NCBI RefSeq assembly: GCF_000013345.1 | Contig: NC_007777.1 | Span: 4,588,001 to 4,652,000 of the forward strand | Source of the DNA: Frankia casuarinae | Lineage (GTDB): Bacteria; Actinomycetota; Actinomycetes; Frankiales; Frankiaceae | DNA length: 64,000 nucleotides | Direction: 5' to 3' | Shown here: in pieces, positions 1 to 64,000 of the stretch | Layout: each line of letters starts with the position of its first letter | How positions within the stretch are numbered: the stretch's first letter is position 1 | Position numbers and translations under genes: made by a program | Notes under the pieces: generated by a model | Databases searched by the model: none | What the model saw: the letters and a program-made list of their open reading frames with translations, nothing else | Told to the model about the DNA's origin: nothing

Positions 1-378
1 GGCGGACCGTACTGGGTGGGCAAGGAGCAGCCGGACGTCTGGGAGGCGCTTCGCCTCATCCACGGCGCCGGCGGGGTGAGCGTGTTCGCGCACCCGTTCG
101 CGAGCAGGCGCGGCGTCACAGTCGGTCCCGAGGTGATCGAGGCGATGGCGAAGGCGGGCCTGACCGGCCTCGAGGTCGATCATCCCGATCACCTACCCGT
201 CGCGCGGCGCCGGCTACGTGGCCTCGCTGCCGAGCTCTCGCTGGTGGCGACCGGTTCCAGTGACTTCCACGGCGCCAGCAAGCCCCAGGGGCTCGGGGCC
301 GAGACCACCTCCCGGGAGGCGTACGAGGCGTTGATCTCCACCGCGCGGGGGGCGGTCCCGATCACCGCGTCCGGATGA
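1..378 (+). CDS. PHP-domain metal-dependent phosphoesterase, C-terminal part
   Basis: The reading frame is open from the first base of the window, so only the C-terminal 125 residues are present. The sequence shows the late PHP motifs: a GGVSVFAHP segment followed by an Arg-rich strand, and a terminal TGSSDFHG motif whose Asp and His are metal ligands in this family. PHP proteins of this type are predicted phosphoesterases or 3'-5' exonuclease-like (TrpH/YciV) enzymes acting on nucleotides or short RNAs. The N-terminal metal-binding HxH motif lies outside the window, so activity cannot be judged. It converges on the MarR gene downstream. Confidence 0.85.
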   Translation, partial: GGPYWVGKEQPDVWEALRLIHGAGGVSVFAHPFASRRGVTVGPEVIEAMAKAGLTGLEVDHPDHLPVARRRLRGLAAELSLVATGSSDFHGASKPQGLGAETTSREAYEALISTARGAVPITASG

Positions 379-436
379 CCGGCCGCGCGGTGCCGGGCAC
401 GCGCTGCCGGGCACGCTGCCGGCAGGCCATGGCCGC

Positions 437-955
437 TCAGGCGTTCGCGTCGTACCCCCGGCCGTTGCCGCCCGGCCTCGGCGGGCTCAGCCGGCCCAGC
501 AGCTCGGCGAGCAGGTCCTGCTCGGTTCGGCTGAAGTGGGAGAGCACGTGCCGGGCGACCCCCTTGAGGTGGGTGCCCGAGGCCGCCCGCAAGCGGTCGA
601 ATCCCTGCGGGGTGAGGGTGGCGAGCGTGCCGCGGGCATCCGACGGGCAGGACCGCCGGGCGACCAGTCCCTCCCGTTCCAGCCGGTCGACCAACCGGGT
701 GAGACCGCTGCGGGAGAGCAGCACCGCCTGGGCGAGTTCGCTCATCCGTAACTCGCCGTTCGGGGCCTCGGCGAGCTGGACCAGCACGTCGTACGAGGCC
801 AGGGGAAGCCGGTGAGCCGCCTCGAGCTCGGCCTCGAGGACCCGGGTCACGTGGGCATGGGCGTGCAGCAGCTCACGCCAGGCCCACATCCCATGTTCGT
901 CGACCCAGTCCTCGCCGGTCTCGGAGCTGGCGCCGAACATCTCTTCGACTGCCAT
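437..955 (-). CDS. MarR-family transcriptional regulator
   Basis: This 172-residue protein has a MarR winged-helix fold: an N-terminal dimerisation helix, then LRMSELAQAVLLSRSGLTRL as the recognition region (about residues 67-86), then a wing (RRSCPSDARGTLATLT). The ATG at 955 is chosen because GGGAGG lies six bases upstream; the frame continues upstream without any comparable ribosome site. MarR proteins usually repress their own or adjacent genes and respond to small phenolic or oxidising ligands. The gene diverges from mrp across a 305-base region that contains a large inverted repeat. The ligand and targets cannot be read from the sequence. Confidence 0.88.
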   Translation of the reverse strand: MAVEEMFGASSETGEDWVDEHGMWAWRELLHAHAHVTRVLEAELEAAHRLPLASYDVLVQLAEAPNGELRMSELAQAVLLSRSGLTRLVDRLEREGLVARRSCPSDARGTLATLTPQGFDRLRAASGTHLKGVARHVLSHFSRTEQDLLAELLGRLSPPRPGGNGRGYDANA

Positions 956-1121
956 CGCGTCCTCCCGCCTCCGCACGATCAGCCTACGTCGCGGCCCGCC
1001 CGCAAAACCGTCCCAAGCAGCCGCCTCCGTCACCGGGACACATACCAGGCACATACCGGGACACAATCACCCCTGGTCATGACGATGGGCACGCTCCGCA
1101 CCCGTCGTGAAGCCGACAGGG

Positions 1122-1173
1122 CGGCTCACGCTCCCCGGTCCGCCGAACACGGCGGACCGGGGATCGTGAGCCG
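1122..1173. other. Large near-perfect inverted repeat in the marR-mrp intergenic region
   Basis: Two 23-base arms (1122-1144 and 1151-1173) are complementary at 22 positions, with one internal mismatch and a 6-base loop. The repeat lies between divergently transcribed genes (956-1260), so it is not at the 3' end of either flanking gene and there is no T-tract. Nothing else gene-like was seen in that gap. A short direct repeat of ACATACC around 1038-1060, near the marR side, could be a regulator site. Function is not known: a cruciform, an attenuator in the mrp leader or a small RNA are all possible. Confidence 0.6.
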
Positions 1174-1260
1174 GCGCCGTCACGTCCCCCGCGGGCTATC
1201 GTGGACCCACAGGCGGCCCGGCGGGCCGCACCTGATACCAACCTGTGACTGAGGTTTCCC

Positions 1261-2403
1261 TTGTCCCTATCCCGGCCTTCCCCCGACGCGATTCAGTCGG
1301 CTCTGGCGACGGTGCACGATCCCGAGATCGGTCGTCCCATCACCGAGCTGGACATGGTCTCGTCGGTTCGCGTGCTCGACGACGGCTCGGTCGACGTCGG
1401 GGTCCTGCTCACCGTGTCCGGCTGCCCCATGCGCGACGAGATCATCAATCGGGTCAGTCGAGCCGTCAGCGCGGTCGAGGGCGTCCGCGAGGTCCGCGTC
1501 GATCTGCAGGTCATGTCGGACGAGCAACGCGGTGCCCTGCACGCGAAACTGCGGGGGGGCAACGCCCCCAAGGCGATTCCCTTCGCCCAACCAGGCTCGA
1601 CCACCAGGGTCTACGGCGTCGCCAGCGGCAAGGGCGGCGTCGGCAAGTCCTCGATCACCGTGAACCTGGCCGCCGCGATGGCCCGTTCGGGCCTGTCGGT
1701 CGGTGTGCTCGATGCCGACATCTATGGGCACTCCGTGCCCCGCATGCTGGGCATCGACCGCCCGCCCACCCAGGTCGAAAAGATGATCATGCCGCCCCAG
1801 GCACACGGGGTGCGAGTCATCTCCACCGGGATGTTCACGCGCGGCAACCAGCCAGTGACCTGGCGCGGACCGATGCTGCACCGTGCCCTGGAGCAGTTCC
1901 TGTCAGACGTCTTCTGGGGTGACCTGGACGTCCTTCTCCTGGACCTACCGCCCGGCACCGGTGACATCGCCATCTCCCTGGCCCAGCTGGTGCCGTCCTC
2001 CGAACTGCTGCTGGTCACGACCCCGCAGCTGGCGGCCACCGAGGTCGCCGAGCGGGCCGGGACCATCGCCGTGCAGACCCGGCAGAACGTGGTCGGGGTC
2101 GTCGAGAACATGGCGTGGCTGCCCTGCCCGCACTGCGGCGAGCGGGTCGACGTGTTCGGCTCTGGCGGCGGGGCTGCGGTGGCCGAGCGGCTGACCAGGG
2201 TGCTCGGTCATGACGTACCGCTGCTGGCCCAGATCCCGGTGGACGTCCGGCTCCGGGAAGGCGCCGACAACGGCATGCCGCTGGTCATCGGCGAGCCGGA
2301 CAGCGAGGCGGGCAAGGCCCTGCACGCGGTGGCGGGCCGGCTCACCTACCGCTCCCGTGGGCTCGCCGGACGCAGCCTCAACCTCACGCCGGTGGGGCGC
2401 TGA
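1261..2403 (+). CDS. mrp: Mrp/ApbC-family iron-sulfur cluster carrier ATPase
   Basis: Of 380 residues, the first ~85 form an MIP18/DUF59 domain (HDPEIGRPI and SGCPM, with its conserved Cys). A ParA/MinD-like P-loop ATPase follows, with ASGKGGVGKSS at about residue 121, and a CPHC pair near residue 285 that in this family bridges the Fe-S cluster between two subunits. Mrp proteins receive and transfer Fe-S clusters to apoproteins in the cytosol. The TTG start at 1261 is supported by a GAGG six to nine bases upstream and by an in-frame stop just before it. It converges with tatB, a neighbourhood shared with mycobacteria. Confidence 0.93.
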   Translation: MSLSRPSPDAIQSALATVHDPEIGRPITELDMVSSVRVLDDGSVDVGVLLTVSGCPMRDEIINRVSRAVSAVEGVREVRVDLQVMSDEQRGALHAKLRGGNAPKAIPFAQPGSTTRVYGVASGKGGVGKSSITVNLAAAMARSGLSVGVLDADIYGHSVPRMLGIDRPPTQVEKMIMPPQAHGVRVISTGMFTRGNQPVTWRGPMLHRALEQFLSDVFWGDLDVLLLDLPPGTGDIAISLAQLVPSSELLLVTTPQLAATEVAERAGTIAVQTRQNVVGVVENMAWLPCPHCGERVDVFGSGGGAAVAERLTRVLGHDVPLLAQIPVDVRLREGADNGMPLVIGEPDSEAGKALHAVAGRLTYRSRGLAGRSLNLTPVGR

Positions 2404-2470
2404 ACACCTACGATCGGCCGTCCGTCCGGGTTCGCGCAGCCTGATCGACGCGAGCCCGGCCCCGGCTGGC

Positions 2471-2486
2471 CCCGCCCCGGGGCGGG
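2471..2486. terminator. GC-rich palindrome between convergent mrp and tatB
   Basis: An 8+8 base perfect palindrome (CCCGCCCC/GGGGCGGG) lies 68 bases past the mrp stop and 46 bases past the tatB stop. The position suits a bidirectional terminator, but there is no loop and no T-run, so the call is weak. Confidence 0.3.
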
Positions 2487-2501
2487 TGCATCGAGCCGGC
2501 G

Positions 2502-2535
2502 GCGACGCCGAACCTCAGGCGACGCCGAACCTCAG
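2502..2535. repeat. 17-bp tandem duplication spanning the tatB stop codon
   Basis: Two identical 17-base units (2502-2518 and 2519-2535) abut. The tatB stop (2532-2534) lies inside the second, so the unit downstream of the gene copies its 3' end. Confidence 0.85.
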
Positions 2536-3071
2536 GTGGCGTCCGAGTCGAAGGGCACCTCTGTCGCCGGGCCGTCGCTCCGTGCCGGCTGCGCCGGCAC
2601 GGAGCGGGCGGCGGACGCCTTGCTCGGCGAGACCTTCGACAGCATGGGGGACACCGGACCGGGCGGCGCCGCCGGAACCGCGGCCTCGGCGCCGGGACGA
2701 GCCGGATCCTTGGCCGCGGGATCTCTCGGCAGCGAGGACTTGGTCAGTGACGGCGCCGCGGGCGGATCGTCACCGAGGAGCAGCGAGTCGAGCGAGGTCC
2801 GCTTGGTGAGGTATGGCGGCAGAACCGGATCGTCCTCGAACAGGTGCTTGCGGACGAAGGTCTTGGGATGCAGGTCCCGGATATCCAGATCGGCGAATTC
2901 CGGGCCCAGCTCGGACCTGAGATCGTTACGCATGCCGTTGGCCAGCTGACGCAGCTGACGCAGCACGCGTCCCGCGTCCCTGGCGGCCTTGGGCAACCTG
3001 TCCGGGCCGAAGACGAACAGCCCGATCAGAAGCAAGACGACGACTTCACCCCACCCGACACCGTTGAACAC
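2532..3071 (-). CDS. tatB: Sec-independent protein translocase subunit TatB
   Basis: A 179-residue protein with the TatB architecture. A single N-terminal membrane helix (about residues 5-21) is followed by the FGPDRLPKAARDAG hinge and amphipathic helix, then a long disordered Pro/Ala/Ser-rich tail. TatB partners TatC in the receptor complex that recognises twin-arginine signal peptides on folded substrates. The start is GTG. The gene is on the same strand as htrA, rseA and sigE, 67 bases downstream of htrA, an arrangement also seen in mycobacteria where the SigE module is followed by tatB. Its stop codon lies in a 17-base tandem duplication. Confidence 0.95.
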   Translation of the reverse strand: MFNGVGWGEVVVLLLIGLFVFGPDRLPKAARDAGRVLRQLRQLANGMRNDLRSELGPEFADLDIRDLHPKTFVRKHLFEDDPVLPPYLTKRTSLDSLLLGDDPPAAPSLTKSSLPRDPAAKDPARPGAEAAVPAAPPGPVSPMLSKVSPSKASAARSVPAQPARSDGPATEVPFDSDAT

Positions 3072-3138
3072 GCGCTGAGCGTACCTCTCCCGGTGTTGCG
3101 GGCAAGGAGCTCGTGGGCAACGAAAAGATGTCTGCGGC

Positions 3139-5502
3139 TCAGCGCTGTTGTTCCTGCAGCGTCAGCTGGGTGGTCGCGGTGGCACCGGCGCGTTCGTAGG
3201 CGACCGACACCCGGTCACCTACCCGGTGGAGCCGGGCTGCGACGATGAGGTCGTTCATCCCGCTGATAACCCTGGTGTCCACCCGCGTGATGATGTCGCC
3301 GACGCGCAGCCCGGCGCGCTCGGCGGGGCCACCGGGCGCCAGGTTGACGACGCGGGCACCCGACGTGGTCCCCATGGCCTTCGCCTGGCCGGCGGTGACG
3401 GTCGCGGCTGACACGCCGAGGTACGGGTGGGTCGCCCGACCGGTCGAAATGATCTCCTGAGCGACCGAGCGGGCGAAGTCGATCGGGATGGCGAACCCCA
3501 CGCCGATGCTGCCGCTCTGGCTCTGGGACTCATGGCCGGGCACCGCGGCGATCGCGGTATTGATCCCCACCATCTGGCCGAGGCCGTCGAGCAGCGGACC
3601 ACCGGAGTTGCCCGGATTGATCGCCGCGTCGATCTGGATCGCCCCGATGAGCACCGTGGGGTCGGTGCCGCTCTCGGCCGGGACCATGGGATTGCGGTCG
3701 AGCGCGCTGACGACGCCGGTCGTCACGGTGCCGGCGAGGCCGAACGGCGCCCCGATGGCAACCACCGGCGCTCCCACGACCAGCGAGCCGGACTGGCCGA
3801 GCGTCACCGCCGGCAGGGGCTGCGGGGCCGGGATCCGCAGAACGGCAATGTCAGTCTTGGGATCCCGCCCGACCAGGTCGGCCCGGACCTGGCCGAACTC
3901 CTGGTAGCGGCGCACGGAGATCGGAGTTCTGGCGGCGACCGCGGACGCCACGACGTGGTTGTTCGTCAGGATGTACCCCTCCGGGCTAATGATCACCCCG
4001 GAGCCGGTACCCGCGGCATCGCCGTCCCCCCCGCCACCGGCGTCGATCGTCACCACACTGGGCAGAGCCGTCGCGGCGATCGACGCGACCGACCTGCGGT
4101 CGGAGCTGGGCGCGGCGGTACCGACCGGCAGGGCCGCCGACGCCTGTTGGTCGCTGCCGCGCTCGGTCATCGAGACGAGCAGCGCACCGATCCCCCCACC
4201 CAGCAGACCCGCGACCAGGATGCTCGCGAGGAGGACCCGGTGACCGAGAACGATCGGGCGACCAGGAGCGACCAGGCGCCCCCGCGGCGCCGAACGACCA
4301 GTCAGGACATCGGCGAACGGCACGGCGAACGGCGCGGCGTTCGAGCCGCCGCTGTCGGAGCCGCCGCTCTCGGAGCCGCCGCCGTCGGAGTCCGCGGGCA
4401 GCGGATACGGCGTCGAGGTCGGCGACCACGCCCGCGGGGAGCCCGTCTCGGCGGGCGGTGGGGCCGGCGGCTGCGTGCCGAAGCCACGCACCGCGGTCAC
4501 CGTCGGCAAGCCTCCCGACGGCTCCCGCGGGTTCCCGTCCGCCGCAGCGCGCCCGCGGTCGGTCGCGGCGGCGCCCGGGTCGCAGCCCGCCCGGGCGCCC
4601 GGCGCCCCCGGACCCGAAACGCCCGTCCTCGAAACACCCGCCCCCGGAGCACCCGCCCCCGGAGCACCCACGCCCGGAGCACCCACGCCCGGAGCGGCCC
4701 CCTCGACCCGCCCGGAATGCCGGGGGTGGCGATGCCCTCCAGGAGCGGAGCCGGCCCTGTCCTCACCGGGTGGGAGGGTCGGCGGACGCCGGCCGGGCTG
4801 ACGTACCGGAATCCGCGCCGCCCCGGATTCCGGCGTCGCACCCTCACGGGCCGTGGGCCGCGGCTGCGGCCCCGCACCCGATGGCCCCGCACCCGATGGC
4901 CCCGCACCCGATGGCCCCGCACCCGATGGCCCCGCACCCGATGGAGTCCCCGGGGCCGGCTCAGGAGCGCGTGCCGCCGGGCTACCCGTGCCCGGCGTCC
5001 CGGCGGCCGTGGGTCGCCGCTCGGGCCGGGTCTCCTCCGCCGGCCCGGTCATCGCGGTGGTGGATGCCGTACGAGGCGATTGCGGACGGCGTGTCCCGGC
5101 CGCCGGTTCCGACCCGGACGGCTGCACGGGTCCCGACGGCTGCACGGGGACGACCACCCCGGGCTGTACCCGCGGCCCGGCACCGCCGGCCGTGGTGGGC
5201 CGGGGCGTGGCGGGAAGGCGGAGCCGACTGACGGGTATCGTCCCACCGGTCGAGGGGACGGTCGTCTCGTCGCGCGCCGCCGCGACCCGGCCACCGGCCT
5301 GATCGGTCCGCGGCTTGCCGTCGGTGGCGGAAGGCGCCGCGCCGGCGGCTCGCGGGACACCAGGGCGGGAAGGATCGGCGCGGTGGCCCGGGCCGGCGGG
5401 AACCGACCGCATCGTGGATGACCGCTCGAGACGTCGGGGCCGTACGGGCGGGTCGACCGGTTCCACGCTCGCGACAGGCACCTCGTTGTCGCTGACGTCC
5501 AC
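3139..5502 (-). CDS. htrA: HtrA-like S1C serine protease with long Pro-rich cytoplasmic region and PDZ domain
   Basis: The predicted 787-residue protein has ~420 low-complexity, Pro/Gly/Ala-rich residues, then one membrane helix (about 423-445). An extracytoplasmic trypsin-like domain follows with catalytic His516 (TNNHVV), Asp551 (DPKTDIAVL) and Ser633 (GNSGGPL), and a C-terminal PDZ domain (about 692-780). HtrA proteases degrade or regulate misfolded envelope proteins; in mycobacteria the homologue acts with the SigE-RseA pathway. The GTG at 5502 has a strong GGGGAGG site; the frame continues 32 codons upstream without one. The cytoplasmic part contains five tandem PSGAG pentapeptides and GAPGVGAPGAG-type repeats, and is far longer than usual for the family. 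Confidence 0.93.
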   Translation of the reverse strand: MDVSDNEVPVASVEPVDPPVRPRRLERSSTMRSVPAGPGHRADPSRPGVPRAAGAAPSATDGKPRTDQAGGRVAAARDETTVPSTGGTIPVSRLRLPATPRPTTAGGAGPRVQPGVVVPVQPSGPVQPSGSEPAAGTRRPQSPRTASTTAMTGPAEETRPERRPTAAGTPGTGSPAARAPEPAPGTPSGAGPSGAGPSGAGPSGAGPSGAGPQPRPTAREGATPESGAARIPVRQPGRRPPTLPPGEDRAGSAPGGHRHPRHSGRVEGAAPGVGAPGVGAPGAGAPGAGVSRTGVSGPGAPGARAGCDPGAAATDRGRAAADGNPREPSGGLPTVTAVRGFGTQPPAPPPAETGSPRAWSPTSTPYPLPADSDGGGSESGGSDSGGSNAAPFAVPFADVLTGRSAPRGRLVAPGRPIVLGHRVLLASILVAGLLGGGIGALLVSMTERGSDQQASAALPVGTAAPSSDRRSVASIAATALPSVVTIDAGGGGDGDAAGTGSGVIISPEGYILTNNHVVASAVAARTPISVRRYQEFGQVRADLVGRDPKTDIAVLRIPAPQPLPAVTLGQSGSLVVGAPVVAIGAPFGLAGTVTTGVVSALDRNPMVPAESGTDPTVLIGAIQIDAAINPGNSGGPLLDGLGQMVGINTAIAAVPGHESQSQSGSIGVGFAIPIDFARSVAQEIISTGRATHPYLGVSAATVTAGQAKAMGTTSGARVVNLAPGGPAERAGLRVGDIITRVDTRVISGMNDLIVAARLHRVGDRVSVAYERAGATATTQLTLQEQQR
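4871..4945. repeat. 15-bp tandem repeat, five copies, in htrA
   Basis: Five abutting copies of CCCGCACCCGATGGC (the last with one change) encode tandem PSGAG on the minus strand. A second imperfect 15-base array (about 4643-4700) encodes GAPGVGAPGAG-type repeats. Both keep the reading frame. Confidence 0.92.
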
Positions 5503-5919
5503 ACGTCCTCCCCGACTCGCTCGTCGCACGGCACGGCGGAACGCCGGCGACCGGTTCCGTCCTGGAAAGCACGCGCGACGCGTCCGAGCGGGTAACACGG
5601 TAAAGCCTCACATCAGGCCAGACGAGACCTCTCCTCCAGAACACCCAGAAAATGTCTTTCAGGTACCGGAAAGATGCGTCCCGCCGGTTTCCGGCGGCGA
5701 CCGGGGCGGACAGCCGGACAAAGGCGACCAGCCAGGGCTTGGCGCCGGGAGACGGAGCAGGCGACACCCTGAAACTCACGGCCCCGACCGCCTCCCGGTA
5801 CCCGGGACGGCCTACCCCGTCCGAATACCCCCGTTCAAACACCCCCGACCGGGTCGATGGGGAACGTGTTCGCCCGGGTCGGCCCGAATTCGCCCGAGTC
5901 GGCCCGAACGGGCGGACGA
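5503..5919. other. Intergenic region between rseA and htrA
   Basis: These 417 bases hold no convincing gene. The part near 5600-5700 is less GC-rich than its surroundings and would suit an htrA promoter. I found no GGAAC-N18-GTT ECF motif on the minus strand here; the one GGAAC (5554-5558) lacks a properly spaced GTT. A duplicated GTCGGCCCGAA lies near 5878-5912. Confidence 0.5.
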
Positions 5920-6753
5920 TCAACGGCGCAAGGACACCCGGACCGGGGCGAACATCGGGGTGAGCCGGCTCGGGACGCCGTTCGCAACGCCCGGGGCGAC
6001 GACCGAGGACACCGTCGGCACCGCGACGGGCCCCGGCGTCTGGGTACTCTCCTGGCCGTCGGCGATGGCGGCACCAGCGACGGCGAGCAGCATCAGCGCG
6101 GCGGATCCGAGGAGGGTTCGGCGCATGCTGGTCCGGGGGGTGGGACGACGGTGCGGGGCCGGCAGCCGCCGGCGCGGGGCGGGCGAAGCCGGCCGCCGCA
6201 GGTGCTGACGCGCGGGCCCCGGCGCGGGACGGCCCGCCTGACCCGGACCGCGCGCAGCCCCGCCGGTGGCTGCCGGCGCCGGTCGAGCGGCGGGCCTGGG
6301 CGAGGCGGGACGAGTGCCGGCGCCCGGGCGAGGATCGAAGGGGGGCTGTCGGAGCTCGACGGAACGCGGCAGCAGGGCCGGTACTGTCACCGTGAACGCC
6401 CCGGGAAGCCTGACCGGGTCGAGACGGGTAGGCCCCCGCCTGTCCGGCGCAGGACGGAACTGGGAGCGCTGGGATTGCGGGGAGCGCTGGGAGCGCGGGG
6501 AGCGCGGGGACGAACCCGGCGGGGGCGCGGGCAGCGCGGTCAGACCGCCCAGGCTCAGCAGCCGGACCGCGAGGCCGCCAGGAAGATCCGGCCCATCGAG
6601 AGCAACCAGCCGTGCCTTGACCATCCGCAGGGCCGCCACCTCCCGCTGGCACTCCCCGCAGCGGGCAAGATGCGCGAGCGCGCGATCACGAGCGTCATGA
6701 TCAAGCTGATGGTCGATGAGAGGCGAGATCCGATCGCCGAGATGCTCGGTCAC
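5920..6753 (-). CDS. rseA: Zinc-binding anti-sigma factor, RseA type (SigE antagonist)
   Basis: A 277-residue protein whose first ~60 residues form a ZAS domain with the H28-x3-C32-x2-C35 zinc motif (HLARCGEC). A long Pro/Arg-rich linker and one membrane helix (about residues 210-230) follow. ZAS proteins bind and hold ECF sigma factors, releasing them on oxidation of the cysteines, phosphorylation or proteolysis. Its GTG start overlaps the sigE stop by four bases (GTGA), which implies translational coupling and a matched stoichiometry. The linker is far longer than in the ~150-residue mycobacterial RseA. The assignment to SigE rests on this coupling and on synteny. Confidence 0.9.
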
Positions 6754-7634
6754 GCCCGCCGCTCCCGCGGAGCACCACCCTTGCTCCCGGCGGCGACGGG
6801 CCCATGCCGTCCCCTGCTTCTGGGCCGCCCGTCGTCGCCTCGGTCCCGACGCGGTCTGGTCGTGTCCGGCGGCGCCACGTCCGCCTCGGCGAGCTCCGCC
6901 GCCACCGGCCCGACGGCGGGCTCCGCGGTGAGAAGGGCGTCGTCCGAGACCGTCACGGCGGCGGACAACGCGGCGCCGTCACCAGTACGTGGCGCGCGAT
7001 CAGCCAGCGCCGCGCGCAACATCGCCCGACCGCGCGAGATCCGGCTGCGCACTGTGCCCAGTTTCACGCCCAACGTCTGAGCGATCTCTTCGTAGGAGAG
7101 CTGCTCGATGTCGCACAGCACGACGGCGGCCCGGAAGTCGGGCGGCAGAGCGGCGAGCGCGGCCTCGACGTCCGCGTCGAGATGAGCCTCGGCGTAGACC
7201 GCCTCCGGGCTCGCCTCGCGGCCGGCCAGCCGCTCGGTGTCCTCGGGCAGCGCATCGAACCGGATCTTCTGCTGGCGACGCATGCGGTCGAGGAAGAGAT
7301 TGGTGGTGATCCGGTGCAGCCACCCCTCGAAGGTGCCGGGGGTGTAGTCCGCCAACGACCGGAACACCCGGACGAACACGTCCTGCGTCAGGTCCTCGGC
7401 GTCGTGGGCGTTACCGGTGAGGCGGTAGGCGAGGCGATAGACCCGGTTGCCGTGCTCACGGACCACGTCTTCCCAGGAAGGAGGAACCCAACCAGAAGCT
7501 TCTGCGGTGGCGGCGACGCCGGCGGCGTCCGAGCCCGCCCCGGGGTCCTGAGCAGCCACGGCCGCCTCTCGGTCGGTTCGCGTCAAACGTACCCGACGAG
7601 CCGGCCAGGGAGCGGCGAATCCCGCTGCGGACAC
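6750..7634 (-). CDS. sigE: ECF RNA polymerase sigma factor, SigE type
   Basis: A 294-residue ECF sigma factor. Region 2 (about residues 62-130) contains [20 protein letters not shown] and the promoter-melting segment around [17 protein letters not shown]. Region 4 (about 160-210) contains the [20 protein letters not shown] helix-turn-helix that reads the -35 element. A low-complexity tail of ~80 residues follows. SigE directs envelope and oxidative stress genes. The GTG at 7634 is preceded by GGGGAG at eight bases. It diverges from an O-methyltransferase gene, as in mycobacteria, and has a matching ECF promoter at 7682-7707, which implies autoregulation. It is coupled to the anti-sigma gene. 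Confidence 0.95.
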
Positions 7635-7681
7635 CGATGTTTCTCCCCTCGATCCTCGACACGATGCGCGTTGACCAGATG

Positions 7682-7707
7682 AACGCGCGTCCTCGGTCTC
7701 CCGTTCC
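7682..7707 (-). promoter_or_regulatory. Predicted SigE-dependent autoregulatory promoter (GGAAC-N18-GTT)
   Basis: On the minus strand GGAAC (7707-7703) is separated by exactly 18 bases from GTT (7684-7682). This matches the known actinobacterial SigE-type ECF consensus. A start near 7675 would give a leader of about 40 bases before the sigE GTG at 7634. The -35 element lies only 17 bases from the divergent methyltransferase ATG, so occupancy could affect that gene too. Confidence 0.7.
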
Positions 7708-7724
7708 CGTAGGCTGAGGAAGTC

Positions 7725-8378
7725 ATGCCGGACACTGACATCGGCGAACTCGAGTCCGCCGCCGCCTATGCCGAGGGCTTCCTGCTGGAAGACCCGATCC
7801 TTCGCGCTGCCCGCGCCCGAGCCGAGGAGGTCGGGATCGTCCCGGTCAGCCCGGGTACCGGCGCGGTCCTACGCTTCCTCGCCGCTGCCGTGGGCGCCCG
7901 CGCGGTGGTCGAGATCGGCACAGGTACCGGGGTCTCCGGTACCTGGCTGTTGCGCGGGATGCGGCCCGACGGAACCCTGACCACCATCGACGTCGAGGCC
8001 GAGCACCTTCGGCTGGCCCGGCGCACCTACGCCGACGCGGGGATGACCCCCGGGCGCAGCCGGCTGATCACCGGCCGCGCCCTCGACGTTCTCCCCCGGC
8101 TGACCGACGGCGCCTATGACCTCGTGTTCTGTGACGCGGACCGGCGTGAGGGCACCGAGTACCTCACCCAGGCCCTGCGGCTGCTGCGGCCGGGCGGCGT
8201 GGTGGCGTTCGCCAGCGTGCTGGCCTTGGCCCAGGGCCAGGCCACCGGCCCCGAGGCGGTGGCGGTCCGCGAACTTGCCACAGCTGTACGTGACGACGTG
8301 CGGCTTACCCAGATGCTCCTCACCACCGGCGGCGGCCTCCTGGTCGCCGTGGTCGCCAAGTCCTCCCCGGTCGGCTGA
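7725..8378 (+). CDS. SAM-dependent O-methyltransferase (class I, CCoAOMT/Rv1220c-like)
   Basis: A 217-residue Rossmann methyltransferase of the caffeoyl-CoA/catechol O-methyltransferase family. Motif I is [16 protein letters not shown] (about residues 60-75), followed by [17 protein letters not shown], the metal-site-like [11 protein letters not shown] and [10 protein letters not shown]. These enzymes methylate small hydroxylated compounds, usually with a divalent metal; the substrate here is unknown. The gene diverges from sigE, the same arrangement as in M. tuberculosis. The stop codon lies in a 20-base tandem duplication and is followed by a terminator-like hairpin. Confidence 0.88.
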
Positions 8379-8413
8379 CCGGCACCCCGGGCGGGTGACC
8401 GGCACCCCGGGCG
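8376..8413. repeat. 20-bp tandem duplication starting at the O-methyltransferase stop codon
   Basis: TGACCGGCACCCCGGGCGGG at 8376-8395 begins with the stop codon and is repeated (18 bases, one ending difference) at 8396-8413. Confidence 0.85.
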
Positions 8414-8433
8414 AGGTGGCCGGTCCGCGGTAA

Positions 8434-8457
8434 CACGATCGGGGCCGGCCGATCGTG
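8434..8457 (+). terminator. Hairpin downstream of the O-methyltransferase gene
   Basis: CACGATCGG and CCGATCGTG form a perfect 9-bp stem around GGCCGG, 56 bases past the stop. It lacks a T-run, which is common for high-GC actinobacterial terminators. Confidence 0.5.
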
Positions 8458-8530
8458 CCGGTACCCGGTGGCTCCTCAGTGGGCGCGTAAGGTGCGCTTA
8501 AGCGTGACATTCCTACGCCTTGGGGAGTAA

Positions 8531-9277
8531 ATGGCACCGGCCGCGCAGGAGTACCGGCGCTACGACGTCTACGACGACTACGGCGACTACGACAGCCGGG
8601 CCAGGGACGCCTACGACAGCCGGGCCAGGGACGACTACGACAGCCGGGCCAGGGACGCCTACGACAGCCGCGCCGAGCCACCGCCCGCCCCACGTGAGAG
8701 CCTGCTGCCCTACATCACGTTCGTCCTCGTCGTGGCGGTCCTAGCCGGGATCGCCGGTTACACGCTGAACCGCCTGGTGGGACCGGCGCACGGCGCGCGC
8801 TCCGCCCACCCGTCCGCACCGGGCGCCACCCCCTCCCCGACGGCCGTGCCCACCCCGTCGGCCGTGGGAGGCGGCCTCGCCGGCCTTACCGCCGAGCAGG
8901 TGGCGATCCGGCTGGCCGGCGCGGGCCTGCCGCTGCACACCACCGTCGTCTACAGCGCGGCCACCGACCCGGATCGTCTCCTGGGCCGGACGAACGGCTA
9001 CACCAGCAGAATCGCCTTCAGCGATCCGCGGGTGGGCGTCAACGAGGTCTCCGGAAGCCCCGCGGGCGCGATCGAGCGCGGCGGCGCGATCGAGGTCTTC
9101 GCGGACGCGGCGAGCGCGCAGCAGCGGGCGACGAAGCTCCTCACCGTCACCGCCGACAACCCGCTCGTCACCGAGTACGTCTTCGTCCAGCGCACCGTGG
9201 TGCTCCGGGTCTCCCTGGTCCTCACCGCGGACATCGCCCGGGAATACGAGGCCGCGCTCCTGCGTCTCGCGGCCTGA
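8531..9277 (+). CDS. Hypothetical membrane-anchored protein with tandem YDSRARDA repeats
   Basis: This 248-residue protein is not recognised as a named family. The cytoplasmic N-terminus is acidic and Tyr-rich and carries about 3.5 copies of an eight-residue repeat (YDSRARDA, residues ~20-48). One membrane helix follows (about 61-79), then a Pro/Ser/Thr linker and a folded extracytoplasmic region of about 130 residues. GGGGAG lies immediately upstream of the ATG. A CGCTTAAGCG palindrome sits about 40 bases before the start and could be regulatory. It converges with pepA. Confidence 0.75.
   Translation: MAPAAQEYRRYDVYDDYGDYDSRARDAYDSRARDDYDSRARDAYDSRAEPPPAPRESLLPYITFVLVVAVLAGIAGYTLNRLVGPAHGARSAHPSAPGATPSPTAVPTPSAVGGGLAGLTAEQVAIRLAGAGLPLHTTVVYSAATDPDRLLGRTNGYTSRIAFSDPRVGVNEVSGSPAGAIERGGAIEVFADAASAQQRATKLLTVTADNPLVTEYVFVQRTVVLRVSLVLTADIAREYEAALLRLAA
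8588..8674. repeat. 24-bp tandem repeat, 3.6 copies, in the 8531 gene
   Basis: Three full 24-base units (8588-8611, 8612-8635, 8636-8659) and a partial one encode YDSRARDA/D. The frame is maintained. Confidence 0.92.
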
Positions 9278-9378
9278 GATCCCCTCGCGGCCCGGCAACA
9301 TCCAGGACATCCAGGGGTATCGGGGTATCGGGGTATCGGGGACGTCTGGAACATCCGGGAGTTCCGGGGGCTCTACAC

Positions 9379-11106
9379 TCAGGCCGCCGGTGTCTGGGAT
9401 GGCCCACTCGACAGCCAGGTCAGCAGGGTACGCACCCCCCACCCGGTGCCGCCCCGGCTGATCTCGCCGTCGTCGGCGTCCGACCGTGCGGTGCCCGCGA
9501 TGTCCAGATGTGCCCAGGGCCGCCGGCCCGCGAACTCCCGCAGGAACAGCGCCGCGGTGATGGAACCGCCCCCGACGTCCAGCGCCCGGCCGATGTTGGC
9601 AAGGTCCGCCACCGGCGAGTCGATCGCCGCCCGGTACTCCTTCACCAACGGCAGCCGCCACACCCGTTCCCCGGCGCTGTCCGCCGCGGCGGACAGCGCC
9701 GCCGCCAGCCGGTCGTCCGAGCTGAACAGCCCGGCGGTGCGCCGGCCGAGCGCCACGGCGATCGCTCCGGTCAGCGTGGCGAGATCGACGATGACATCCG
9801 CGTCGAGCGCGCCCGCGGCGTAGGCGAGGCCGTCCGCCAGCACCAGGCGGCCCTCGGCGTCGGTGTTCAGTACCTCCACCGTGGTCCCGCCCCAGCAGGT
9901 GATGACGTCGCCGGGACGCATGGCAGTCGCACCGATCATGTTCTCCGCCAGACAGAGCAGGCCGGTGACGCGCCCGGGCACGTTCAACGCCGGCAACGCG
10001 GTCATCGCCCCGAGCACCGCCGCCGCGCCCGCCATGTCGGTCTTCATGCCGGCCATCGGGACGGCCGGCTTCAGGGAGAGCCCACCCGAGTCGAAGGTGA
10101 TTCCCTTCCCGACCAGGACCCGGTGACCATCGGTGAAGCGGCCCGCCGGCGAACCATCCGGCTCCGCCGACCCGATGGATCCCGCCGACCCGATGGATCC
10201 CGCCGACCCGGTGGATCCCGCCGACCCGGTGGATCCCGCCGACCCGGTGGATCCCGCCAACCCGGCCTCGCCAGAAGTCCACGGTGGCCCGTGATATTCG
10301 AGTTTGACCAGGTAGGGCGGCCGCGGGGAACCCTCACCGACGGCGCACAACCCCCCGAAGCCCTGCGCCGAAAGATCGTCGGGGCCGAGCAGGGTCGTGT
10401 CGAGACCCGCCGACGCGGCGATGCGCACGGCACGGTTCGCCAGCCACTCGGGTGACTTCACCAGACTCGGCATGTTGACCAGATCGCGGGCGATGTACAC
10501 CCCGGTGGCCACCGCCCGCGCGGCGCCGACCGCGGCCACCGCCCCGGGCTCGTCCGCCCGACCGGTGAGCACGATGACGTTGCCGGGCGCGCCGTTCTCC
10601 GGCCCGGGCCGGCCGGCCGGGTCGGGCACTCCAGCGGCCCGGTCGAGCACTCCAGCGGCCCGGTAGGCGCCTAGCGCCAGGCCTTCGGTGAAGGCCCGCA
10701 GGCCCGGATCGCCGGGCTCCGCCACCACCGCGAGCCGGTCCGGTGCCCCGGCGCGGCGGGCGAGCGCGGCGCCCGCGGCCCGCCAGTCACCCGGTTGACC
10801 GGCGCCGATGCCGACCACGAGCAGCCGGGTCGGCCGAGCCGTCCGGGCCAACGGCACCACCAGCACCGAACCCGCATCGCCGCGCAGGGACTCGGACTCG
10901 ACCAGCAGCGCAAGATCCAGTCCGAGATCGGCGCCGACACCGCGGGCAGTTTCGTCGAACACGGGTCCGTTCTCGGACGACGCGAGGACCAGGGCGACGG
11001 TCGAGGGCTCGACGTCGGCGACGGTGGCGGACCGTAGGGTAACGCCGGGAGGAAGCCTGATGAGCCCGTCGATCGCCGGGCCTGACGCGGAATCAACGAT
11101 GCTCAT
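9379..11106 (-). CDS. pepA: Leucyl aminopeptidase, M17 family
   Basis: A 575-residue cytosolic aminopeptidase that removes N-terminal residues, especially Leu, using two metal ions. The C-terminal catalytic domain has VGKGITFDSGG (Lys334, Asp339) and the family signature NTDAEGRL at 414-421. The N-terminal ~190 residues match the non-catalytic M17 domain. An insertion at about residues 281-317, made of STGSAG/SIGSAG repeats, sits just before the first metal-binding motif and makes the protein longer than the usual ~500 residues. The start is ATG. No clear operon partner is present. Confidence 0.95.
   Translation of the reverse strand: MSIVDSASGPAIDGLIRLPPGVTLRSATVADVEPSTVALVLASSENGPVFDETARGVGADLGLDLALLVESESLRGDAGSVLVVPLARTARPTRLLVVGIGAGQPGDWRAAGAALARRAGAPDRLAVVAEPGDPGLRAFTEGLALGAYRAAGVLDRAAGVPDPAGRPGPENGAPGNVIVLTGRADEPGAVAAVGAARAVATGVYIARDLVNMPSLVKSPEWLANRAVRIAASAGLDTTLLGPDDLSAQGFGGLCAVGEGSPRPPYLVKLEYHGPPWTSGEAGLAGSTGSAGSTGSAGSTGSAGSIGSAGSIGSAEPDGSPAGRFTDGHRVLVGKGITFDSGGLSLKPAVPMAGMKTDMAGAAAVLGAMTALPALNVPGRVTGLLCLAENMIGATAMRPGDVITCWGGTTVEVLNTDAEGRLVLADGLAYAAGALDADVIVDLATLTGAIAVALGRRTAGLFSSDDRLAAALSAAADSAGERVWRLPLVKEYRAAIDSPVADLANIGRALDVGGGSITAALFLREFAGRRPWAHLDIAGTARSDADDGEISRGGTGWGVRTLLTWLSSGPSQTPAA
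10165..10264. repeat. 18-bp tandem repeat, about 5.5 copies, in pepA
   Basis: Units of CGCCGACCCGATGGATCC (variants with GGTGGATCC) run from 10165 and encode the STGSAG/SIGSAG insertion in PepA on the minus strand. Confidence 0.92.
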
Positions 11107-11230
11107 GCCGGCCTTCTCACCGGGACCGCCGGACTCACCGGGACCGCCGGACCACGACGGAACCCGGCTGCCGCGGGACGGACGCGAGGACGGCGCACGC
11201 GGACGGACACCCGGGCGGACGCACGGACGG

Positions 11231-11398
11231 TTAACTGACCGCGGTCTTCAGGGCATCCCCCAGCGCACTCGCCTCGTCGGCGGTGAGTTCCACGACGAGC
11301 CGACCGCCCCCCTCCAGCGGGACACGCATGACGATGCCGCGCCCCTCTTTGGTCACCTCGAGCGGACCGTCACCCGTCCGCGGCTTCATGGCCGCCAT
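11231..11398 (-). CDS. DUF3117 small conserved protein
   Basis: A 55-residue protein. It begins MAAMKPRTGDGPLEVTKEGR and ends with a short acidic helix; the whole length fits the actinobacterial DUF3117 family, which is of unknown function and usually 55-60 residues. GGAAGAGG about ten bases upstream supports the ATG at 11398. The homologue in M. tuberculosis lies in the same neighbourhood, near folP2 and the DivIVA-like gene. The 222 bases upstream are less GC-rich than the genes around them and probably carry its promoter. Confidence 0.9.
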   Translation of the reverse strand: MAAMKPRTGDGPLEVTKEGRGIVMRVPLEGGGRLVVELTADEASALGDALKTAVS

Positions 11399-11620
11399 CG
11401 GTGCACCTCTTCCTGCCGTCGGACCTGCATCTGACGACGATTATCCCGTAGACCGGACCGCAAACCGAAACACGTCTCTGCGCGGCATCACAACAGTCGC
11501 CCGCCGCAACATCGAGAGGTGGGCGTCGATGTTGACGACAACGCCTGCGCGTGTCCCTGCATAGGCCAGATCGATCGGCTACCAACAGTCGACTGTGATG
11601 CCACAGACAGTCGGCGGCGA

Positions 11621-11983
11621 TCACTCGTCGATCTGTGGCGAGCGAGTATCCCGATGCCCGTCCGGCGATGGCGCGGTGTCGACGCGCGCGAAGGCGGCCA
11701 GCCGGACCAGCTCCTCGTCCCGCCGGGCCAGCTCCTCGTCCCGCCAGGCCAGCTCGTCGGCGAGCCGAAGCAGGACGGCGTCGACCTCGGCCATCCGGTA
11801 ACCACGCAGCGCCATCCCGAACCGCGTGCGGGCAACGTCACCGGCTGTCACCATGCCGGCAGGTAGTCCGGTAGGAGCGCCGTCCGGCGGCGCCGGGGCG
11901 AGCCGATCGAAGCGACCGACGGCCAGCGCGGCCACCGCGAAGACGACGGCGGCCACGATCACAATCTCGATGACGAGCACCAC
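11621..11983 (-). CDS. DivIVA-domain membrane protein (Rv1209-like)
   Basis: A ~120-residue protein with an N-terminal membrane helix (about residues 2-20). A short DivIVA motif follows, FGMALRGYRMAEVDAVLLRL, and then heptad-like Glu/Leu-rich sequence with an EELARRDEEL duplication. DivIVA/Wag31-like proteins organise the cell pole and envelope growth; this truncated type is conserved next to folP2 in actinobacteria and its role is not known. Two adjacent GTG codons (11983, 11980) are the best starts. Starting further upstream would overlap the divergent folP2 gene and its repeat array. Confidence 0.8.
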   Translation of the reverse strand: MVLVIEIVIVAAVVFAVAALAVGRFDRLAPAPPDGAPTGLPAGMVTAGDVARTRFGMALRGYRMAEVDAVLLRLADELAWRDEELARRDEELVRLAAFARVDTAPSPDGHRDTRSPQIDE

Positions 11984-12037
11984 GCATCCGATCGTGCCAC
12001 GGCCCGCCGATCGTGGTGATTCTGGCAGGCTGGCCCG

Positions 12038-12985
12038 GTGCATGCCGACACTGCCCACCCGGCCCCGCAACGACTGGATCCGCAACGACTGGATCCGCAA
12101 CGACTGGATCCGCAACGACTGGGTCCGCTACGACTGGGTCCGCGGACCTTCGAGCCGACCGAGCTGATCGTGATGGCGATCGTCAACCGCACCCCGGACT
12201 CCTTCTTCGACCGCGGGGCGACATACGGTGCGGCCGAGGCCTTGGCTGCGGTCGACCGTGCGGTCGACGAGGGGGCGGGGATCATCGACATCGGCGGGGT
12301 GAAGGCCGCGCCCGGCGGCGAGGTGAGCGCGGCCGAGGAGCTGCGCCGTGTGGGTGGCTTCGTCGCCGAGGTCCGGGCCCGCCATCCCCGGCTGGTCATC
12401 AGCGTCGACACCTGGCGCGCGCAGGTCGGACGGGTCGTCGCGGGTGAGGGCGCCGACCTGCTCAACGATGCCTGGGGCGGGGTGGACCCGGCGCTCGCCG
12501 AGGTCGCGGCCGAGTTCGGCGTCGGTCTGGTCTGCACCCACGCCGGCCATCTGCCGCCGCGCACCCGGCCGCACCGGATGGTCTACGACGATGTGGTCGC
12601 CGACATCGTCGCCACCACGGTGGGGCTCGCCGAGCGGGCGGTGTCGCTCGGGGTCCGGCCGGATGCGATCCTCGTCGATCCGGGGCACGACTTCGGCAAG
12701 AACAGCCGCCACTCCCTTGAGGCCACCCGCCGGCTGCCGGAACTGGTTGCTACCGGGTGGCCGGTGCTCGTCGCGCTGTCGAACAAGGACTTCGTCGGGG
12801 AGACCCTGGACACCGGCATCGACGAACGCCTGGAGGGCACGCTGGCCGCGACCGCGGTCAGCGCCTGGCTCGGGGCCCGGGTCTTCCGGGCGCACCAGGT
12901 GGCGGCGACGCGGCGGACGCTGCGGATGGTCGCGGCGATCCGGGGCGACGTCGACCTCGCCGTCGCTCGCCGCGGCCTCGCCTGA
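12038..12985 (+). CDS. folP2: Dihydropteroate synthase homologue, FolP2 type
   Basis: The protein has a TIM-barrel DHPS fold: MAIVNRTPDSFFD (strand 1), IIDIGGVKAAPG, then DPGHDFGKN, SNKDFVGET and the terminal RAHQVAATRR. In mycobacteria this FolP2 group does not supply dihydropteroate synthase activity and its role is unclear, so a folate role should not be assumed. The N-terminus before LIVMAIV carries five LDPQR-type pentapeptides from a 15-base tandem repeat. The GTG at 12038 is the earliest plausible start, but its ribosome site is weak and a start after the repeats cannot be excluded. Confidence 0.85.
   Translation: MHADTAHPAPQRLDPQRLDPQRLDPQRLGPLRLGPRTFEPTELIVMAIVNRTPDSFFDRGATYGAAEALAAVDRAVDEGAGIIDIGGVKAAPGGEVSAAEELRRVGGFVAEVRARHPRLVISVDTWRAQVGRVVAGEGADLLNDAWGGVDPALAEVAAEFGVGLVCTHAGHLPPRTRPHRMVYDDVVADIVATTVGLAERAVSLGVRPDAILVDPGHDFGKNSRHSLEATRRLPELVATGWPVLVALSNKDFVGETLDTGIDERLEGTLAATAVSAWLGARVFRAHQVAATRRTLRMVAAIRGDVDLAVARRGLA
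12066..12140. repeat. 15-bp tandem repeat, five copies, at the 5' end of folP2
   Basis: Five units of CGCAACGACTGGATC (the last two with substitutions) abut from 12066 to 12140 and encode LDPQR/LGPLR just before the conserved DHPS domain. Confidence 0.93.
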
Positions 12986-13000
12986 GGAACAGGAACGGGC

Positions 13001-13606
13001 TCAGTCGCCTTCGACGATCTCCCGCGGGGTCGGGGTCGGGGGCGGAGGGGAGGTGACGGTCGCCGCTGTCACGCCCGCCTCCAGGAAGTCCACCGCCTCG
13101 CCGATGCCGGTCGCCCAGCGGAGGGTGTCCCGGGCGCGCGGGCGGACGAACCCGCGGTCGACCATCTCGTCGACGAGGATCCGCAGGTGGGCGAAGACCC
13201 CGTCGGGGTCGAGGAGCACCACGGGCTTGGTGTGCATGCGCAGGACCCCGGCGACCCAGACCTCGAGCAGCTCCTCGAGGGTGCCCAGGCCCCCGGGCAG
13301 CGCCAGGAAGGCATCCGAGCGCGCGTCCATGAGCGCCTTACGCTCCCGCATGGTCTCCGTGACGATGATCTCGTCCGCGTCCAGGTCGCTGACCTCCATC
13401 GCGACCAGCGCCCGCGGGATCACGCCGACCGTGTAACCTCCGCTGGCCCGCACCGCCCGGGCGATCGCCCCCATGCACGACACCGAGCCTCCGCCGGAAA
13501 CCAGGGTGTGGCCGCGCCGGGCGAGCTCGGTGCCGGTCTGGGCCGCCAGCAGGACGTACGAGGGGTCGATCAGCTCGGAGGACGCGCAGTACACGCAGAC
13601 GTTCAC
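13001..13606 (-). CDS. LOG-family (TIGR00730) protein, probable cytokinin-riboside phosphoribohydrolase
   Basis: A 201-residue Rossmann protein with the LOG motifs MRERKALMD and PGGLGTLEE (PGGxGTxxE). LOG proteins hydrolyse the N-glycosidic bond of nucleoside 5'-monophosphates such as isopentenyladenosine monophosphate; in bacteria the physiological substrate is usually unproven. The GTG at 13606 overlaps the stop of the upstream paralogue by four bases (GTGA), so the two are translationally coupled. It follows folP2 in convergent orientation, as in mycobacteria. Confidence 0.87.
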   Translation of the reverse strand: MNVCVYCASSELIDPSYVLLAAQTGTELARRGHTLVSGGGSVSCMGAIARAVRASGGYTVGVIPRALVAMEVSDLDADEIIVTETMRERKALMDARSDAFLALPGGLGTLEELLEVWVAGVLRMHTKPVVLLDPDGVFAHLRILVDEMVDRGFVRPRARDTLRWATGIGEAVDFLEAGVTAATVTSPPPPTPTPREIVEGD

Positions 13607-14598
13607 GGAATATCCATACCTGCGGGCCGGGTGTGCCCGGCGGTTCCCTCCAGGATGATGCGCACGGCCTCGTGGATGTCGTCGGTGATCGAGAGGATCT
13701 GCAGGTCCCGCTCCTGGACCAGGCCGGCGGGCAGCAGGGTCGTCCGCATCCAGTCGACGAGTCCCGACCAGTACTCGGAGCCGATCAGCACCACCGGGAA
13801 CCGGGTGACCTTGCCGGTCTGGACCAGGGTCAGCGCCTCGAACAGCTCGTCGAGCGTGCCGAACCCACCAGGGAGGATCACGAACGCTTCGGCGTACTTC
13901 ACAAACATCGTCTTGCGGACGAAGAAGTAGCGGAAACTGACACCGAGGTCGACCCAGTCGTTGAGCCGCTGCTCGTAGGGAAGCTCGATGCCGAGGCCCA
14001 CCGACAGGCCGCCGGCCTCCTGGGCCCCACGGTTCACCGCCTCCATCGCGCCCGGCCCCCCGCCGGTGATCACCGCGAAGCCGGCCTCGGCGAGCGCGGC
14101 GCCGAGCAGCCGGCCCTGCCCGTAGAACGGGCTGTCCGGGGGAATCCGGGCCGAGCCGAAGACGGTCACCGCCCGTGGCAGTTCGGCGAGCAGGCCGAAA
14201 CCCTCGACGAACTCGCTCTGGATCCGCATGACCCGCCACGGGTCGGAATGGACGAACCCCGAGGGGCTGCGGGTGTCGAGCAGGCGCTGATCCGTGGTGG
14301 AGTGCTCCACCTGGCCACGCCGGGCAATGACTGGCCCACGGAACTGCTCCGGCGGCGGGATGCGGCGCTCGCGCCCCATCGCGATCCCCGTGTCGCTACC
14401 GGTCCCGGTCCCACCGCCTGCGGGAGCTCCCGGACGGGCCGAGGTTCCCGGATCGGCAGCGGGACCAGAAGCCCCAGAAGCCGTGGGACGTCCCACGGGC
14501 GGGTCGTCAGAAGAAGGCACGGCGCCCTCCTCCTCAGCAAGCGGCGGGGAGGGCGGCTCCGGGCTCAAGGACGGCGTCACCACGGCACCATAGGCCAC
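13603..14598 (-). CDS. Second LOG-family (TIGR00730) protein with N-terminal extension
   Basis: The C-terminal ~260 residues hold a LOG domain with FFVRKTMFVKYAEAFV and PGGFGTLDE, and AITGGGPGAMEAVNRG-like nucleotide-binding sequence. The first ~73 residues are Pro/Ser/Gly-rich and probably disordered. An internal ATG at 14379 (MGRERRIPPP) is an alternative start, preceded by GGGG; neither start has a convincing ribosome site. It is a paralogue of the gene it overlaps. Both keep the PGGxGTxxE signature, so both may be active, possibly as a hetero-oligomer; that last point is inference. Confidence 0.82.
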   Translation of the reverse strand: MAYGAVVTPSLSPEPPSPPLAEEEGAVPSSDDPPVGRPTASGASGPAADPGTSARPGAPAGGGTGTGSDTGIAMGRERRIPPPEQFRGPVIARRGQVEHSTTDQRLLDTRSPSGFVHSDPWRVMRIQSEFVEGFGLLAELPRAVTVFGSARIPPDSPFYGQGRLLGAALAEAGFAVITGGGPGAMEAVNRGAQEAGGLSVGLGIELPYEQRLNDWVDLGVSFRYFFVRKTMFVKYAEAFVILPGGFGTLDELFEALTLVQTGKVTRFPVVLIGSEYWSGLVDWMRTTLLPAGLVQERDLQILSITDDIHEAVRIILEGTAGHTRPAGMDIP

Positions 14599-14664
14599 GG
14601 CCCGACAGACACATCACGATGCCCGCACGGTAGTAGGACGACGGTGGACGAGGTCAGGGCGAGG

Positions 14665-15312
14665 CTATGGCGAGCTGACCAGGCCGAGCGACGCCCTTCT
14701 GGCCTCGTCCCGCACCATCCCGAAGTACTCGACATACTCGAAGGCGCCCCGGCTCGAGACCACGCGGGCAGGAGCACCCACCGCGACCGATCGAGCAGCA
14801 AGCGATCGGGTTACCACGGCATTGGCGCCCACCAGGGCGTCGTCTCCCACCTCAAGACGACCCAGGATCCTCGCTCCAGTCCCGATACTCACCCGATCGC
14901 CGATTGTCGGGCGACCGAACTTCTCGCCAGTACCACTCTTTCCTATCGTCACATCGTGTCCTACGTTGCAGTTCTCACCAATTTCACAGGCACCAATGAT
15001 CACACCCCCAAAATGGGCGATAAAAAATCCCGGACCTATCCTGGCGGCGGGGGAGATCCAGATACCCGTCACGATCTGCGAAACCCGAGACAGAACGCGG
15101 TAGACAACCGTGCCCAAGAGCCGCCCTGCCGCCCCGGCTACGCCTTTCTGCGGACTTGCGACGAACGCACCGAACCGGTAGACGAGGATCGCCTGGAGGC
15201 CGGGGTTGTTCAGAACAGCAGCGATGCGACTGGCCCCGATCGAGCGGGGTCGACGGCCATCGTTGTCGTAGTAGACAAATCGGTCAATGTCCCGAAGAAC
15301 AACATTCTTCAA
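14665..15312 (-). CDS. Hexapeptide-repeat acetyltransferase (CysE/colanic-acid type), exopolysaccharide cluster
   Basis: A ~215-residue protein. A helical N-terminal segment is followed by a left-handed beta-helix from imperfect hexapeptides: ISPAARIGPGFFIAHFGGVI, IGENCNVGHDVTIG, IGDRVSIGTGARILG, VGDDALVGANAVVT. Family members O-acetylate serine or sugars using acetyl-CoA; the position at the end of a polysaccharide cluster favours a sugar substrate. The TTG at 15312 has GGGGAG six bases upstream and is preferred over the TTG at 15330. It is the last gene of the minus-strand island. Confidence 0.8.
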   Translation of the reverse strand: MKNVVLRDIDRFVYYDNDGRRPRSIGASRIAAVLNNPGLQAILVYRFGAFVASPQKGVAGAAGRLLGTVVYRVLSRVSQIVTGIWISPAARIGPGFFIAHFGGVIIGACEIGENCNVGHDVTIGKSGTGEKFGRPTIGDRVSIGTGARILGRLEVGDDALVGANAVVTRSLAARSVAVGAPARVVSSRGAFEYVEYFGMVRDEARRASLGLVSSP

Positions 15313-15462
15313 CGAACACTCCCCTGGCAAAAAATGGATGAGAAATGGTCGTCCACTGCCGGTAGATCGTTGATTTCAGCCGGCGGGTATAAGCCACTTC
15401 GCAGGGCACTGCCACAGTATCGTCGGGGCGCCAGCCGAAAAAATCTTGGAAGTCCGGCCTTT

Positions 15463-16503
15463 CTAAGGTCTGCCTGAATAGACACGCACATAGTCTACGA
15501 ACAGCGTCTGCGGGAACGCGGAGGCCGGCGGAAGCGGGGGGCTCAGCTTCGCGCTGACGGCGACATCCATGATTATATAGAAGTCTTTGTTCCACAGCCA
15601 AACCGGCGTGTCCTTCGGCTCGAGATGGCGGATGAGAAGGCCGTCGAAATAGAAGTCGAGCCTGTTCGGCCCCCAGTCAAGAGCATAGTTATGATAGCGA
15701 TCCGCAAGCGTGCCACCTGGGTAGACATAGTTCTTTCCCCGCCCCCACCAGCCGGCCTCCCAACGATTTCCAGAGCCATCCACTCCAACAATGTTGGTAT
15801 GGACCGTGGCCGGCTCGTTTGCCGTCGCCTCGACGACATCGATCTCGCCGGAGCGAGGCCAGTCATAAATTCCGTTCGGCCCTAGGAGCCAGAGAGCAGG
15901 CAACGTCCCGGTACCGATCGGCAGCCGGGCCCGGAACTCGAAGTACCCATATCTCCAGGAGGCCTTACCGCGGGTCTCCACCCGGCCCGACGAGAAGTGA
16001 GTATCCCCACAGGTTTTTACGGGAGATTTCTCCGCAATCGCCGTCAGCTTGAGATGGCCCTTGCCGTCCAGGCCGACGTTACGGGGATCGGCCGTATAAC
16101 AGGAGACGTCCGTCGGCCCCCATTTCCCCCCTTGCGTGATCAACCACCTGGCGGGATCAACCGAGGCGTTCGCCGGACCGTCAAATTCATCGGACCACAG
16201 CAGTCGCGGCTCCATCCCGTCATCCTCTCGCGGAGTCCGCGGACCATTCGGCGGAGAAACCTCTCCGGAGGATCGGGGACTAGAACCTGCCGAGGCGCCG
16301 GTCGCCGACGGTGGGCCGGATGGTAGCGCGGAGGAGGTCACCATGCCGCCAACGCCCGGACCAGCCACCGAAGGTCGAGGCGTGGCCTGCGGCGAACCAG
16401 ATTCCCGTTTCGAGGTTCCACATCCCACGACCAGGCAGACGAGAAGAAGAGCGACCAGTCCTCCGCGTCGACTCAGTCTCCAACGCCTCACCCGAGGTTT
16501 CAT
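15463..16503 (-). CDS. Glycoside hydrolase family 16 lipoprotein
   Basis: A 346-residue secreted enzyme. The signal peptide ends in a lipobox LVVGC (Cys28), so it should be anchored to the outer face of the membrane. A Ser/Pro linker (to ~95) precedes a GH16 jelly-roll starting at LLWSDEFDG. The catalytic motif GEIDVVEA gives Glu220 as nucleophile, Asp222 and Glu225 as acid/base, all present. GH16 enzymes cut or transglycosylate beta-1,3/1,4-glucans, agars or xyloglucans. Inside an exopolysaccharide cluster it could trim or release the polymer, or be a transglycosidase. The ATG at 16503 is chosen to give a normal signal peptide. Confidence 0.9.
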   Translation of the reverse strand: MKPRVRRWRLSRRGGLVALLLVCLVVGCGTSKRESGSPQATPRPSVAGPGVGGMVTSSALPSGPPSATGASAGSSPRSSGEVSPPNGPRTPREDDGMEPRLLWSDEFDGPANASVDPARWLITQGGKWGPTDVSCYTADPRNVGLDGKGHLKLTAIAEKSPVKTCGDTHFSSGRVETRGKASWRYGYFEFRARLPIGTGTLPALWLLGPNGIYDWPRSGEIDVVEATANEPATVHTNIVGVDGSGNRWEAGWWGRGKNYVYPGGTLADRYHNYALDWGPNRLDFYFDGLLIRHLEPKDTPVWLWNKDFYIIMDVAVSAKLSPPLPPASAFPQTLFVDYVRVYSGRP

Positions 16504-16980
16504 CCACCACGCCCCACATCTTCCGCCGGCACGACCAGTTGACTCGACGGTAAGCCATCTCATTTTCCGCAGAAACTACCATCCGTCAGAGGAGGTGAGC
16601 AAATGGGGATCCCGCCGTCCTGGCGCAGGCATCATCCCACCACAAACCCGTAGGACACCCACAGCGACAACAAGAGAGCCATCGGTCGAGGAACGCCGCG
16701 GTCACCGGTCGATCGAAGCCTCGATTCGTGCATGCTACCGGGCTGATCATTAACCGTTACGGCTGCAGGGTGGTGACAGCGCCCTGGCCATACCAAGTGG
16801 GCAAGGAGCCTAGACGCCATTAGGCCGGCCGTTCCGCCTGCGGCGAATGGGTATCGCCGCAGCGTGGTTCGACGGAAGGTGACAGGCGATTCACAGCATG
16901 TGCTGATCGACTGGCGGGCGCGCGTCGCCACTCCGGGCCTCTGGCGTCAATACGAATCCGGCACGCCCTCCAGGTCCCAC
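16504..16980. other. Intergenic region upstream of the GH16 gene
   Basis: These 477 bases contain no convincing gene; the short frames present lack recognisable motifs and ribosome sites. Because neighbouring island genes overlap or nearly abut, this gap suggests that the GH16 gene has its own promoter or that a gene was lost. Confidence 0.45.
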
Positions 16981-17838
16981 TCAGCGCGGGAACGGACGCA
17001 ACGATACACCGAGTTCCTTGACACGCTCATAGTTCACCACCTGTGGGGCGGGGCGGACAAGACCGAGTATCGAATCCGAACGTACCGGCAGTGGTATCCG
17101 CATCGCCTCCAAGGCCACGAGAGAACCGTACAGCGCCTTCCACGGGACGGGGAGGAATCGTGGCGAACGACCCGCCTCGCCCGCAAACTTCGCAACGATG
17201 TGCCGGAAGGACACCGGCTCTGGATGCGCGACACCAAGCGGCACCGAAATTTGACTATCCTTGACCAGGATCGCAGCCACCACAGCAGCCAGATCTTCCT
17301 CCTCCACAGTGAACTGGTAGGGGTTCCCACTCGGAGCCGGACTCACCGGAAGGCGGGACAACCGGGTGAGCGTGGCGGCCATCCCCCCCGCCCTCCTTCC
17401 GTAGACCAGGCCCGGCCGCACTACCGAGGCGCCGAAGGCGAGGGCGTCGCGTTCGATGGCGAGTTTCGCCGTCCCATATAGTTGCGCCGTCCCCTCATAA
17501 GCCGACATCGACGAGATGACGACGACCTTCGGGACGAAATTCTGCGCCGTTTCCAGAAGAGCTCGAGTCGGGTGGATGTTTGCCGCCTGAATATCCGGCC
17601 AGCGCCGGGCTCTCATGTCGTAGGCACAATGCACAAGCGCATCCAGACCATCGAGAAGGCCGGGGGCGAGAGCTCGCCTGGAGTCATAGAAGCGCCATTC
17701 TTCCGTCAGGTCGGCTGGCGGCCGTCGAACCAGTTGCACGGTCGTCCAGCCATCCTTGCGTAGCGCGTCCTGGATCACGCCGCCCACATAACCCTGGGCA
17801 CCGGTGATCCCCACGGTGCGCGTACCCGTATTCGTCAC
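16981..17838 (-). CDS. NAD(P)-dependent epimerase/dehydratase
   Basis: A 285-residue extended short-chain dehydrogenase. GITGAQGYVGGVIQDAL near residue 10 is the TGxxGxxG nucleotide-binding motif; VVVISSMSAYEGTAQLYGTAKLAIE carries the Ser and the YxxxK-type pair (here YGTAK). Members act on nucleotide sugars or polyprenyl-linked intermediates. Its start overlaps the end of the GMC oxidoreductase gene by four bases (ATGA), so the two are coupled and may act in sequence, for example oxidation then reduction of one sugar carbon. That pairing is inference; the substrate is unknown. Confidence 0.85.
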   Translation of the reverse strand: MTNTGTRTVGITGAQGYVGGVIQDALRKDGWTTVQLVRRPPADLTEEWRFYDSRRALAPGLLDGLDALVHCAYDMRARRWPDIQAANIHPTRALLETAQNFVPKVVVISSMSAYEGTAQLYGTAKLAIERDALAFGASVVRPGLVYGRRAGGMAATLTRLSRLPVSPAPSGNPYQFTVEEEDLAAVVAAILVKDSQISVPLGVAHPEPVSFRHIVAKFAGEAGRSPRFLPVPWKALYGSLVALEAMRIPLPVRSDSILGLVRPAPQVVNYERVKELGVSLRPFPR

Positions 17839-19430
17839 AACCCTCGCACCTCTGATCCTATTCGGTGTGCATTTGCCATGATCGTAAAAGTGAATGTCGT
17901 CGCCGCCACCGAAGGGAACACCGATGCGTCAACCAGGTGAATACGCCGCCACCCCCCTACCCGGCCAAGCATGTCACTTGTATGCCGGGTTCCCGAAACC
18001 CCGGAGGAATGCGGGAAGCTCCCACCCCAGTGGTAGCTCTTACCCGGCGCCGAACAGGAAACCATCGGCACCACCGGCCACAGATCGAGGAACGGGGCGG
18101 CGGTGACGAGCCGTCGCACCACCTTCCGGAGCAGCCCATTTCCGAGGACGCCGTCACGGGTACCGCTCAGGTGAATTTCCGGGAGATCCGCTTCACCAGC
18201 AGACGGGACAGCCTGAACCCGTAGCCGCGGAGAGGCCCACGACGGGAGATAACCCAGACCGACCGTAAGCCGCCGAAGAACCTCGTCACCAAGTACGGAG
18301 CCCCAACCGGACTGCAGGACCCGCGGAAGCGCCTCGGTGATCGCGGGATTATAGGGATAAAAGTGGATCTGTGATACATCGAGACCGACGTCATCCAGCA
18401 CAACAATCATATTGAACTGGTTGAGAGTCATCTCCCCGTCCGCACGCGGATCAGGTGTCCGGCGCCGCGACAGCATGGGAACCGTGAACTGCGCAGATTC
18501 GGCGAGCTCGATCCGCTCATCGAACCAACGCAACGAGTTCAGAGCAATCCTCGTGCTGCCCAGGGCGCCCGCGGCGAGAAAGATCCGATCTCCTTCTAGC
18601 TCCTGGGTCTGGCCACTCACGGTCTCCCGGGCGAACAGACGGGCCCCGGACTCGGACTCCTCAACCCGGAATACCAGGAGTCCCGGCAGGTACTTGACCC
18701 GACCTTCGCTGATCAACTGGTCGAATGTCTGTGCGGAGGAATAGATCAGCCGGTAAGGACAGCCTGTCATACAGAGACCGCAGCGGACACACTCGCCACC
18801 CCGGAGGGCCAGGCGAGCCTTTCCGACGGTGATGCCGTCGCGGCGCAGCCGCTCCCGATGCCTACCGTAGTCACCAATAACCTGGCGGGTCCGCGGTGCC
18901 AGGGTCGGCAGCGGTCGTGGCTCCCGGAACAATGGAAACAACTCGGCCAGATCGTCGATCGCGCCGGACATCGGGACATGGTCAAGGATTCGGCGGTAAT
19001 GCGGCTCCAACTCCTGGAGGGTGAAGGGCCAATGGCCGAAAGTCGCCTTGCTGAAGGGCATCAACTGCGAGCCCCACACATTACTGAAACCGCCGTACGC
19101 GCTGGAGACTACGGCCCGGTTCGCACCCACCATCGCACTCACCCCGCGGAGCTGCCCCTCGTCCCGGAAGGGGAAGTCGGATCCGTAGACCCGCTTCTCC
19201 GGAAGGGCCCGGCGCGAGGTGGGCACCGGCTGACGACTGATGATCTTAACCTGGTCGGAACGCCACTCGTCCGACTCTGAGCGACCGAGCTCGTCGACGA
19301 TGTTGGCAGCTTCGGCCTCGAGCCGCGTCCCGATGTCCACGACCAGGATTTCCTGGGTCGGGTCCTCGGCCAGTGCCAGAGCCGCTCCCGCGGCAGCGGG
19401 ACCCGATCCCACGATTATCGTCCGGGACAT
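17835..19430 (-). CDS. GMC-family FAD oxidoreductase with four-cysteine ferredoxin-like motif
   Basis: A 531-residue flavoprotein. TIIVGSGPAAAGAALALAED at the N-terminus is the FAD dinucleotide-binding motif. The C-terminal HLVDASVFPSVAATTFTFT segment matches the GMC C-terminal signature (asymmetric position of the catalytic region). At residues 214-224, CVRCGLCMTGC shows the CxxCxxCxxxC spacing of ferredoxins, followed by Pro; similar Cys-rich segments occur in some GMC alcohol oxidases, so an Fe-S cluster is possible but unproven. GMC enzymes oxidise alcohol groups of sugars, sterols or lipids. Here it is coupled to an epimerase/dehydratase in a polysaccharide cluster. Confidence 0.87.
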   Translation of the reverse strand: MSRTIIVGSGPAAAGAALALAEDPTQEILVVDIGTRLEAEAANIVDELGRSESDEWRSDQVKIISRQPVPTSRRALPEKRVYGSDFPFRDEGQLRGVSAMVGANRAVVSSAYGGFSNVWGSQLMPFSKATFGHWPFTLQELEPHYRRILDHVPMSGAIDDLAELFPLFREPRPLPTLAPRTRQVIGDYGRHRERLRRDGITVGKARLALRGGECVRCGLCMTGCPYRLIYSSAQTFDQLISEGRVKYLPGLLVFRVEESESGARLFARETVSGQTQELEGDRIFLAAGALGSTRIALNSLRWFDERIELAESAQFTVPMLSRRRTPDPRADGEMTLNQFNMIVVLDDVGLDVSQIHFYPYNPAITEALPRVLQSGWGSVLGDEVLRRLTVGLGYLPSWASPRLRVQAVPSAGEADLPEIHLSGTRDGVLGNGLLRKVVRRLVTAAPFLDLWPVVPMVSCSAPGKSYHWGGSFPHSSGVSGTRHTSDMLGRVGGWRRIHLVDASVFPSVAATTFTFTIMANAHRIGSEVRGL

Positions 19431-19487
19431 GTCACTTCCTTTTCCTGGCTACCGGATCGACCACAGCGGCGTACGTTCCCGGGAGAA

Positions 19488-20462
19488 TCACCGACCGGCG
19501 CGGTACTGGTGAAAAGTGCCCACGAGGTATCCGCTGCCGGCCGCCGCGACCCCGGCCAGCATGGTGGCCGATCGCAACGCCCCGGAGAGTTCACCCGCAC
19601 GGACCGCCCGGAGTTCCCGTGCCAGGCCACCACTCAACGTCTGCGCGACGAAACGCCGCTCGGCCGCCATGCTGGCCGCGCTTCCCATGCCTCGGAATGC
19701 GGCGACCTTGCCCTTGTTCACCGTGTAACAACGCTTCCAGAAGTACCGCCAGGTCAGCCTCTCCTTCGGCACGTGATGGTGGACCACTGCCGCCGGCTGA
19801 TACATCACCTTCAGATGAGGCCAGCGGTCTGCCAGCCGATGGCACATATCCATGTCGTCATGGTTGTCGGAGTGGAATCCGTTGATCTCAGCCAGGGCGG
19901 AACGACGGACCGACATGGCGGCGCCGATCAGGCGTCGGGTCGGTGCGAGAGTCTTGGGCAGGCCCTCATAACTGCATCCAAAGACCCAGTCGAACTCGCC
20001 GGGAAACCAGCGAGGGCGAGGAACGGCGAAGTCCGGAAGCGGCGCGCCGCCGACCGCGACCACGTCGCGACGGCCGAAGACCGCTACGATCTCCGCCAGC
20101 CAGGAAGGGTCAGCGCGAGCATCATCATCGAGGAAGGCCAATATCTCACCCGCAGCGATTTCGGCTGCGGTGTTGCGAGCTGATCCCAGCCGTCCCGGAT
20201 AGCGGTTCTCCACGACCACTACCCGGACATCCGCGTCTCGATCAGAGAATCTCTTGGCGGCCATCTGGAAAAGCTCTTCATTGTGGTCGATGCAGAGAAT
20301 TATCTCTATCGGACGGTACTTCTGTGCGAGCAGGGAGTCGATCGCTCTGTTCAGCAGTTCCCATCTTTCGAGTGTGTATGCGCATACAATCGCACTCACC
20401 GTCGGTTCCGTCGTCGAATGCAAAACGCTTACCTTCCCCCTGATATCCCGGCATTCGTCCAT
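19488..20462 (-). CDS. Family 2 glycosyltransferase
   Basis: A 324-residue GT-A enzyme: VSAIVCAYTLERWELLNRAI at the N-terminus, LAFLDDDARADPSW as the metal/nucleotide-sugar DxD site (about residue 113-117), then an acceptor-side DDMDMCHRL motif. Such enzymes transfer one sugar from a nucleotide donor on the cytosolic face of the membrane. The C-terminal ~60 residues are more hydrophobic and could peripherally attach the protein. It sits between the flippase and the GMC oxidoreductase genes. Donor and acceptor cannot be inferred. Confidence 0.88.
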   Translation of the reverse strand: MDECRDIRGKVSVLHSTTEPTVSAIVCAYTLERWELLNRAIDSLLAQKYRPIEIILCIDHNEELFQMAAKRFSDRDADVRVVVVENRYPGRLGSARNTAAEIAAGEILAFLDDDARADPSWLAEIVAVFGRRDVVAVGGAPLPDFAVPRPRWFPGEFDWVFGCSYEGLPKTLAPTRRLIGAAMSVRRSALAEINGFHSDNHDDMDMCHRLADRWPHLKVMYQPAAVVHHHVPKERLTWRYFWKRCYTVNKGKVAAFRGMGSAASMAAERRFVAQTLSGGLARELRAVRAGELSGALRSATMLAGVAAAGSGYLVGTFHQYRAGR

Positions 20463-20578
20463 GGGTCTCGCTCGTCGAATCTCCGGCGCCGAGTACAGGT
20501 CGTCAGTCGCTGTTCCGTCACCTCACGACCACCCCAAGACGCTTCTGGTCACCGCTCTGTTTCGGGTGCCATGCCAAT

Positions 20579-21976
20579 TCATCCGGGTACCCGCTCGATG
20601 GCCACCGATGACGAACCAGACGTCTGCGGCCGGTCACGCCACACGTTCAGGAGGACCGGCGCTACGACGACCGCCTCGATGAAGACGGCGGTGACCCAGC
20701 CGACGCATAGACCCGTCGTCCCAAACATGCGGCCCCCCCCGAAGGCCAACGCGATCTCAAGAACCGTTCCGCAGGCAATCACCCTGGCCGCCGCGGCCAT
20801 GCGGCCCTGTACTCGACGAAGAGTCACATAGTGATCCTTGACGACCAACGATATCGTGGCAAGGATGAGAATCCGGAAGGCGGCGACGGACCTACCATCG
20901 GTGTAGGCTTCTCCGAACGGCAGCAGAATCAGACTCGTGACGGATGCCGCGAGTGCGCAGAGCGTCACGCTGATCAGGAGCCCGAGCGGGATTGTCAGGC
21001 GCATCTTGGCACGCGCCTCCTCTTCGGCGCGGCCCGTGTGCGCAAGCAGGGCCGTCGGCAGTGCATAAGGAACAACGAAGAGAAAGGAAGCGGCCAGCCG
21101 AGCGGTCGAGAATCGAGCGGTGTCCGCCGGTGTCGTCGTCAGGGCGGCGATTACAGGAAGAATCAGAGTCGGCACGGTCAGCGCGAGGCTCAGCACGTAA
21201 TTGCCGGCTATCTCACCCTTGATCGCCTTCAGCTCGGCGATCCCGGTCTGCCGTTCCGCTCGTCTGGAGTTTCGATAGGGTGGTCGCCTGAAGTACTTGT
21301 AGCAAACCGGGAGGGAGACGACCGACGCAATAAGCCAGGTGGCGTAGAGGTCCATGCCGGTGCGCAGGCCCACGATGACAAAGGCAACGAGCAGACCTGC
21401 TCTGACGATTGCGGCGAGCAGATTCCGAACAAGCTGGATCGCCCCACTCGCCGCCCGGAGGATCGCGTAGTCGAGAGTGGTGGTCACCGTAAATGCGGCC
21501 ACTCCCAGACTGAAGGCAGCTATACTGCCTGGACTGCTACCGATTGGCTGCAGAGTGGTCGAGAGCCAGCGGGTACAGAACGCCCACAACAGGCCGAGTA
21601 GCAGCCCGGCCACCGTGACCAGCGCCATGCAGGCGCGGACCAGAGTCAGGCGGCGGTCCTCCGGCAGGTCGGGAAGATGCACCATGAGAAGCGTCCCGAG
21701 CCCCAGCATTCCGATCGTGCCGAGGACCGTCATCGAGGACACCGCCGCCGCGCCCACCCCAACGGCGTCGATGGAGAGCGTTCTCGCCGCGACCGACCAG
21801 AACACAGCTCCAAGTAAAGACGTTCCGAGCTGGGTGCCGAGTAGGGAGCTCACGATCGTCAACAGGCGCGCGAAACCGGCACCGGAAGCCTTCTGCACGG
21901 ATTCGCTCGGGACGATACCGCTCCCGGCTGGCGTCTGGCGCCTTAAGAAGATCGTCTCCTCATCAGACCGACTCAC
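20579..21976 (-). CDS. Polysaccharide flippase (Wzx/MATE-like membrane transporter)
   Basis: A ~465-residue polytopic membrane protein with about 12-14 hydrophobic helices. The early helix LLTIVSSLLGTQLGTSLLGA and the overall pattern fit the oligosaccharidyl-lipid flippase family. It is expected to move lipid-linked repeat units across the membrane. The GTG at 21976 is chosen because the upstream frame is an antisense-like extension through the next gene; it overlaps the end of that glycosyltransferase gene by 14 bases. A clear Wzy polymerase is not evident in the cluster. Confidence 0.82.
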   Translation of the reverse strand: MSRSDEETIFLRRQTPAGSGIVPSESVQKASGAGFARLLTIVSSLLGTQLGTSLLGAVFWSVAARTLSIDAVGVGAAAVSSMTVLGTIGMLGLGTLLMVHLPDLPEDRRLTLVRACMALVTVAGLLLGLLWAFCTRWLSTTLQPIGSSPGSIAAFSLGVAAFTVTTTLDYAILRAASGAIQLVRNLLAAIVRAGLLVAFVIVGLRTGMDLYATWLIASVVSLPVCYKYFRRPPYRNSRRAERQTGIAELKAIKGEIAGNYVLSLALTVPTLILPVIAALTTTPADTARFSTARLAASFLFVVPYALPTALLAHTGRAEEEARAKMRLTIPLGLLISVTLCALAASVTSLILLPFGEAYTDGRSVAAFRILILATISLVVKDHYVTLRRVQGRMAAAARVIACGTVLEIALAFGGGRMFGTTGLCVGWVTAVFIEAVVVAPVLLNVWRDRPQTSGSSSVAIERVPG

Positions 21977-23090
21977 GATAAATCCTCGCCAAGGCTTCCG
22001 CGCAGCCGTCCCAGGTCGGCAGGGTGGAGATTTCGGGAGTCGGCCTCGTCTCGCTCGGTGAGTCCCCAGCGCTGGCGAGCAGGTAGATGCCCAGCGTCTT
22101 CGCCACGAGTTGTTCATCGGCCGGATCCGCAACGCTCTGCGCGAGCCCTGCCGCAGCCAGCTCTCCCAGTCCGGCAGTGGGCGCCACCACCACCGGCCTA
22201 CCCAGGGCCACGGCTTCCATGACCGCGACCGGATGAGCCTCATACTCGCTAAGCAGGGCCACGACACCCGCTCTCGCGATACAGTCAGACATTGCCTGCC
22301 GGTCCTCCGGTGGTATCGAGGTGAAACTCACCCGGTCCACCACACCCAGCCGGTCAGCCAGGCGCCTCAACTCCGGCTCATCAGGGCCCCGCCCCACCAG
22401 CATCAGCCGTACGTCAGGAACTAGAGTAATCAGACTCGGCAGAGCGCGGACAAGGTGCCGCTGTCCCTTGTACTTCTCCAACCGGCCGACGCAGACGACA
22501 AGCGGCTCACTCGTATCGGGTTTGACATGGCCACTCGGTGGAACGATGGACACTCCGTTCGGGACGACCGAGATCCGGTCTGCAGCGACCCCGGCTTGGC
22601 GCATGAAGATGTGGGACTCGAACTCCGCGACGCAGATGACGCGGCGGGCGTTCCTGATCAGTGGCCCGAGCAGGCCCCACTGTACTCGGCGCGCCGTGTT
22701 CCGGACCTGCGAGGAATGACCGCCGGTATGCGGTGAGACAATATAAGGAATACCCCTCAGGCGAGCCGCCGCCATCGCCACCGGCGGCACGAGATTGTGA
22801 ATTCCCTGACAATGAACAAGATCATAAGAACCGAATCCGACCACTTTGGCAACGGCCGGCGCCAAATAATAGTCTTTCTCTTGCGGCCACGCCGCGACCC
22901 GGTGCACCACCGTTCCCGCGACATTCTCCCTGCTGGGAAGCTTGCCGCTGCGGTCGGTCGTCAATATCTCCACGGTAATGTCACTAGTAGCGTTGAGTCG
23001 ACGACTCGTCTCGTAGACATGCGTCTCGGTACCACCCATGTCCGGGAAGAATCGTGCCGCCACCTGGAGCACCCTCAGTGCCGTCCCCAT
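21963..23090 (-). CDS. Family 4 glycosyltransferase
   Basis: A ~375-residue GT-B enzyme. The N-terminal ARFFPDMGGTETHVYETSRR is the typical Gly-rich acceptor-domain loop; CVGRLEKYKGQRHLVRALPS begins the donor domain; SEYEAHPVAVMEAVALGRPV carries the E-x7-E motif of retaining GT4 enzymes. The ATG at 23090 has GGAGGGGGAA directly upstream. It probably adds one sugar to the growing lipid-linked oligosaccharide. Confidence 0.9.
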   Translation of the reverse strand: MGTALRVLQVAARFFPDMGGTETHVYETSRRLNATSDITVEILTTDRSGKLPSRENVAGTVVHRVAAWPQEKDYYLAPAVAKVVGFGSYDLVHCQGIHNLVPPVAMAAARLRGIPYIVSPHTGGHSSQVRNTARRVQWGLLGPLIRNARRVICVAEFESHIFMRQAGVAADRISVVPNGVSIVPPSGHVKPDTSEPLVVCVGRLEKYKGQRHLVRALPSLITLVPDVRLMLVGRGPDEPELRRLADRLGVVDRVSFTSIPPEDRQAMSDCIARAGVVALLSEYEAHPVAVMEAVALGRPVVVAPTAGLGELAAAGLAQSVADPADEQLVAKTLGIYLLASAGDSPSETRPTPEISTLPTWDGCAEALARIYRESV

Positions 23091-23161
23091 TTCCCCCTCC
23101 TCAGGTCGACCCATCCTTCCGGGACCGGCTGTCCCGGGGTTCAAGCGCACGTCACCCGCGC

Positions 23162-23806
23162 CTAATCCTCGATCTCAGTGGAACGGACCACGTAACTACC
23201 GACCATCAGTTGAACCGTTGCGACGCGCGGGTCCCCGACATCACGAAGATCAACATAGAGCCGGACGTCATCGTCCCCAAAAAGACGACGAGTCCATACC
23301 GACCCGTCATCCCGTACTATCTGTAATATAAAAGACCGCTCATCCTGGTAGCCACGCACCACCTCGATTTCCACCTTGCCGTCGATACTGCGCGCGGCGA
23401 TTGCTGTGACCGGTCGCCGCGCTACCGATCCCGACTGCCAGGAAAGCGCGATCGCCCCGCAGAACACAGCGACGACAATCGCCAAGAACAGCGCGCTGGA
23501 CGGTTTCGGCATCGGGATCATGACCAGCCTTGCCGGTCTCCACGGTGCACCAGCCCGGAGAAGAAGTGCCACCACTACGGCAAGAAAAATGTCGTAGCCC
23601 ACTGCGTGGGTGGCTAACCCCAAAGCGGAGAGAGCGAGAGAGACGAACATCAGGATGCACACGACTGCCAGCGCCGCGCAGGTATGCACATAGAAGCCGG
23701 TTAGCTGAGGCCGGCGTTGTAAAACCAGCCAGCGGATCCCCTGATACACGAAGGCGATTAGCGAAGTTCCCACGAGCCCCTCGAGCACGAGGATCAAGAC
23801 TCTCAT
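23162..23806 (-). CDS. Hypothetical membrane protein coupled to the GT-C-like gene
   Basis: A 214-residue protein that I cannot assign to a named family. Four hydrophobic segments (about residues 3-25, 40-65, 70-88 and 103-122) are followed by an ~90-residue soluble domain rich in beta-strand-like sequence (KVEIEVVRGYQDERSFILQI). Its start overlaps the end of the preceding 665-residue membrane protein by four bases, so the two are likely made in equal amounts and may form one complex. The soluble C-terminus would face outside if the N-terminus is cytoplasmic and four helices are correct. Confidence 0.7.
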   Translation of the reverse strand: MRVLILVLEGLVGTSLIAFVYQGIRWLVLQRRPQLTGFYVHTCAALAVVCILMFVSLALSALGLATHAVGYDIFLAVVVALLLRAGAPWRPARLVMIPMPKPSSALFLAIVVAVFCGAIALSWQSGSVARRPVTAIAARSIDGKVEIEVVRGYQDERSFILQIVRDDGSVWTRRLFGDDDVRLYVDLRDVGDPRVATVQLMVGSYVVRSTEIED

Positions 23807-25800
23807 CGGCCGGCCCGGACAGCCGAGGTCGAGTCTTCCCAGAGGCCCGAGACGTCATAGATACGGACGGCTCCGTTGTCGTAGATCCGCCGCGATCCAG
23901 GCGTGATATCGAACTTGCCGAGTTCTGCATGGGTGAGACGCGTCCCCTTCGGGGCCTCACCATTCACCACGTAGTACGTCTCATGCGGCAACCCCTCGGC
24001 CAGCCGCTGATCGATCACATAATACCGTATCTGACCTCTCCGGAGCAGATCCCGCGCCTGGGCATGGAAGGACGGCGCGAAAAGGATCTGTCCGGTGTTC
24101 CCACCTCCAGGTACACCGATCACCAAATACTGATTTCCGGTGGCAGCCAAAAGCGCCCCTAGCTCCCGGTCCGCGGCAAAGTGGGCGCCGTCGGGAAGAT
24201 TCCGGGCCGCCCACTGCGCCGCGGCGTTGGCGGAGCTATCGATGGAACGGCCGTCGGCAACGACGAGGTAGGGGCCCGGTATGCGGTTCCAATCGAGTCC
24301 AGAGCCCATCAGGGTGCCCCCCATGAAGGCTATGGTGCCGAAAAGGGCCACCACCCACCGCAGCGGCCTCCGATGGTTCTCGATATACCAGCCAATCGAG
24401 TATGCGGTGATGATCGACAACCCGATGAAGATGAAGGTCGATAGACGTACGGATATCTCCGCCGCCTTCGGGGCGATCGTGGCCACCAGGGCGATCGGAT
24501 ACAGGAGTTGTAGCAATCGAAGCGACCGCAGCACCGCACCCGCACGTCCGTCCGCCGCAGGTCTCCTCCGGAATGGGCCCAACGGCATGAGTGTCGCCAT
24601 CCAGATAAGCAGCGAGAGCACAATGAGAACAGTTTCCCAGCGCGGGTTCCTGGTGCCACTCGAATCTGTCGAAATTTTTCTCGTCTCACCGGTCCCGCTC
24701 GCGATTCCCGTCAACTGGAAAACGGCATCGTGAAAAACTGGACCGAGATATCGGTTGAGCAGCGGACCACTGACAATCGCCCAAGACGCGACCAGGACAA
24801 GGTCCGCCACTGTGATACCCAGGAATATGGTAGCGGTGCGGCGGTCCCGTCGGGTAAACGCGGCGACCGTCACCATTCCCAATATGGCGACGAACACCCA
24901 GCTCGTGGCATGGTGCGAGAAGGTGAGAGCCAGCGCCGCGCCCGCCGCCAAGACGGTTTCAGTGCGGCCCGCCGCCTCGTTCGTAACCAGCATGAGAAGC
25001 AGAACACCGAGAGCCACGGCTAGCGTCTGATACGAGTACTGCGCGTTGAAGAAGAAGAACTGCGGGCTACAGCTGTAGATACCGACAGCAATACCCGCGG
25101 CGTGGGCGGAACGAGTCACCTGCTCGGCGAGAAGGAACAGGCCGGCGATCAGCAGACCCCGAGAGAGCACGATGACAAGAAAGGCGGAGAGCTGTGGTGG
25201 CAGACGGGTGATCTGTGCCACCGCGTTGGTGACCACCTCGAGTCCAGGGAAGCGCGGGCTGACCGGCAAGCCAGAGTTAGCCGTGAAGAGACGACCCGTT
25301 TCCCGGATGTCATGCAAGGTCCGGATATGGAGCATCTCGTCAAAGCGGACGAACTGGTGGATCTGGAGTATCAGATACGCCAGCAGGAGGCCCATGCCCA
25401 ACAACAAACAATCCGTTATTCTCGCCCGCCGAGATGTTGCCGGATCCAAGAGCCCCAGACCGGCCGGAACGAAGATCAGGAGCAGGCCAATCCAGTAGAG
25501 CAGGAGGCCCGTGCCACTCTCACCCTGGCGCCCGAGTACGTAGCTACCAGAGACGGCCAGCAGTCCCACCGCGGTGGCTGCCGCCACCGGTAGCGTCTCC
25601 CTACAGTACCTCTCGGAATCAGCGCGTAAAAGTAACCCGCCACGATCGCGGTAGTGCAGATCGGTCAACAAACTCGCACTCAGCCCAGCGGATACCACTC
25701 TCCGGGTCGCCTCCGGCCCCCGGCCTCGCCCGGTGCGTGCGGTACGAAGATTCCGGGGTATGAGAGTCGTCTCCTCCTCATGGAGGCGGTAGGCCGGCAT
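23803..25800 (-). CDS. Large polytopic membrane protein, GT-C glycosyltransferase-like
   Basis: The ~665-residue protein has a ~65-residue cytoplasmic N-terminus, then about 12 hydrophobic helices, then an ~180-residue soluble C-terminal domain. The first extracytoplasmic loop begins RFDEMLHIRTLHDIRETG; an acidic motif at this place is typical of GT-C enzymes that use polyprenyl-phosphate sugars. A polymerase (Wzy-like) role is an alternative, since no other polymerase candidate is visible. The ATG at 25800 is the first good start after the previous gene ends. It is coupled to the small membrane protein downstream. Confidence 0.72.
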   Translation of the reverse strand: MPAYRLHEEETTLIPRNLRTARTGRGRGPEATRRVVSAGLSASLLTDLHYRDRGGLLLRADSERYCRETLPVAAATAVGLLAVSGSYVLGRQGESGTGLLLYWIGLLLIFVPAGLGLLDPATSRRARITDCLLLGMGLLLAYLILQIHQFVRFDEMLHIRTLHDIRETGRLFTANSGLPVSPRFPGLEVVTNAVAQITRLPPQLSAFLVIVLSRGLLIAGLFLLAEQVTRSAHAAGIAVGIYSCSPQFFFFNAQYSYQTLAVALGVLLLMLVTNEAAGRTETVLAAGAALALTFSHHATSWVFVAILGMVTVAAFTRRDRRTATIFLGITVADLVLVASWAIVSGPLLNRYLGPVFHDAVFQLTGIASGTGETRKISTDSSGTRNPRWETVLIVLSLLIWMATLMPLGPFRRRPAADGRAGAVLRSLRLLQLLYPIALVATIAPKAAEISVRLSTFIFIGLSIITAYSIGWYIENHRRPLRWVVALFGTIAFMGGTLMGSGLDWNRIPGPYLVVADGRSIDSSANAAAQWAARNLPDGAHFAADRELGALLAATGNQYLVIGVPGGGNTGQILFAPSFHAQARDLLRRGQIRYYVIDQRLAEGLPHETYYVVNGEAPKGTRLTHAELGKFDITPGSRRIYDNGAVRIYDVSGLWEDSTSAVRAGR

Positions 25801-25858
25801 TCCGCCGACCGAGGATGAGTCGAGTTTCTCGACTGGTGAGGCCTCGTTCCTCCGACGG

Positions 25859-27076
25859 TCAACGAAGCGATGCACGGACGACCTCGCGATAGACCTCCTC
25901 GATACGTGGCACCACCCGACTCGCGGTGAATTCTTTCGCACGCTCCTTCGCGGCAGTGCCCATGCGCGCCCGCCTAGTACCATCCGCCAAGAGATGCTCG
26001 ATCGCGTCGTGGAGAGCCACCGGGTCGGCCGGGGGAACCAGGACTCCCTCCCGACCGCCAGTGATCATATCGGCGATGCCTCCCATCGGCGTGGAGATTA
26101 CTGGTGTCCCGGACGCCATAGCCTCGAGGACAACGGTCGGACAGGGATCATGCCAGGTAGATGGCAGAACAGCGAAGCTGGCGTGAGCGAAGGCACGCAT
26201 GATCTCAGCATGAGCTCGCGGCTCGCTCAGAATCACCCCGGGCGGAAAATAGCTCGGTGAATCTGCCGTCCGACGGCCGACAACGAGCAGCGGCGGACGA
26301 TGATCCGGAAGCCTCTCGTAAGCCCCGAGTAGTGCCCCTATCCCTTTGTCCAGGCTCAGATCACCGACGAAAACCAGGTAGCCATCGGAGACGAGCCCGT
26401 CCGGCGGTCCGCCAGGCTCCGCGCCGATGAGCTCGTCGGGGATAAAGTTCGGGACGACCTCATAGGGAATCCGCCCACTGTCCAGCCGGTTGAGCCGGGC
26501 CACGGCGTTGCTCACCGCAAGGTATCGGTCGACGGCCCTGTCGCGCCGTCGTGTGCCACCGCGGTTAGCCGCGAAGGTCAAGGGCCCCACCACCCCGGAG
26601 TAGTGGTTTCTGGTGCATCGTATGCATCGTGACAGTGCTGGGCCGGAGCACACCAGCTCCCCCATAAACATCATCCGCTTAGTGGCACAGACATGGCTGT
26701 AGTCATGCAGGGTGACGACGATCGGGACGTCGAGGTACCTGCGCAGCGGCAGCGCACTGTTCACGATCCAGTTGTGCGCATGGATAACGTCGGGCTTCAC
26801 CTCACGCACGATCCTGGCGATCGCCGCTGCTACTAGCGGATCTGGCACCGGCGGCGCATAGACCCGGTCGGTCGTGTAAAGCAATGGAAGACCTGCGGTT
26901 GTCGGCCGCACTAGACGCACGTCCAAGCCATCCCGCTTCTCGGCCGCCGCCCGAGGGCCAAAAGTTATCACCGTGACGTCGTGGCGTTCAGCCAGTTGCT
27001 TTCCGAGATTGAGGACATGACGTTCCTCCCCACCGACGATCGGCGGAAAGAACTGTGCCAGCAGAATTACCTTCAC
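25859..27076 (-). CDS. Family 4 glycosyltransferase
   Basis: A 405-residue GT-B enzyme: VILLAQFFPPIVGGEERHVL at the start, VFVGDLSLDKGIGALLGAYE opening the donor domain, and STWHDPCPTVVLEAMASGTPV with the E-x7-E-like motif. The N-terminal domain carries a Cys-rich stretch (CSGPALSRCIRCTRNHY) seen in some actinobacterial GT4 proteins, possibly a structural metal site. It precedes the GT-C-like gene by 58 bases and is probably co-transcribed. Confidence 0.89.
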   Translation of the reverse strand: MKVILLAQFFPPIVGGEERHVLNLGKQLAERHDVTVITFGPRAAAEKRDGLDVRLVRPTTAGLPLLYTTDRVYAPPVPDPLVAAAIARIVREVKPDVIHAHNWIVNSALPLRRYLDVPIVVTLHDYSHVCATKRMMFMGELVCSGPALSRCIRCTRNHYSGVVGPLTFAANRGGTRRRDRAVDRYLAVSNAVARLNRLDSGRIPYEVVPNFIPDELIGAEPGGPPDGLVSDGYLVFVGDLSLDKGIGALLGAYERLPDHRPPLLVVGRRTADSPSYFPPGVILSEPRAHAEIMRAFAHASFAVLPSTWHDPCPTVVLEAMASGTPVISTPMGGIADMITGGREGVLVPPADPVALHDAIEHLLADGTRRARMGTAAKERAKEFTASRVVPRIEEVYREVVRASLR

Positions 27077-27284
27077 GATGATCGCGGTCCGGACCCCCGA
27101 GGCGGGACTCTTGACGGTTTGGGTGAAGTCATAAGAGGCGGTCTCGGTTCATGTCGTGGTAGGACCGCCTCATGGGTAGGGGAACTATCAGGCTTCTGAT
27201 ACATCGAAATTTGACCATCCGCCACACCGGCGGAACCGCTCCGCACGGCCCATACTCGGGAACAATCGTCCCGGCACAGGGACA

Positions 27285-28100
27285 TCAGGCCGTTTCTTCG
27301 AAAGCGGGTAGGGCGCTCACCGTTTCGGCACCCCGCTGGATTGGAAGCGGATCGGTCCTAGGATAGATCGCCAATTCAGCCTTCTCGCTCGACGCGGAAG
27401 ACTCGACGAAAATCGTGCGCAACACCCGGAAACCATCCGAGAATGCGTTCAGGTTACTGACCCCATGCAGGCGTGGATGTTCAAAACTCGGGACCTCCGC
27501 TATGCGAAGTCCAGCCCGCACGGCCCGCATGTTGATCAACGTCTCGATCTCGAATCCGTCCCCCCACTGCTTTTGGGGTCCGGCACCGCCTGTGTCCAAG
27601 TCGAAGATGGGGACGACCCGTCGCCAAAAAGCGTTGTAACCGTAGCAGAGGTCGGTGAAGTCCGAGCCAATGAGCATGTTGACCAGGAAGTTCAGGAGAC
27701 GGTTCCCGAGGCGACGGAGACGAGTGATGTCGGCGCTTCCGCCGTTCGCGACGAAACGCGAGCCCTTGGCAAAGTCAGCACCCGCTTCGAGCGCATTAAC
27801 GAACGCAGGAATCTCGCTCGGGTCGGCTGAGCCGTCGGCATCGAGCATGACAATGATGTCACCACTTGCCTGGGCGAACCCACAGGCCAGAGCGTTTCCC
27901 TTGCCACGGCGATTCTGGTGTGTCACGACTATATCCGGCCGAACACGACGAGCGACTTCGACGGTTCCGTCGGTCGAGTGGCCGTCAACCAGAATTATTT
28001 CAGCATCGCCCGGTAGTCGAGCGAGAACATGTGGTAGATTTTTTGCTTCGTTGAGAGTCGGGACGATGATACTGACAGTCGGCGAAATACGGCCTCGCAT
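27285..28100 (-). CDS. Family 2 glycosyltransferase, dolichol-phosphate mannosyltransferase-like
   Basis: A 271-residue GT2 enzyme with VSIIVPTLNEAKNLPHVLAR, IILVDGHSTDGTVE and the metal site VMLDADGSADPSEI. This pattern matches the DPM1 group, which makes polyprenyl-phosphate sugars. That would supply the donor for a GT-C enzyme such as the 665-residue protein two genes downstream; the link is inference. The gene has 208 non-coding bases after it and a ~900-base non-coding region before it, so it may be the first gene of the main island operon. Confidence 0.87.
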   Translation of the reverse strand: MRGRISPTVSIIVPTLNEAKNLPHVLARLPGDAEIILVDGHSTDGTVEVARRVRPDIVVTHQNRRGKGNALACGFAQASGDIIVMLDADGSADPSEIPAFVNALEAGADFAKGSRFVANGGSADITRLRRLGNRLLNFLVNMLIGSDFTDLCYGYNAFWRRVVPIFDLDTGGAGPQKQWGDGFEIETLINMRAVRAGLRIAEVPSFEHPRLHGVSNLNAFSDGFRVLRTIFVESSASSEKAELAIYPRTDPLPIQRGAETVSALPAFEETA

Positions 28101-28330
28101 AAGAGGTCCTCCCGATTTCGATATACTACTGAATTTGGAGTCTTCTCACGCTTCTCGTGCACTAGCGACAGCAAAGCCTGACGGAAATCTGCGGCAATCA
28201 GGAATGGACGGAGCAGGTCGCTAGAAGAGACTGCGAGACAGGACTCGATCAGCGTCCGCTCAGCGAAGCAAAGACTCAACTACCACCCCCGCGACGGCTT
28301 GCCACTTCTTTACGAAAAAAATTAAGCTGA

Positions 28331-28374
28331 GTGCCTCACTTCGCCCCCGATCTCAAAGCGTGCCTCACCTCGCC
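28331..28374. repeat. Direct repeat GTGCCTCACYTCGCC, two copies 29 bases apart
   Basis: GTGCCTCACTTCGCC (28331-28345) and GTGCCTCACCTCGCC (28360-28374) differ at one base and are spaced 29 bases start to start, close to three helical turns. They lie in the AT-rich leader region of the polysaccharide operon and could be regulator sites. Confidence 0.55.
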
Positions 28375-28406
28375 AAGAAGCGCCGTCGCGTGCGGTAAGT
28401 GTACCA

Positions 28407-28427
28407 GGTAACCTTCTACAGGTTACC
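28407..28427. promoter_or_regulatory. Candidate operator: 8-bp inverted repeat, 5-bp spacer
   Basis: GGTAACCT and AGGTTACC are perfectly complementary around TCTAC. The size and symmetry fit a dimeric regulator site, about 310 bases upstream of the first glycosyltransferase gene. GGTA-AGTG-TACC just before it (28394-28405) repeats part of the pattern. Confidence 0.45.
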
Positions 28428-28997
28428 CCTATGGGCGTCGCCAACAGAGTGTGCACTGCAACACTATACGAAGACACACCGGATCACCGCTCCAACCCCC
28501 CTAGATCGCTACTCTCTGTAGGACTCAACTCCCGTTCACCCTCCCGCCGACACCGCGGCACCAGCATTCGAGACGGCCATCGGTGTCTTCATTTTGCTGC
28601 CACGACCCTCCACCGCAAGCAAGAAGTTGATGGGGGAGACGGCCAGAGATGGGCCCACGATCTGCTTCGCAGAGCATCCTTTGATGCATCTCCGCTCGGC
28701 CAGCGAGATAGAGCCGCCGAGCCAGGTGGGTCTCAGGCCAGGCGCAACAACGCGTCGTCGATCCGGTTAGAGTCCGACACGTCTCCCCGATCGACGGTGG
28801 GTCACACAGCTCCTCGCGCGCCCGACACCAATCGTCAGATCGCCCGGCATGCTGAGCTACCGGTCGTTGACGGGTTCCGGCTGGCAGGCTGCACGAGTCC
28901 TTGCCTGGGGCAGGACGGGACAAGCCAAAGTGATCATTTTCGGCAAACATCCCGGGACCCGCGGTCCCAAATACTCCCCGAAGGCCCCGGCCAACCG

Positions 28998-29031
28998 TCC
29001 CGGGAGGATCCCGTTCGGGATCCTCCCGGGA
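28998..29031 (-). terminator. Perfect long hairpin downstream of the priming transferase gene
   Basis: Sixteen-base arms beginning TCCCGGGAGGATCC are perfectly complementary around a two-base centre, 65 bases beyond the stop of the priming transferase. No T-run follows. A smaller GGGACC-CGC-GGTCCC hairpin lies about 30 bases further on. Both would isolate that gene from the rest of the island. Confidence 0.65.
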
Positions 29032-29095
29032 GAGAACCCGGACGACACCCAAGATCGCGAATCACGTCAGAGTACTGCCACTACGTGAGGAAGGC

Positions 29096-30709
29096 TCAGT
29101 ACGCACCCTCGCGGCGCAGGACCGCGAACACGGTGCGCCAGAGGATGTAGAAGTCGAGGGGCAGCGACCAGTTCTGCACGTACCGCAGATCCAACCGCAC
29201 CGACTCGTCCCATTCGAGGTCCGACCGGCCGCTGATCTGCCACAGGCCGGTCAGCCCCGGCTTCACCATCAGCCGGCGGTGCACGTCGTCCTCGTAGCGG
29301 GCGACCTCCGACGGCAGCGGCGGACGCGGCCCCACCAGCGACATCGTGCCGTTCGCGACGTTGAGCAGCTGCGGCAGCTCGTCGAGCGACCACTTGCGCA
29401 GGAACTTCCCGACCTTGGTGATCCGCGGGTCGTCACGCATCTTGAACAGCAGCCCCTCGGCCCGCTCGTTGCGCGACTCCAGCTCCGCCTTGCGCGCCTC
29501 CGCGTCGACGTACATCGACCGGAACTTGTACATGGTGAAGTGCTCACCACCCCGGCCGACCCGGATCTGCTTGAAAATGGCCGGCCCACGACTGGTCAGG
29601 CGCACCGCCAGCGCCAGGGCCAGGAACAACGGCGCGCACAGCAGGAGAACCCCCGCGGCCACACTGCGGTCGAACAGGCCCTTCATGGCCCGCCGCGCGC
29701 CGGTGAGCTCCGGCTCCTCGATGTGCAGCAGCGGCAGCCCGGCCACCGGACGAATCGAGATCCGCGGCCCGGTCACGTCGGTCAGCGCCGAGGAGACCAG
29801 CACGTCGACGTCGCTGCCCTCCAGCGTCCACAGCACCCGGCGCAACGTCTCGCCGTCCATCTGCGGACTGATGGCAACCGTGGTGGCGTACGTCGCCCGG
29901 ATGGCCGTGTGCAGGGTTTCCGAGGTGCCGACGATCGGCACCCCGAGCAGGTCGAACCCACTGCGTTCCGGGGAGTCGTGACTGTGCCGGCCGGGCGAGC
30001 GGTCGAGCACGACACCGACGACCGACCAACCCGACGTCGGATCCCGCTGGGCCAGCCGGACCAACGCCGCCGCGGAGTCCCCCGCCCCGACCACCAGCAC
30101 CCGGTGCAGGCAGCGGCCCGCCCGGCGCATCCGGTGCAGGTAGCCGCGCGCGGTGGCGCGGCCGGCCACGGTCAGCAGCAGCGCCGTCGGGAAGGCGATC
30201 AGCACGTAGGCACGCGCGAGCTCGGCCTTGGTCGCATAGGACAGGACGGCCACCACCGCGGTGAGCTGCGCGGCGGCGTTGAGGACCCGGCGGAACTCCT
30301 CCGAGCCGCTGCCGAGGAACCGGCTCTCGTACGCCCGGCTCAGGTACATCGACAACACCCACGCGACGGGCAGCAGGATCGACATGGCGACATACGGCGT
30401 CGCGGAGACCGGCTTCAGGTCGAACTCAACCAGTCCGCCGAACCGGACCAGGTAGGCCACTCCCGCCGCGACCACGCAGGCGGCCGCGTCGGAACCCACG
30501 AGCAGCCAGCCGTACGGCCGTTCCCAGCGAACCTTCGCCCGGTAGTCGACGACACCGTCGGATGTTCCGTCCGCGCCGGGGCCCGCGCCCACCTCGTACC
30601 CGTCGTACCGGGCGGGCTCATCGGCCCCGTCCAGCGGTTTCGGGATGGCATCCGTGCCCGGCCCCGCGGCCAACCCCACCTGTGCATGGCTGAAGACAGT
30701 GTCCGTCAC
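29096..30709 (-). CDS. Priming polyprenyl glycosylphosphotransferase (exopolysaccharide initiation)
   Basis: A ~537-residue WbaP/WcaJ-like enzyme that moves a sugar-1-phosphate from a nucleotide sugar to undecaprenyl phosphate, the first step of polysaccharide assembly. The N-terminal half has about four or five membrane helices and a CoA-binding-like Rossmann domain (VLVVGAGDSAAALVRLAQ). The C-terminal catalytic domain begins MKGLFDRSVAAGVLLL and contains MYKFRSM, LRKWSLDELPQLLNV, SLVGPRPPLPSEV and KPGLTGLWQISGRSDL, all intact. The GTG at 30709 has a GGGGGG stretch eight bases upstream. It is separated from the other island genes by hairpins. Confidence 0.93.
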   Translation of the reverse strand: MTDTVFSHAQVGLAAGPGTDAIPKPLDGADEPARYDGYEVGAGPGADGTSDGVVDYRAKVRWERPYGWLLVGSDAAACVVAAGVAYLVRFGGLVEFDLKPVSATPYVAMSILLPVAWVLSMYLSRAYESRFLGSGSEEFRRVLNAAAQLTAVVAVLSYATKAELARAYVLIAFPTALLLTVAGRATARGYLHRMRRAGRCLHRVLVVGAGDSAAALVRLAQRDPTSGWSVVGVVLDRSPGRHSHDSPERSGFDLLGVPIVGTSETLHTAIRATYATTVAISPQMDGETLRRVLWTLEGSDVDVLVSSALTDVTGPRISIRPVAGLPLLHIEEPELTGARRAMKGLFDRSVAAGVLLLCAPLFLALALAVRLTSRGPAIFKQIRVGRGGEHFTMYKFRSMYVDAEARKAELESRNERAEGLLFKMRDDPRITKVGKFLRKWSLDELPQLLNVANGTMSLVGPRPPLPSEVARYEDDVHRRLMVKPGLTGLWQISGRSDLEWDESVRLDLRYVQNWSLPLDFYILWRTVFAVLRREGAY

Positions 30710-31020
30710 CTGGCAGACCCCCCACGGCCGCAACATCTTCGGACCGACGACGACGGGGGGAGCGCTGCTTGGCGCCGACCACGCGTGTCACCTGCGTATC
30801 GACGTGCCCAGGCCTGGTGCCGAGCCCCCGAACCCGCCGCACCACCGGCCATCCGGACCCCCCATCCGACCGGCACCGCACATACGCGAGTAACTCTAAC
30901 GTGCCGAGATAGGAGGATCCACGACGTCAACCCCGATGACTCATACGCGTAACAAAAATCGCGACTAGGCGGTCAAGGGACACGACAGTCAGGAGACACA
31001 ACAGTCAGGAGACACAACAG
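30710..31020. other. Intergenic region between dapE and the priming transferase
   Basis: These 311 bases hold no gene that I can support. The dapE-proximal end is a 16-base tandem repeat; the middle (30890-30970) is less GC-rich than the genes around it and probably holds the promoter of the priming transferase. Confidence 0.5.
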
Positions 31021-31034
31021 TCAGGAGACACCGG
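30979..31034. repeat. 16-bp tandem repeat, 3.5 copies, spanning the dapE stop codon
   Basis: GACACRACAGTCAGGA repeats at 30979, 30995 and 31011, with a partial fourth copy. The dapE stop (31021-31023) lies inside the third unit. Unit length is not a multiple of three, so only the copy inside the gene is coding. Confidence 0.9.
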
Positions 31035-32100
31035 ACAGGTACGCCCGTAGCAGCCGCTCGGCCTCGTCGATCGCGGCGAGCTCGACGTACTCGTCCCGGG
31101 CATGGGCCAGGTTGGGATCGCCCGGCCCGTAGTTGAGCGCCGGGATCCCGAGCTCGGCGAAGCGCGCCACGTCCGTCCAGCCGTACTTCGCCACCGGCAC
31201 ACGACCGGTGGCGGCGACGAACGCCGCCGCGTGCGGGGCGGCGAGCCCGGGCAGCGCCCCGCCGACGAGATCGGTGACCTCGACGTCGTAGCCACCCAGC
31301 ACCTCGCGAACATGCGCCACCGCCTCGTCGGGGCCCCGGTCCGGAGCGAACCGGAAGTTCACCGTGACCTGGCACCGGTCGGGGATCACGTTGCCCGCCA
31401 CCCCACCGTCGATCCGCACCGCGCAGAGCCCCTCACGGTAAGTGCAGCCGTCCAGCGTCACCGTCCGCGCCCGGTAGCCGGCGAGGCGGCGGAGCAGATC
31501 GCCGGCCTTGTGGATGGCGTTGTCCCCGAGCCACGACCGGGCCGAGTGCGCCCGGGTGCCGGGAAGCGTCACGACCACCCGCAGGGTGCCCTGGCAACCC
31601 GCCTCGATCTCGCCGGAGGTCGGTTCCATCAGGATGGCCAGATCCGCATCCAGCCAGTCCCGGTGCCGGGCGGCGAGCCGACGCAGCCCGTTGCGGGCCG
31701 CCTCGACCTCCTCGTGGTCATAGCAGACCCAGGTGACGTCGTGGCTCATCGCGCCGGGCGTGGCGACCGGGAGCGTGGCCGCGAGCCGCAGCGCGACCGC
31801 GACCCCTGCCTTCATGTCCGACGTCCCGCAGCCGTAGAGCCGCCCGCCCACCACACGCGAGGGCAGGTTGCCCGCCAGCGGAACGGTGTCCAGATGGCCG
31901 GCAAGCAGGATCCGGCCGGGCAGCCCCAGCTCGGTCCTGGCCACCACGGCGTCACCGTCCCGGTCAACCCGCAGCCCGTCCACCGCGGTGAGCGCCTTCT
32001 CCACCGCGCCCGCGAGGGCGGCCTCGTCCCCACTCACCGAGGGCACGTCAACCAGCGCCCGGGTCAGCTCGCCGACGGGCGCCGTGAGGTCGAGGCTCAT
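31021..32100 (-). CDS. dapE: Succinyl-diaminopimelate desuccinylase
   Basis: A ~359-residue M20-family metallopeptidase that hydrolyses N-succinyl-LL-diaminopimelate to LL-diaminopimelate in lysine and peptidoglycan precursor synthesis. [11 protein letters not shown] and [12 protein letters not shown] carry the first metal His and the bridging Asp; [15 protein letters not shown] has the catalytic Glu-Glu; the C-terminal metal His has to come from the [17 protein letters not shown] segment. The ATG at 32100 (AGGGTG upstream) is preferred over the GTG at 32121. It lies beside dapD and near dapC, so the succinylase branch is nearly complete in this window. Confidence 0.93.
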
Positions 32101-32131
32101 GCCGTCACACCCTACGGTCACCGGGCCAGCG

Positions 32132-32205
32132 GATCGTTAACCGGCGATAAGATCATTAACCGGCGACAGGACGCCAGCCGGCAACAAGATCGTTAGCCGG
32201 CGACG
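32132..32205. repeat. 18-19-bp repeat, about four copies, between dapE and dapD, spanning the dapD stop
   Basis: GATCRTTARCCGGCGAYA-type units lie at 32132, 32151 and 32188, with a diverged one at 32170. The dapD stop (32193-32195) is within the last unit. Confidence 0.8.
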
Positions 32206-33035
32206 CCATGCTCCCGCAGGATGTCGTTCAACGCCAGCTTGTCGTGGATCTCGCCCTCGGCGAGCGTCCGCAGCACCAGGATGCAGGGCATCGCGAACTC
32301 TCCGCCCGGGAACGACTTCACCCGGTTGGAACCGACCGCGACCGCCCGCTCCGGGATCTCCCCGCGCGGGTACTCCGCGCCGGTCGTGGCGTCGAAGACA
32401 TGGGTGGAGGCGGTCAGGATCGCCCCGGCGCCGAGCTTGGCCCCGCGGCGCACCCGCGCGCCGTCCACCACCATGCAGCGACTGCCGACGAAGGCGTCGT
32501 CCTCGACGACGACGGGGACCGCGTTCGGCGGCTCCAGGACCCCGCCGAGCCCGACCCCACCGGACAGGTGCACGTTGCGGCCGACCTGGGCGCAGGATCC
32601 GACCGTGGCCCAGGTGTCGACGAGGGTGCCGGCGCCGACGTAGCCGCCGATGTTGGTGTAGCTCGGCATGAGGACGGCCCCGGGCTCGACGTGCGCGCCC
32701 CAGCGCACGATCGCGCCCGGTACCACCCGCACGCTGTCGAACCGGGTCTTGAGCGGCACCCGGTCATGGAAGTGGAAGTCGCCCGCGGACGACTCGACCA
32801 TGGCGAGAACCTTGAAGGACAGCAGGATCGCCCGCTTGGCCCGCTCGTCAACGGCGACCGAGCCGTCCACGGTGACCGTGGCGACCCGGGCCACTCCCGC
32901 ATCGATGGCGTCGACGGCGGCCACCACGATCTTGCGGGCGTCGGCGTCGGCGGGGGTCAGCTCCGCCCGCCGTTCCCACAGTTCGTCGACGGCGGGATCG
33001 ATCGGAGAGTCGAGGGATGTGTTCGAGGCGCTCAC
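32193..33035 (-). CDS. dapD: Tetrahydrodipicolinate N-succinyltransferase, actinobacterial type
   Basis: A ~280-residue enzyme that transfers succinyl from succinyl-CoA to tetrahydrodipicolinate. An N-terminal alpha/beta domain is followed by a left-handed beta-helix of hexapeptides from about residue 115: GAIVRWGAHVEPGAVLMPSY, NIGGYVGAGTLVDTWATVG, VGRNVHLSGGVGLGGVLEP. The length and sequence match the actinobacterial DapD subfamily rather than the E. coli one. The GTG at 33035 has an AGGGTCGGG site; an earlier in-frame start is less likely. It is 92 bases upstream of dapE, on the same strand. Confidence 0.94.
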   Translation of the reverse strand: MSASNTSLDSPIDPAVDELWERRAELTPADADARKIVVAAVDAIDAGVARVATVTVDGSVAVDERAKRAILLSFKVLAMVESSAGDFHFHDRVPLKTRFDSVRVVPGAIVRWGAHVEPGAVLMPSYTNIGGYVGAGTLVDTWATVGSCAQVGRNVHLSGGVGLGGVLEPPNAVPVVVEDDAFVGSRCMVVDGARVRRGAKLGAGAILTASTHVFDATTGAEYPRGEIPERAVAVGSNRVKSFPGGEFAMPCILVLRTLAEGEIHDKLALNDILREHGVAG

Positions 33036-33100
33036 AAGCCCGACCCTACGAGGTGACCCCGGCCGCACGAGATGGCGGGGCCGCGGATCCGGGCCGGGTG

Positions 33101-34339
33101 CTAACGGATGTCCGGCTCGGCACCCCCATAGCTGCCCTGAGTGACCGGCTGACCGTAGTCGGGCCGAGCGCCATGGCCGGGCCGAGCGCCATGGTCAGGC
33201 CGAGCGCCACGGCCGGGCCGAGCGCCATGGCCGGGCCGAGCGCCATGGCCGGGCTGCCCCGTGGCGGCGACCGGCGACAGCATCGTCATCCGCTCGGGAA
33301 CAGTCGCCACCTGCGAGTCCGCGGCGGTCAGGGCGATCCGGACGTGATACCGGCCAGCCTCCCCGTAAAACGTCCCGGGCGCGACGAGTATCCCGACCTC
33401 GGCCAGCGCGTCCACCGTGGCCCAGGCCTCCTCACCCCGGGTTGCCCACAGGTAGAGGCCGGCCTCGCTGTGATCGATGGTGAAACCCGCGACCGCGAGC
33501 GCCGCCGCGAGGACGGCCCGCCGGTTGGCGTAGCGCGCCCGCTGATCCGCCACATGCATGTCGTCGGCGTACGCAGCCGCCATGGCGGCCTGCACGGGCG
33601 TCGGCATCATGAAGCCGGCGTGCTTGCGGACCGCGAGGAGACCCTCGACCAGGGCCGGGTCACCGGTGACGAACCCGGCCCGGTAGCCCGCGAGGTTGGA
33701 CCGCTTCGACAGCGAATGCACCGCCAGCAGTCCCTCGTGGGAGCCGCCGCACACGTCGGGGTGCAGCACCGAGACGGGCCGGCTCTCCCAGCCCAGCTCG
33801 ATGTAGCACTCGTCGCTGGCGACGATCACACCGCGCTCCCGCGCCCAGGTGACCACGGCGCGCATCTCGTCGACCGTGAGCACCCGCCCGGTCGGGTTCC
33901 CCGGCGAGTTCAACCAGATCAGGGTCACCCCGTCGGCCGGGCCCGCCACCGGTTCGCAGCGGGCGAGCAGCGCGCCGACCTCGTAGGTTGGATAGGCCGG
34001 GGTCGGCACCCACACCCGGTCACCGGGTTCGAGCCCGAGCTGACCGGGGAGCTGGGCCACCAGTTCCTTCGTCCCGAGCACGGGCAGCACCGCGCCCGGG
34101 TCGACGAGCACGCCGAGCCGGCGGGCCAGCCAGCCGGCCGCCGCCTCGCGCAGCTCCGGGGTACCCGCGGTCAGCGGGTACCCCGGAGCGTCAGCGGAGC
34201 CGGCCAGCGCCTGCTGCACGACGGCCGGCGTGGCGTCGACCGGAGTACCCACCGAGAGGTCGACCAACCCATAGGGATGCAGCCGGGCCTTCTCCTTGAA
34301 GGAGACCAGCTGGTCCCACGGGAAGTCGGGCAGTCGCAC
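33101..34339 (-). CDS. dapC: Succinyldiaminopimelate transaminase
   Basis: A class I PLP aminotransferase of about 412 residues. VWVPTPAYPTYEVGALL, LNSPGNPTGRVLT (substrate carboxylate site), ASDECYIELGW (Asp and Tyr contacting PLP) and HSLSKRSNLAGYRAGFV with the Schiff-base Lys are all present, as is the terminal Arg in YHVRIALT. It converts N-succinyl-2-amino-6-ketopimelate to succinyl-diaminopimelate. The GTG at 34339 is the first reasonable start after the ferredoxin gene but has no strong ribosome site. The last ~45 residues are GHGARP repeats absent from homologues. Gene order ferredoxin-dapC is as in mycobacteria. Confidence 0.9.
   Translation of the reverse strand: MRLPDFPWDQLVSFKEKARLHPYGLVDLSVGTPVDATPAVVQQALAGSADAPGYPLTAGTPELREAAAGWLARRLGVLVDPGAVLPVLGTKELVAQLPGQLGLEPGDRVWVPTPAYPTYEVGALLARCEPVAGPADGVTLIWLNSPGNPTGRVLTVDEMRAVVTWARERGVIVASDECYIELGWESRPVSVLHPDVCGGSHEGLLAVHSLSKRSNLAGYRAGFVTGDPALVEGLLAVRKHAGFMMPTPVQAAMAAAYADDMHVADQRARYANRRAVLAAALAVAGFTIDHSEAGLYLWATRGEEAWATVDALAEVGILVAPGTFYGEAGRYHVRIALTAADSQVATVPERMTMLSPVAATGQPGHGARPGHGARPGRGARPDHGARPGHGARPDYGQPVTQGSYGGAEPDIR
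33161..33250. repeat. 18-bp tandem repeat, five copies, at the 3' end of dapC
   Basis: GGGCCGAGCGCCATGGCC-like units at 33161, 33179, 33197, 33215 and 33233 encode GHGARP (variants GRGARP, DHGARP). They form a basic C-terminal tail beyond the catalytic domain. Confidence 0.93.
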
Positions 34340-34398
34340 CCGGGACCGGGCCGGTGACCGCGGGACTCCGGAGATGTTGCCGGGTCTCCCAGGGCCGC

Positions 34399-34722
34399 TC
34401 AGGACTCGCCCTGAGGAGCCAGCGCGGCGACCGTCGGCGGGTCGAAGTCCAGGGCGCCGACCTTCGATGCGCCGCCAGGCGACCCGAGCTCCTCGAAGAA
34501 GTTCGCGTTGGTGTCGGTGTACCCCTTCCACTGATCGGGAACGTCGTCCTCGTAGTAGATGGCCTCCACCGGGCAGACCGGCTCACAGGCACCACAGTCG
34601 ACACACTCGTCAGGCTGGATGTAGAGCATCCGTCCGCCTTCGTAGATGCAGTCGACCGGGCACTCCTCGATGCAGGCCCTGTCCTTGACATCGACGCAGG
34701 GCTCTGCGATGACGTAGGTCAC
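34399..34722 (-). CDS. fdxA: 7Fe/8Fe-type ferredoxin (FdxA/FdxC-like)
   Basis: A 107-residue ferredoxin. Cluster ligands are CVDVKDRACIEECPVDCIY (first set) and CVDCGACEPVCPVEAIYYED (CxxCxxCxxxCP, second set). The first set has the C-x7-C spacing of the [3Fe-4S] cluster of 7Fe ferredoxins. It is a soluble one-electron carrier, probably for cytochromes P450, oxidoreductases or other anabolic enzymes. It is followed by dapC on the same strand, the order seen in M. tuberculosis (fdxC-dapC). The start is GTG with GGAGG in the leader. Confidence 0.95.
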   Translation of the reverse strand: MTYVIAEPCVDVKDRACIEECPVDCIYEGGRMLYIQPDECVDCGACEPVCPVEAIYYEDDVPDQWKGYTDTNANFFEELGSPGGASKVGALDFDPPTVAALAPQGES

Positions 34723-34806
34723 CGGTTTTCCTCCTCGGGCTCACGGGCGACTGAGTCCTTAGTATCGACCTGGACAGTTCCGTGTCGACAACAAGGGCGT
34801 GCGCTG

Positions 34807-35271
34807 GTGGTGTATGTCGTCCGCATCACTCCGGCCGATGTTGGCGCGCGAGTTATGCTCCGCCACCGCATCCCCGGACCGGTATCCCTCAGTGATGTTC
34901 TCGGAACGTTGCGGTCATGGTCATCGGGCGTGCTCACGGTTGTCACTGCCGAGGGCACACTCGTCCAGGTTACCGAGGATGCCGTCGTAGCGGCACGCGT
35001 CATCCCACCCCGCCCACCGACACGACGTACGCGGAATGTCCCGGATGCGACGGCTCTCATGGAGATTGTCCCGAATACGACTACCCTGAATACGACTACC
35101 CCGAAGGCGACTATCGCGGGGGCGACTGTCCTGGGGACGACCGTCCCGGACACACCCGATCCGGACACGCCCGATCCGAAGGTGCCCGGCCTGAAGGCTG
35201 CTGCCCCACCAGGGGCGGCTGCCCCGGAGACGGCCGCCCCTGGCGTGAACGCTCCGAGCGAGCTCTCGTGA
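34807..35271 (+). CDS. Stand-alone SH3-like domain resembling the N-terminus of Rv0428c-type GNAT proteins
   Basis: A ~154-residue protein. The first ~75 residues (GARVMLRHRIPGPVSLSDVL, LTVVTAEGTLVQV and AAR VIPPRPPTRR) resemble the SH3-like N-terminal domain found on Rv0428c-type acetyltransferases. The acetyltransferase domain that normally follows is absent. Instead there is a Thr/Pro/Asp-rich tail with PDTPDPDTPDP. Two adjacent GTG codons (34807, 34810) are possible starts. The stop overlaps the next gene's GTG by four bases, so the two are coupled. Function is unknown; the family link is from memory. Confidence 0.65.
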   Translation: MVYVVRITPADVGARVMLRHRIPGPVSLSDVLGTLRSWSSGVLTVVTAEGTLVQVTEDAVVAARVIPPRPPTRRTRNVPDATALMEIVPNTTTLNTTTPKATIAGATVLGTTVPDTPDPDTPDPKVPGLKAAAPPGAAAPETAAPGVNAPSELS

Positions 35272-36254
35272 GCACCCGCAGCCGCGGCAGGTTCGCCGAG
35301 GTCGTGCGCCGCGAGCCGATCGACCTGGCGGTCGCCTGCCATCTGCTCGCCGCCGAGGTCGACCCGGCAGCCGACGCCCCCGATGCCACCGCCACCCTGA
35401 GCGCCCTCGACGCATTCGCCGCGCAGGCCCGTCCACTGCTCGCCGCGCGGACGACCTCGAGCCGACGGCCCCGGTTCCCCCGGGCCGAGCACGGTACGCC
35501 GGTGGCACGCCAGACCGGCGCACCGGGACAGGCACAGCCGGGACAGGCACAGCCGGAATCCGGATCCGAGGCGGCAGGGCGCCTGGAGGGGTTCGGCCCG
35601 GGAGCGGGGAATTTCGATCCGAGGATCGCCGCCGAGACGCTGCACGAGTCCCTGGGGCTCGCCGCCGGCTTCGCCGGGGCCGAGGACGACTACACCGACC
35701 TGCGCTCCTCGCTGCTCCCCGATGTGCTGCGCCGGCGGCGCGGCCTGCCGATCCTGCTCTCCGTCGTCTGGCTGGAGGTGGCCGCCCGGCTCGGGGTCCC
35801 CGCCTATCCTGTCGGGCTTCCGGGGCACGTCGTGGTCGCGGTGGGTTCCCCCCAGGACCACGTGCTCGTCGATCCGTTCGCCGCCGGTCGACTACTGACG
35901 GTGCACGACGCCGCGGAGAAGGTACGCGCGGCCGGGTTCGCCTTCACCCGTGCCCACCTCGCCCCGATGAGCGCGCAGGACGTGCTCACCCGGATCCTCG
36001 GCAACATCCGGATCCTCGGGGCCCGCTCGGACGCGCCGCACATGCGGCTGTGGGCCGTCGAGCTGTCCCTGCTGCTCCCCCACCACCCGGCGAGCCTGCG
36101 CCGGGAGCGCGGCGAGCTCCGCGTCCGGTTGGGCGACTTTCTCGGCGGGGCCACCGATCTGACCGCGTTCGCCGACACGGTGGCCGCGGTCGAGCCAGCC
36201 GCCGCGGCGGCCGCCCGCCAGGCCGCCGCCGCGGCCCGCGCCCGGCTCAACTAG
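35268..36254 (+). CDS. SirB1-like transglutaminase-fold protein
   Basis: A 328-residue protein with the SirB1/transglutaminase-like signature DYTDLRSSLLPDVLRRRRGL, PILLSVVWLEVAARLGVPAY and VGLPGHVVVAV, then LVDPFAAGRLL. No catalytic Cys is seen at the expected place, so it is probably not an active transglutaminase or protease, as is usual in this group. The C-terminus is helical and TPR-like, with an Ala-rich end. An insertion with a GQAQPGQAQPE duplication lies near residue 90. The GTG start overlaps the upstream stop (GTGA). Cellular role unknown. Confidence 0.8.
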   Translation: MSTRSRGRFAEVVRREPIDLAVACHLLAAEVDPAADAPDATATLSALDAFAAQARPLLAARTTSSRRPRFPRAEHGTPVARQTGAPGQAQPGQAQPESGSEAAGRLEGFGPGAGNFDPRIAAETLHESLGLAAGFAGAEDDYTDLRSSLLPDVLRRRRGLPILLSVVWLEVAARLGVPAYPVGLPGHVVVAVGSPQDHVLVDPFAAGRLLTVHDAAEKVRAAGFAFTRAHLAPMSAQDVLTRILGNIRILGARSDAPHMRLWAVELSLLLPHHPASLRRERGELRVRLGDFLGGATDLTAFADTVAAVEPAAAAAARQAAAAARARLN

Positions 36255-36277
36255 CCCCGGAGACCGTCCGCCCGCCC

Positions 36278-36337
36278 GGGAACCGTCCGTTAGCTCTGGG
36301 AAGCGCCTGTTAGCTTCGGGAACCGTCTGTTTCCCTC
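36278..36337. repeat. 20-bp tandem repeat, three copies, spanning the flavin reductase stop codon
   Basis: GGGAACCGTCCGTTAGCTCT and two diverged copies (36298-36317, 36318-36337). The stop of the minus-strand gene (36310-36312) is in the middle copy. Confidence 0.85.
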
Positions 36338-36954
36338 CGCGCCTCTGTTCCTCCCGTATCCGCACCGACCGGGTCGAGGTAGCGCCCGTCGTAGAAGACG
36401 AGCGGTCCGACATCGTCCCGCGGCTGGGCGAACGAGACGACCTCACCGAGGACGAGGGTGTGATCCCCCCCGGGATGGGTCGTGACCGTCCGGCACTCGA
36501 AGACCGACAGCGCGCCGTCGAACAGGACCACTCCGGTCTCCGGCCCGATCGAGTGCTCCCATCCCGCGAACATGTCGCCGGGCTGGTCATACGCGCGTTT
36601 CGCAAAGCAGCGCGACGTCTCGGCCATGTCCTCGGCGAGCACCGAGACTCCCCACACCCCCGAGGCCATGAGCGGACCGTGGAAGCGGGCGTCCCGGCGG
36701 ATGCTGGCGAGCACCAGCAGCGGGTCGAGGGAGACCGAGACGAACGAGTTCGCCGTCATGCCGAGATGGCGACCGTCGGCGACGGTCGTGAGAACCGTCA
36801 CTCCGGTAGCGAACCTGCCGACCGCCCTGCGGAAGTCCGCCGTCCGCAGGATCGACCGGTCGGCCTGGGAGACCTGGAAGACCGGAGAGACCGGAGAGAC
36901 CGGGGAGGCGGGCGCGCCGGCCCGGTTCTCTCCACGGTGCGCAGGGCTACCCAC
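36310..36954 (-). CDS. Flavin reductase-like domain protein (FMN-binding split barrel)
   Basis: A 214-residue protein. After a ~35-residue low-complexity N-terminus (SPVSPVFQVSQ), the fold begins at DFRRAVGRFATGVTVLTTVA, then LGMTANSFVSVSLDPLLVLA, SGVWGVSVLAEDM and a terminal GDHTLVLGEVVSF with the conserved His. Family members reduce FMN or FAD with NAD(P)H and feed two-component monooxygenases. No monooxygenase is adjacent, so the partner is unknown. The start is GTG; a later start just before the domain is possible. Confidence 0.87.
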   Translation of the reverse strand: MGSPAHRGENRAGAPASPVSPVSPVFQVSQADRSILRTADFRRAVGRFATGVTVLTTVADGRHLGMTANSFVSVSLDPLLVLASIRRDARFHGPLMASGVWGVSVLAEDMAETSRCFAKRAYDQPGDMFAGWEHSIGPETGVVLFDGALSVFECRTVTTHPGGDHTLVLGEVVSFAQPRDDVGPLVFYDGRYLDPVGADTGGTEARRETDGSRS

Positions 36955-37106
36955 CCGGCCACGCTACCCGCTCCGCTCACCACGTGGGCGACAGTCCCCA
37001 AGGGCCGGTGACATCTCCCACATCACAAGAGCCGGTGACATCTCCCAGGGCGAGACAGGCGACCCGGTGACCGGGTGACCGGGTGACCGGGTGACCGGAC
37101 CGGTGC

Positions 37107-37613
37107 TCAGCAACCGGGAGGAAGCGCCGTGAGCCCCCGCCGTGCCCCGGCGAGGACGGCGACCGCGATCGGGCTCAGTGCCCCGAGCAACAGGAACGCG
37201 TAGCCAGATCCGCTCGCCCGCAACAGCAGGTCCCCCTCGGGGCGGGAGCTGGCGAACAGCAGCACGACGACGGCCCAGCCGATGAGCACGGTCGTGGGTC
37301 CCAGCCGGGTGCCCGTCAGCCACCGCACCAGCAGCGCGGCACCCCCGTTGCCCACCAGCGCGACCAGTACGCCGAGCGACAGCAGCATCCCCCCCGGCCG
37401 CGGACCGGCGGGAACGAGGAAGACGCCGTAGAGACCCAGCCCGACCCCCAGAAACACCCCCAGTGTGTAGGAGGCGGTCAGAAAGGCCCTGCCGGGTTGC
37501 GGGTCCGGGGACGGTTGCAACGACGGCCGTGCCGGCTGTCGTTGCAACCGGGTTGAGGGCGGCGTCCGGCGGGGACCGGCGCTGGGACGGGGCATTCTCC
37601 GACAGTAGGACAT
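37107..37613 (-). CDS. DUF6113-like small membrane protein
   Basis: A 168-residue protein with a basic Pro/Arg-rich N-terminus (~45 residues) and four hydrophobic helices (about 47-67, 74-95, 103-123 and 135-158). The layout and its place near mshB fit the actinobacterial DUF6113 family of unknown function. Two ATGs (37613, 37595) are possible; the second has GGAG too close to be ideal. Just past its stop, GGTGACCGG repeats four times (37062-37099). Confidence 0.7.
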   Translation of the reverse strand: MSYCRRMPRPSAGPRRTPPSTRLQRQPARPSLQPSPDPQPGRAFLTASYTLGVFLGVGLGLYGVFLVPAGPRPGGMLLSLGVLVALVGNGGAALLVRWLTGTRLGPTTVLIGWAVVVLLFASSRPEGDLLLRASGSGYAFLLLGALSPIAVAVLAGARRGLTALPPGC

Positions 37614-37703
37614 CGTCCGCCAGGCCCGCCCGGTCAGGCCGACCAGCCCCGAGGCCCCAGCCCCGAGACCCCCGTAGCGGACCCCGGTGGCAGATCTCGG
37701 TCC

Positions 37704-38708
37704 TCAGGCGATCACCAACTCGGCAGGTACGACGATCACGTCCACCAACGCGCCCCGCCGCCACACCGTGAGTTCCACTGGCCGGCCGATCGTGCCCTCG
37801 GTCAGCAGCCGCTGGAGATCACCCGGAGCGACGACGGGCGTCCCGGCCACCGACAGGACGAGATCCCCGGTGAACAGCCCGGCGATCCCGGCCGGACTGC
37901 CGACGACCACCTCGGCCAGCCAGACACCGTGGCGCTGCCCGATCCGCTCGGCCACGGCGGGTGGCAACGGAACACCCGCCCCCGCGACCCCCAGGTACGC
38001 CCGGCGGACCCGGCCGTCGCGCATCAACGCGGCGAGGATCTTCCTCGTCGTGTCGTTCACCGGGACAGCCAGCCCCAGGCCGACACCGGCGACGGCGGTG
38101 TTCACTCCCACCACCCGGGCGTCGGCCGTGACCAGCGCCCCGCCGGAGTTACCCGGGTTGAGAGCCGCGTCGGTCTGGATCACCTCGTCGACCACCCGCA
38201 CGGCCGAGCCCGAACGGGTCGGCAACGACCGGCCGAGGGCGCTGACGACCCCGGCGGTCACGCTGCCGGTGAGCCCCAGCGGGTTGCCGACGGCCACGAC
38301 GAGCTGGCCGACCCGCAGACCCGCGGCGTCCCCGAGGACGGCAGCCGGCGGGGTCGTGCCCCGGGCCCGCAGCACGGCCAGGTCCGAGAGCGGATCGGCA
38401 CCCACCAAGTCGACCTCGCGCTCGGTGCCGTCCGCGAACTGCGCCAGCCCGACCGATGCTCCGGAGATGGCCCGATGCCCCTCGACGACGTGCGCGGAGG
38501 TCAGCAGGAACCCGTCGTCGGTGAACACCACCCCGGAGCCGGCTCCCGCGCCGCGCCGGGTACGCACCCGTAGGCTGGCCACTGACGGGGTCAGCGCCGC
38601 GGCCACCCGGGTCACGACCGCGGAGTAGGCGTCCAGCGGCTCGACCGGCAAGGAACCACCGGGCCGCGTCGGGTCGGGTCCGTCTCCCCTGGCACGTCTG
38701 GTCCGCAT
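37704..38708 (-). CDS. S1C-family serine protease with PDZ domain, no obvious membrane anchor
   Basis: A 334-residue HtrA-like protein. The triad is visible: His in LLTSAHVVEG, Asp in DPLSDLAVL and Ser in GNSGGALV. A C-terminal PDZ domain begins at RRAYLGVAGAGVPL. Unlike the htrA gene earlier in the window it has no membrane helix or signal peptide, only a short basic N-terminus, so it is either cytosolic or wrongly started. Its substrate is unknown. It precedes the DUF6113 gene. Confidence 0.88.
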   Translation of the reverse strand: MRTRRARGDGPDPTRPGGSLPVEPLDAYSAVVTRVAAALTPSVASLRVRTRRGAGAGSGVVFTDDGFLLTSAHVVEGHRAISGASVGLAQFADGTEREVDLVGADPLSDLAVLRARGTTPPAAVLGDAAGLRVGQLVVAVGNPLGLTGSVTAGVVSALGRSLPTRSGSAVRVVDEVIQTDAALNPGNSGGALVTADARVVGVNTAVAGVGLGLAVPVNDTTRKILAALMRDGRVRRAYLGVAGAGVPLPPAVAERIGQRHGVWLAEVVVGSPAGIAGLFTGDLVLSVAGTPVVAPGDLQRLLTEGTIGRPVELTVWRRGALVDVIVVPAELVIA

Positions 38709-38804
38709 CCGACCTCCTCGGCCGACGCCACACTTACATTGATTACAGCGTTACGAACACGGGGCCGTCCAGAACATTCCCACCGAGGTGCCTGTGCCAC
38801 CGCG

Positions 38805-38905
38805 GCGAGCGGGCGAGCGGGCGGGCAGGCGAGCGGGCAGCAGACGATCGGCCAGCGGGCAGGCAGGCGGGCAGGCAGGCAGGCAGGCAGGCAGCAGACG
38901 ATCGG
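38805..38905. repeat. Low-complexity GGCA-rich tandem repeat between mshB and the S1C protease
   Basis: The segment is built from GAGCGGGC and tetranucleotide AGGC units (about nine AGGC copies between 38850 and 38894) and a duplicated GGCAGCAGACGATCGG (38836-38851, 38890-38905). It is non-coding. Confidence 0.85.
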
Positions 38906-38940
38906 GCCGGGGCGTCAGCGGGCCGGGGCACCGGAGCCGA

Positions 38941-39885
38941 TCAGGGCTCGCACACGAGACCGGCGAACAGGTCCCGCTCCCGCCCGTCCGGACCGTCCCC
39001 CGGCCCCCGGGCGCCCTCGGCCAGCACGAAGTGCTCGACACTCCAGGCTCGCTGGCCGATGCCGTCGGCGAGCGCGAAAAAGAACCCGTCAACGCTCATC
39101 TGCGTCCGGTGCGACCGCATGGCGGCGATCTTCGCCTCGAAGAAGTGGGGAGCGGAGAGCTCGGTCGTGATGTCCGCATCGTCGACAAGCGTCACCCCCA
39201 ACTCGTCCACGGACGTCAGACCCGCGAACGGGTTGCTCTCAGCGGCGGAATCGCGGAAGTACTCGAAGCCCGCGACGGCGCTCGATCGCGCCAGCGCCGT
39301 CTCGTAGCGCTTGGCGACCTGCCAGACCGAACCGGCCTGCGGGGCGAAGGACGGGTCGGCGGCGTCGGTGAAGGCCCGCCGGGTGAGTTCGTGGGCCCGA
39401 ATGTGATCGGGGTGCCCGTAACCACCACGGGCGTCGTAGCTGACGAGCACCTGCGGCCGGACCTCGCGCACGATCCGCACCAGCTCCGCCGCGGCCTCGT
39501 CCAGGTCCGCCCGCCACAGGCAGCGGGGATGGTCGTTGGCGGGGGTGCCGATCATCCCACTGTCCCGCCAACGCCCGGGACCGCCAAGAAAGCGCTGGTC
39601 GGTGATGCCGAGCGCGGCGCAGGCACCGGCCAGCTCGCCGATCCGGTAGCCACCGAGCTGGTCGCCCCGATCCGCCCGCAGATGGATCAGCTCGGGCACC
39701 AGTACCTCCCCCTCCTCCCCCAACGTGCACGTCACGAGGGTGACGTGGGTGTCGGGGGAGGCGGCGTACGAGGCAAGCGCGATCCCCGTCGAGATCACCT
39801 CGTCATCGGGGTGGGCGTGCACGAACATCGCCCGCCGGGTGGGAAGTGGCGCAGTAGAGGGTGATGATGGGGTAGCTGTCGTCAC
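38941..39885 (-). CDS. mshB: N-acetyl-glucosaminyl-inositol deacetylase, mycothiol biosynthesis
   Basis: A 314-residue PIG-L/LmbE-family zinc deacetylase. [15 protein letters not shown] supplies the zinc His and Asp plus the catalytic Asp; [18 protein letters not shown] supplies the third ligand. MshB removes acetyl from GlcNAc-Ins before cysteine ligation by MshC. The related Mca amidase is the main alternative, but length and the position beside typA favour MshB, as in M. tuberculosis. The GTG at 39885 has AGGG eight bases upstream. Presence of the mycothiol pathway supports an actinobacterial host. Confidence 0.9.
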
Positions 39886-39928
39886 ATTGACGACCCTATG
39901 GGTAGCTTTGCCGCAATGTAGGGACCGC

Positions 39929-41791
<1,863 letters not shown>

Positions 41792-41956
41792 GGGGTTCGC
41801 GACCCCGCAACAACGACGACGTCACCGCATGAAACGACGGTAACGCATGAACCGGTGACGCGAACGTTCTGGCGAGTGTCCGCCATGGTGTCGGCGCCGC
41901 GGCACGACGATCTGCCCGTCACGCGTACACCGGCAACGGTCGCACCGCCACTCATG

Positions 41957-42000
41957 GTACGGGTGCACCCATGGCACGGATGCACCCATGGCACGGATGC
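41957..42000. repeat. 17-bp tandem repeat, 2.6 copies, between typA and mutT
   Basis: GYACGGRTGCACCCATG at 41957-41973 and 41974-41990, then a partial unit. The gap 41792-42080 otherwise shows nothing gene-like. Confidence 0.8.
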
Positions 42001-42080
42001 CTCGGCCACAACGAGCTTCACCGGTCCGGGGCTTCACCGGTCCGCGACCTCCCGTCGCCGACCTTCAGAAGAGTCGACGT

Positions 42081-42584
42081 TCAGAAGAGCGATCCGGGAG
42101 TCGACAGCACGCGGCGCAGCTCCGCCACCAGGGGACCGTCGGCCGGCATCCACCGGACATCGTCCAGTTCGGCCACGCCGAGCCAGCGCAGCTCGTCATG
42201 TTCGACGAGCCGGGGCTGCTGGCGCGTCACCCGGCCGAGCCACACCCGCAGCACCCATCCGGGGCTGGACAGCCCGACCTCACCGAGCGGCGGACCGACC
42301 TCGATCTCGACGTCGAGCTCCTCCCGGCACTCCCGGACGAGCGCGTCGAGCTCGTGCTCGCCGGGCTCGACCTTGCCGCCCGGAAACTCCCACATCCCGG
42401 CGTAGGGATGCGGTTCCCGGCGCCGGGCGGCCAGCACCCGGCGATCATCGTCGAGCAGCGCGACGGCGACGACCAGACGTCCCTTCACCACCGGGGAGTC
42501 GGTGCCGTCCCGGTCCTCGGGTGTTCCACGCCGTCGTCCATGGGTAGAAGGGAGGGCATCCAAGCCCTCCACATCCGCGTTCAT
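42081..42584 (-). CDS. MutT-type Nudix hydrolase (probable 8-oxo-dGTP diphosphatase)
   Basis: A 167-residue protein with an intact Nudix box: GGKVEPGE, seven residues, then RECREEL (GX5EX7REUXEEXGU, last Gly replaced by Asp). Domain start is VVAVALLDDDRRVLAARRRE. This subgroup cleanses oxidised nucleotides such as 8-oxo-dGTP. The ATG at 42584 is chosen over the longer frame because the upstream part is not conserved-looking and overlaps the divergent pterin dehydratase gene. A ~30-residue low-complexity N-terminus precedes the domain. Confidence 0.87.
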   Translation of the reverse strand: MNADVEGLDALPSTHGRRRGTPEDRDGTDSPVVKGRLVVAVALLDDDRRVLAARRREPHPYAGMWEFPGGKVEPGEHELDALVRECREELDVEIEVGPPLGEVGLSSPGWVLRVWLGRVTRQQPRLVEHDELRWLGVAELDDVRWMPADGPLVAELRRVLSTPGSLF

Positions 42585-42757
42585 GGTGCCGGACTCTCCC
42601 AGAGTCCGGCCAGCCGTGGATCCGTTCCCGGCGGATCGTGTCTGATGACCCTTTCGGGTGGCTCCACCAAGACGGCTCGCCGAGCGGCGGGACGCGGACC
42701 GCAAGCCAGAGAATCCAAGCCAGAGAATCAGAGAATCACCAGCCGGAGGGAATCGGT

Positions 42758-43057
42758 ATGCCGAGCAGACTGGACACCACCGAAGTCGCCGGGGCGCTGG
42801 CGGCACTACCCGGCTGGATCGGCGACGCCGACCGGATCCAGTTGGAGATCATGCTGGACGGGGACGAGGCCGACGCGATCGTGGCCGAGGTCATGCAGGC
42901 AGCGGACGTGATGAACCATCATCCGGTCGTCGAGCGGGGCCCGGGAACAACGACCTTCACGGTCTGGACCCACTCGGTCGGCGGCGTCACCGAACTGGAC
43001 GTGGCCCTGGCCCGCAGGATCTCACAGATCCTGCGCTCTGCCGGCGTCTCGTACTGA
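42758..43057 (+). CDS. 4a-hydroxytetrahydrobiopterin dehydratase (pterin-4a-carbinolamine dehydratase)
   Basis: A 99-residue protein of the PCD/DCoH family. The active-site motif MNHHPVV (two adjacent His) and the distal WTHSVGGVTELD with its His and Asp are present. It dehydrates 4a-hydroxytetrahydropterins formed by aromatic amino acid hydroxylases; in many actinobacteria no hydroxylase partner is known. GGAGGG at seven bases from the ATG at 42758 makes the start secure. It diverges from mutT. Confidence 0.92.
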   Translation: MPSRLDTTEVAGALAALPGWIGDADRIQLEIMLDGDEADAIVAEVMQAADVMNHHPVVERGPGTTTFTVWTHSVGGVTELDVALARRISQILRSAGVSY

Positions 43058-43147
43058 GCGCTCGTACCGAACAGATGTCTCGTACCGAACAGATGTCTCG
43101 TACCGAACAGACGTCTCGTACCGAACAGACGTCTCGTACCGAACAGA
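43049..43147. repeat. 18-bp tandem repeat, about five copies, beginning in the pterin dehydratase 3' end
   Basis: GTCTCGTACCGAACAGAT units run from about 43075 to 43147. A diverged copy (GTCTCGTACTGAGCG) begins at 43049 and contains the gene's own stop codon. The array lies between two convergent genes. Confidence 0.88.
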
Positions 43148-43155
43148 TGTGGAGA

Positions 43156-43530
43156 TCACCAGAGACTGGGCAGCACCCGGAAGACACCATCCGGATCAGG
43201 CGGGAACGGTACGACGATCGTCACCGCTGCGGTGTCGATCGTCCCGTAGAGATGCGGGAAGAGCTCCCCTGGCGCGGGCGTGCCCCCAGCGGGCGCCTGG
43301 CCGGCGGGCGTCACGGGCGCCGGCGGCTCCCAGCGCAGCTCCGCGCTCAGCCGCTCCGGGTTGACGACGACCAGCAGCAGGTCCGCACGCCCGGCGTAGT
43401 ACCGGTTCGCGGTTGCCACGGCCTGCTCCGGGGCGGAGAAATGGATGAACCCCTCGGATGCCAGGCTCGCCGGGCGGTACCCGTCAGCCCCGGCCGCCCA
43501 CTCGGACCGGCCCACCAGATGGCAGATCAC
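43156..43530 (-). CDS. DUF952 family protein
   Basis: A 124-residue protein with the DUF952 features: ICHLVGRSEWAAG, then GFIHFSAPEQAVATANRYYAG and LLLVVVNPERLSAELRWE, ending FPHLYGTIDTAAV. DUF952 is a small, widely distributed cytosolic fold of unknown biochemical role, distantly like glutathione S-transferase-associated proteins. The GTG at 43530 has GGAGAGGAGG upstream. A Pro/Gly/Ala insertion (TPAGQAPAGGTPAPG) is not typical of the family. Confidence 0.87.
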   Translation of the reverse strand: MICHLVGRSEWAAGADGYRPASLASEGFIHFSAPEQAVATANRYYAGRADLLLVVVNPERLSAELRWEPPAPVTPAGQAPAGGTPAPGELFPHLYGTIDTAAVTIVVPFPPDPDGVFRVLPSLW

Positions 43531-43670
43531 GCCATCCTCCTCTCCTCGCCACTCATCGGTCGTTGACTGCCGAGCCACGGTCGCGGTGCCCGTGTCGGCC
43601 CGGGAACGCTCCCGGCGGGCCGGACGAAACCCACCTCCGCCCGAAGACCAGTCTGAAGGGCGTGCCCGCG

Positions 43671-44828
43671 ATGCTTCAGCCCCGTCACCCGCAGGCCGCC
43701 GGGGAAAGCCGCCTACGCGGAGTCGACGCGGCGCGGGGCCTCGCCCTGATCGGCATGGTCGCGACGCACATCTATCCCGCGGTCGGGGATGACGGGGCGG
43801 TGACCCCCGCGCATCTGCTCGCCGCCGGCCGGGCCTCGGCGGCCTTCGCGGTACTCGCCGGGGTGGCGCTGGCGCTGTCGACCGGCCGGCTGCCGGCGCC
43901 ACAGGCGCGCGCGTCGACCGTGGCACGAGCGGTCTGCATCGGGACGATCGGCCTCGCCCTCGGCTACACCCACTCCGGCATCGCGGTGATCCTCTGTTAC
44001 TACGCGCTGATGTTCATCCTGGCCGTGCCGCTGCTGCGGGCTCCGGTCGCAGCGCTGGTCGTCGTCACGGTGCTGGCGTTCGCGGTCGTCCCGGCCGCGG
44101 GCCTCCTCAGCCGGGACCATCTGCCGCCCCCGACCCTTGCCGACCCGACCTTCGGCCGGGCGTTCACCCACCCGGTGAACCTGACTCTGGAGATGGGCTT
44201 CACCGGCTTCTATCCGGCGCTTGCCTGGCTCGGGTATCTCTGCGTGGGACTCGCGGTCGGCCGGCTGGATCTACGGTCCACGCGGGTCGCCGCCGCCCTG
44301 CTCGCGGGGGGTGGCACGATCGCCGCGGCGGCGTCGCTGGTCTCCTGGGCCCTGCTCCGGCACGCCGCGGGCATGGCCGCACTCGAATCCGTCGATCCCG
44401 TCGAGGTCGCGGGAGTCGGGCCGCTGCCGGTGCGGTCCATCCTCGACGCCGGGCTGTACGGCAGCACCCCGACGAACACCTGGTGGTGGCTGGCCGTCGA
44501 CACCCCGCACTCGTCCACGCCCGTCGATCTGCTGCACACCGGCGCGGCCGCGGTCGCCCTGCTCGGGTTCGTCCTGCTCCTGAGCCGGCTGCTGCCGCCC
44601 CTGATGCTGATCCCGCTCGTCGCCGTCGGATCGATGACGCTGACCCTCTACTGCACCCACGTGATCGTGATGTCCGCCTCCTTCCTCCCCGCGGATCCGA
44701 CGCCGTCCTTTCTGCTCCAGGCGGCCGTAGCCCTGACCGTCGCCACCGCCTGGCGGGCGAGCGGGGCGCGAGGACCGGCCGAGGCGATCGTCGCCGCGGC
44801 CACCCGGGGCACCCGGCAGCTCGTTTAG
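43671..44828 (+). CDS. Polytopic membrane acyltransferase-like protein (DUF418/DUF1624 group)
   Basis: A ~385-residue protein with about ten hydrophobic helices. The opening LRGVDAARGLALIGMVATHI is the hallmark of the DUF418/DUF1624 and heparan-alpha-glucosaminide acetyltransferase-like group, where a His in the first helices takes part in acyl transfer. The last segment (LTLYCTHVIV) also matches. Substrate unknown; modification of a cell-envelope glycan or lipid is a reasonable guess. The ATG at 43671 is preceded by GAAGGG about ten bases away. It diverges from the DUF952 gene. Confidence 0.82.
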   Translation: MLQPRHPQAAGESRLRGVDAARGLALIGMVATHIYPAVGDDGAVTPAHLLAAGRASAAFAVLAGVALALSTGRLPAPQARASTVARAVCIGTIGLALGYTHSGIAVILCYYALMFILAVPLLRAPVAALVVVTVLAFAVVPAAGLLSRDHLPPPTLADPTFGRAFTHPVNLTLEMGFTGFYPALAWLGYLCVGLAVGRLDLRSTRVAAALLAGGGTIAAAASLVSWALLRHAAGMAALESVDPVEVAGVGPLPVRSILDAGLYGSTPTNTWWWLAVDTPHSSTPVDLLHTGAAAVALLGFVLLLSRLLPPLMLIPLVAVGSMTLTLYCTHVIVMSASFLPADPTPSFLLQAAVALTVATAWRASGARGPAEAIVAAATRGTRQLV

Positions 44829-44978
44829 CGCGGTGACCACGGCCGCCGGAGATCTTCAGGCCGCGGCCACAGCCTCGCTGTAGAGGCGGACGTTGATCCC
44901 AAAGCTACTTCCGGACTCGTATTCCTTCGCGGTCCGGCCATAGCGGTCGGGAGGCTGCGCCGGGCGAGAATCAATCTC

Positions 44979-45308
44979 ATGAGTGCGGATGTCACGATCC
45001 CCTCGTACGGGGTACGCAACCGGGTTGAGCGCACCGGTCCGGCGGTCCGGGCCGCGCTCAGGCCTGACCATCGTGCCGAGTTCGAAGCCGAGTTCCACGC
45101 GGCGGCTGTCGAGGCCGACGACGCCCTTGACCTGGCGCCGCTGCACCGGGTCATTGACCGCTGGTGGCCTCAGGCCGTGCTTTGCGCCAACCCGGAGATC
45201 CAGGCGGGCATCGACGAGGACCGACGCCGCATTGCCGCCGGCGATCCGACCGTGATCGCCGAAATCTGGTACCCACCCGGCCATCCGCACCCGTCACGCA
45301 CGGTCTGA
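44979..45308 (+). CDS. Small hypothetical protein, DUF6247-like
   Basis: A 109-residue soluble protein: AVRAALRPDHRAEFEAEFH, then LAPLHRVIDRWWPQAVLCAN and a C-terminal ending PPGHPHPSRTV. This resembles small actinobacterial DUF6247 proteins, often found upstream of RelE/ParE-like toxin genes and possibly antitoxins; that association is from memory. No complete toxin gene follows, but a 96-base open stretch overlapping its end looks like a remnant. The ribosome site is weak. DNA just before and after is less GC-rich than the genes around it. Confidence 0.6.
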   Translation: MSADVTIPSYGVRNRVERTGPAVRAALRPDHRAEFEAEFHAAAVEADDALDLAPLHRVIDRWWPQAVLCANPEIQAGIDEDRRRIAAGDPTVIAEIWYPPGHPHPSRTV

Positions 45309-45393
45309 TGACTGCCTAAAACGTGACGATCAGTGGATAGCAACCTTCGGTGACGGTTGGAGACTCATCGTCTATACCATTGAAGATAGATAG
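45298..45393 (+). pseudogene. Possible remnant of a small toxin-like gene
   Basis: A frame shifted relative to the preceding gene reads DDCLKRDDQWIATFGDGW then RLIVYTIEDR and a stop at 45391. It has no start codon with a ribosome site. Composition (Trp-Ile-Ala-Thr-Phe, Val-Tyr-Thr-Ile-Glu) is protein-like, not the Arg/Pro/Ala-rich shadow typical of this genome, and such a strand-turn-strand end is common in RelE/ParE-like toxins. The family cannot be named from 31 residues. Confidence 0.4.
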
Positions 45394-45496
45394 ATCATTA
45401 TCACCGTGCTTCGCGTGATCTGGTTGAACGGCCGCGGTCTCAACAGGCATGTCGCCACGCGGTAGGTGCTTCTCATCACACGGGAACGGCCCCTGA

Positions 45497-46573
<1,077 letters not shown>

Positions 46574-46584
46574 GGCCGGTCAGT

Positions 46585-46660
46585 CTACGGACCTCACGGC
46601 TACGGACCTCACGGCTACAGGCCCCACGGCTACAGGCCCCACGGCTACTAGGCCCCACGG
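46585..46660. repeat. 15-bp tandem repeat, five copies, upstream of ychF
   Basis: CTACGGACCTCACGG twice (46585-46599, 46600-46614), then CTACAGGCCCCACGG twice, then a 16-base variant ending 46660. The array lies in the ychF leader, 12 bases from its start codon. Confidence 0.88.
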
Positions 46661-46761
46661 CCGCTCGCCGGGAAGGGCCCGGCCGGGCAGCTTCCCGGCC
46701 GGGGACCGTCTCACCGCGAAACCGCGCGAAACTGTCGGAGGGCCGTGATTGCCTCTCTCCC

Positions 46762-48243
46762 GTGGACACGACCAGCGCGCTGCTGGCCCTGATCGGGCTG
46801 GCTCTCGGCGCCATGGGCGGATTCGCCGCCGCGCGCCGCTTCGCCGAGCCGCGGGTTGCCGCGCTCACGGCTGCGCACGCCACCGCCGTGCGGGAGCGCG
46901 ACCAGGCCCGGGAGACCGCCGCCGCCGCTGCCGAGCGTGCGATGCTGGCCGAGTCGGACGTGTCCAGCCTGCGCACCGCGCTGGAGTACGAGCAGCGAGC
47001 GGCGGGCGAGCGGGTGGCGCTGGTCGAGCAGAGCCAGGACCGGCTTGCCGAGAGCTTCCGAGCGCTGTCCGCGCAGGCTCTGGAGGGCGCGAGCCGTCAG
47101 CTGGTAGAGCTGGCCTCCGCCCGGCTGGACGAGGCCGGCGCCCGCGCCCGCGGCGACCTCGACGCCCGTCGTTCGGCGGTCGAGAGCATGGTGACGCCGC
47201 TGCGGGAGGCTCTCGGGCGGATGGAGGACCGGCTGCGGGAGCTGGAGACCGCGCGCACTGAGGCCTACGCGGCACTCGTCGAGCAGGTGCGGTTCGCCCG
47301 CGAGGCGTCGGAGAACCTCCGGTCGCAGACCGCCGCGCTCGTGACCGTGCTGCGCCGGCCCCAGGCCCGCGGTGCCTGGGGCGAGATGCAGCTGCGCCGG
47401 GTGGCGGAGGTGGCCGGCATGCTCAACCGCTGCGACTTCACCGAGCAGATGACGATCCAGGGCGACGACGGCCCGCAACGGCCCGACATGGTCGTCCACC
47501 TTGCCGGTGGCCGCAACGTGGTCGTCGACGCGAAGGTTCCGCTCAGCGCGTTCCTGGAGGCCGCCGACACGACGGACGAGGAGCATCGCGCGCGCCGGAT
47601 GGCCGCCCATGCCCGCCATCTGCGTGCGCATGTCGACGGCCTCGGCGCCAAGTCCTACTGGCGGCGGCTGCCGTCATCCCCGGAGTTCGTGGTGCTCTTC
47701 GTCCCCGCCGAGGCGTTCCTGGCCCCTGCCCTCGATCACGATCCCGGCCTGCTCGAACACGCCGCAGGCAAGAAGGTCATCATCGCCACCCCAACCACGC
47801 TGATCGCTATGCTGCGGACCATCGCCCACGCTTGGACTCAGGATGCGCTGACCGCACGGACGAAGGAGATCTTCGAGCTGGGTCGCGACCTCTACACCCG
47901 CCTCGGCACCCTGGGCGAACACGTCGATCGCCTCGGTCGCTCGCTCGGCCGGGCGGTGGGGGACTTCAACGCCACCGTCGGCTCGTTGGAAAGCCGGGTG
48001 CTGACCCCCGCCCGCCGGCTCGCGGCCATGGAAGTCGTCGAGGCGGGGCTCCCCAGTCCGGTTCCGGTAGAGACCGGCGTGCGGCCGCTGTCCGCCGCCG
48101 AGCTCCTGAGGAGCACCGGGGAGGGCGCGACGACCGGGCGGGGTGGCGCCATGGAGGACCCCGGAATCGATGTCGGGTACCAGACCCCTGACGGCGCAGA
48201 TCCGGCCAGATGGGACGCGAACGACCAGCATAAGGAGGATTAA
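46762..48243 (+). CDS. rmuC: DNA recombination protein RmuC
   Basis: A 493-residue protein. One N-terminal membrane helix (about 5-22), then a long coiled coil rich in Arg, Glu and Ala (to about 185), then the RmuC nuclease-fold domain. That domain includes RGAWGEMQLRRVAEVAGM, RNVVVDAKVPLSAFLEA and KKVIIATPTTLIAMLRTIAH. RmuC limits inversions at short repeats and is predicted to be a nuclease. The ribosome site before the GTG at 46762 is poor, but upstream frames do not fit. Given the many short tandem repeats around it, its role here would be worth knowing. Confidence 0.92.
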   Translation: MDTTSALLALIGLALGAMGGFAAARRFAEPRVAALTAAHATAVRERDQARETAAAAAERAMLAESDVSSLRTALEYEQRAAGERVALVEQSQDRLAESFRALSAQALEGASRQLVELASARLDEAGARARGDLDARRSAVESMVTPLREALGRMEDRLRELETARTEAYAALVEQVRFAREASENLRSQTAALVTVLRRPQARGAWGEMQLRRVAEVAGMLNRCDFTEQMTIQGDDGPQRPDMVVHLAGGRNVVVDAKVPLSAFLEAADTTDEEHRARRMAAHARHLRAHVDGLGAKSYWRRLPSSPEFVVLFVPAEAFLAPALDHDPGLLEHAAGKKVIIATPTTLIAMLRTIAHAWTQDALTARTKEIFELGRDLYTRLGTLGEHVDRLGRSLGRAVGDFNATVGSLESRVLTPARRLAAMEVVEAGLPSPVPVETGVRPLSAAELLRSTGEGATTGRGGAMEDPGIDVGYQTPDGADPARWDANDQHKED

Positions 48244-48353
48244 GCAACGGAAAGCAGTGAGATCGACACCGAAAGCTCAAATGCGAGAGCCGATGCGCAT
48301 GTCTGGTGCATCGCCCTGACGCATTGGAAATCTGCGGGCGGTACCTTGCCTTC

Positions 48354-48929
48354 GTGAGTGTGCCGCCTCACCGGCAGTCGGCCGGACCGCCGGGCAGATC
48401 CGCACGCGCTCGCGGGCATGATGATCTGTACGCTCGCAGCTCGCGCGGTCGGGCGAGTGGGCCGCCACCCACGCTGTTCACGGGCAGCCGCCGGGGCCTC
48501 ACCGCGCTCGGCACCGGCATCCTCGTCCTCGTCATCGGTGGGCTCGGTGCCATCGCGGACTCCGCGATCTTCGGTTCCCTGAAGTTCGCCTTCGGCGTGC
48601 TGTTCATCGGCTCGTGCGTCCTCGCCGCGGTCCGCGTGCATGCGGATGACCTCATCGGCGTGGTGATCATGCCGCCGCTCGCCTACGCGCTCATCACCCT
48701 CGGCGTCGGCTACCTGAACCCCGCGGCCGGGAACGGCGGCTCCGGCCTGCGCAACAAGGCCATCGATGTCGGCTCGGAGATGATCCTTCACGCTCCGATC
48801 CTGCTGACGGCCTTCATCCTGGTAGTCGTCATCGCGCTCTTCCGGGGTCGCCGCGCCCAAGTGGCGCGCCGCGAGCGGCAACGTTCCCTCGCGCAGTCGT
48901 CCGCCGAGCGCCGACGCCGGCCGCTGTAG
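48354..48929 (+). CDS. DUF6542-like four-helix membrane protein
   Basis: A ~191-residue protein with a basic N-terminus (~45 residues). Four hydrophobic helices follow (LTALGTGILVLVIGGLGAIA, FAFGVLFIGSCVLAAV, LIGVVIMPPLAYALITLGVG, ILLTAFILVVVIALF), then a basic tail. This fits the actinobacterial DUF6542 domain, unknown function. The GTG at 48354 is preferred over the ATG at 48306 because the earlier part is not hydrophobic or ordered-looking. It lies downstream of rmuC on the same strand. Confidence 0.75.
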   Translation: MSVPPHRQSAGPPGRSARARGHDDLYARSSRGRASGPPPTLFTGSRRGLTALGTGILVLVIGGLGAIADSAIFGSLKFAFGVLFIGSCVLAAVRVHADDLIGVVIMPPLAYALITLGVGYLNPAAGNGGSGLRNKAIDVGSEMILHAPILLTAFILVVVIALFRGRRAQVARRERQRSLAQSSAERRRRPL

Positions 48930-49300
48930 CCCGGACCGCCGCTTCCCCACGCCGCTTCCCCACGCCAGGTCGGCCGTACCGCCACAACCACCCCACAAGC
49001 AAATCCATGCCATCAATAAAAACAATAAAAGGCATGTAGATGGAACGGCCGACGACAAACACCGGCAACGCGACGGAACCTATTGCCACAGCTCGTGCTA
49101 GATTCCATGCCGCATCACGCACCCACCGTTCAGGTGCACTTCCACTGGCATATCGGGTGCCGCATCCCCGGAGGCGGCGGACGTAGGGAGGCCCGCTTGT
49201 CGTGCACGTCTCACGCTTTCTCCGGCGAGCACGTCCCGTCCGTTGGTGAGCCGGTCGGGCCCCGGTGACCGCCAGTCCCTGCTCAGCGGGACGAACGCCG
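48930..49300. other. Intergenic region with an AT-rich patch
   Basis: The 371 bases contain a distinctly AT-rich segment at 48995-49040 (CAATAAAAACAATAAAAGGC) in otherwise GC-rich DNA. On the minus strand from 49122 a frame begins RAVAIGSVALPVFVVG and contains IYMPFIVFIDGM, like a short membrane peptide, but it runs into antisense sequence of the DUF6542 gene and has no clear ribosome site. I do not call it as a gene. Confidence 0.4.
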
Positions 49301-50146
49301 ATGATCCCGATGTTGCGCTACCGGTCTCTCGACACGCAGCCGCCACGCGGCCCGCGACGTCGGCTAATCCCCTTCACGACCTTCATGCGGCACTGCGCCC
49401 TCATCGCCGCCTCCGGCCGGCAGGCGCTCACCGTGTCGAAATATGCCGCGTCCCTGCGCGCGGCCACCGCGCCGGCCAACCCGGTCATCATCACCTTCGA
49501 CGACGGCGGCGTGGAAACCTTGAAGGCTCTCCGCCGACTGGCCGAGACGGGTCTGACGGCGACGGTATTCGTGACCAGTTCACGGGTCGGTGATCCGGGC
49601 TATTTCAACCGGACCGACCTGCATCGAATACGGGGTCTCGGGATAGAAATCGGCGGGTCCGGTCACACCGGACGGCGGCTGGACGAACTGGCGCGGACCG
49701 ACGTGATCGCCGAACTGACGCTGTCGCGTCGCCGGCTGGCCGTGGCGACCGGGGACGAACCTCGCACGTTCGCCTACCCCCTCGGCGGATACGACCTGTC
49801 CGTACGCCAGCTTGTGATCTCGGCCGGCTACAGTTCGGCCTGCGCGGTACGCGACGTCCTCTCGCATCCCGCCGACGACCGCTTCGCCCTCGCCCGGTTG
49901 ACCGTCGAGGCGAACACACCCGACAGCCGGCTTCGCGCGTGGTTGGAAGGCGTCGGGCGGCCCGCGCCGCCTCCCACGGTGCCACGGACCCACACCCATC
50001 GGCTTCGGCGCGCGGCCCGCCCGCCTGGTCTTTTCACCCCCAGGCTCGGTCAGCCCGATCCTGGCCCGGTGACCGGCACCGGGGACCCGGGCGGCCTCGC
50101 ATCCCCCGACCTCAGCTGGCCATCACCGGCCCTGCCGGAGCACTGA
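49301..50146 (+). CDS. Polysaccharide deacetylase-like protein
   Basis: A 281-residue carbohydrate-esterase-4 (NodB) fold: IPMLRYRSLD at the start (like the family VPILMYH motif), TFDDGGVETL (catalytic Asp and metal Asp), GSGHTGRRLDEL (metal His), and FAYPLGGYD. The second metal His of the usual HSxxH pair is Arg here, so metal binding may be impaired. No signal peptide is seen. The last ~60 residues are Pro-rich. Substrates in this family include peptidoglycan and chitin-like glycans. Start ATG at 49301. The 3' end overlaps the convergent hydroxylase gene by 97 bases. Confidence 0.8.
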   Translation: MIPMLRYRSLDTQPPRGPRRRLIPFTTFMRHCALIAASGRQALTVSKYAASLRAATAPANPVIITFDDGGVETLKALRRLAETGLTATVFVTSSRVGDPGYFNRTDLHRIRGLGIEIGGSGHTGRRLDELARTDVIAELTLSRRRLAVATGDEPRTFAYPLGGYDLSVRQLVISAGYSSACAVRDVLSHPADDRFALARLTVEANTPDSRLRAWLEGVGRPAPPPTVPRTHTHRLRRAARPPGLFTPRLGQPDPGPVTGTGDPGGLASPDLSWPSPALPEH

Positions 50147-50913
50147 GCAGTCCGAACAAACTGAGCAGTCCGAACAAACTGAGCAGACGGGGTGGCGGCA
50201 GGACGGCTGGCTGCGGTGGTACCCCGCCCGCGGGCGGTCGGCGAGAGTGCCACGGCGTCCCGCGGCGGATCGGTGCGCAGGGCCAGATCACCGAGCGGAC
50301 TGGTCACCCCGAGCCAGTACCGCTCGTTGCGGTAGTGGTGCAGACGATGCCCTCGCCACAGCCGCCGGTAGTAGGCCGTGCGCGGGGGGACCCGGGTATG
50401 GATGAGGAAATGCGTCCAGTCGTAGACGAGCGCACCCATCCCGAGGCAGAGCGCGCCGGTCGCCGCCCATGGCGGCCCGAGCAACGCAGGCGCCGCGACG
50501 GCGACGGTTCCGCTGATCACCTCGCGGGGGCGCAGGAACATCGTGTCGAGGTTGGTCGGATCGCGATGATGCTGCTCGTGCCCGTATCCGGCAAGTTGGT
50601 AACCGATCGATCCCAGCCGACCGCCCGGCCGGGCGTGGAGCAGTATCCGGTGCACACTCCACTCGACGAAGGGCTGCGCCGCCACGGCGGCCACCGCGAC
50701 GCCGGTGTCCCGGATCCGCCACGGGCCTCGGACCACCCGCAGGACGGCAAGCGCCCCCACGCAACCAAGCAGAACGGGGGGCCGTGGATGGCGCAGGAAC
50801 CTGTGTGCCGCACCCACCAGCGTCCGGACCTCCGCGGCGCTGCCGTGCGGTCCCGGGGGGTCGAGGCGCGCGAACACCCTCGCGGGGACGGACGGTCGCG
50901 GGTAGTGCACCAT
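50050..50913 (-). CDS. Fatty acid hydroxylase / sterol desaturase superfamily membrane protein
   Basis: A 287-residue protein with the histidine clusters of membrane di-iron oxygenases: HRILLH, HEQHHRDP, HFLIH and HRLHHY. Two or three membrane segments lie between them. These enzymes hydroxylate or desaturate lipids, sterols or carotenoids at the membrane; the substrate is unknown. The ATG at 50913 has GGGAGG upstream. The last ~75 residues are low-complexity with a SAQFVRTAQFVRTAQ duplication, and this part overlaps the convergent deacetylase gene. Confidence 0.85.
   Translation of the reverse strand: MVHYPRPSVPARVFARLDPPGPHGSAAEVRTLVGAAHRFLRHPRPPVLLGCVGALAVLRVVRGPWRIRDTGVAVAAVAAQPFVEWSVHRILLHARPGGRLGSIGYQLAGYGHEQHHRDPTNLDTMFLRPREVISGTVAVAAPALLGPPWAATGALCLGMGALVYDWTHFLIHTRVPPRTAYYRRLWRGHRLHHYRNERYWLGVTSPLGDLALRTDPPRDAVALSPTARGRGTTAASRPAATPSAQFVRTAQFVRTAQCSGRAGDGQLRSGDARPPGSPVPVTGPGSG
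50143..50186. repeat. 18-bp tandem repeat, 2.4 copies, spanning the deacetylase stop codon
   Basis: CTGAGCAGTCCGAACAAA at 50143-50160 and 50161-50178, then a partial copy. The first unit contains the deacetylase stop (50144-50146). On the other strand the same array encodes the SAQFVRTAQFVRTAQ duplication of the hydroxylase. Confidence 0.93.
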
Positions 50914-51015
50914 GCGACCACCTCCCGACCAGATCGGAGTCGGAACGGACCAGGAACAGCATGGAAACTGTACGGAACTCCGACCGGACCGGCGACTTGG
51001 ATCGAAGCTGCGACC

Positions 51016-51057
51016 GGGACAGCGGCGGCTCAGAACGGGACAGCGGCGGCTCAGAAC
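51016..51057. repeat. 21-bp tandem duplication spanning the glpX stop codon
   Basis: GGGACAGCGGCGGCTCAGAAC occurs twice in tandem. The glpX stop (51051-51053) lies in the second copy, so the outer copy is a non-coding duplicate of the gene end. Confidence 0.9.
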
Positions 51058-52106
51058 GGAACGGTGGAGTACGCCTGCAGCTTGGTGAGCTGATGCTGGC
51101 TGTCCACCCGGCGGATGGTGCCCGAGCGTGACCGCATCACCAGCGAGGACGTGTTTGCCCCGCCCGGCCGGTACCGCACCCCGGCGAGCAGTTCGCCGTC
51201 CGTGATGCCGGTCGCCACGAAGAAGACGTTGTCACTGTCGACGAGGTCCCGGGTGGACAGTACCCGGGCCGGGTCGCCCCCGAGGTCGGCAACCTTGCGA
51301 TACTCCGCGTCGTCCCGCGGCCACAGCCGGCCCTGGATCACTCCACCCAGGCAGGTCACGGCGCAGGCCGTGATGATCCCCTCGGGAGTGCCGCCGATCC
51401 CCAGCAGCAGGTCCACGCCGGTGTCCGCCGAGGCAGCCATCACCGCTCCGGCGACGTCGCCGTCGGAGATCAGCTTAACCCGGGCGCCGGCCGCCCTGAT
51501 CTGCTCGACCAGTTGGCTGTGCCGGGGCCGGTCCAAGACCACCACGGTGACGTCCCGCGGGAGGATCTCCTTGGCCTTCGCCACGGCGCGGATGTTGTCC
51601 TCCACCGAGGCCGCGATATCCACCACCCCGGCCGCCTCCGGGCCGGTGACCAGCTTCTCCATGTAGAAACACGCGCTCGCGTCGTACATCGAGCCACGCT
51701 CGCTGACCGCCATGACCGAGATGGCGTTATTCATCCCCTTGGAGGTCAGCGTCGTACCGTCCACGGGATCCACGGCGACGTCGCATTCGGGGCCCTCGCC
51801 CGAACCGACCACCTCGCCGTTGAACAGCATGGGGGCCTCGTCCTTCTCCCCCTCGCCGATCACGACGACCCCGCGCATCGAGACGGTGCCGACCAGTCGA
51901 CGCATCGCGTCGACGGCGGCCCCGTCCGCGCCGTTCTTGTCGCCACGGCCGACCCAGCGCGCCGCGGCGAGCGCGGCTGCCTCGGTTACCCGGACGAGTT
52001 CGAGCGCGAGGTTGCGATCCGGAGCCTGCCCTTGCACGGCCAGCGTGTCGGGCACGGACGAGGCGTCGGAAGGCCTGGAGGCGGAGGATTCAGCAGTGGA
52101 AGACAC
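51051..52106 (-). CDS. glpX: Class II fructose-1,6-bisphosphatase
   Basis: A 351-residue enzyme that removes the 1-phosphate of fructose-1,6-bisphosphate in gluconeogenesis. [25 protein letters not shown] (metal-binding DPxDGT) and [16 protein letters not shown] are the GlpX signatures. The first ~25 residues are extra and Ser-rich. The start is GTG, and a GGGG precedes it. It diverges from the DUF4245 gene, as in M. tuberculosis (Rv1099c-Rv1100), with fum close by in both genomes. GlpX is the main or sole FBPase in many actinobacteria. Confidence 0.95.
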
Positions 52107-52306
52107 GGCCCCGAGCCTAGTTCGGGAGCCCCGTCGGCGCCCGAACTAGGCCCGGAGTGACGCCGAATATACCTCCATGACCCTATCCCGCCGCGAAGGT
52201 GCGCCCGCGGCCGTCCGGCAAATCCGGCCTGTCGTCGACACGACATCTCGAATCCGCCGAAGAGGCACGCAACCTTCAACCCGGTGCGCGCGTCCAACGG
52301 AGCATC

Positions 52307-52343
52307 GGGCAGCCGTCACGCGGAGGGGGCGTGACGGCTGCCC
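52307..52343. other. Perfect 15-bp inverted repeat in the glpX-DUF4245 intergenic region
   Basis: GGGCAGCCGTCACGC and its exact complement enclose a 7-base loop (GGAGGGG). It lies between divergent genes (gap 52107-52492, otherwise empty), 200 bases from glpX and 150 from the DUF4245 start. No T-run. On the plus strand, the loop would display a Shine-Dalgarno-like GGAGGGG, though no start codon follows at the right distance. Confidence 0.6.
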
Positions 52344-52492
52344 GGCAGGCCCCGATCTGGCCGGTTTCTCGCCCCGCACTCCCCGATAAGGCCCTCCAGC
52401 CGGGCGAGAGTCTGAACACACCACCACCCCCGCGAGCCGCCCAGACGTGGTCCGGGTGCCCATTCGGGGGTTCGGACCTGGAAGATGGGGAC

Positions 52493-53068
52493 GTGGCACG
52501 ACGACGCGGTCAGGAAACGATCAGAGACATGGCGCTCTCTCTCGCCGTGGTCATGGCGGGTGTCCTGCTCTTCGTCGTCTTCGTCATGCCCCGCGGAGGC
52601 GACGAGCCCGCGGTCAAGGTCGTCGCGACGAGTGAGCCGATGGCGGCGTTCGCCCGCCAGGCGCCCTACTCCCCGCTCGGGCCGGCTGGCCTGCCCTCCT
52701 CCTGGAAGCCGACCTCCATCCGCCTGACGCTGCCCACCGGTGGTGGCGATGGTGGTCCCGCCGAGGCGACGATCGGCTACGTCGTCGATCGGCCCGACCA
52801 TCGGACGTTCGCCCGCTTCGTCGAGAGCAACGCTCCCACCGCGGTCCAGCGGATCCTGGGGAACCGACCGGCCAACGGCACGGTCGATGTGGAAGGCGTC
52901 GCCTGGCAGCAGCGCCGGGACGGCGATGGGCATCTCGCGCTCACCCGAACCGACGGCGACGTCACCGTGATCGTGGATGACGGAGGCGGCAAAGGCGGGG
53001 CGAATCAGGCCGATCTGGTCACCCTCGCCGCGTCACTGCGACCGGTCGTTCCCGCCGCCACGAACTGA
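52493..53068 (+). CDS. DUF4245 membrane-anchored protein (Rv1100-like)
   Basis: A ~191-residue protein: short basic N-terminus (ARRRGQETIRD), one membrane helix (about residues 14-32), and an extracytoplasmic domain with SPLGPAGLPSSWKPTSIRL, TIGYVVDRPDH and AWQQRRDGDGHLALTRTDGD. These match DUF4245, an actinobacterial family of unknown function found next to glpX. The GTG at 52493 has GGGG eight bases upstream. Extracytoplasmic location is inferred from the positive-inside rule. Confidence 0.87.
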   Translation: MARRRGQETIRDMALSLAVVMAGVLLFVVFVMPRGGDEPAVKVVATSEPMAAFARQAPYSPLGPAGLPSSWKPTSIRLTLPTGGGDGGPAEATIGYVVDRPDHRTFARFVESNAPTAVQRILGNRPANGTVDVEGVAWQQRRDGDGHLALTRTDGDVTVIVDDGGGKGGANQADLVTLAASLRPVVPAATN

Positions 53069-53124
53069 TCGGGCCGCCGGTACGGGCCCGGTCGATGCAA
53101 GCCGCCCGGTCAGCGCGAACCCGG

Positions 53125-53436
53125 TCAGCGCTGGACGGCGGCCGCGATGACGGGAGGCCGTGCGGGCGCGACGGCCGTTGCGGCCGGTGGCTGGCCCCCA
53201 CCCTCCAGAGCGGTGGCGGCGGGGATGAGAATCGCCATGCCGATGACCAGCCCGGCCGCCCGACGTAGCAGCGGGCCCGTCGCCGGCATCCGCCATCCGA
53301 GGTGGGCGCCGCCAACCCGCGTCCCGATCATCCCACCCCTCGGCACGGCGCCCACGGCGGCAACCGAAGGCGGAGCGTGCTCTCGGGCGAGGTCGCCGAG
53401 AGGTCTGCGACGAGGCGTCGGGCGTAGCGCGGGCAT
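53125..53436 (-). CDS. Small hypothetical protein with one membrane segment
   Basis: A 103-residue frame with a basic N-terminus and one hydrophobic segment (LLRRAAGLVIGMAILIPAAT). No family recognised. It could be a real small membrane protein or a chance frame; it lies between the DUF4245 and xseB genes without clear ribosome site. Low confidence. Confidence 0.35.
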   Translation of the reverse strand: MPALRPTPRRRPLGDLAREHAPPSVAAVGAVPRGGMIGTRVGGAHLGWRMPATGPLLRRAAGLVIGMAILIPAATALEGGGQPPAATAVAPARPPVIAAAVQR

Positions 53437-53771
53437 TGCTACCTCCGGACTGGATGTCCTACGGGTAACGGCCGGTGTGCCAGGCCGGTCTGGTCCGTCT
53501 CGGACCGCGACCGGCCTGAAACGCCATGCAGTGACCTTGTACTATGGATCTCCACCGGACCGGCCGGGTTCAGCCATGATTGTTCCTTGTTGGATATCAT
53601 GTTGGTCAGGCGGAGGGGAAATCGCCACGCCGGCGCCTCCTAGCCGCCGGGTCGCCCAACGGTGGATGCCGGGTCGGGACCGACCCGAAACCGCGCGGTC
53701 ACGGATTGAGCGGACATCGTTATAGAGGATTGTGGAAGATAGAGGGTTGTGGAGGCGGCACGGAGGTGGCC
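53437..53771. other. Leader region upstream of xseB
   Basis: These 335 bases are moderately AT-rich near 53520-53600 and 53700-53760 and contain no supported gene. A GTTATAGAGG at about 53718 could be part of an xseB promoter, but I cannot pair it with a -35 element. Confidence 0.35.
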
Positions 53772-54035
53772 ATGCCCGAAGCATTCAACGACGGCCCTAC
53801 CGGTCACACATCGGGCTCCGCCGATGTCCTCCCGCCGGGCGTCCCGGCCCCACCGGTCACCTACGAGGTCGCGCGGGCCGAACTCGAGGAGGTCGTCCGC
53901 CGGCTGGAGGCCGGCGGGGTGAGTTTGGAGGAGTCACTGATCCTCTGGGAACGGGGCGAGGGGCTCGCCAAGACCTGTCAGGCACTGCTCGACGGCGCCC
54001 GCGCTCGACTGGCCGCGGCGACTCCACTCTCCTGA
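53772..54035 (+). CDS. xseB: Exodeoxyribonuclease VII small subunit
   Basis: An 87-residue protein. After a ~25-residue Pro/Gly-rich N-terminus, the helical hairpin YEVARAELEEVVRRLEAGGV, SLEESLILWERGEGL is diagnostic of XseB. It binds XseA to form exonuclease VII, which degrades single-stranded DNA from both ends into oligonucleotides. GGAGG five bases before the ATG at 53772 makes the start secure. It converges with xseA, so the two subunits are made from separate transcripts, unlike the usual operon. Confidence 0.93.
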   Translation: MPEAFNDGPTGHTSGSADVLPPGVPAPPVTYEVARAELEEVVRRLEAGGVSLEESLILWERGEGLAKTCQALLDGARARLAAATPLS

Positions 54036-54083
54036 GCGTCTCCTGATCTCCTGGACGTCTCCTGATCTCCTGATCTCCTGAGC
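54028..54083. repeat. TCTCCTGA-based repeats spanning the xseB stop codon
   Basis: Five TCTCCTGA/TCTCCTGG units in a compound pattern (TCTCCTGAGCG and TCTCCTGATCTCCTG) fill 54028-54083. The first contains the xseB stop (54033-54035). Confidence 0.8.
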
Positions 54084-54120
54084 GAGCGGCCCCTCCAGCC
54101 GACCGGGCCGCCGGGCCTGC

Positions 54121-55335
54121 TCAGCCGTCCACGACCGTCGCGCGCAGCGTTCCGCCCGCCACCCGGATGGCGAGCCCGTCCCCGGCCGCAACCTCGGCAG
54201 GTCCGCGCACAACCGCACCATCCACGGTGCGCTGCACCACGGCGTACCCGCGGTCGAGGGTCGCCGCCGGCGACAGCGCGCGCATCCGGGCGCGGGTGGC
54301 GGCCAGATCGTTCCCGGTCACATCTATCACGTGGCGGACGCAGCGGCGCGAACGGGCGAGGAGCGCCGACACGTCGTCCGCTCTGCGGTCCACGTCGCGC
54401 GTGGGCGTTGCGAGCACGGGGCGTCCCCGGGTGTCCGCCAGCCAACGTTCCTCCCGGTCGAGTCGGTGCTCGACGACCCGCCGGGCCCGGGCCCGCAGCT
54501 GGGCGACCGCGATCGCCTGCTCACCGACGTCCGGCACCACCCTCTTCGCCGCGTCCGTCGGCGTGGAGGCGCGGACGTCGGCGACGAAATCGAGCAAAGG
54601 GGTGTCCTGCTCGTGTCCGATTGCCGACACCACCGGGGTACACGCGGCCACGACAGCCCGCAGCAGCGCCTCGTCGGAGAAGGGCAGCAGATCCTCCAGC
54701 GACCCGCCGCCACGAGCGATGACGATCACTTCCACCTCGGCGCGCGCGTCGAGTTCCCGCAGCGCGTCGATGACCTGGGCGACCGCGAGAGGCCCCTGGA
54801 CGGCCACCTCTCGTAACACGATGCGCACCGCCGGCCAGCGACGGCGCGCGTTCTCGACCACGTCCCGCTCCGCCGCGCTGGCCCGCCCGGTGATCAGACC
54901 GACGGCCGCCGGGAGGAACGGAGGACGCCGCTTACGGGACGCGGCGAACAGCCCCTCGGCCGCCAGCGTGGCCTTGAGCTGTTCGAGCCGGGCCAGCAGC
55001 GCACCGGCGCCGAGCGGGCGAATCTCAACAACCGCAAGGGCCAGCGTGCCTCGGCCGGGGTGGAACGACGGCTTGCCCCACACCACGACGCGGGCCCCGT
55101 CGACGAGCGCCGGCCCCACCGCGTCGCACACCGCGCGCGGGCAGGTGACCCGCAGGGACACGTCGGCGACCGGGTCCCGCAGGGTGAGGAAGACCGTTCC
55201 CATCCCGGGACGGCGAACGATCCCGGTCACCTGCCCCTCGACCCACACCCGCCCCAGCCGGTTGATCCAGTCTCCCAGCGCGCGCGACACGCTGCGGACC
55301 GGCAGCGGCTGTTCCGGGGACGATGTCAGTGCCAC
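54121..55335 (-). CDS. xseA: Exodeoxyribonuclease VII large subunit
   Basis: A ~404-residue catalytic subunit. An OB-fold ([20 protein letters not shown]) is followed by [13 protein letters not shown]; the catalytic domain has [35 protein letters not shown] and [12 protein letters not shown] with [22 protein letters not shown] (conserved His and Asp). A coiled-coil region with R-rich repeats ends in the RGYAVV segment. The GTG at 55335 is preferred because earlier frame positions are antisense-like low complexity. Confidence 0.94.
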
Positions 55336-55354
55336 CCGGGCACCGTAACCTCGC

Positions 55355-55429
55355 CCACAACCACGCCCCACAACCACGCCCCACAACCACGCCCCACAGC
55401 CTCACCCCACAGCCTCACCCCACAACGGT
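55355..55429. repeat. 13-15-bp tandem repeats upstream of xseA
   Basis: Three units of CCACAACCACGCCCC (period 15) then two of ACAGCCTCACCCC (period 13). It sits between the divergent xseA and ispH genes. Confidence 0.85.
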
Positions 55430-55528
55430 CGGCGGCCCTCCCCACGGCCGGACCGGACGATGTCGCCATCGGGTGATGCATCGCCTAGCCGACTTCCCGG
55501 CCGCCCGCCGCCGCGTAGACTCCCACCC

Positions 55529-56488
55529 ATGGGCCGGGTCCTTCTTGCCAAACCGCGCGGCTACTGCGCTGGTGTCGATCGAGCCGTCGTGACCGTGGAG
55601 AAAGCACTAGAGCTGTACGGTTCACCGGTCTACGTACGCAAACAAATCGTTCACAACCTTCATGTCGTGAAGACGCTGGAGGCCAAGGGCGCGATCTTCG
55701 TGGACGAAACCGACGAGGTGCCGCACGGCGCCACCGTCGTGTTTTCAGCCCACGGAGTGGCACCAACGGTGCACGAAGAGGCGGCGGTGCGCGAGCTCCG
55801 CACAATCGACGCCACGTGCCCTCTGGTCACCAAGGTGCATTCTGAAGCCAGGCGGTTCGCCCGTGAGGACTACGACATCCTCCTCATCGGCCACGAGGGC
55901 CACGAGGAGGTCGTCGGCACCACCGGGCAGGCTCCGGACCGCATCCACCTCGTGGACGGGCCCGAGGACGCCGCCGGGGTGAAGGTCCGCGATCCGGAGC
56001 GGGTGGCTTTCCTCTCCCAGACCACACTGTCCGTCGACGAGACGATGACGACGGTTGACGCGCTGCGCGAGCGCTTCCCGCATCTGCAGGGTCCACCGAG
56101 CGACGACATCTGCTACGCCACGCAGAACCGCCAGGTCGCCGTCAAGGAGATCGCCGGCGCGGTCGACCTGGTCATCGTCGTCGGCTCGCGGAACTCCTCG
56201 AACTCGGTCCGGTTGGTCGAGGTCGCGCTCGACGCCGGCGCCCCGGCCGCCTACCTCGTGGACGACTCCACCGAGGTGGACCTGAGCTGGTTCGATGGTG
56301 TCGAGACCGTCGGGGTCACCAGTGGCGCATCGGTGCCGGAGGAACTCGTCACCGGCGTGATGGCCTGGCTCGCCGAGCGGGGCTTCACCGATGTGGAGGA
56401 GGTCACGTCCGCGGACGAGCACCTTCTCTTCGCGTTGCCGCCGGAGCTTCGCCGGGAGATGCGTACCCGCGAGCGCGCCGCCGGCTGA
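55529..56488 (+). CDS. ispH: 4-hydroxy-3-methylbut-2-enyl diphosphate reductase
   Basis: A 319-residue Fe-S enzyme, last step of the MEP isoprenoid pathway, making IPP and DMAPP from HMBPP. The three cluster cysteines are in [10 protein letters not shown] (Cys13), [11 protein letters not shown] and [10 protein letters not shown]. Catalytic residues visible are the His in SAHGVAP, the Glu in GHEGHEE and the SRNSSNS substrate loop. The ATG at 55529 is chosen because the N-terminal [15 protein letters not shown] is typical. It diverges from xseA, the same neighbourhood as in mycobacteria (lytB2-xseA). Confidence 0.96.
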
Positions 56489-56691
56489 GCCCGGACCGCC
56501 CCTCACACCAGACTCGTCGGAGCCACCCTTCCCCGCATTGCGCCGAAGCCCCGACGTTCCCCTCAGGAACCTCGCCGAAGGCAAGGTGACGGAGACCCCG
56601 AACGGCCCCCTATAGCAGGGGTCCCGACATGTCCTAAGGTCGGCCCTGGGGCCGCGTCCAGGCGGCATCTCGCCGGGACGCGGCCCCAGTA

Positions 56692-56739
56692 TGCGGTACA
56701 GGGCACGTGCGGTACAGGGCACGTGCGGTACAGGGCACG
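56692..56739. repeat. 16-bp tandem repeat, three copies, in the fumC leader
   Basis: TGCGGTACAGGGCACG at 56692, 56708 and 56724, identical and abutting, 28 bases before the fumC start codon. Confidence 0.93.
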
Positions 56740-56766
56740 GGCGACGAGCATCGGGAGAACGGGCGC

Positions 56767-58158
56767 ATGAGCGAGCAGGAATACCGCATCGAGCACGACA
56801 GCATGGGTGACGTCCGGGTACCGGTCACGGCCCGGTGGCGGGCCCAGACACAGCGGGCGGTGGAGAACTTTCCCGTCTCCGGCCAGCGGATCTCCCGCGC
56901 GCACATCGCGGCGCTCGCCCGGATCAAGGCCGCTGCCGCGACGGTGAACGCCAAGCTGGACGTGCTCGACGCGGACATCGCCGAGGCGATCGTCGACGCG
57001 GCCACGGAGGTGGCCCGTGGTGACTGGGACGACCAGTTCCCCTTGGACGTCTTCCAGACCGGCAGCGGCACCTCGTCCAACATGAACACCAACGAGGTGC
57101 TGGCCTCGCTCGCCTCCGAGCGCCTCGGCCGCCCGGTTCACCCGAACGACCACGTCAACGCCTCGCAGTCCTCGAACGACGTCTTTCCCTCATCGATCCA
57201 CATCGCCGCCACCCAGGGCATCGTCGGGGACCTGATCCCGGCCCTGGAGCACCTTGCCACCGCGCTCGGTCGCAAGGAGACCGAGTTCGCCGACGTCGTG
57301 AAGTCCGGCCGGACCCATCTGATGGACGCGACCCCCGTGACGCTCGGCCAGGAGTTCGGCGGGTACGCCGCCGCGGTCCGGCTCGGCGTCGAGCGCCTGC
57401 AGGTGGCACTGCCCCGGATCGGAGAGCTGCCGCTCGGTGGGACAGCCGTCGGGACCGGCATCAACACCCCGCCCGGCTTCTCCGCCGCGGTGATTGAGGA
57501 ACTGTCCGCCAGCACCGGTCTTCCCCTGACCGAGGCACGCAACCACTTCGAGGCGCAGGCCTCCCGGGACGGCCTCGTCGAGGCGTCCGGCGTGCTGCGG
57601 GTGATCGCCCTCTCGCTCTACAAGATCGCTAACGACCTGCGCTGGGCCTCGTCCGGCCCGCGAGCCGGGCTCGGCGAGATCCGGCTGCCCGACCTCCAGC
57701 CCGGATCCTCGATCATGCCCGGCAAGGTCAATCCGGTCCTTCCCGAGGCGGTCTGTCAGGTCGTCGCCCAGGTCGTCGGCAACGACGCGGCGGTCGCGTT
57801 CGGCGGATCAGCCGGGAACTTCGAGCTCAATGTCATGCTGCCGGTGATCGCACGTAACCTGCTGGAGTCGATCCACATCCTGTCGACGATCAGCCGGCTG
57901 TTCGCCGACCGTTGCATCGACGGCATCGTCGCCGACGTCGAACGCTGCCGCCGCTACGCCGAGTCCTCCCCCTCCATCGTGACGCCGCTGAACAAGTACA
58001 TCGGCTACGAGGAGGCCGCGAAGGTCGCCAAGATCTCGCTCGCCGAGGAGAAGACCATTCGCGAGGTCGTTCTCGAGCGCGGTTACGTTGCGGCGGGCCA
58101 ACTCACCGAGGCACAGCTCGACGCCGCGCTCGACGTGCTGTCGATGACCCACCCGTAG
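56767..58158 (+). CDS. fumC: Fumarate hydratase, class II
   Basis: A 463-residue enzyme interconverting fumarate and malate in the TCA cycle. [32 protein letters not shown] and the signature [12 protein letters not shown] (with the catalytic Ser) are intact, as is the FAHYG-like fumarase region ([12 protein letters not shown]). The ATG at 56767 has GGGAG twelve bases upstream. A tandem repeat fills the leader. It is followed by a clear hairpin terminator. Confidence 0.96.
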
Positions 58159-58203
58159 CCGAAGCTCGTCGGGCGGCCGCTCCCGACCGTCGCGTCTCCC
58201 GGG

Positions 58204-58226
58204 CACCTCCGTGACCCACGGAGGTG
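58204..58226 (+). terminator. Hairpin terminator downstream of fumC
   Basis: CACCTCCGTG and CACGGAGGTG pair perfectly around ACC, 45 bases past the fumC stop, followed by TTCC. Confidence 0.7.
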
Positions 58227-58707
58227 TTCCGTCCCGACGGCGCAACCCGACAGCGGCGCCCGACGGCGCGGCGGGGGCCGTGGAAGACCCCCCAGACAGC
58301 CTCCACGACCCCCGCTAGAGGTTTAACGGGTCGGCGGCGGGTTGGTTACGGGTGGCGGGTGCCCCAATTTCACCTGCCGGCACGACGGCCCGGCACGACG
58401 GCCCGGCGGCGGGGCCCGGCGGCGGGGCCCGGCGGCCTGGCGTCGCGACTCCTCGACGGGTTCCCACCAGCTGGACTCGAAAAGCTCTCAGCCGGAACCA
58501 CACCGGCACATATGGCGGACGTGGCGGCACGCCTCGGCCATCACGGACGGGTTCGCGACACCTACCTCAAGTGATAACCCGCAGGTAAAGCGACTCCCGA
58601 GAAATTTCCCAGAAGAAATGGACGTAACAAGCACGGCCAACATGCCGATCCGACCCGTCCGGCCGGATAGCCTCGGGTTCACCGGAGACCGATAGATTGC
58701 GGGGGAT
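58227..58707. other. Intergenic region between fumC and sthA
   Basis: No supported gene in 481 bases. It contains GC-rich short repeats (GCACGACGGCCCG twice, GGCGGGGCCC twice, 58378-58432). The last ~140 bases are less GC-rich and probably hold the sthA promoter. Confidence 0.45.
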
Positions 58708-60126
58708 GTGACGATGTTCGACTACGACGTCCTCGTCATCGGATCCGGGCCGGGCGGGCAGAAGGCCGCGATCGCAGCGGCCAAGCTCGGCCGACGGGTC
58801 GCGATCGTCGACAAGCGGGAAATGATCGGTGGTGTCAGCATCAACACTGGCACGATCCCGTCCAAGACGCTGCGAGAAGCGGTCCTTTATCTGACCGGCA
58901 TGTCACAGCGTGAGCTGTATGGGTCGAGCTACCGGGTAAAGGATGACATCACCGTCGGTGACCTCTCGGCGCGGACCAGACATGTCATCAGCCGCGAGAT
59001 CGACGTGATTCGCAACCAGCTCAGCCGTAACCACGTCACCCTGCTGACGGGCCTGGCCAGCTTCGTCGATCCGCACACCGTGAACGTGCGGGCGGGCGGC
59101 GAGGACACCGAGGACCGCCGGATCCAGGCGGAAAGAATCATCATCGCCACGGGAACCCGCCCGGCGCGGCCGGACACGGTCGACTTCGACGGACGGACCG
59201 TCGTCGACAGCGACCAGATCCTGGCCCTGGAGAAACTGCCCCGGTCGATGGTCGTCGTCGGCGCCGGTGTGATCGGTATCGAATACGCCTCGATGTTCGC
59301 CGCGCTCGGCACGAAGGTGACCGTCGTCGAGCGCCGTGACCGGATGCTCGACTTCTGCGACCTCGAAATCGTCGAGGCGTTGAAGTATCAGCTCCGCGAT
59401 CTTGCGGTGACCTTCCGTTTCCGCGAGTCGGTCGTCTCCGTGGAACGCCACAACGGCGGTACCCTCACCCTGCTCGAGAGCGGGAAGAAGCTCCCGGCGG
59501 ACACGGTGATGTATTCGGCCGGGCGGCAGGGGCTCACCGACATCCTCAATCTTCCGGCGGCCGGCCTCTCCGCGGACAACCGCGGCCGGATCAAGGTCGG
59601 CTCGGACTTCCGCACAGAGGTCGATCACATCTACGCGGTCGGCGACGTGATCGGATTCCCCGCTCTCGCGGCGACGTCGATGGAACAGGGACGCCTTGCG
59701 GCGTACGCCGCCTGCGGCGAGGACGTCAACGCCATGCGGGCCGAGCTGATGCCGATCGGGATCTACACGATCCCGGAGATCTCCTATGTTGGCAGCACCG
59801 AGGACGAACTGACCGAGCAGGCCATCCCGTTCGAGGTGGGCATCGCCCGGTACCGGGAGCTGGCCCGCGGAGCCATCCTCGGTGACTCGTACGGGATGCT
59901 GAAGCTACTGGTCAGCCCGGACGACCGGCGCCTTCTCGGGGTGCACGTCTTCGGTACGGGAGCCACCGAACTCGTCCACATCGGACAGACCGTGATGGGC
60001 TGCGGTGGCACCATCGACTACCTTGTCGACAGCGTCTTCAACTATCCGACGCTCGCCGAGTCCTACAAGGTCGCGGCCCTGGACGCAATGAACAAGATGC
60101 GCGCGGTTGCCCGCTTCAGCGGCTGA
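58708..60126 (+). CDS. sthA: Si-specific NAD(P)+ transhydrogenase (soluble pyridine nucleotide transhydrogenase)
   Basis: A 472-residue flavoprotein of the dihydrolipoamide-dehydrogenase fold. [20 protein letters not shown] binds FAD; the usual redox CxxxxC is replaced ([19 protein letters not shown]), which is the mark of SthA and separates it from disulfide reductases. [20 protein letters not shown] binds NAD(P). It balances NADH and NADPH. The GTG at 58708 has GCGGGG just upstream. Followed 112 bases later by an HxlR regulator on the same strand. Confidence 0.94.
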
Positions 60127-60238
60127 CCGGAGCACCAGACGGCGCATCGGGCCGGGGGCGGCCGCGAACCGGGCTCCTCGCCCCACGACGTCATGAGCTG
60201 ACGAAAGGTAAGCCGCTATCACCGGATCGGGCCGGCTA

Positions 60239-60589
60239 ATGGCGGGCAAGCATAGGCTGATCAGGGTGGAGCTGTCCTCGTTCTGCCCGCGCTACCACCA
60301 TGCCGTCGAGACCATCGGGCGGCGCTGGACCGGGGCCATCGTACGCGCGATGCTGGCCGGCGCAACCCGGTTCTCCGAGATCACGACGGCGGTGCCCAAC
60401 CTGTCCGACCGGCTCTGTTCCGTACGGCTGAGGGAACTCGAAGCCGAAGGGATGGTCAGACGCACCGTCGTCCCGGACACGCCCGCGCGGACCGAGTACC
60501 ACCTGACCGCGAAGGGAGCGGACCTCGCGGACACGGTCGCGGCTCTCTCCCTCTGGGCCGAGACCTGGCTCCCCGACCCGTCCTGCTGA
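60239..60589 (+). CDS. HxlR-family winged-helix regulator
   Basis: A 116-residue protein: SSFCPRYHHAVETIGRRWTG (conserved Cys16 and the N-terminal helix), then RFSEITTAVPNLSDRLCSVR as the recognition helix, and a wing ending EYHLTAKGADL. Several HxlR proteins sense electrophiles, quinones or hypochlorite through the N-terminal Cys. Position just after the transhydrogenase raises the possibility of redox control of that gene; this is inference. Its stop lies in a 13-base tandem repeat. Confidence 0.88.
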   Translation: MAGKHRLIRVELSSFCPRYHHAVETIGRRWTGAIVRAMLAGATRFSEITTAVPNLSDRLCSVRLRELEAEGMVRRTVVPDTPARTEYHLTAKGADLADTVAALSLWAETWLPDPSC

Positions 60590-60633
60590 CCCGTCCTGCT
60601 GGCCCGTCCTGCTGACCCGTCCTGCTGGCCCGG
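60575..60633. repeat. 13-bp tandem repeat, 4.5 copies, spanning the hxlR-type gene's stop codon
   Basis: GRCCCGTCCTGCT repeats at 60575, 60588, 60601 and 60614. The stop (60587-60589) straddles the first junction. The unit is not a multiple of three, so copies beyond the gene are non-coding. Confidence 0.93.
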
Positions 60634-60675
60634 GGTTGCCCGGCACCCCAGCGGATCAGGCCCGCACGGGTCCGG

Positions 60676-61254
60676 TCAGCGCACCAGCCCGGCCTGCTGG
60701 GACGCCCTGGTCAGCTTCGCGCCCAGCTGGCCGGAAATCCGCTCGGGCGCCACCCACCGAACCTGCGTCGTGGCGCTCTCCCGCACCGCGAGGCTGCGGT
60801 CCTCGACGTGGAAGAGATAGGTCATGTCGTAGTGCACGTGCTCGGGTTCACCGAGGATCGGCGCGGCGTCGACGATTCTGACCTCCACGTCGAACGGGAG
60901 GATCCCGCCCGGGATCACCGCGTCGGCCTCGACACCGGCCCGGCGCGCAGCGAGCCCGAGCGCGGCGCCGAGCAGCGAGGAGTCGTCGGCATCGACATGA
61001 CCGCCGGGCATCCGCCAGACCGCGGTGGACGGCTCCAGGATCTCCAGCACCCGCCAGTCCGGGGACACGATCGCGGCTCGGCACGTGACATGGGCCGGCA
61101 TCGTGCTACGGGCTGTGATGGATGGCCCGTGCAGAGCCAGCACGACCAAGGACCGCATGAGGTCCACTTCGTCCGGATTTGCCTCGATGTAGCCCAGGGC
61201 CACACCGATCACCGCGTTGTTGGTGACCGCCACGCTTAAGGAACGTACAGGCAT
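60676..61254 (-). CDS. Nudix-fold protein with degenerate catalytic box
   Basis: A ~192-residue protein with a Nudix-like core: CRAAIVSPDWRVLEILEPST, WRMPGGHVDADDSSLLGAAL, then RVVWVAPERI-like C-terminal part. At the Nudix box the REUXEE motif is replaced by sequence ending GLAARRAG, so the metal-binding glutamates are missing; hydrolase activity is doubtful. The N-terminal ~45 residues are not Nudix. The ATG at 61254 is the best start. It diverges from a lipoprotein gene across 571 bases. It could be a sensor or a structural homologue. Confidence 0.75.
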   Translation of the reverse strand: MPVRSLSVAVTNNAVIGVALGYIEANPDEVDLMRSLVVLALHGPSITARSTMPAHVTCRAAIVSPDWRVLEILEPSTAVWRMPGGHVDADDSSLLGAALGLAARRAGVEADAVIPGGILPFDVEVRIVDAAPILGEPEHVHYDMTYLFHVEDRSLAVRESATTQVRWVAPERISGQLGAKLTRASQQAGLVR

Positions 61255-61825
61255 CGGGCGCCGATCACGACCCACTGAGACGGGACACACCGAAACTCGT
61301 ATCGCACCAGCATACTCACTTACAGTGATAAAAAAGGTAACAGAACGGACCGAATCGGAATTCCGGCAGCAAGGAAGGGAGCTCCGCCTACGAGGGGATC
61401 CACCGTCGGCCGCGGAACGGCGGAAGCTGGAAGCAGTGGCACCAACACCCCGTGTAATCGTCACCCCCATGCGGCCCATCCCCCTCTTGTGACTACGGAA
61501 GGTAATTGTTGGTACCGGCGCGCCGCTCGACCGCCCCGACGCGCGACCCCGGCCCCCGACCCAACGTGAAGCTCAGGTGTGCTCCCCCGGGTGGCGACGC
61601 GCCGACGCATCCCCACGCGGGCCACCCCCACTCACGCGGGCCATCCCACGCGGGCAATGACGCCGAGCCGACACCGCCACGCGGCGTGCACCGTCCGCGA
61701 CTAAGGTCGACGGCATGGATCCGAAAGATCCGGGAATCAGACACCTGGACAGATCCACAGTGATGATCTACCGTCCGCCCGCGGGACCCCCGTTCCGCCG
61801 GTCGGACCGAGCGGGAGGACCAGCC
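61255..61825. other. Divergent intergenic region between the Nudix-like and lipoprotein genes
   Basis: No supported gene in 571 bases. An AT-rich segment (61300-61345, with TGATAAAAAAGG) stands out and may be a promoter region. Three copies of CACGCGGGC with variable spacing lie at 61615-61656. Confidence 0.45.
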
Positions 61826-62386
61826 GTGCGGGAGAACCTCACCCTCGACGAACCACGCCGAGGGATCCGGTCCGGCCGAACCATGACGCTGCTTCCGGGG
61901 CTGGTCCTCGCGGGAATGGTCGCGCTGACCGCCGGTTGCGGGGGGTCCGACGACATCAGCGTGCCGCCCTCCGTCAGCACACCGACCCTGCCGACGTCGC
62001 TGCCCACCGCGCTGCCGAGCGGGCCGCCCACCGCGCTGCCGACCTCGCTGCCGGGGGTGGGAAGGATCGACGCCGTCAGCGGCGCGGATGCCCTGCGTGG
62101 CACGAATGTCCCCCCCGATTTCCCGGTGCCGCCCGGGGCCACCGTGAAGGTCGGTACGACCACCGGGAAGACGTCGACGGTGACACTGGGCGGGGTGTCC
62201 AGCGACCGGGTGGCCACCTTCTACCGGCAGACCCTGCCTGGCGCCGGCTACAAGATCACAACGGATGTGGGGATTCCGGGGGTCGCCAGAGCCATCCAGT
62301 TCAACGGGCACGGCGTCAACGGGAGTATCGGGGCCGCGGGGATCGGCAATACCGACGGCGTCGCCGTGGTGTTCACCAAGCGGTAG
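61826..62386 (+). CDS. Putative secreted lipoprotein, unknown function
   Basis: A ~186-residue protein: ~20 polar residues, a hydrophobic stretch MTLLPGLVLAGMVALTAGC with a lipobox ending at Cys38, then a Pro/Thr/Leu-rich linker (TALPSGPPTALPTSLPG). The C-terminal domain has VPPDFPVPPGATV, FYRQTLPGAGYKIT and a Gly-rich end. The domain resembles small exported proteins of unknown role common in actinobacteria. The GTG at 61826 has GGGAGG at nine bases; an ATG at 61883 would give a shorter signal. It converges with the kinase gene. Confidence 0.75.
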   Translation: MRENLTLDEPRRGIRSGRTMTLLPGLVLAGMVALTAGCGGSDDISVPPSVSTPTLPTSLPTALPSGPPTALPTSLPGVGRIDAVSGADALRGTNVPPDFPVPPGATVKVGTTTGKTSTVTLGGVSSDRVATFYRQTLPGAGYKITTDVGIPGVARAIQFNGHGVNGSIGAAGIGNTDGVAVVFTKR

Positions 62387-62411
62387 TCCCCCCGGGGAAT
62401 CACGGCCGGGC

Positions 62412-63098
62412 TCACCCGGGCACGACCGGCCGTTGCGGAAAATCAAGCTGCGAGCGATCGAGCTGTGGAAGATCGAAATGCCGACGGATCTCCGCCTGCA
62501 CCTCGCGCGGCGGGTGCCGGGCGTCCACGACGGCCACGAACTCCTTACGCTGGAAGATCTCCATGACCGGTCGGGTCTTCTCGTGGTACTCCCGCAGGCG
62601 GACGGCAAGTGCCTGCGGGTTGTCGTCGGCCCGGGTCAGCAGCGGCGCTCCGCACACGTCGCAGGTGTCCGGCACCTGCGGCCTACTGGCGATCAGGTTG
62701 TAGTCCAGGCCGCACCGTGAGCAGAACCGGCGGGCGAGCACCCGCCGATAGACCTCGTCGTCGGGGAGGTCGAGGTAGATGACCCCGTCGATGTCGTAGC
62801 TCTCCAGGAAGAACTCGGCCTGCCGGGCGTTGCGCGGGAACCCGTCGATGATGAACCCGTAGTTCCAGTCGTGCTCGGCCAGCCGGGAGCGCACCACCGA
62901 CTCGACGAGGTCGTCCCCGACCAGGTGACCGGCCGCCACGATGCGTTTGACCTGGGCACCGAGTTTGGTGTGGTTCTGCACGTTCCAGCGGAAGACGTCG
63001 CCGACGCTGATGTGGACCAGGTCGAAGTCCCGGGCCATCATCGTCGCCTGGGTTCCCTTGCCGCTGCCCTGCACGCCCATGATGACGAACTTGCGCAC
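62412..63098 (-). CDS. Adenylate-kinase-like nucleoside monophosphate kinase
   Basis: A 228-residue kinase: P-loop VIMGVQGSGKGTQATMMARD at the N-terminus, the NMP-binding motif DGFPRNARQAEFF, and a lid with FCSRCGLDYN and CDVCGAPLL, two CxxC pairs that form a zinc finger. It probably phosphorylates AMP or a related nucleotide using ATP. The first residues differ enough from standard Adk (no secY neighbour) that it may be a second, specialised copy. The GTG at 63098 has GGGAG upstream. It diverges from the lipoprotein at the window end. Confidence 0.88.
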   Translation of the reverse strand: MRKFVIMGVQGSGKGTQATMMARDFDLVHISVGDVFRWNVQNHTKLGAQVKRIVAAGHLVGDDLVESVVRSRLAEHDWNYGFIIDGFPRNARQAEFFLESYDIDGVIYLDLPDDEVYRRVLARRFCSRCGLDYNLIASRPQVPDTCDVCGAPLLTRADDNPQALAVRLREYHEKTRPVMEIFQRKEFVAVVDARHPPREVQAEIRRHFDLPQLDRSQLDFPQRPVVPG

Positions 63099-63409
63099 GC
63101 CGACTCCCGATCGTTCCTCCGCCCCGGAGGCCGGCCGACGCGCGGCCGCCTCGGTGGCCCGCCCCCAGCTGTCCCACCGGCCTCTCCGTCGCGACGTTAT
63201 CCGCCATGGAGATCACTAGGGGTTTCCGCGGCCCAGCGGTGGCGGGTACGTCATGACACCCGCACGGCCGACCGGCGGGCTATCCGTGGCCCAACCCGGA
63301 CCGATGCACGCCGACAATGCCGTAAAGAGCAGGATGTCAGGATGTATGGGGATCGGGGGAGCGCGGAACGGGCCGCGGCTGCGATCCCGGATTCTAGGAG
63401 GGAACGCGG
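63099..63409. other. Divergent intergenic region before the terminal lipoprotein gene
   Basis: These 311 bases show no supported gene or strong repeat. Promoters for both flanking genes must lie here. Confidence 0.4.
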
Positions 63410-64000
63410 GTGTCAAGGGGACTGCGTCAGACGCTCGGCGCCGGCCTGGCCGCCACCGTGCTGGCGGTGGGGCTCACAGCGTGCGGTTCCGGGGACAGGG
63501 CACCGGCTCCACCCGCGGAGATCGTCCTCAATCGGGGGCAGGACTCGTCGATCCCCTTCCGCACCGAGGCCGACGGCGAGGTGCTCCTGGACGTCACCAC
63601 CACCGCCCCGGGGGTCTCCTGGGGCTCCCCGGGCGGCGAGTCCGCGGTGCTGTCGCTCTACGTCGACACCGCCTACGCCACCGATCTCGTGATCCCCACG
63701 TCCTTCCCGATCAAGCGCAGCCTCGCGCTGGGTCACCTGGCCGCCGGCAAGCACACCCTGCGGACGCTGTTCGCCGCGGACCGGTCGCCCCGCAACGCCG
63801 CCACGGCGCGCCTGACCGATCTGACCTTCCGCACCGTCACGCCGCAGGACAACGGCTACCAGGCACTGGCGCACGCCCCGGTGATCTACGGCCGGACGGC
63901 GCCGGCCGCCGCCGCGGACCCGATGGCCGGCGGGCCGTTCCAGAACGCCGTCACCGACACCCCACTGCTCGCCTTCCACTCCGAGGCGCCAACCGCGATC
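63410..64000 (+). CDS. Putative lipoprotein, truncated by the window end
   Basis: The first 197 residues are present. A signal peptide with a lipobox (VGLTACGSG, Cys25) predicts attachment to the outer membrane face. The domain that follows has two jelly-roll-like halves: EADGEVLLDVTTTAPG and TPLLAFHSEAP near the cut, with RTVTPQDNGYQALAHAPVIY between. Similar sequences are exported proteins of unknown function in actinobacteria. GGAGGG lies at seven bases before the GTG at 63410. The remainder is outside the window. Confidence 0.8.
   Translation, partial: MSRGLRQTLGAGLAATVLAVGLTACGSGDRAPAPPAEIVLNRGQDSSIPFRTEADGEVLLDVTTTAPGVSWGSPGGESAVLSLYVDTAYATDLVIPTSFPIKRSLALGHLAAGKHTLRTLFAADRSPRNAATARLTDLTFRTVTPQDNGYQALAHAPVIYGRTAPAAAADPMAGGPFQNAVTDTPLLAFHSEAPTAI

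Follow-up and report, generated by a model that had tools for sequence, protein, structure and literature searches.

A GT-C_A-type membrane glycosyltransferase and a DUF1616-like partner as a possible polymerase pair in a polysaccharide cluster of Frankia casuarinae

Two overlapping genes of Frankia casuarinae encode a predicted GT-C_A-type membrane glycosyltransferase (P0002) and a DUF1616-like partner (P0001). We posit, with slightly less than even confidence, that this pair finishes an Agl-like exopolysaccharide pathway based on polyprenyl phosphate, probably as its polymerase. The predicted fold, the conservation of its motif, the linkage of the two genes, the families of their neighbours and the failure to find a Wzy nearby support this reading; we infer the contact between P0002 and P0001, their topology, the donor, the acceptor and the polymerisation itself. 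In the window, that is the whole analysed stretch of 64,000 nucleotides, the pair is arranged as follows:

23803 to 25800, minus strand: large protein P0002, 665 aa (ORF), GT-C_A-type membrane glycosyltransferase as predicted
23162 to 23806, minus strand: small protein P0001, 214 aa (ORF), DUF1616-like partner
23803 to 23806, minus strand: ATGA stop/start overlap of 4 bases, common to both ORFs

Both frames are uninterrupted from ATG to stop (ORF check). An earlier note on this DNA had described two membrane proteins of 665 and 214 residues that overlap by four bases inside a cluster, and both the overlap and the location in a polysaccharide cluster, with all genes on the same strand, were confirmed.

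The same note had read the larger protein as a GT-C enzyme with an acidic first-loop motif, RFDEMLH, and this is borne out by the predicted fold and by invariant residues in the loop, which is placed by the model. The features of P0002 concerned are:

25327 to 25341, minus strand: first-loop acidic motif, codons D154-E155-M-L-H158, conserved in the alignment
24910 to 24915, minus strand: H296-H297 codons, H296 in 32/32 and H297 in 31/32 aligned sequences
23845 to 24252, minus strand: C-terminal globular domain, residues 517-652, resembling the AglB C-terminal domain 3vu0_C

Among the matches listed, the AlphaFold2 model of P0002 (pLDDT 80.5, pTM 0.82) is closest to oligosaccharyltransferases, with Z 16-22 across 435-477 residues apart from one entry at 13.6, followed by ALG12 (Z 17.4), ArnT (17.1), AftD (15.7) and Pmt4 (15.3). 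The fold match was also recovered by Foldseek (E 2.3e-8), and the C-terminal domain superimposes on 3vu0_C with Z 12.2 and an rmsd of 3.0 over 130 residues. The model thus supports the assignment of P0002 to the GT-C_A type. A Wzy fold, which the earlier note had also envisaged, is supported neither by the fold matches nor by Pfam.

Within the alignment of 32 sequences, which includes P0002 of the window itself, D154 and H158 are identical in 32/32 and E155 in 31/32, so that the RFDEMLH motif (residues 152-158) is not a product of chance. R452 and D544 are invariant as well, beside D154, H158 and H296. Acidic residues in the first loop are typical of GT-C_A enzymes of the PMT/ArnT/AftD type (PF13231 and kin), which P0002 resembles in fold, in these residues and in a PMT_2 (PF13231) match with E 9e-4; the score of 19.9 bits, however, lies below the cut-off of 26.1, which is passed by one relative (L059, 26.8 bits). 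To our knowledge, no such partner and cassette are known for enzymes of this type.

With its GT-C_A fold and alpha/beta C-terminal domain, P0002 is also similar to STT3/AglB/PglB (GT66, PF02516). The pair might accordingly be read as an oligosaccharyltransferase-like system that transfers a glycan to secreted proteins, given that these enzymes are the closest folds, C-terminal domain included, and that AglJ- and AglG-like genes are neighbours. We regard this as improbable. The WWD(Y)G motif is found in the C-terminal domain of STT3/AglB oligosaccharyltransferases, but the WWD signature is absent from 32/32 aligned sequences, and STT3 (PF02516) exceeded its cut-off in 0/16 genomes, with weaker matches in 2/16 and none in the own genome. 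On these two grounds, membership among the N-glycosylation oligosaccharyltransferases was rejected. The Wza-type exporters and glycoside hydrolases beside or near the rhizobial cassette likewise argue against protein glycosylation. A literature search for AglB in Actinobacteria found nothing.

The small protein P0001 is predicted to consist of two parts:

23432 to 23803, minus strand: four predicted transmembrane helices, residues 2-125 (structure model)
23165 to 23422, minus strand: FnIII-like beta domain, residues 129-214 (model, fold match)

The model helices span residues 2-31, 38-61, 68-86 and 104-125, and the seven-stranded beta domain matches mostly FnIII/Ig-like domains (Z 8.0-9.4). 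The earlier note could name no family for this protein, and this gap is now filled in part. P0001 itself still lacks a Pfam match above cut-off: nothing passed in Pfam/NCBIfam, PF07760 (DUF1616) gave no match at E <= 10, and an HMM of DUF1616-type partners missed it at E <= 1e-3. At the same place in relatives, 11/19 aligned partners match DUF1616 at E <= 0.1 (best 2.4e-21), and hhalign connects the Frankia small proteins with DUF1616-type partners (91%, E 1.1e-6, 160 columns). P0001 shares with DUF1616 the order of helices and then beta domain as well as the place beside a GT-C, and by alignment it apparently lacks the first DUF1616 helix. These comparisons place P0001 at the diverged end of a family of partners, which in relatives is DUF1616. 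DUF4131 (E 0.01, under its own cut-off) was dropped as a candidate family, as was a GtrA-like flippase (no PF04138 match at E <= 10); three GtrA matches are located elsewhere in the genome. A sequence search of solved structures with P0002 and P0001 profiles gave nothing useful. For DUF1616, PMC8241124 reports AglB-type glycans on Haloferax HVO_2173, with a glycopeptide whose end, LVLGVGNQE, resembles the beta-domain consensus IGVxNxE; we therefore infer that the beta domain lies outside in HVO_2173.

In 19/34 named loci, the gene of the enzyme is followed by that of a partner. Clusters with one protein and not the other, which the earlier note had considered evidence against a pair, do exist in part: another 14/34 loci, forming one clade, have a membrane tail on the enzyme and no partner gene. 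Among 22 class genomes, which overlap with the named loci in Frankiaceae, the partner was present in 15 by profile and in one more by topology only, while four had an enzyme tail and no partner gene and two had neither. DUF1616 matches above cut-off numbered two in 296 class genomes, both directly downstream of the enzyme. The partner has remained next to the enzyme in Actinomycetota, Chloroflexota, Acidobacteriota and Pseudomonadota, with identities to P0001 down to 13-19%, and this linkage across phyla supports the functional pairing suggested earlier. Since the tree requires a single origin of the enzyme tail, the mutual exclusion of partner and tail represents one evolutionary event, not many. 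That the Nocardioides-clade tail is a fused partner was rejected, as the topology is alike but profile comparison lends no support to homology (10%, E 0.0031, for the Frankia small-protein profile versus the tail profile, and 3.8%). The tail clade has no FnIII domain, which is thus not always needed.

P0001 could also be an unrelated neighbour that is translationally coupled and no subunit. The ATGA overlap is of a common kind, P0001 has no direct Pfam match over cut-off, and in Rhizobium (L108) one gene lies between the enzyme at 8749-10848 and the partner at 11729-12556. We nevertheless give this reading little credence, as the partner stays beside the enzyme in four phyla despite its divergence, and partnerless enzymes are mostly tail-bearing, although profiles do not support kinship of tail and partner.

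For the window, a helix count and a Wzy_C search bear out the claim that the cluster offers no polymerase candidate other than the pair. By a simple hydropathy count, only P0002, Wzx and an ORF at 43449-44828 are frames of at least 200 aa with at least 6 helices; this ORF is far outside the cluster. P0002 has no Wzy_C (PF04932) match at E <= 1. In the own genome, the closest Wzy_C match is ~96 kb away and under cut-off, and in 23 genomes no match was found at 29 kb or less from the enzyme on its contig, several contigs being shorter than 29 kb. EpsG was found in 0/9 genomes. O-ag_pol_Wzy was absent from the own genome, its control matching once and under cut-off; elsewhere it occurred far from the enzyme (G004), on another contig (G011) or under cut-off (G188). 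The PF13425 search matched no control genome and is uninformative. One distant relative (L036) adjoins a 14-helix ORF that is Wzy-like by eye. P0002 resembles Wzy/WaaL (GT-C_B; PF04932) in its place in a Wzx cluster without other polymerase candidate, but differs in the missing Wzy_C match; WaaL matched the P0002 model in Foldseek only at E 0.061, prob 0.35 and TM 0.14/0.20, and was not among the 50 VIA matches listed.

Other classes of GT-C include ligases that act on the outer face, WaaL being an example, and P0002 might by this precedent attach the completed polymer to an anchor in the cell wall or to a lipid anchor, with the FnIII-like outer domain, predicted from fold, possibly binding the glycan. 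A ligase would leave the cassette without a polymerase, and no anchor gene is among the window cluster genes looked for in relatives, so that we rate this function as having only a small chance.

The neighbours of the pair in the window are:

29096 to 30736, minus strand: polyprenyl glycosylphosphotransferase (PGT), TIGR03025 E 9.1e-127, above cut-off
27285 to 28100, minus strand: GT2a, a DPMS-like GT2 with AglJ as best NCBIfam model (5mlz E 1e-16; TIGR04182 E 1.2e-38)
25859 to 27076, minus strand: GT4a glycosyltransferase (Pfam)
21963 to 23150, minus strand: GT4b glycosyltransferase (Pfam)
20579 to 22000, minus strand: Wzx-type flippase (PF01943 E 0.0021, below cut-off; 9 predicted helices), with an uncertain start codon
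19488 to 20462, minus strand: GT2b, best NCBIfam model AglG (NF041394 E 1.3e-50)
15463 to 16563, minus strand: GH16 glycoside hydrolase (PF00722 E 1.1e-17)

GT2a reaches 133.1 of 325 bits against TIGR04182 and GT2b 172.4 of 440 bits against NF041394, both below cut-off. AglJ was the best model for 8/8 bacterial GT2a tested and AglG for 7/7 GT2b, all below the equivalog cut-offs. Full flanks are available for 22 of the named loci; of these, 20 have GT2a (it was not found in the other two), 20 GT2b, 18 Wzx and one PGT; PGT lies outside the conserved core (1/34 named loci). In Rhizobium and Mesorhizobium, a Wza-type exporter and GH5 adjoin the cassette or lie near it. Of four ORFs that follow Wzx in the Nocardioides clade, one gave a weak GH39 Pfam match and three gave none, and a hydrolase is therefore shown for the window, Rhizobium and Mesorhizobium only.

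The main alternative, which we consider possible though rather unlikely, is decoration by three components. GT2a would produce a monosaccharide on polyprenyl phosphate, Wzx would flip this lipid-linked sugar, and the GT-C would attach it singly outside, to the polymer or a lipid-linked repeat, while another enzyme polymerises. GT2a does match polyprenyl-phosphate sugar synthases of known structure. Single-sugar transfer is favoured over polymerisation because GT-C_A families of known donor mostly use lipid-phosphate monosaccharides, according to PMC10920833. A polyprenyl-phosphate synthase, a MATE-family flippase and a GT-C also make up the GT136 systems described in PMC11127046, whereas the cassette here has further glycosyltransferases and a DUF1616-like partner. 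Against decoration, the window cassette holds three more cytoplasmic glycosyltransferases, which recur in many relatives, and a single flippase was seen in the window cluster, with no polymerase found near. The polymerase reading has its own difficulties: the cluster could rely on a Wzy encoded at another place in the genome (Wzy_C occurs in 18/23 genomes), and the window keeps PGT, a maker of lipid-PP starters. The loci without GT2a, the lack of an FnIII domain in the tail clade, the genomes with neither partner nor tail, the intervening gene of Rhizobium and the L036 ORF were also counted against it.

If the pair is a polymerase, the AglJ-like GT2 would load the first sugar onto polyprenyl phosphate, the GT4s and the AglG-like GT2 would lengthen the polyprenyl-linked glycan, and Wzx would flip it. 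P0002, working at the external face of the membrane and probably using D154 in its first loop as catalytic acid, would then with P0001 move the flipped glycan onto the growing chain, polymerising it instead of Wzy. P0001 would be a membrane subunit with four helices beside the enzyme and its FnIII-like domain outside, where it probably holds the acceptor glycan or positions the C-terminal domain of P0002. AglJ-/AglG-like GT2s and a flippase are shared with the haloarchaeal Agl/AepG pathways, although here no AglB-type STT3 match was found and none of the GT2s reaches its equivalog cut-off. In Haloarcula hispanica, DolP-linked GlcA is used for an acidic exopolysaccharide, according to PMC9943897. 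More speculatively, and with rather low confidence, bacteria and haloarchaea may have in common a further exopolysaccharide route, in addition to those by Wzx/Wzy, ABC transporter and synthase. In it, AglJ/AglG-type GT2s would build repeats on polyprenyl monophosphate, Wzx would flip them, and an OST-fold GT-C_A that requires a DUF1616-like subunit would polymerise them outside, without PGT or Wzy.

The cassette is plasmid-borne in a Rhizobium strain, and both monophosphate versus diphosphate carrier and polymerase versus decorator are testable in Rhizobium with it. If the enzyme replaces Wzy in some Wzx loci, a recognisable enzyme and partner would make such loci readable. It would also give DUF1616 a role and tie bacterial exopolysaccharide loci to haloarchaeal Agl chemistry.

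The earlier note had described two overlapping membrane-protein genes as a possible polymerase or GT-C complex of a polysaccharide cluster, and the overlap of the two reading frames was confirmed, the shared bases being ATGA. The window corresponds to positions 4588001-4652000 of a chromosome of 5,433,628 bases, and the genes follow one another on the same strand:

29096-30736 (-), polyprenyl glycosylphosphotransferase (PGT)
27285-28100 (-), glycosyltransferase GT2a
25859-27076 (-), glycosyltransferase GT4a
23803-25800 (-), large membrane protein P0002, 665 residues, hereafter the enzyme
23162-23806 (-), small membrane protein P0001, 214 residues, hereafter the partner
21963-23150 (-), glycosyltransferase GT4b
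20579-22000 (-), Wzx
19488-20462 (-), glycosyltransferase GT2b
17835-19430 (-), GMC-type oxidoreductase

An epimerase, GH16 and an acetyltransferase complete the series. Across window positions 14000-30000 the G+C content is 0.61-0.65 versus about 0.71 around it, and this low-G+C cluster may have been acquired. By a simple count, only the enzyme and Wzx have at least six helices within the cluster; outside it, another ORF with six predicted helices lies at 43449-44828 (+). The oxidoreductase carries a Cys-rich stretch, CVRCGLCMTGCP, with weak 4Fe-4S Pfam matches that are all below cut-off; according to tblastn it is present in QA3 and was not found in the other relatives compared.

The enzyme gave weak GT-C matches in Pfam (PMT_2, E 9e-4, below cut-off). 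Its structural model, built from 18 input sequences (pLDDT 80.5, pTM 0.82; residues 1-52 of low confidence), retrieved OSTs (best E 2.3e-8), DPY19, AftA and ArnT with Foldseek, and WaaL only at E 0.061. VIA-align placed it against OSTs with Z 16-22 over 435-477 residues (exception 3wak, Z 13.6), and against other GT-C proteins with Z 17.4 (ALG12), 17.1 (ArnT), 15.7 (AftD), 15.3 (Pmt4) and 15.0 (AftA); the C-terminal domain matched 3vu0_C (Z 12.2, rmsd 3.0, 130 residues). ArnT lies about 5 Z behind the best OSTs, but bacterial PglB (17.3) and ArnT tie, and the nearest class is therefore GT-C_A and not OST specifically. All 32 aligned sequences share D154, H158, Y242, H296, Y351, R452, W530, D544, D597, R599 and D649; E155, E188 and H297 are each kept in 31 of them. 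Judging from the predicted fold and the loop residues, the enzyme is almost certainly a glycosyltransferase that would act on the outer face with a lipid-linked donor. Glycosylation of proteins by the enzyme is less favoured than polymerisation, and the WWD motif was found in none of the 32 sequences; ligation of a polymer is likewise less favoured.

The model of the partner (pLDDT 79.7) contains helices at 2-31, 38-61, 68-86 and 104-125 and seven strands within 133-211, the position of this beta domain being loosely fixed at a pTM of 0.49. Among the 50 matches listed, the domain mostly resembled FnIII/Ig-like folds (Z 8.0-9.4), a common arrangement. P0001 itself matched no family above cut-off. 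In a Frankiaceae MAG (locus L035, with L070 on the same contig), the partner downstream of the enzyme matched DUF1616 (E 8.7e-16), and 11 of 19 aligned partners matched DUF1616 at E <= 0.1. An HMM built on these DUF1616-type partners alone reached the intermediate partners L033 (2e-4) and L034 (7e-8) and did not reach P0001. A profile of the five Frankia-type small proteins, set against one of 11 DUF1616-type partners, gave 91%, E 1.1e-6 over 160 columns; this and the gene's place, without a direct match, suggest that P0001 is related to DUF1616.

A scan of genome contigs yielded 34 enzyme loci. The partner gene lies downstream in 19, 18 of which were built into the profile and hence match by construction, L041 being independent. 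In-frame four-base overlaps occur in the window and in 7/19 of these loci (L037, L038, L039, L040, L044, L061, L065), a count that leaves out L041, interrupted by N. Fourteen enzymes instead carry a C-terminal membrane extension (tail), 138-182 residues long and predicted to contain several helices; in the remaining locus the contig ends within the gene, and partner and tail never co-occur in the 34. In the midpoint-rooted tree of the 34 enzymes, the tailed sequences cluster in a single group with support 91/86 (not starred), which adjoins the window's clade, so one origin of the tail is enough.

Among 296 class genomes, 25 matched the enzyme profile; 22 were taken as strong (E < 1e-57) and three weak ones left aside. 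The strong genomes comprised 15 with a partner found by profile, one by topology only, four with a tail and two with neither. Seven of the 15 partners are non-Frankiaceae and absent from the profile (E 3e-12 to 3e-44). DUF1616 exceeded its cut-off in two of the 296 genomes, both times immediately 3' of the enzyme, and three sub-cut-off matches fell in genomes without it. Because this linkage is kept in several phyla, the partner is probably a subunit of the enzyme. At 8424-9461 of L063 (Mycobacterium MAG), a second DUF1616-like stretch is in frame with Wzx-like sequence, which may be an assembly artefact.

GT2a and GT2b were each found in 20 of the 22 loci with full 6-kb flanks (tblastn, E <= 1e-8), Wzx in 18 and PGT in one; all 34, many clipped by contig ends, gave 24 for GT2a, 26 for GT2b, 22 for Wzx and one for PGT. 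GT2a is similar to a dolichol-phosphate mannose synthase of known structure (5mlz, E 1e-16). With locus GT2s alone entered, the best NCBIfam model was AglJ for GT2a (8/8 bacterial cases, E 7e-30 to 1e-38) and AglG for GT2b (7/7, E 1e-45 to 2e-62), all below curated cut-offs. This likeness and the rarity of PGT suggest a polyprenyl monophosphate carrier, for which haloarchaeal pathways offer a parallel (PMC9943897); however, the window's own PGT argues against calling this settled in Frankia.

The enzyme also occurs in 18 Rhizobium records and one Mesorhizobium record of a plasmid collection. R. johnstonii pRL11 has the order Wza-type exporter, GT2a, GT4, enzyme, DUF6492, partner, GT2b, Wzx, GH5, and Mesorhizobium GT2a, GT4, enzyme, partner, GT4, Wzx, with exporter and GH5 close by on the opposite strand. 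The gene tables for these two regions are not complete; they list neither PGT nor Wzy, and the one for pRL11 (L108, strain 3841) has no gene names. The Rhizobium partner gave 4e-35 with the DUF1616-type HMM and only 0.053 with Pfam DUF1616, the Mesorhizobium partner 1e-46 and only 0.0029. On a Haloarcula plasmid, an AglJ-like GT2 (E 2.5e-23) occurs with a DUF1616 protein (E 1e-77). The plasmid also encodes a 596-residue membrane protein, which was missed by plain HMM search with the enzyme profile (E 0.82) and aligned with it by hhalign (87.6%, E 3.5e-6, 440 columns, spanning the first-loop motif). A second Haloarcula GT2 tested was closest to TuaG, not AglG. The polysaccharide-like locus there (L109 8781-23242, and L112) combines DUF1616, the AglJ-like GT2 and a GT-C-like protein with a sulfatase-like gene and aglF. 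The annotation around a Methanohalobium DUF1616 gene includes no glycosyltransferase, and DUF1616 therefore extends beyond the enzyme-partner system.

Wzy_C occurs in 18/23 enzyme-bearing genomes and is absent from five; it lies within 29 kb of the enzyme on the same contig in none of the 23, a lower limit of what was visible because some contigs measure 6 to 27 kb. EpsG was found in 0/9 genomes and O-ag_pol_Wzy in 3/9 (above cut-off in two), none being the window's own. In L036, a 747-residue, 14-helix frame (3436-5679) adjoining a distant enzyme relative looks O-antigen polymerase/ligase-like by eye. Addition of one sugar by the enzyme, for which three-component systems give a precedent (PMC11127046), would be the main, somewhat less likely alternative. 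Polymerisation is favoured because Wzx and several cytoplasmic glycosyltransferases accompany the enzyme, rhizobial cassettes have exporters and hydrolases, and no Wzy was found near it; we tentatively posit, with slightly less than even confidence, that the enzyme of this pair polymerises a glycan outside the cell.
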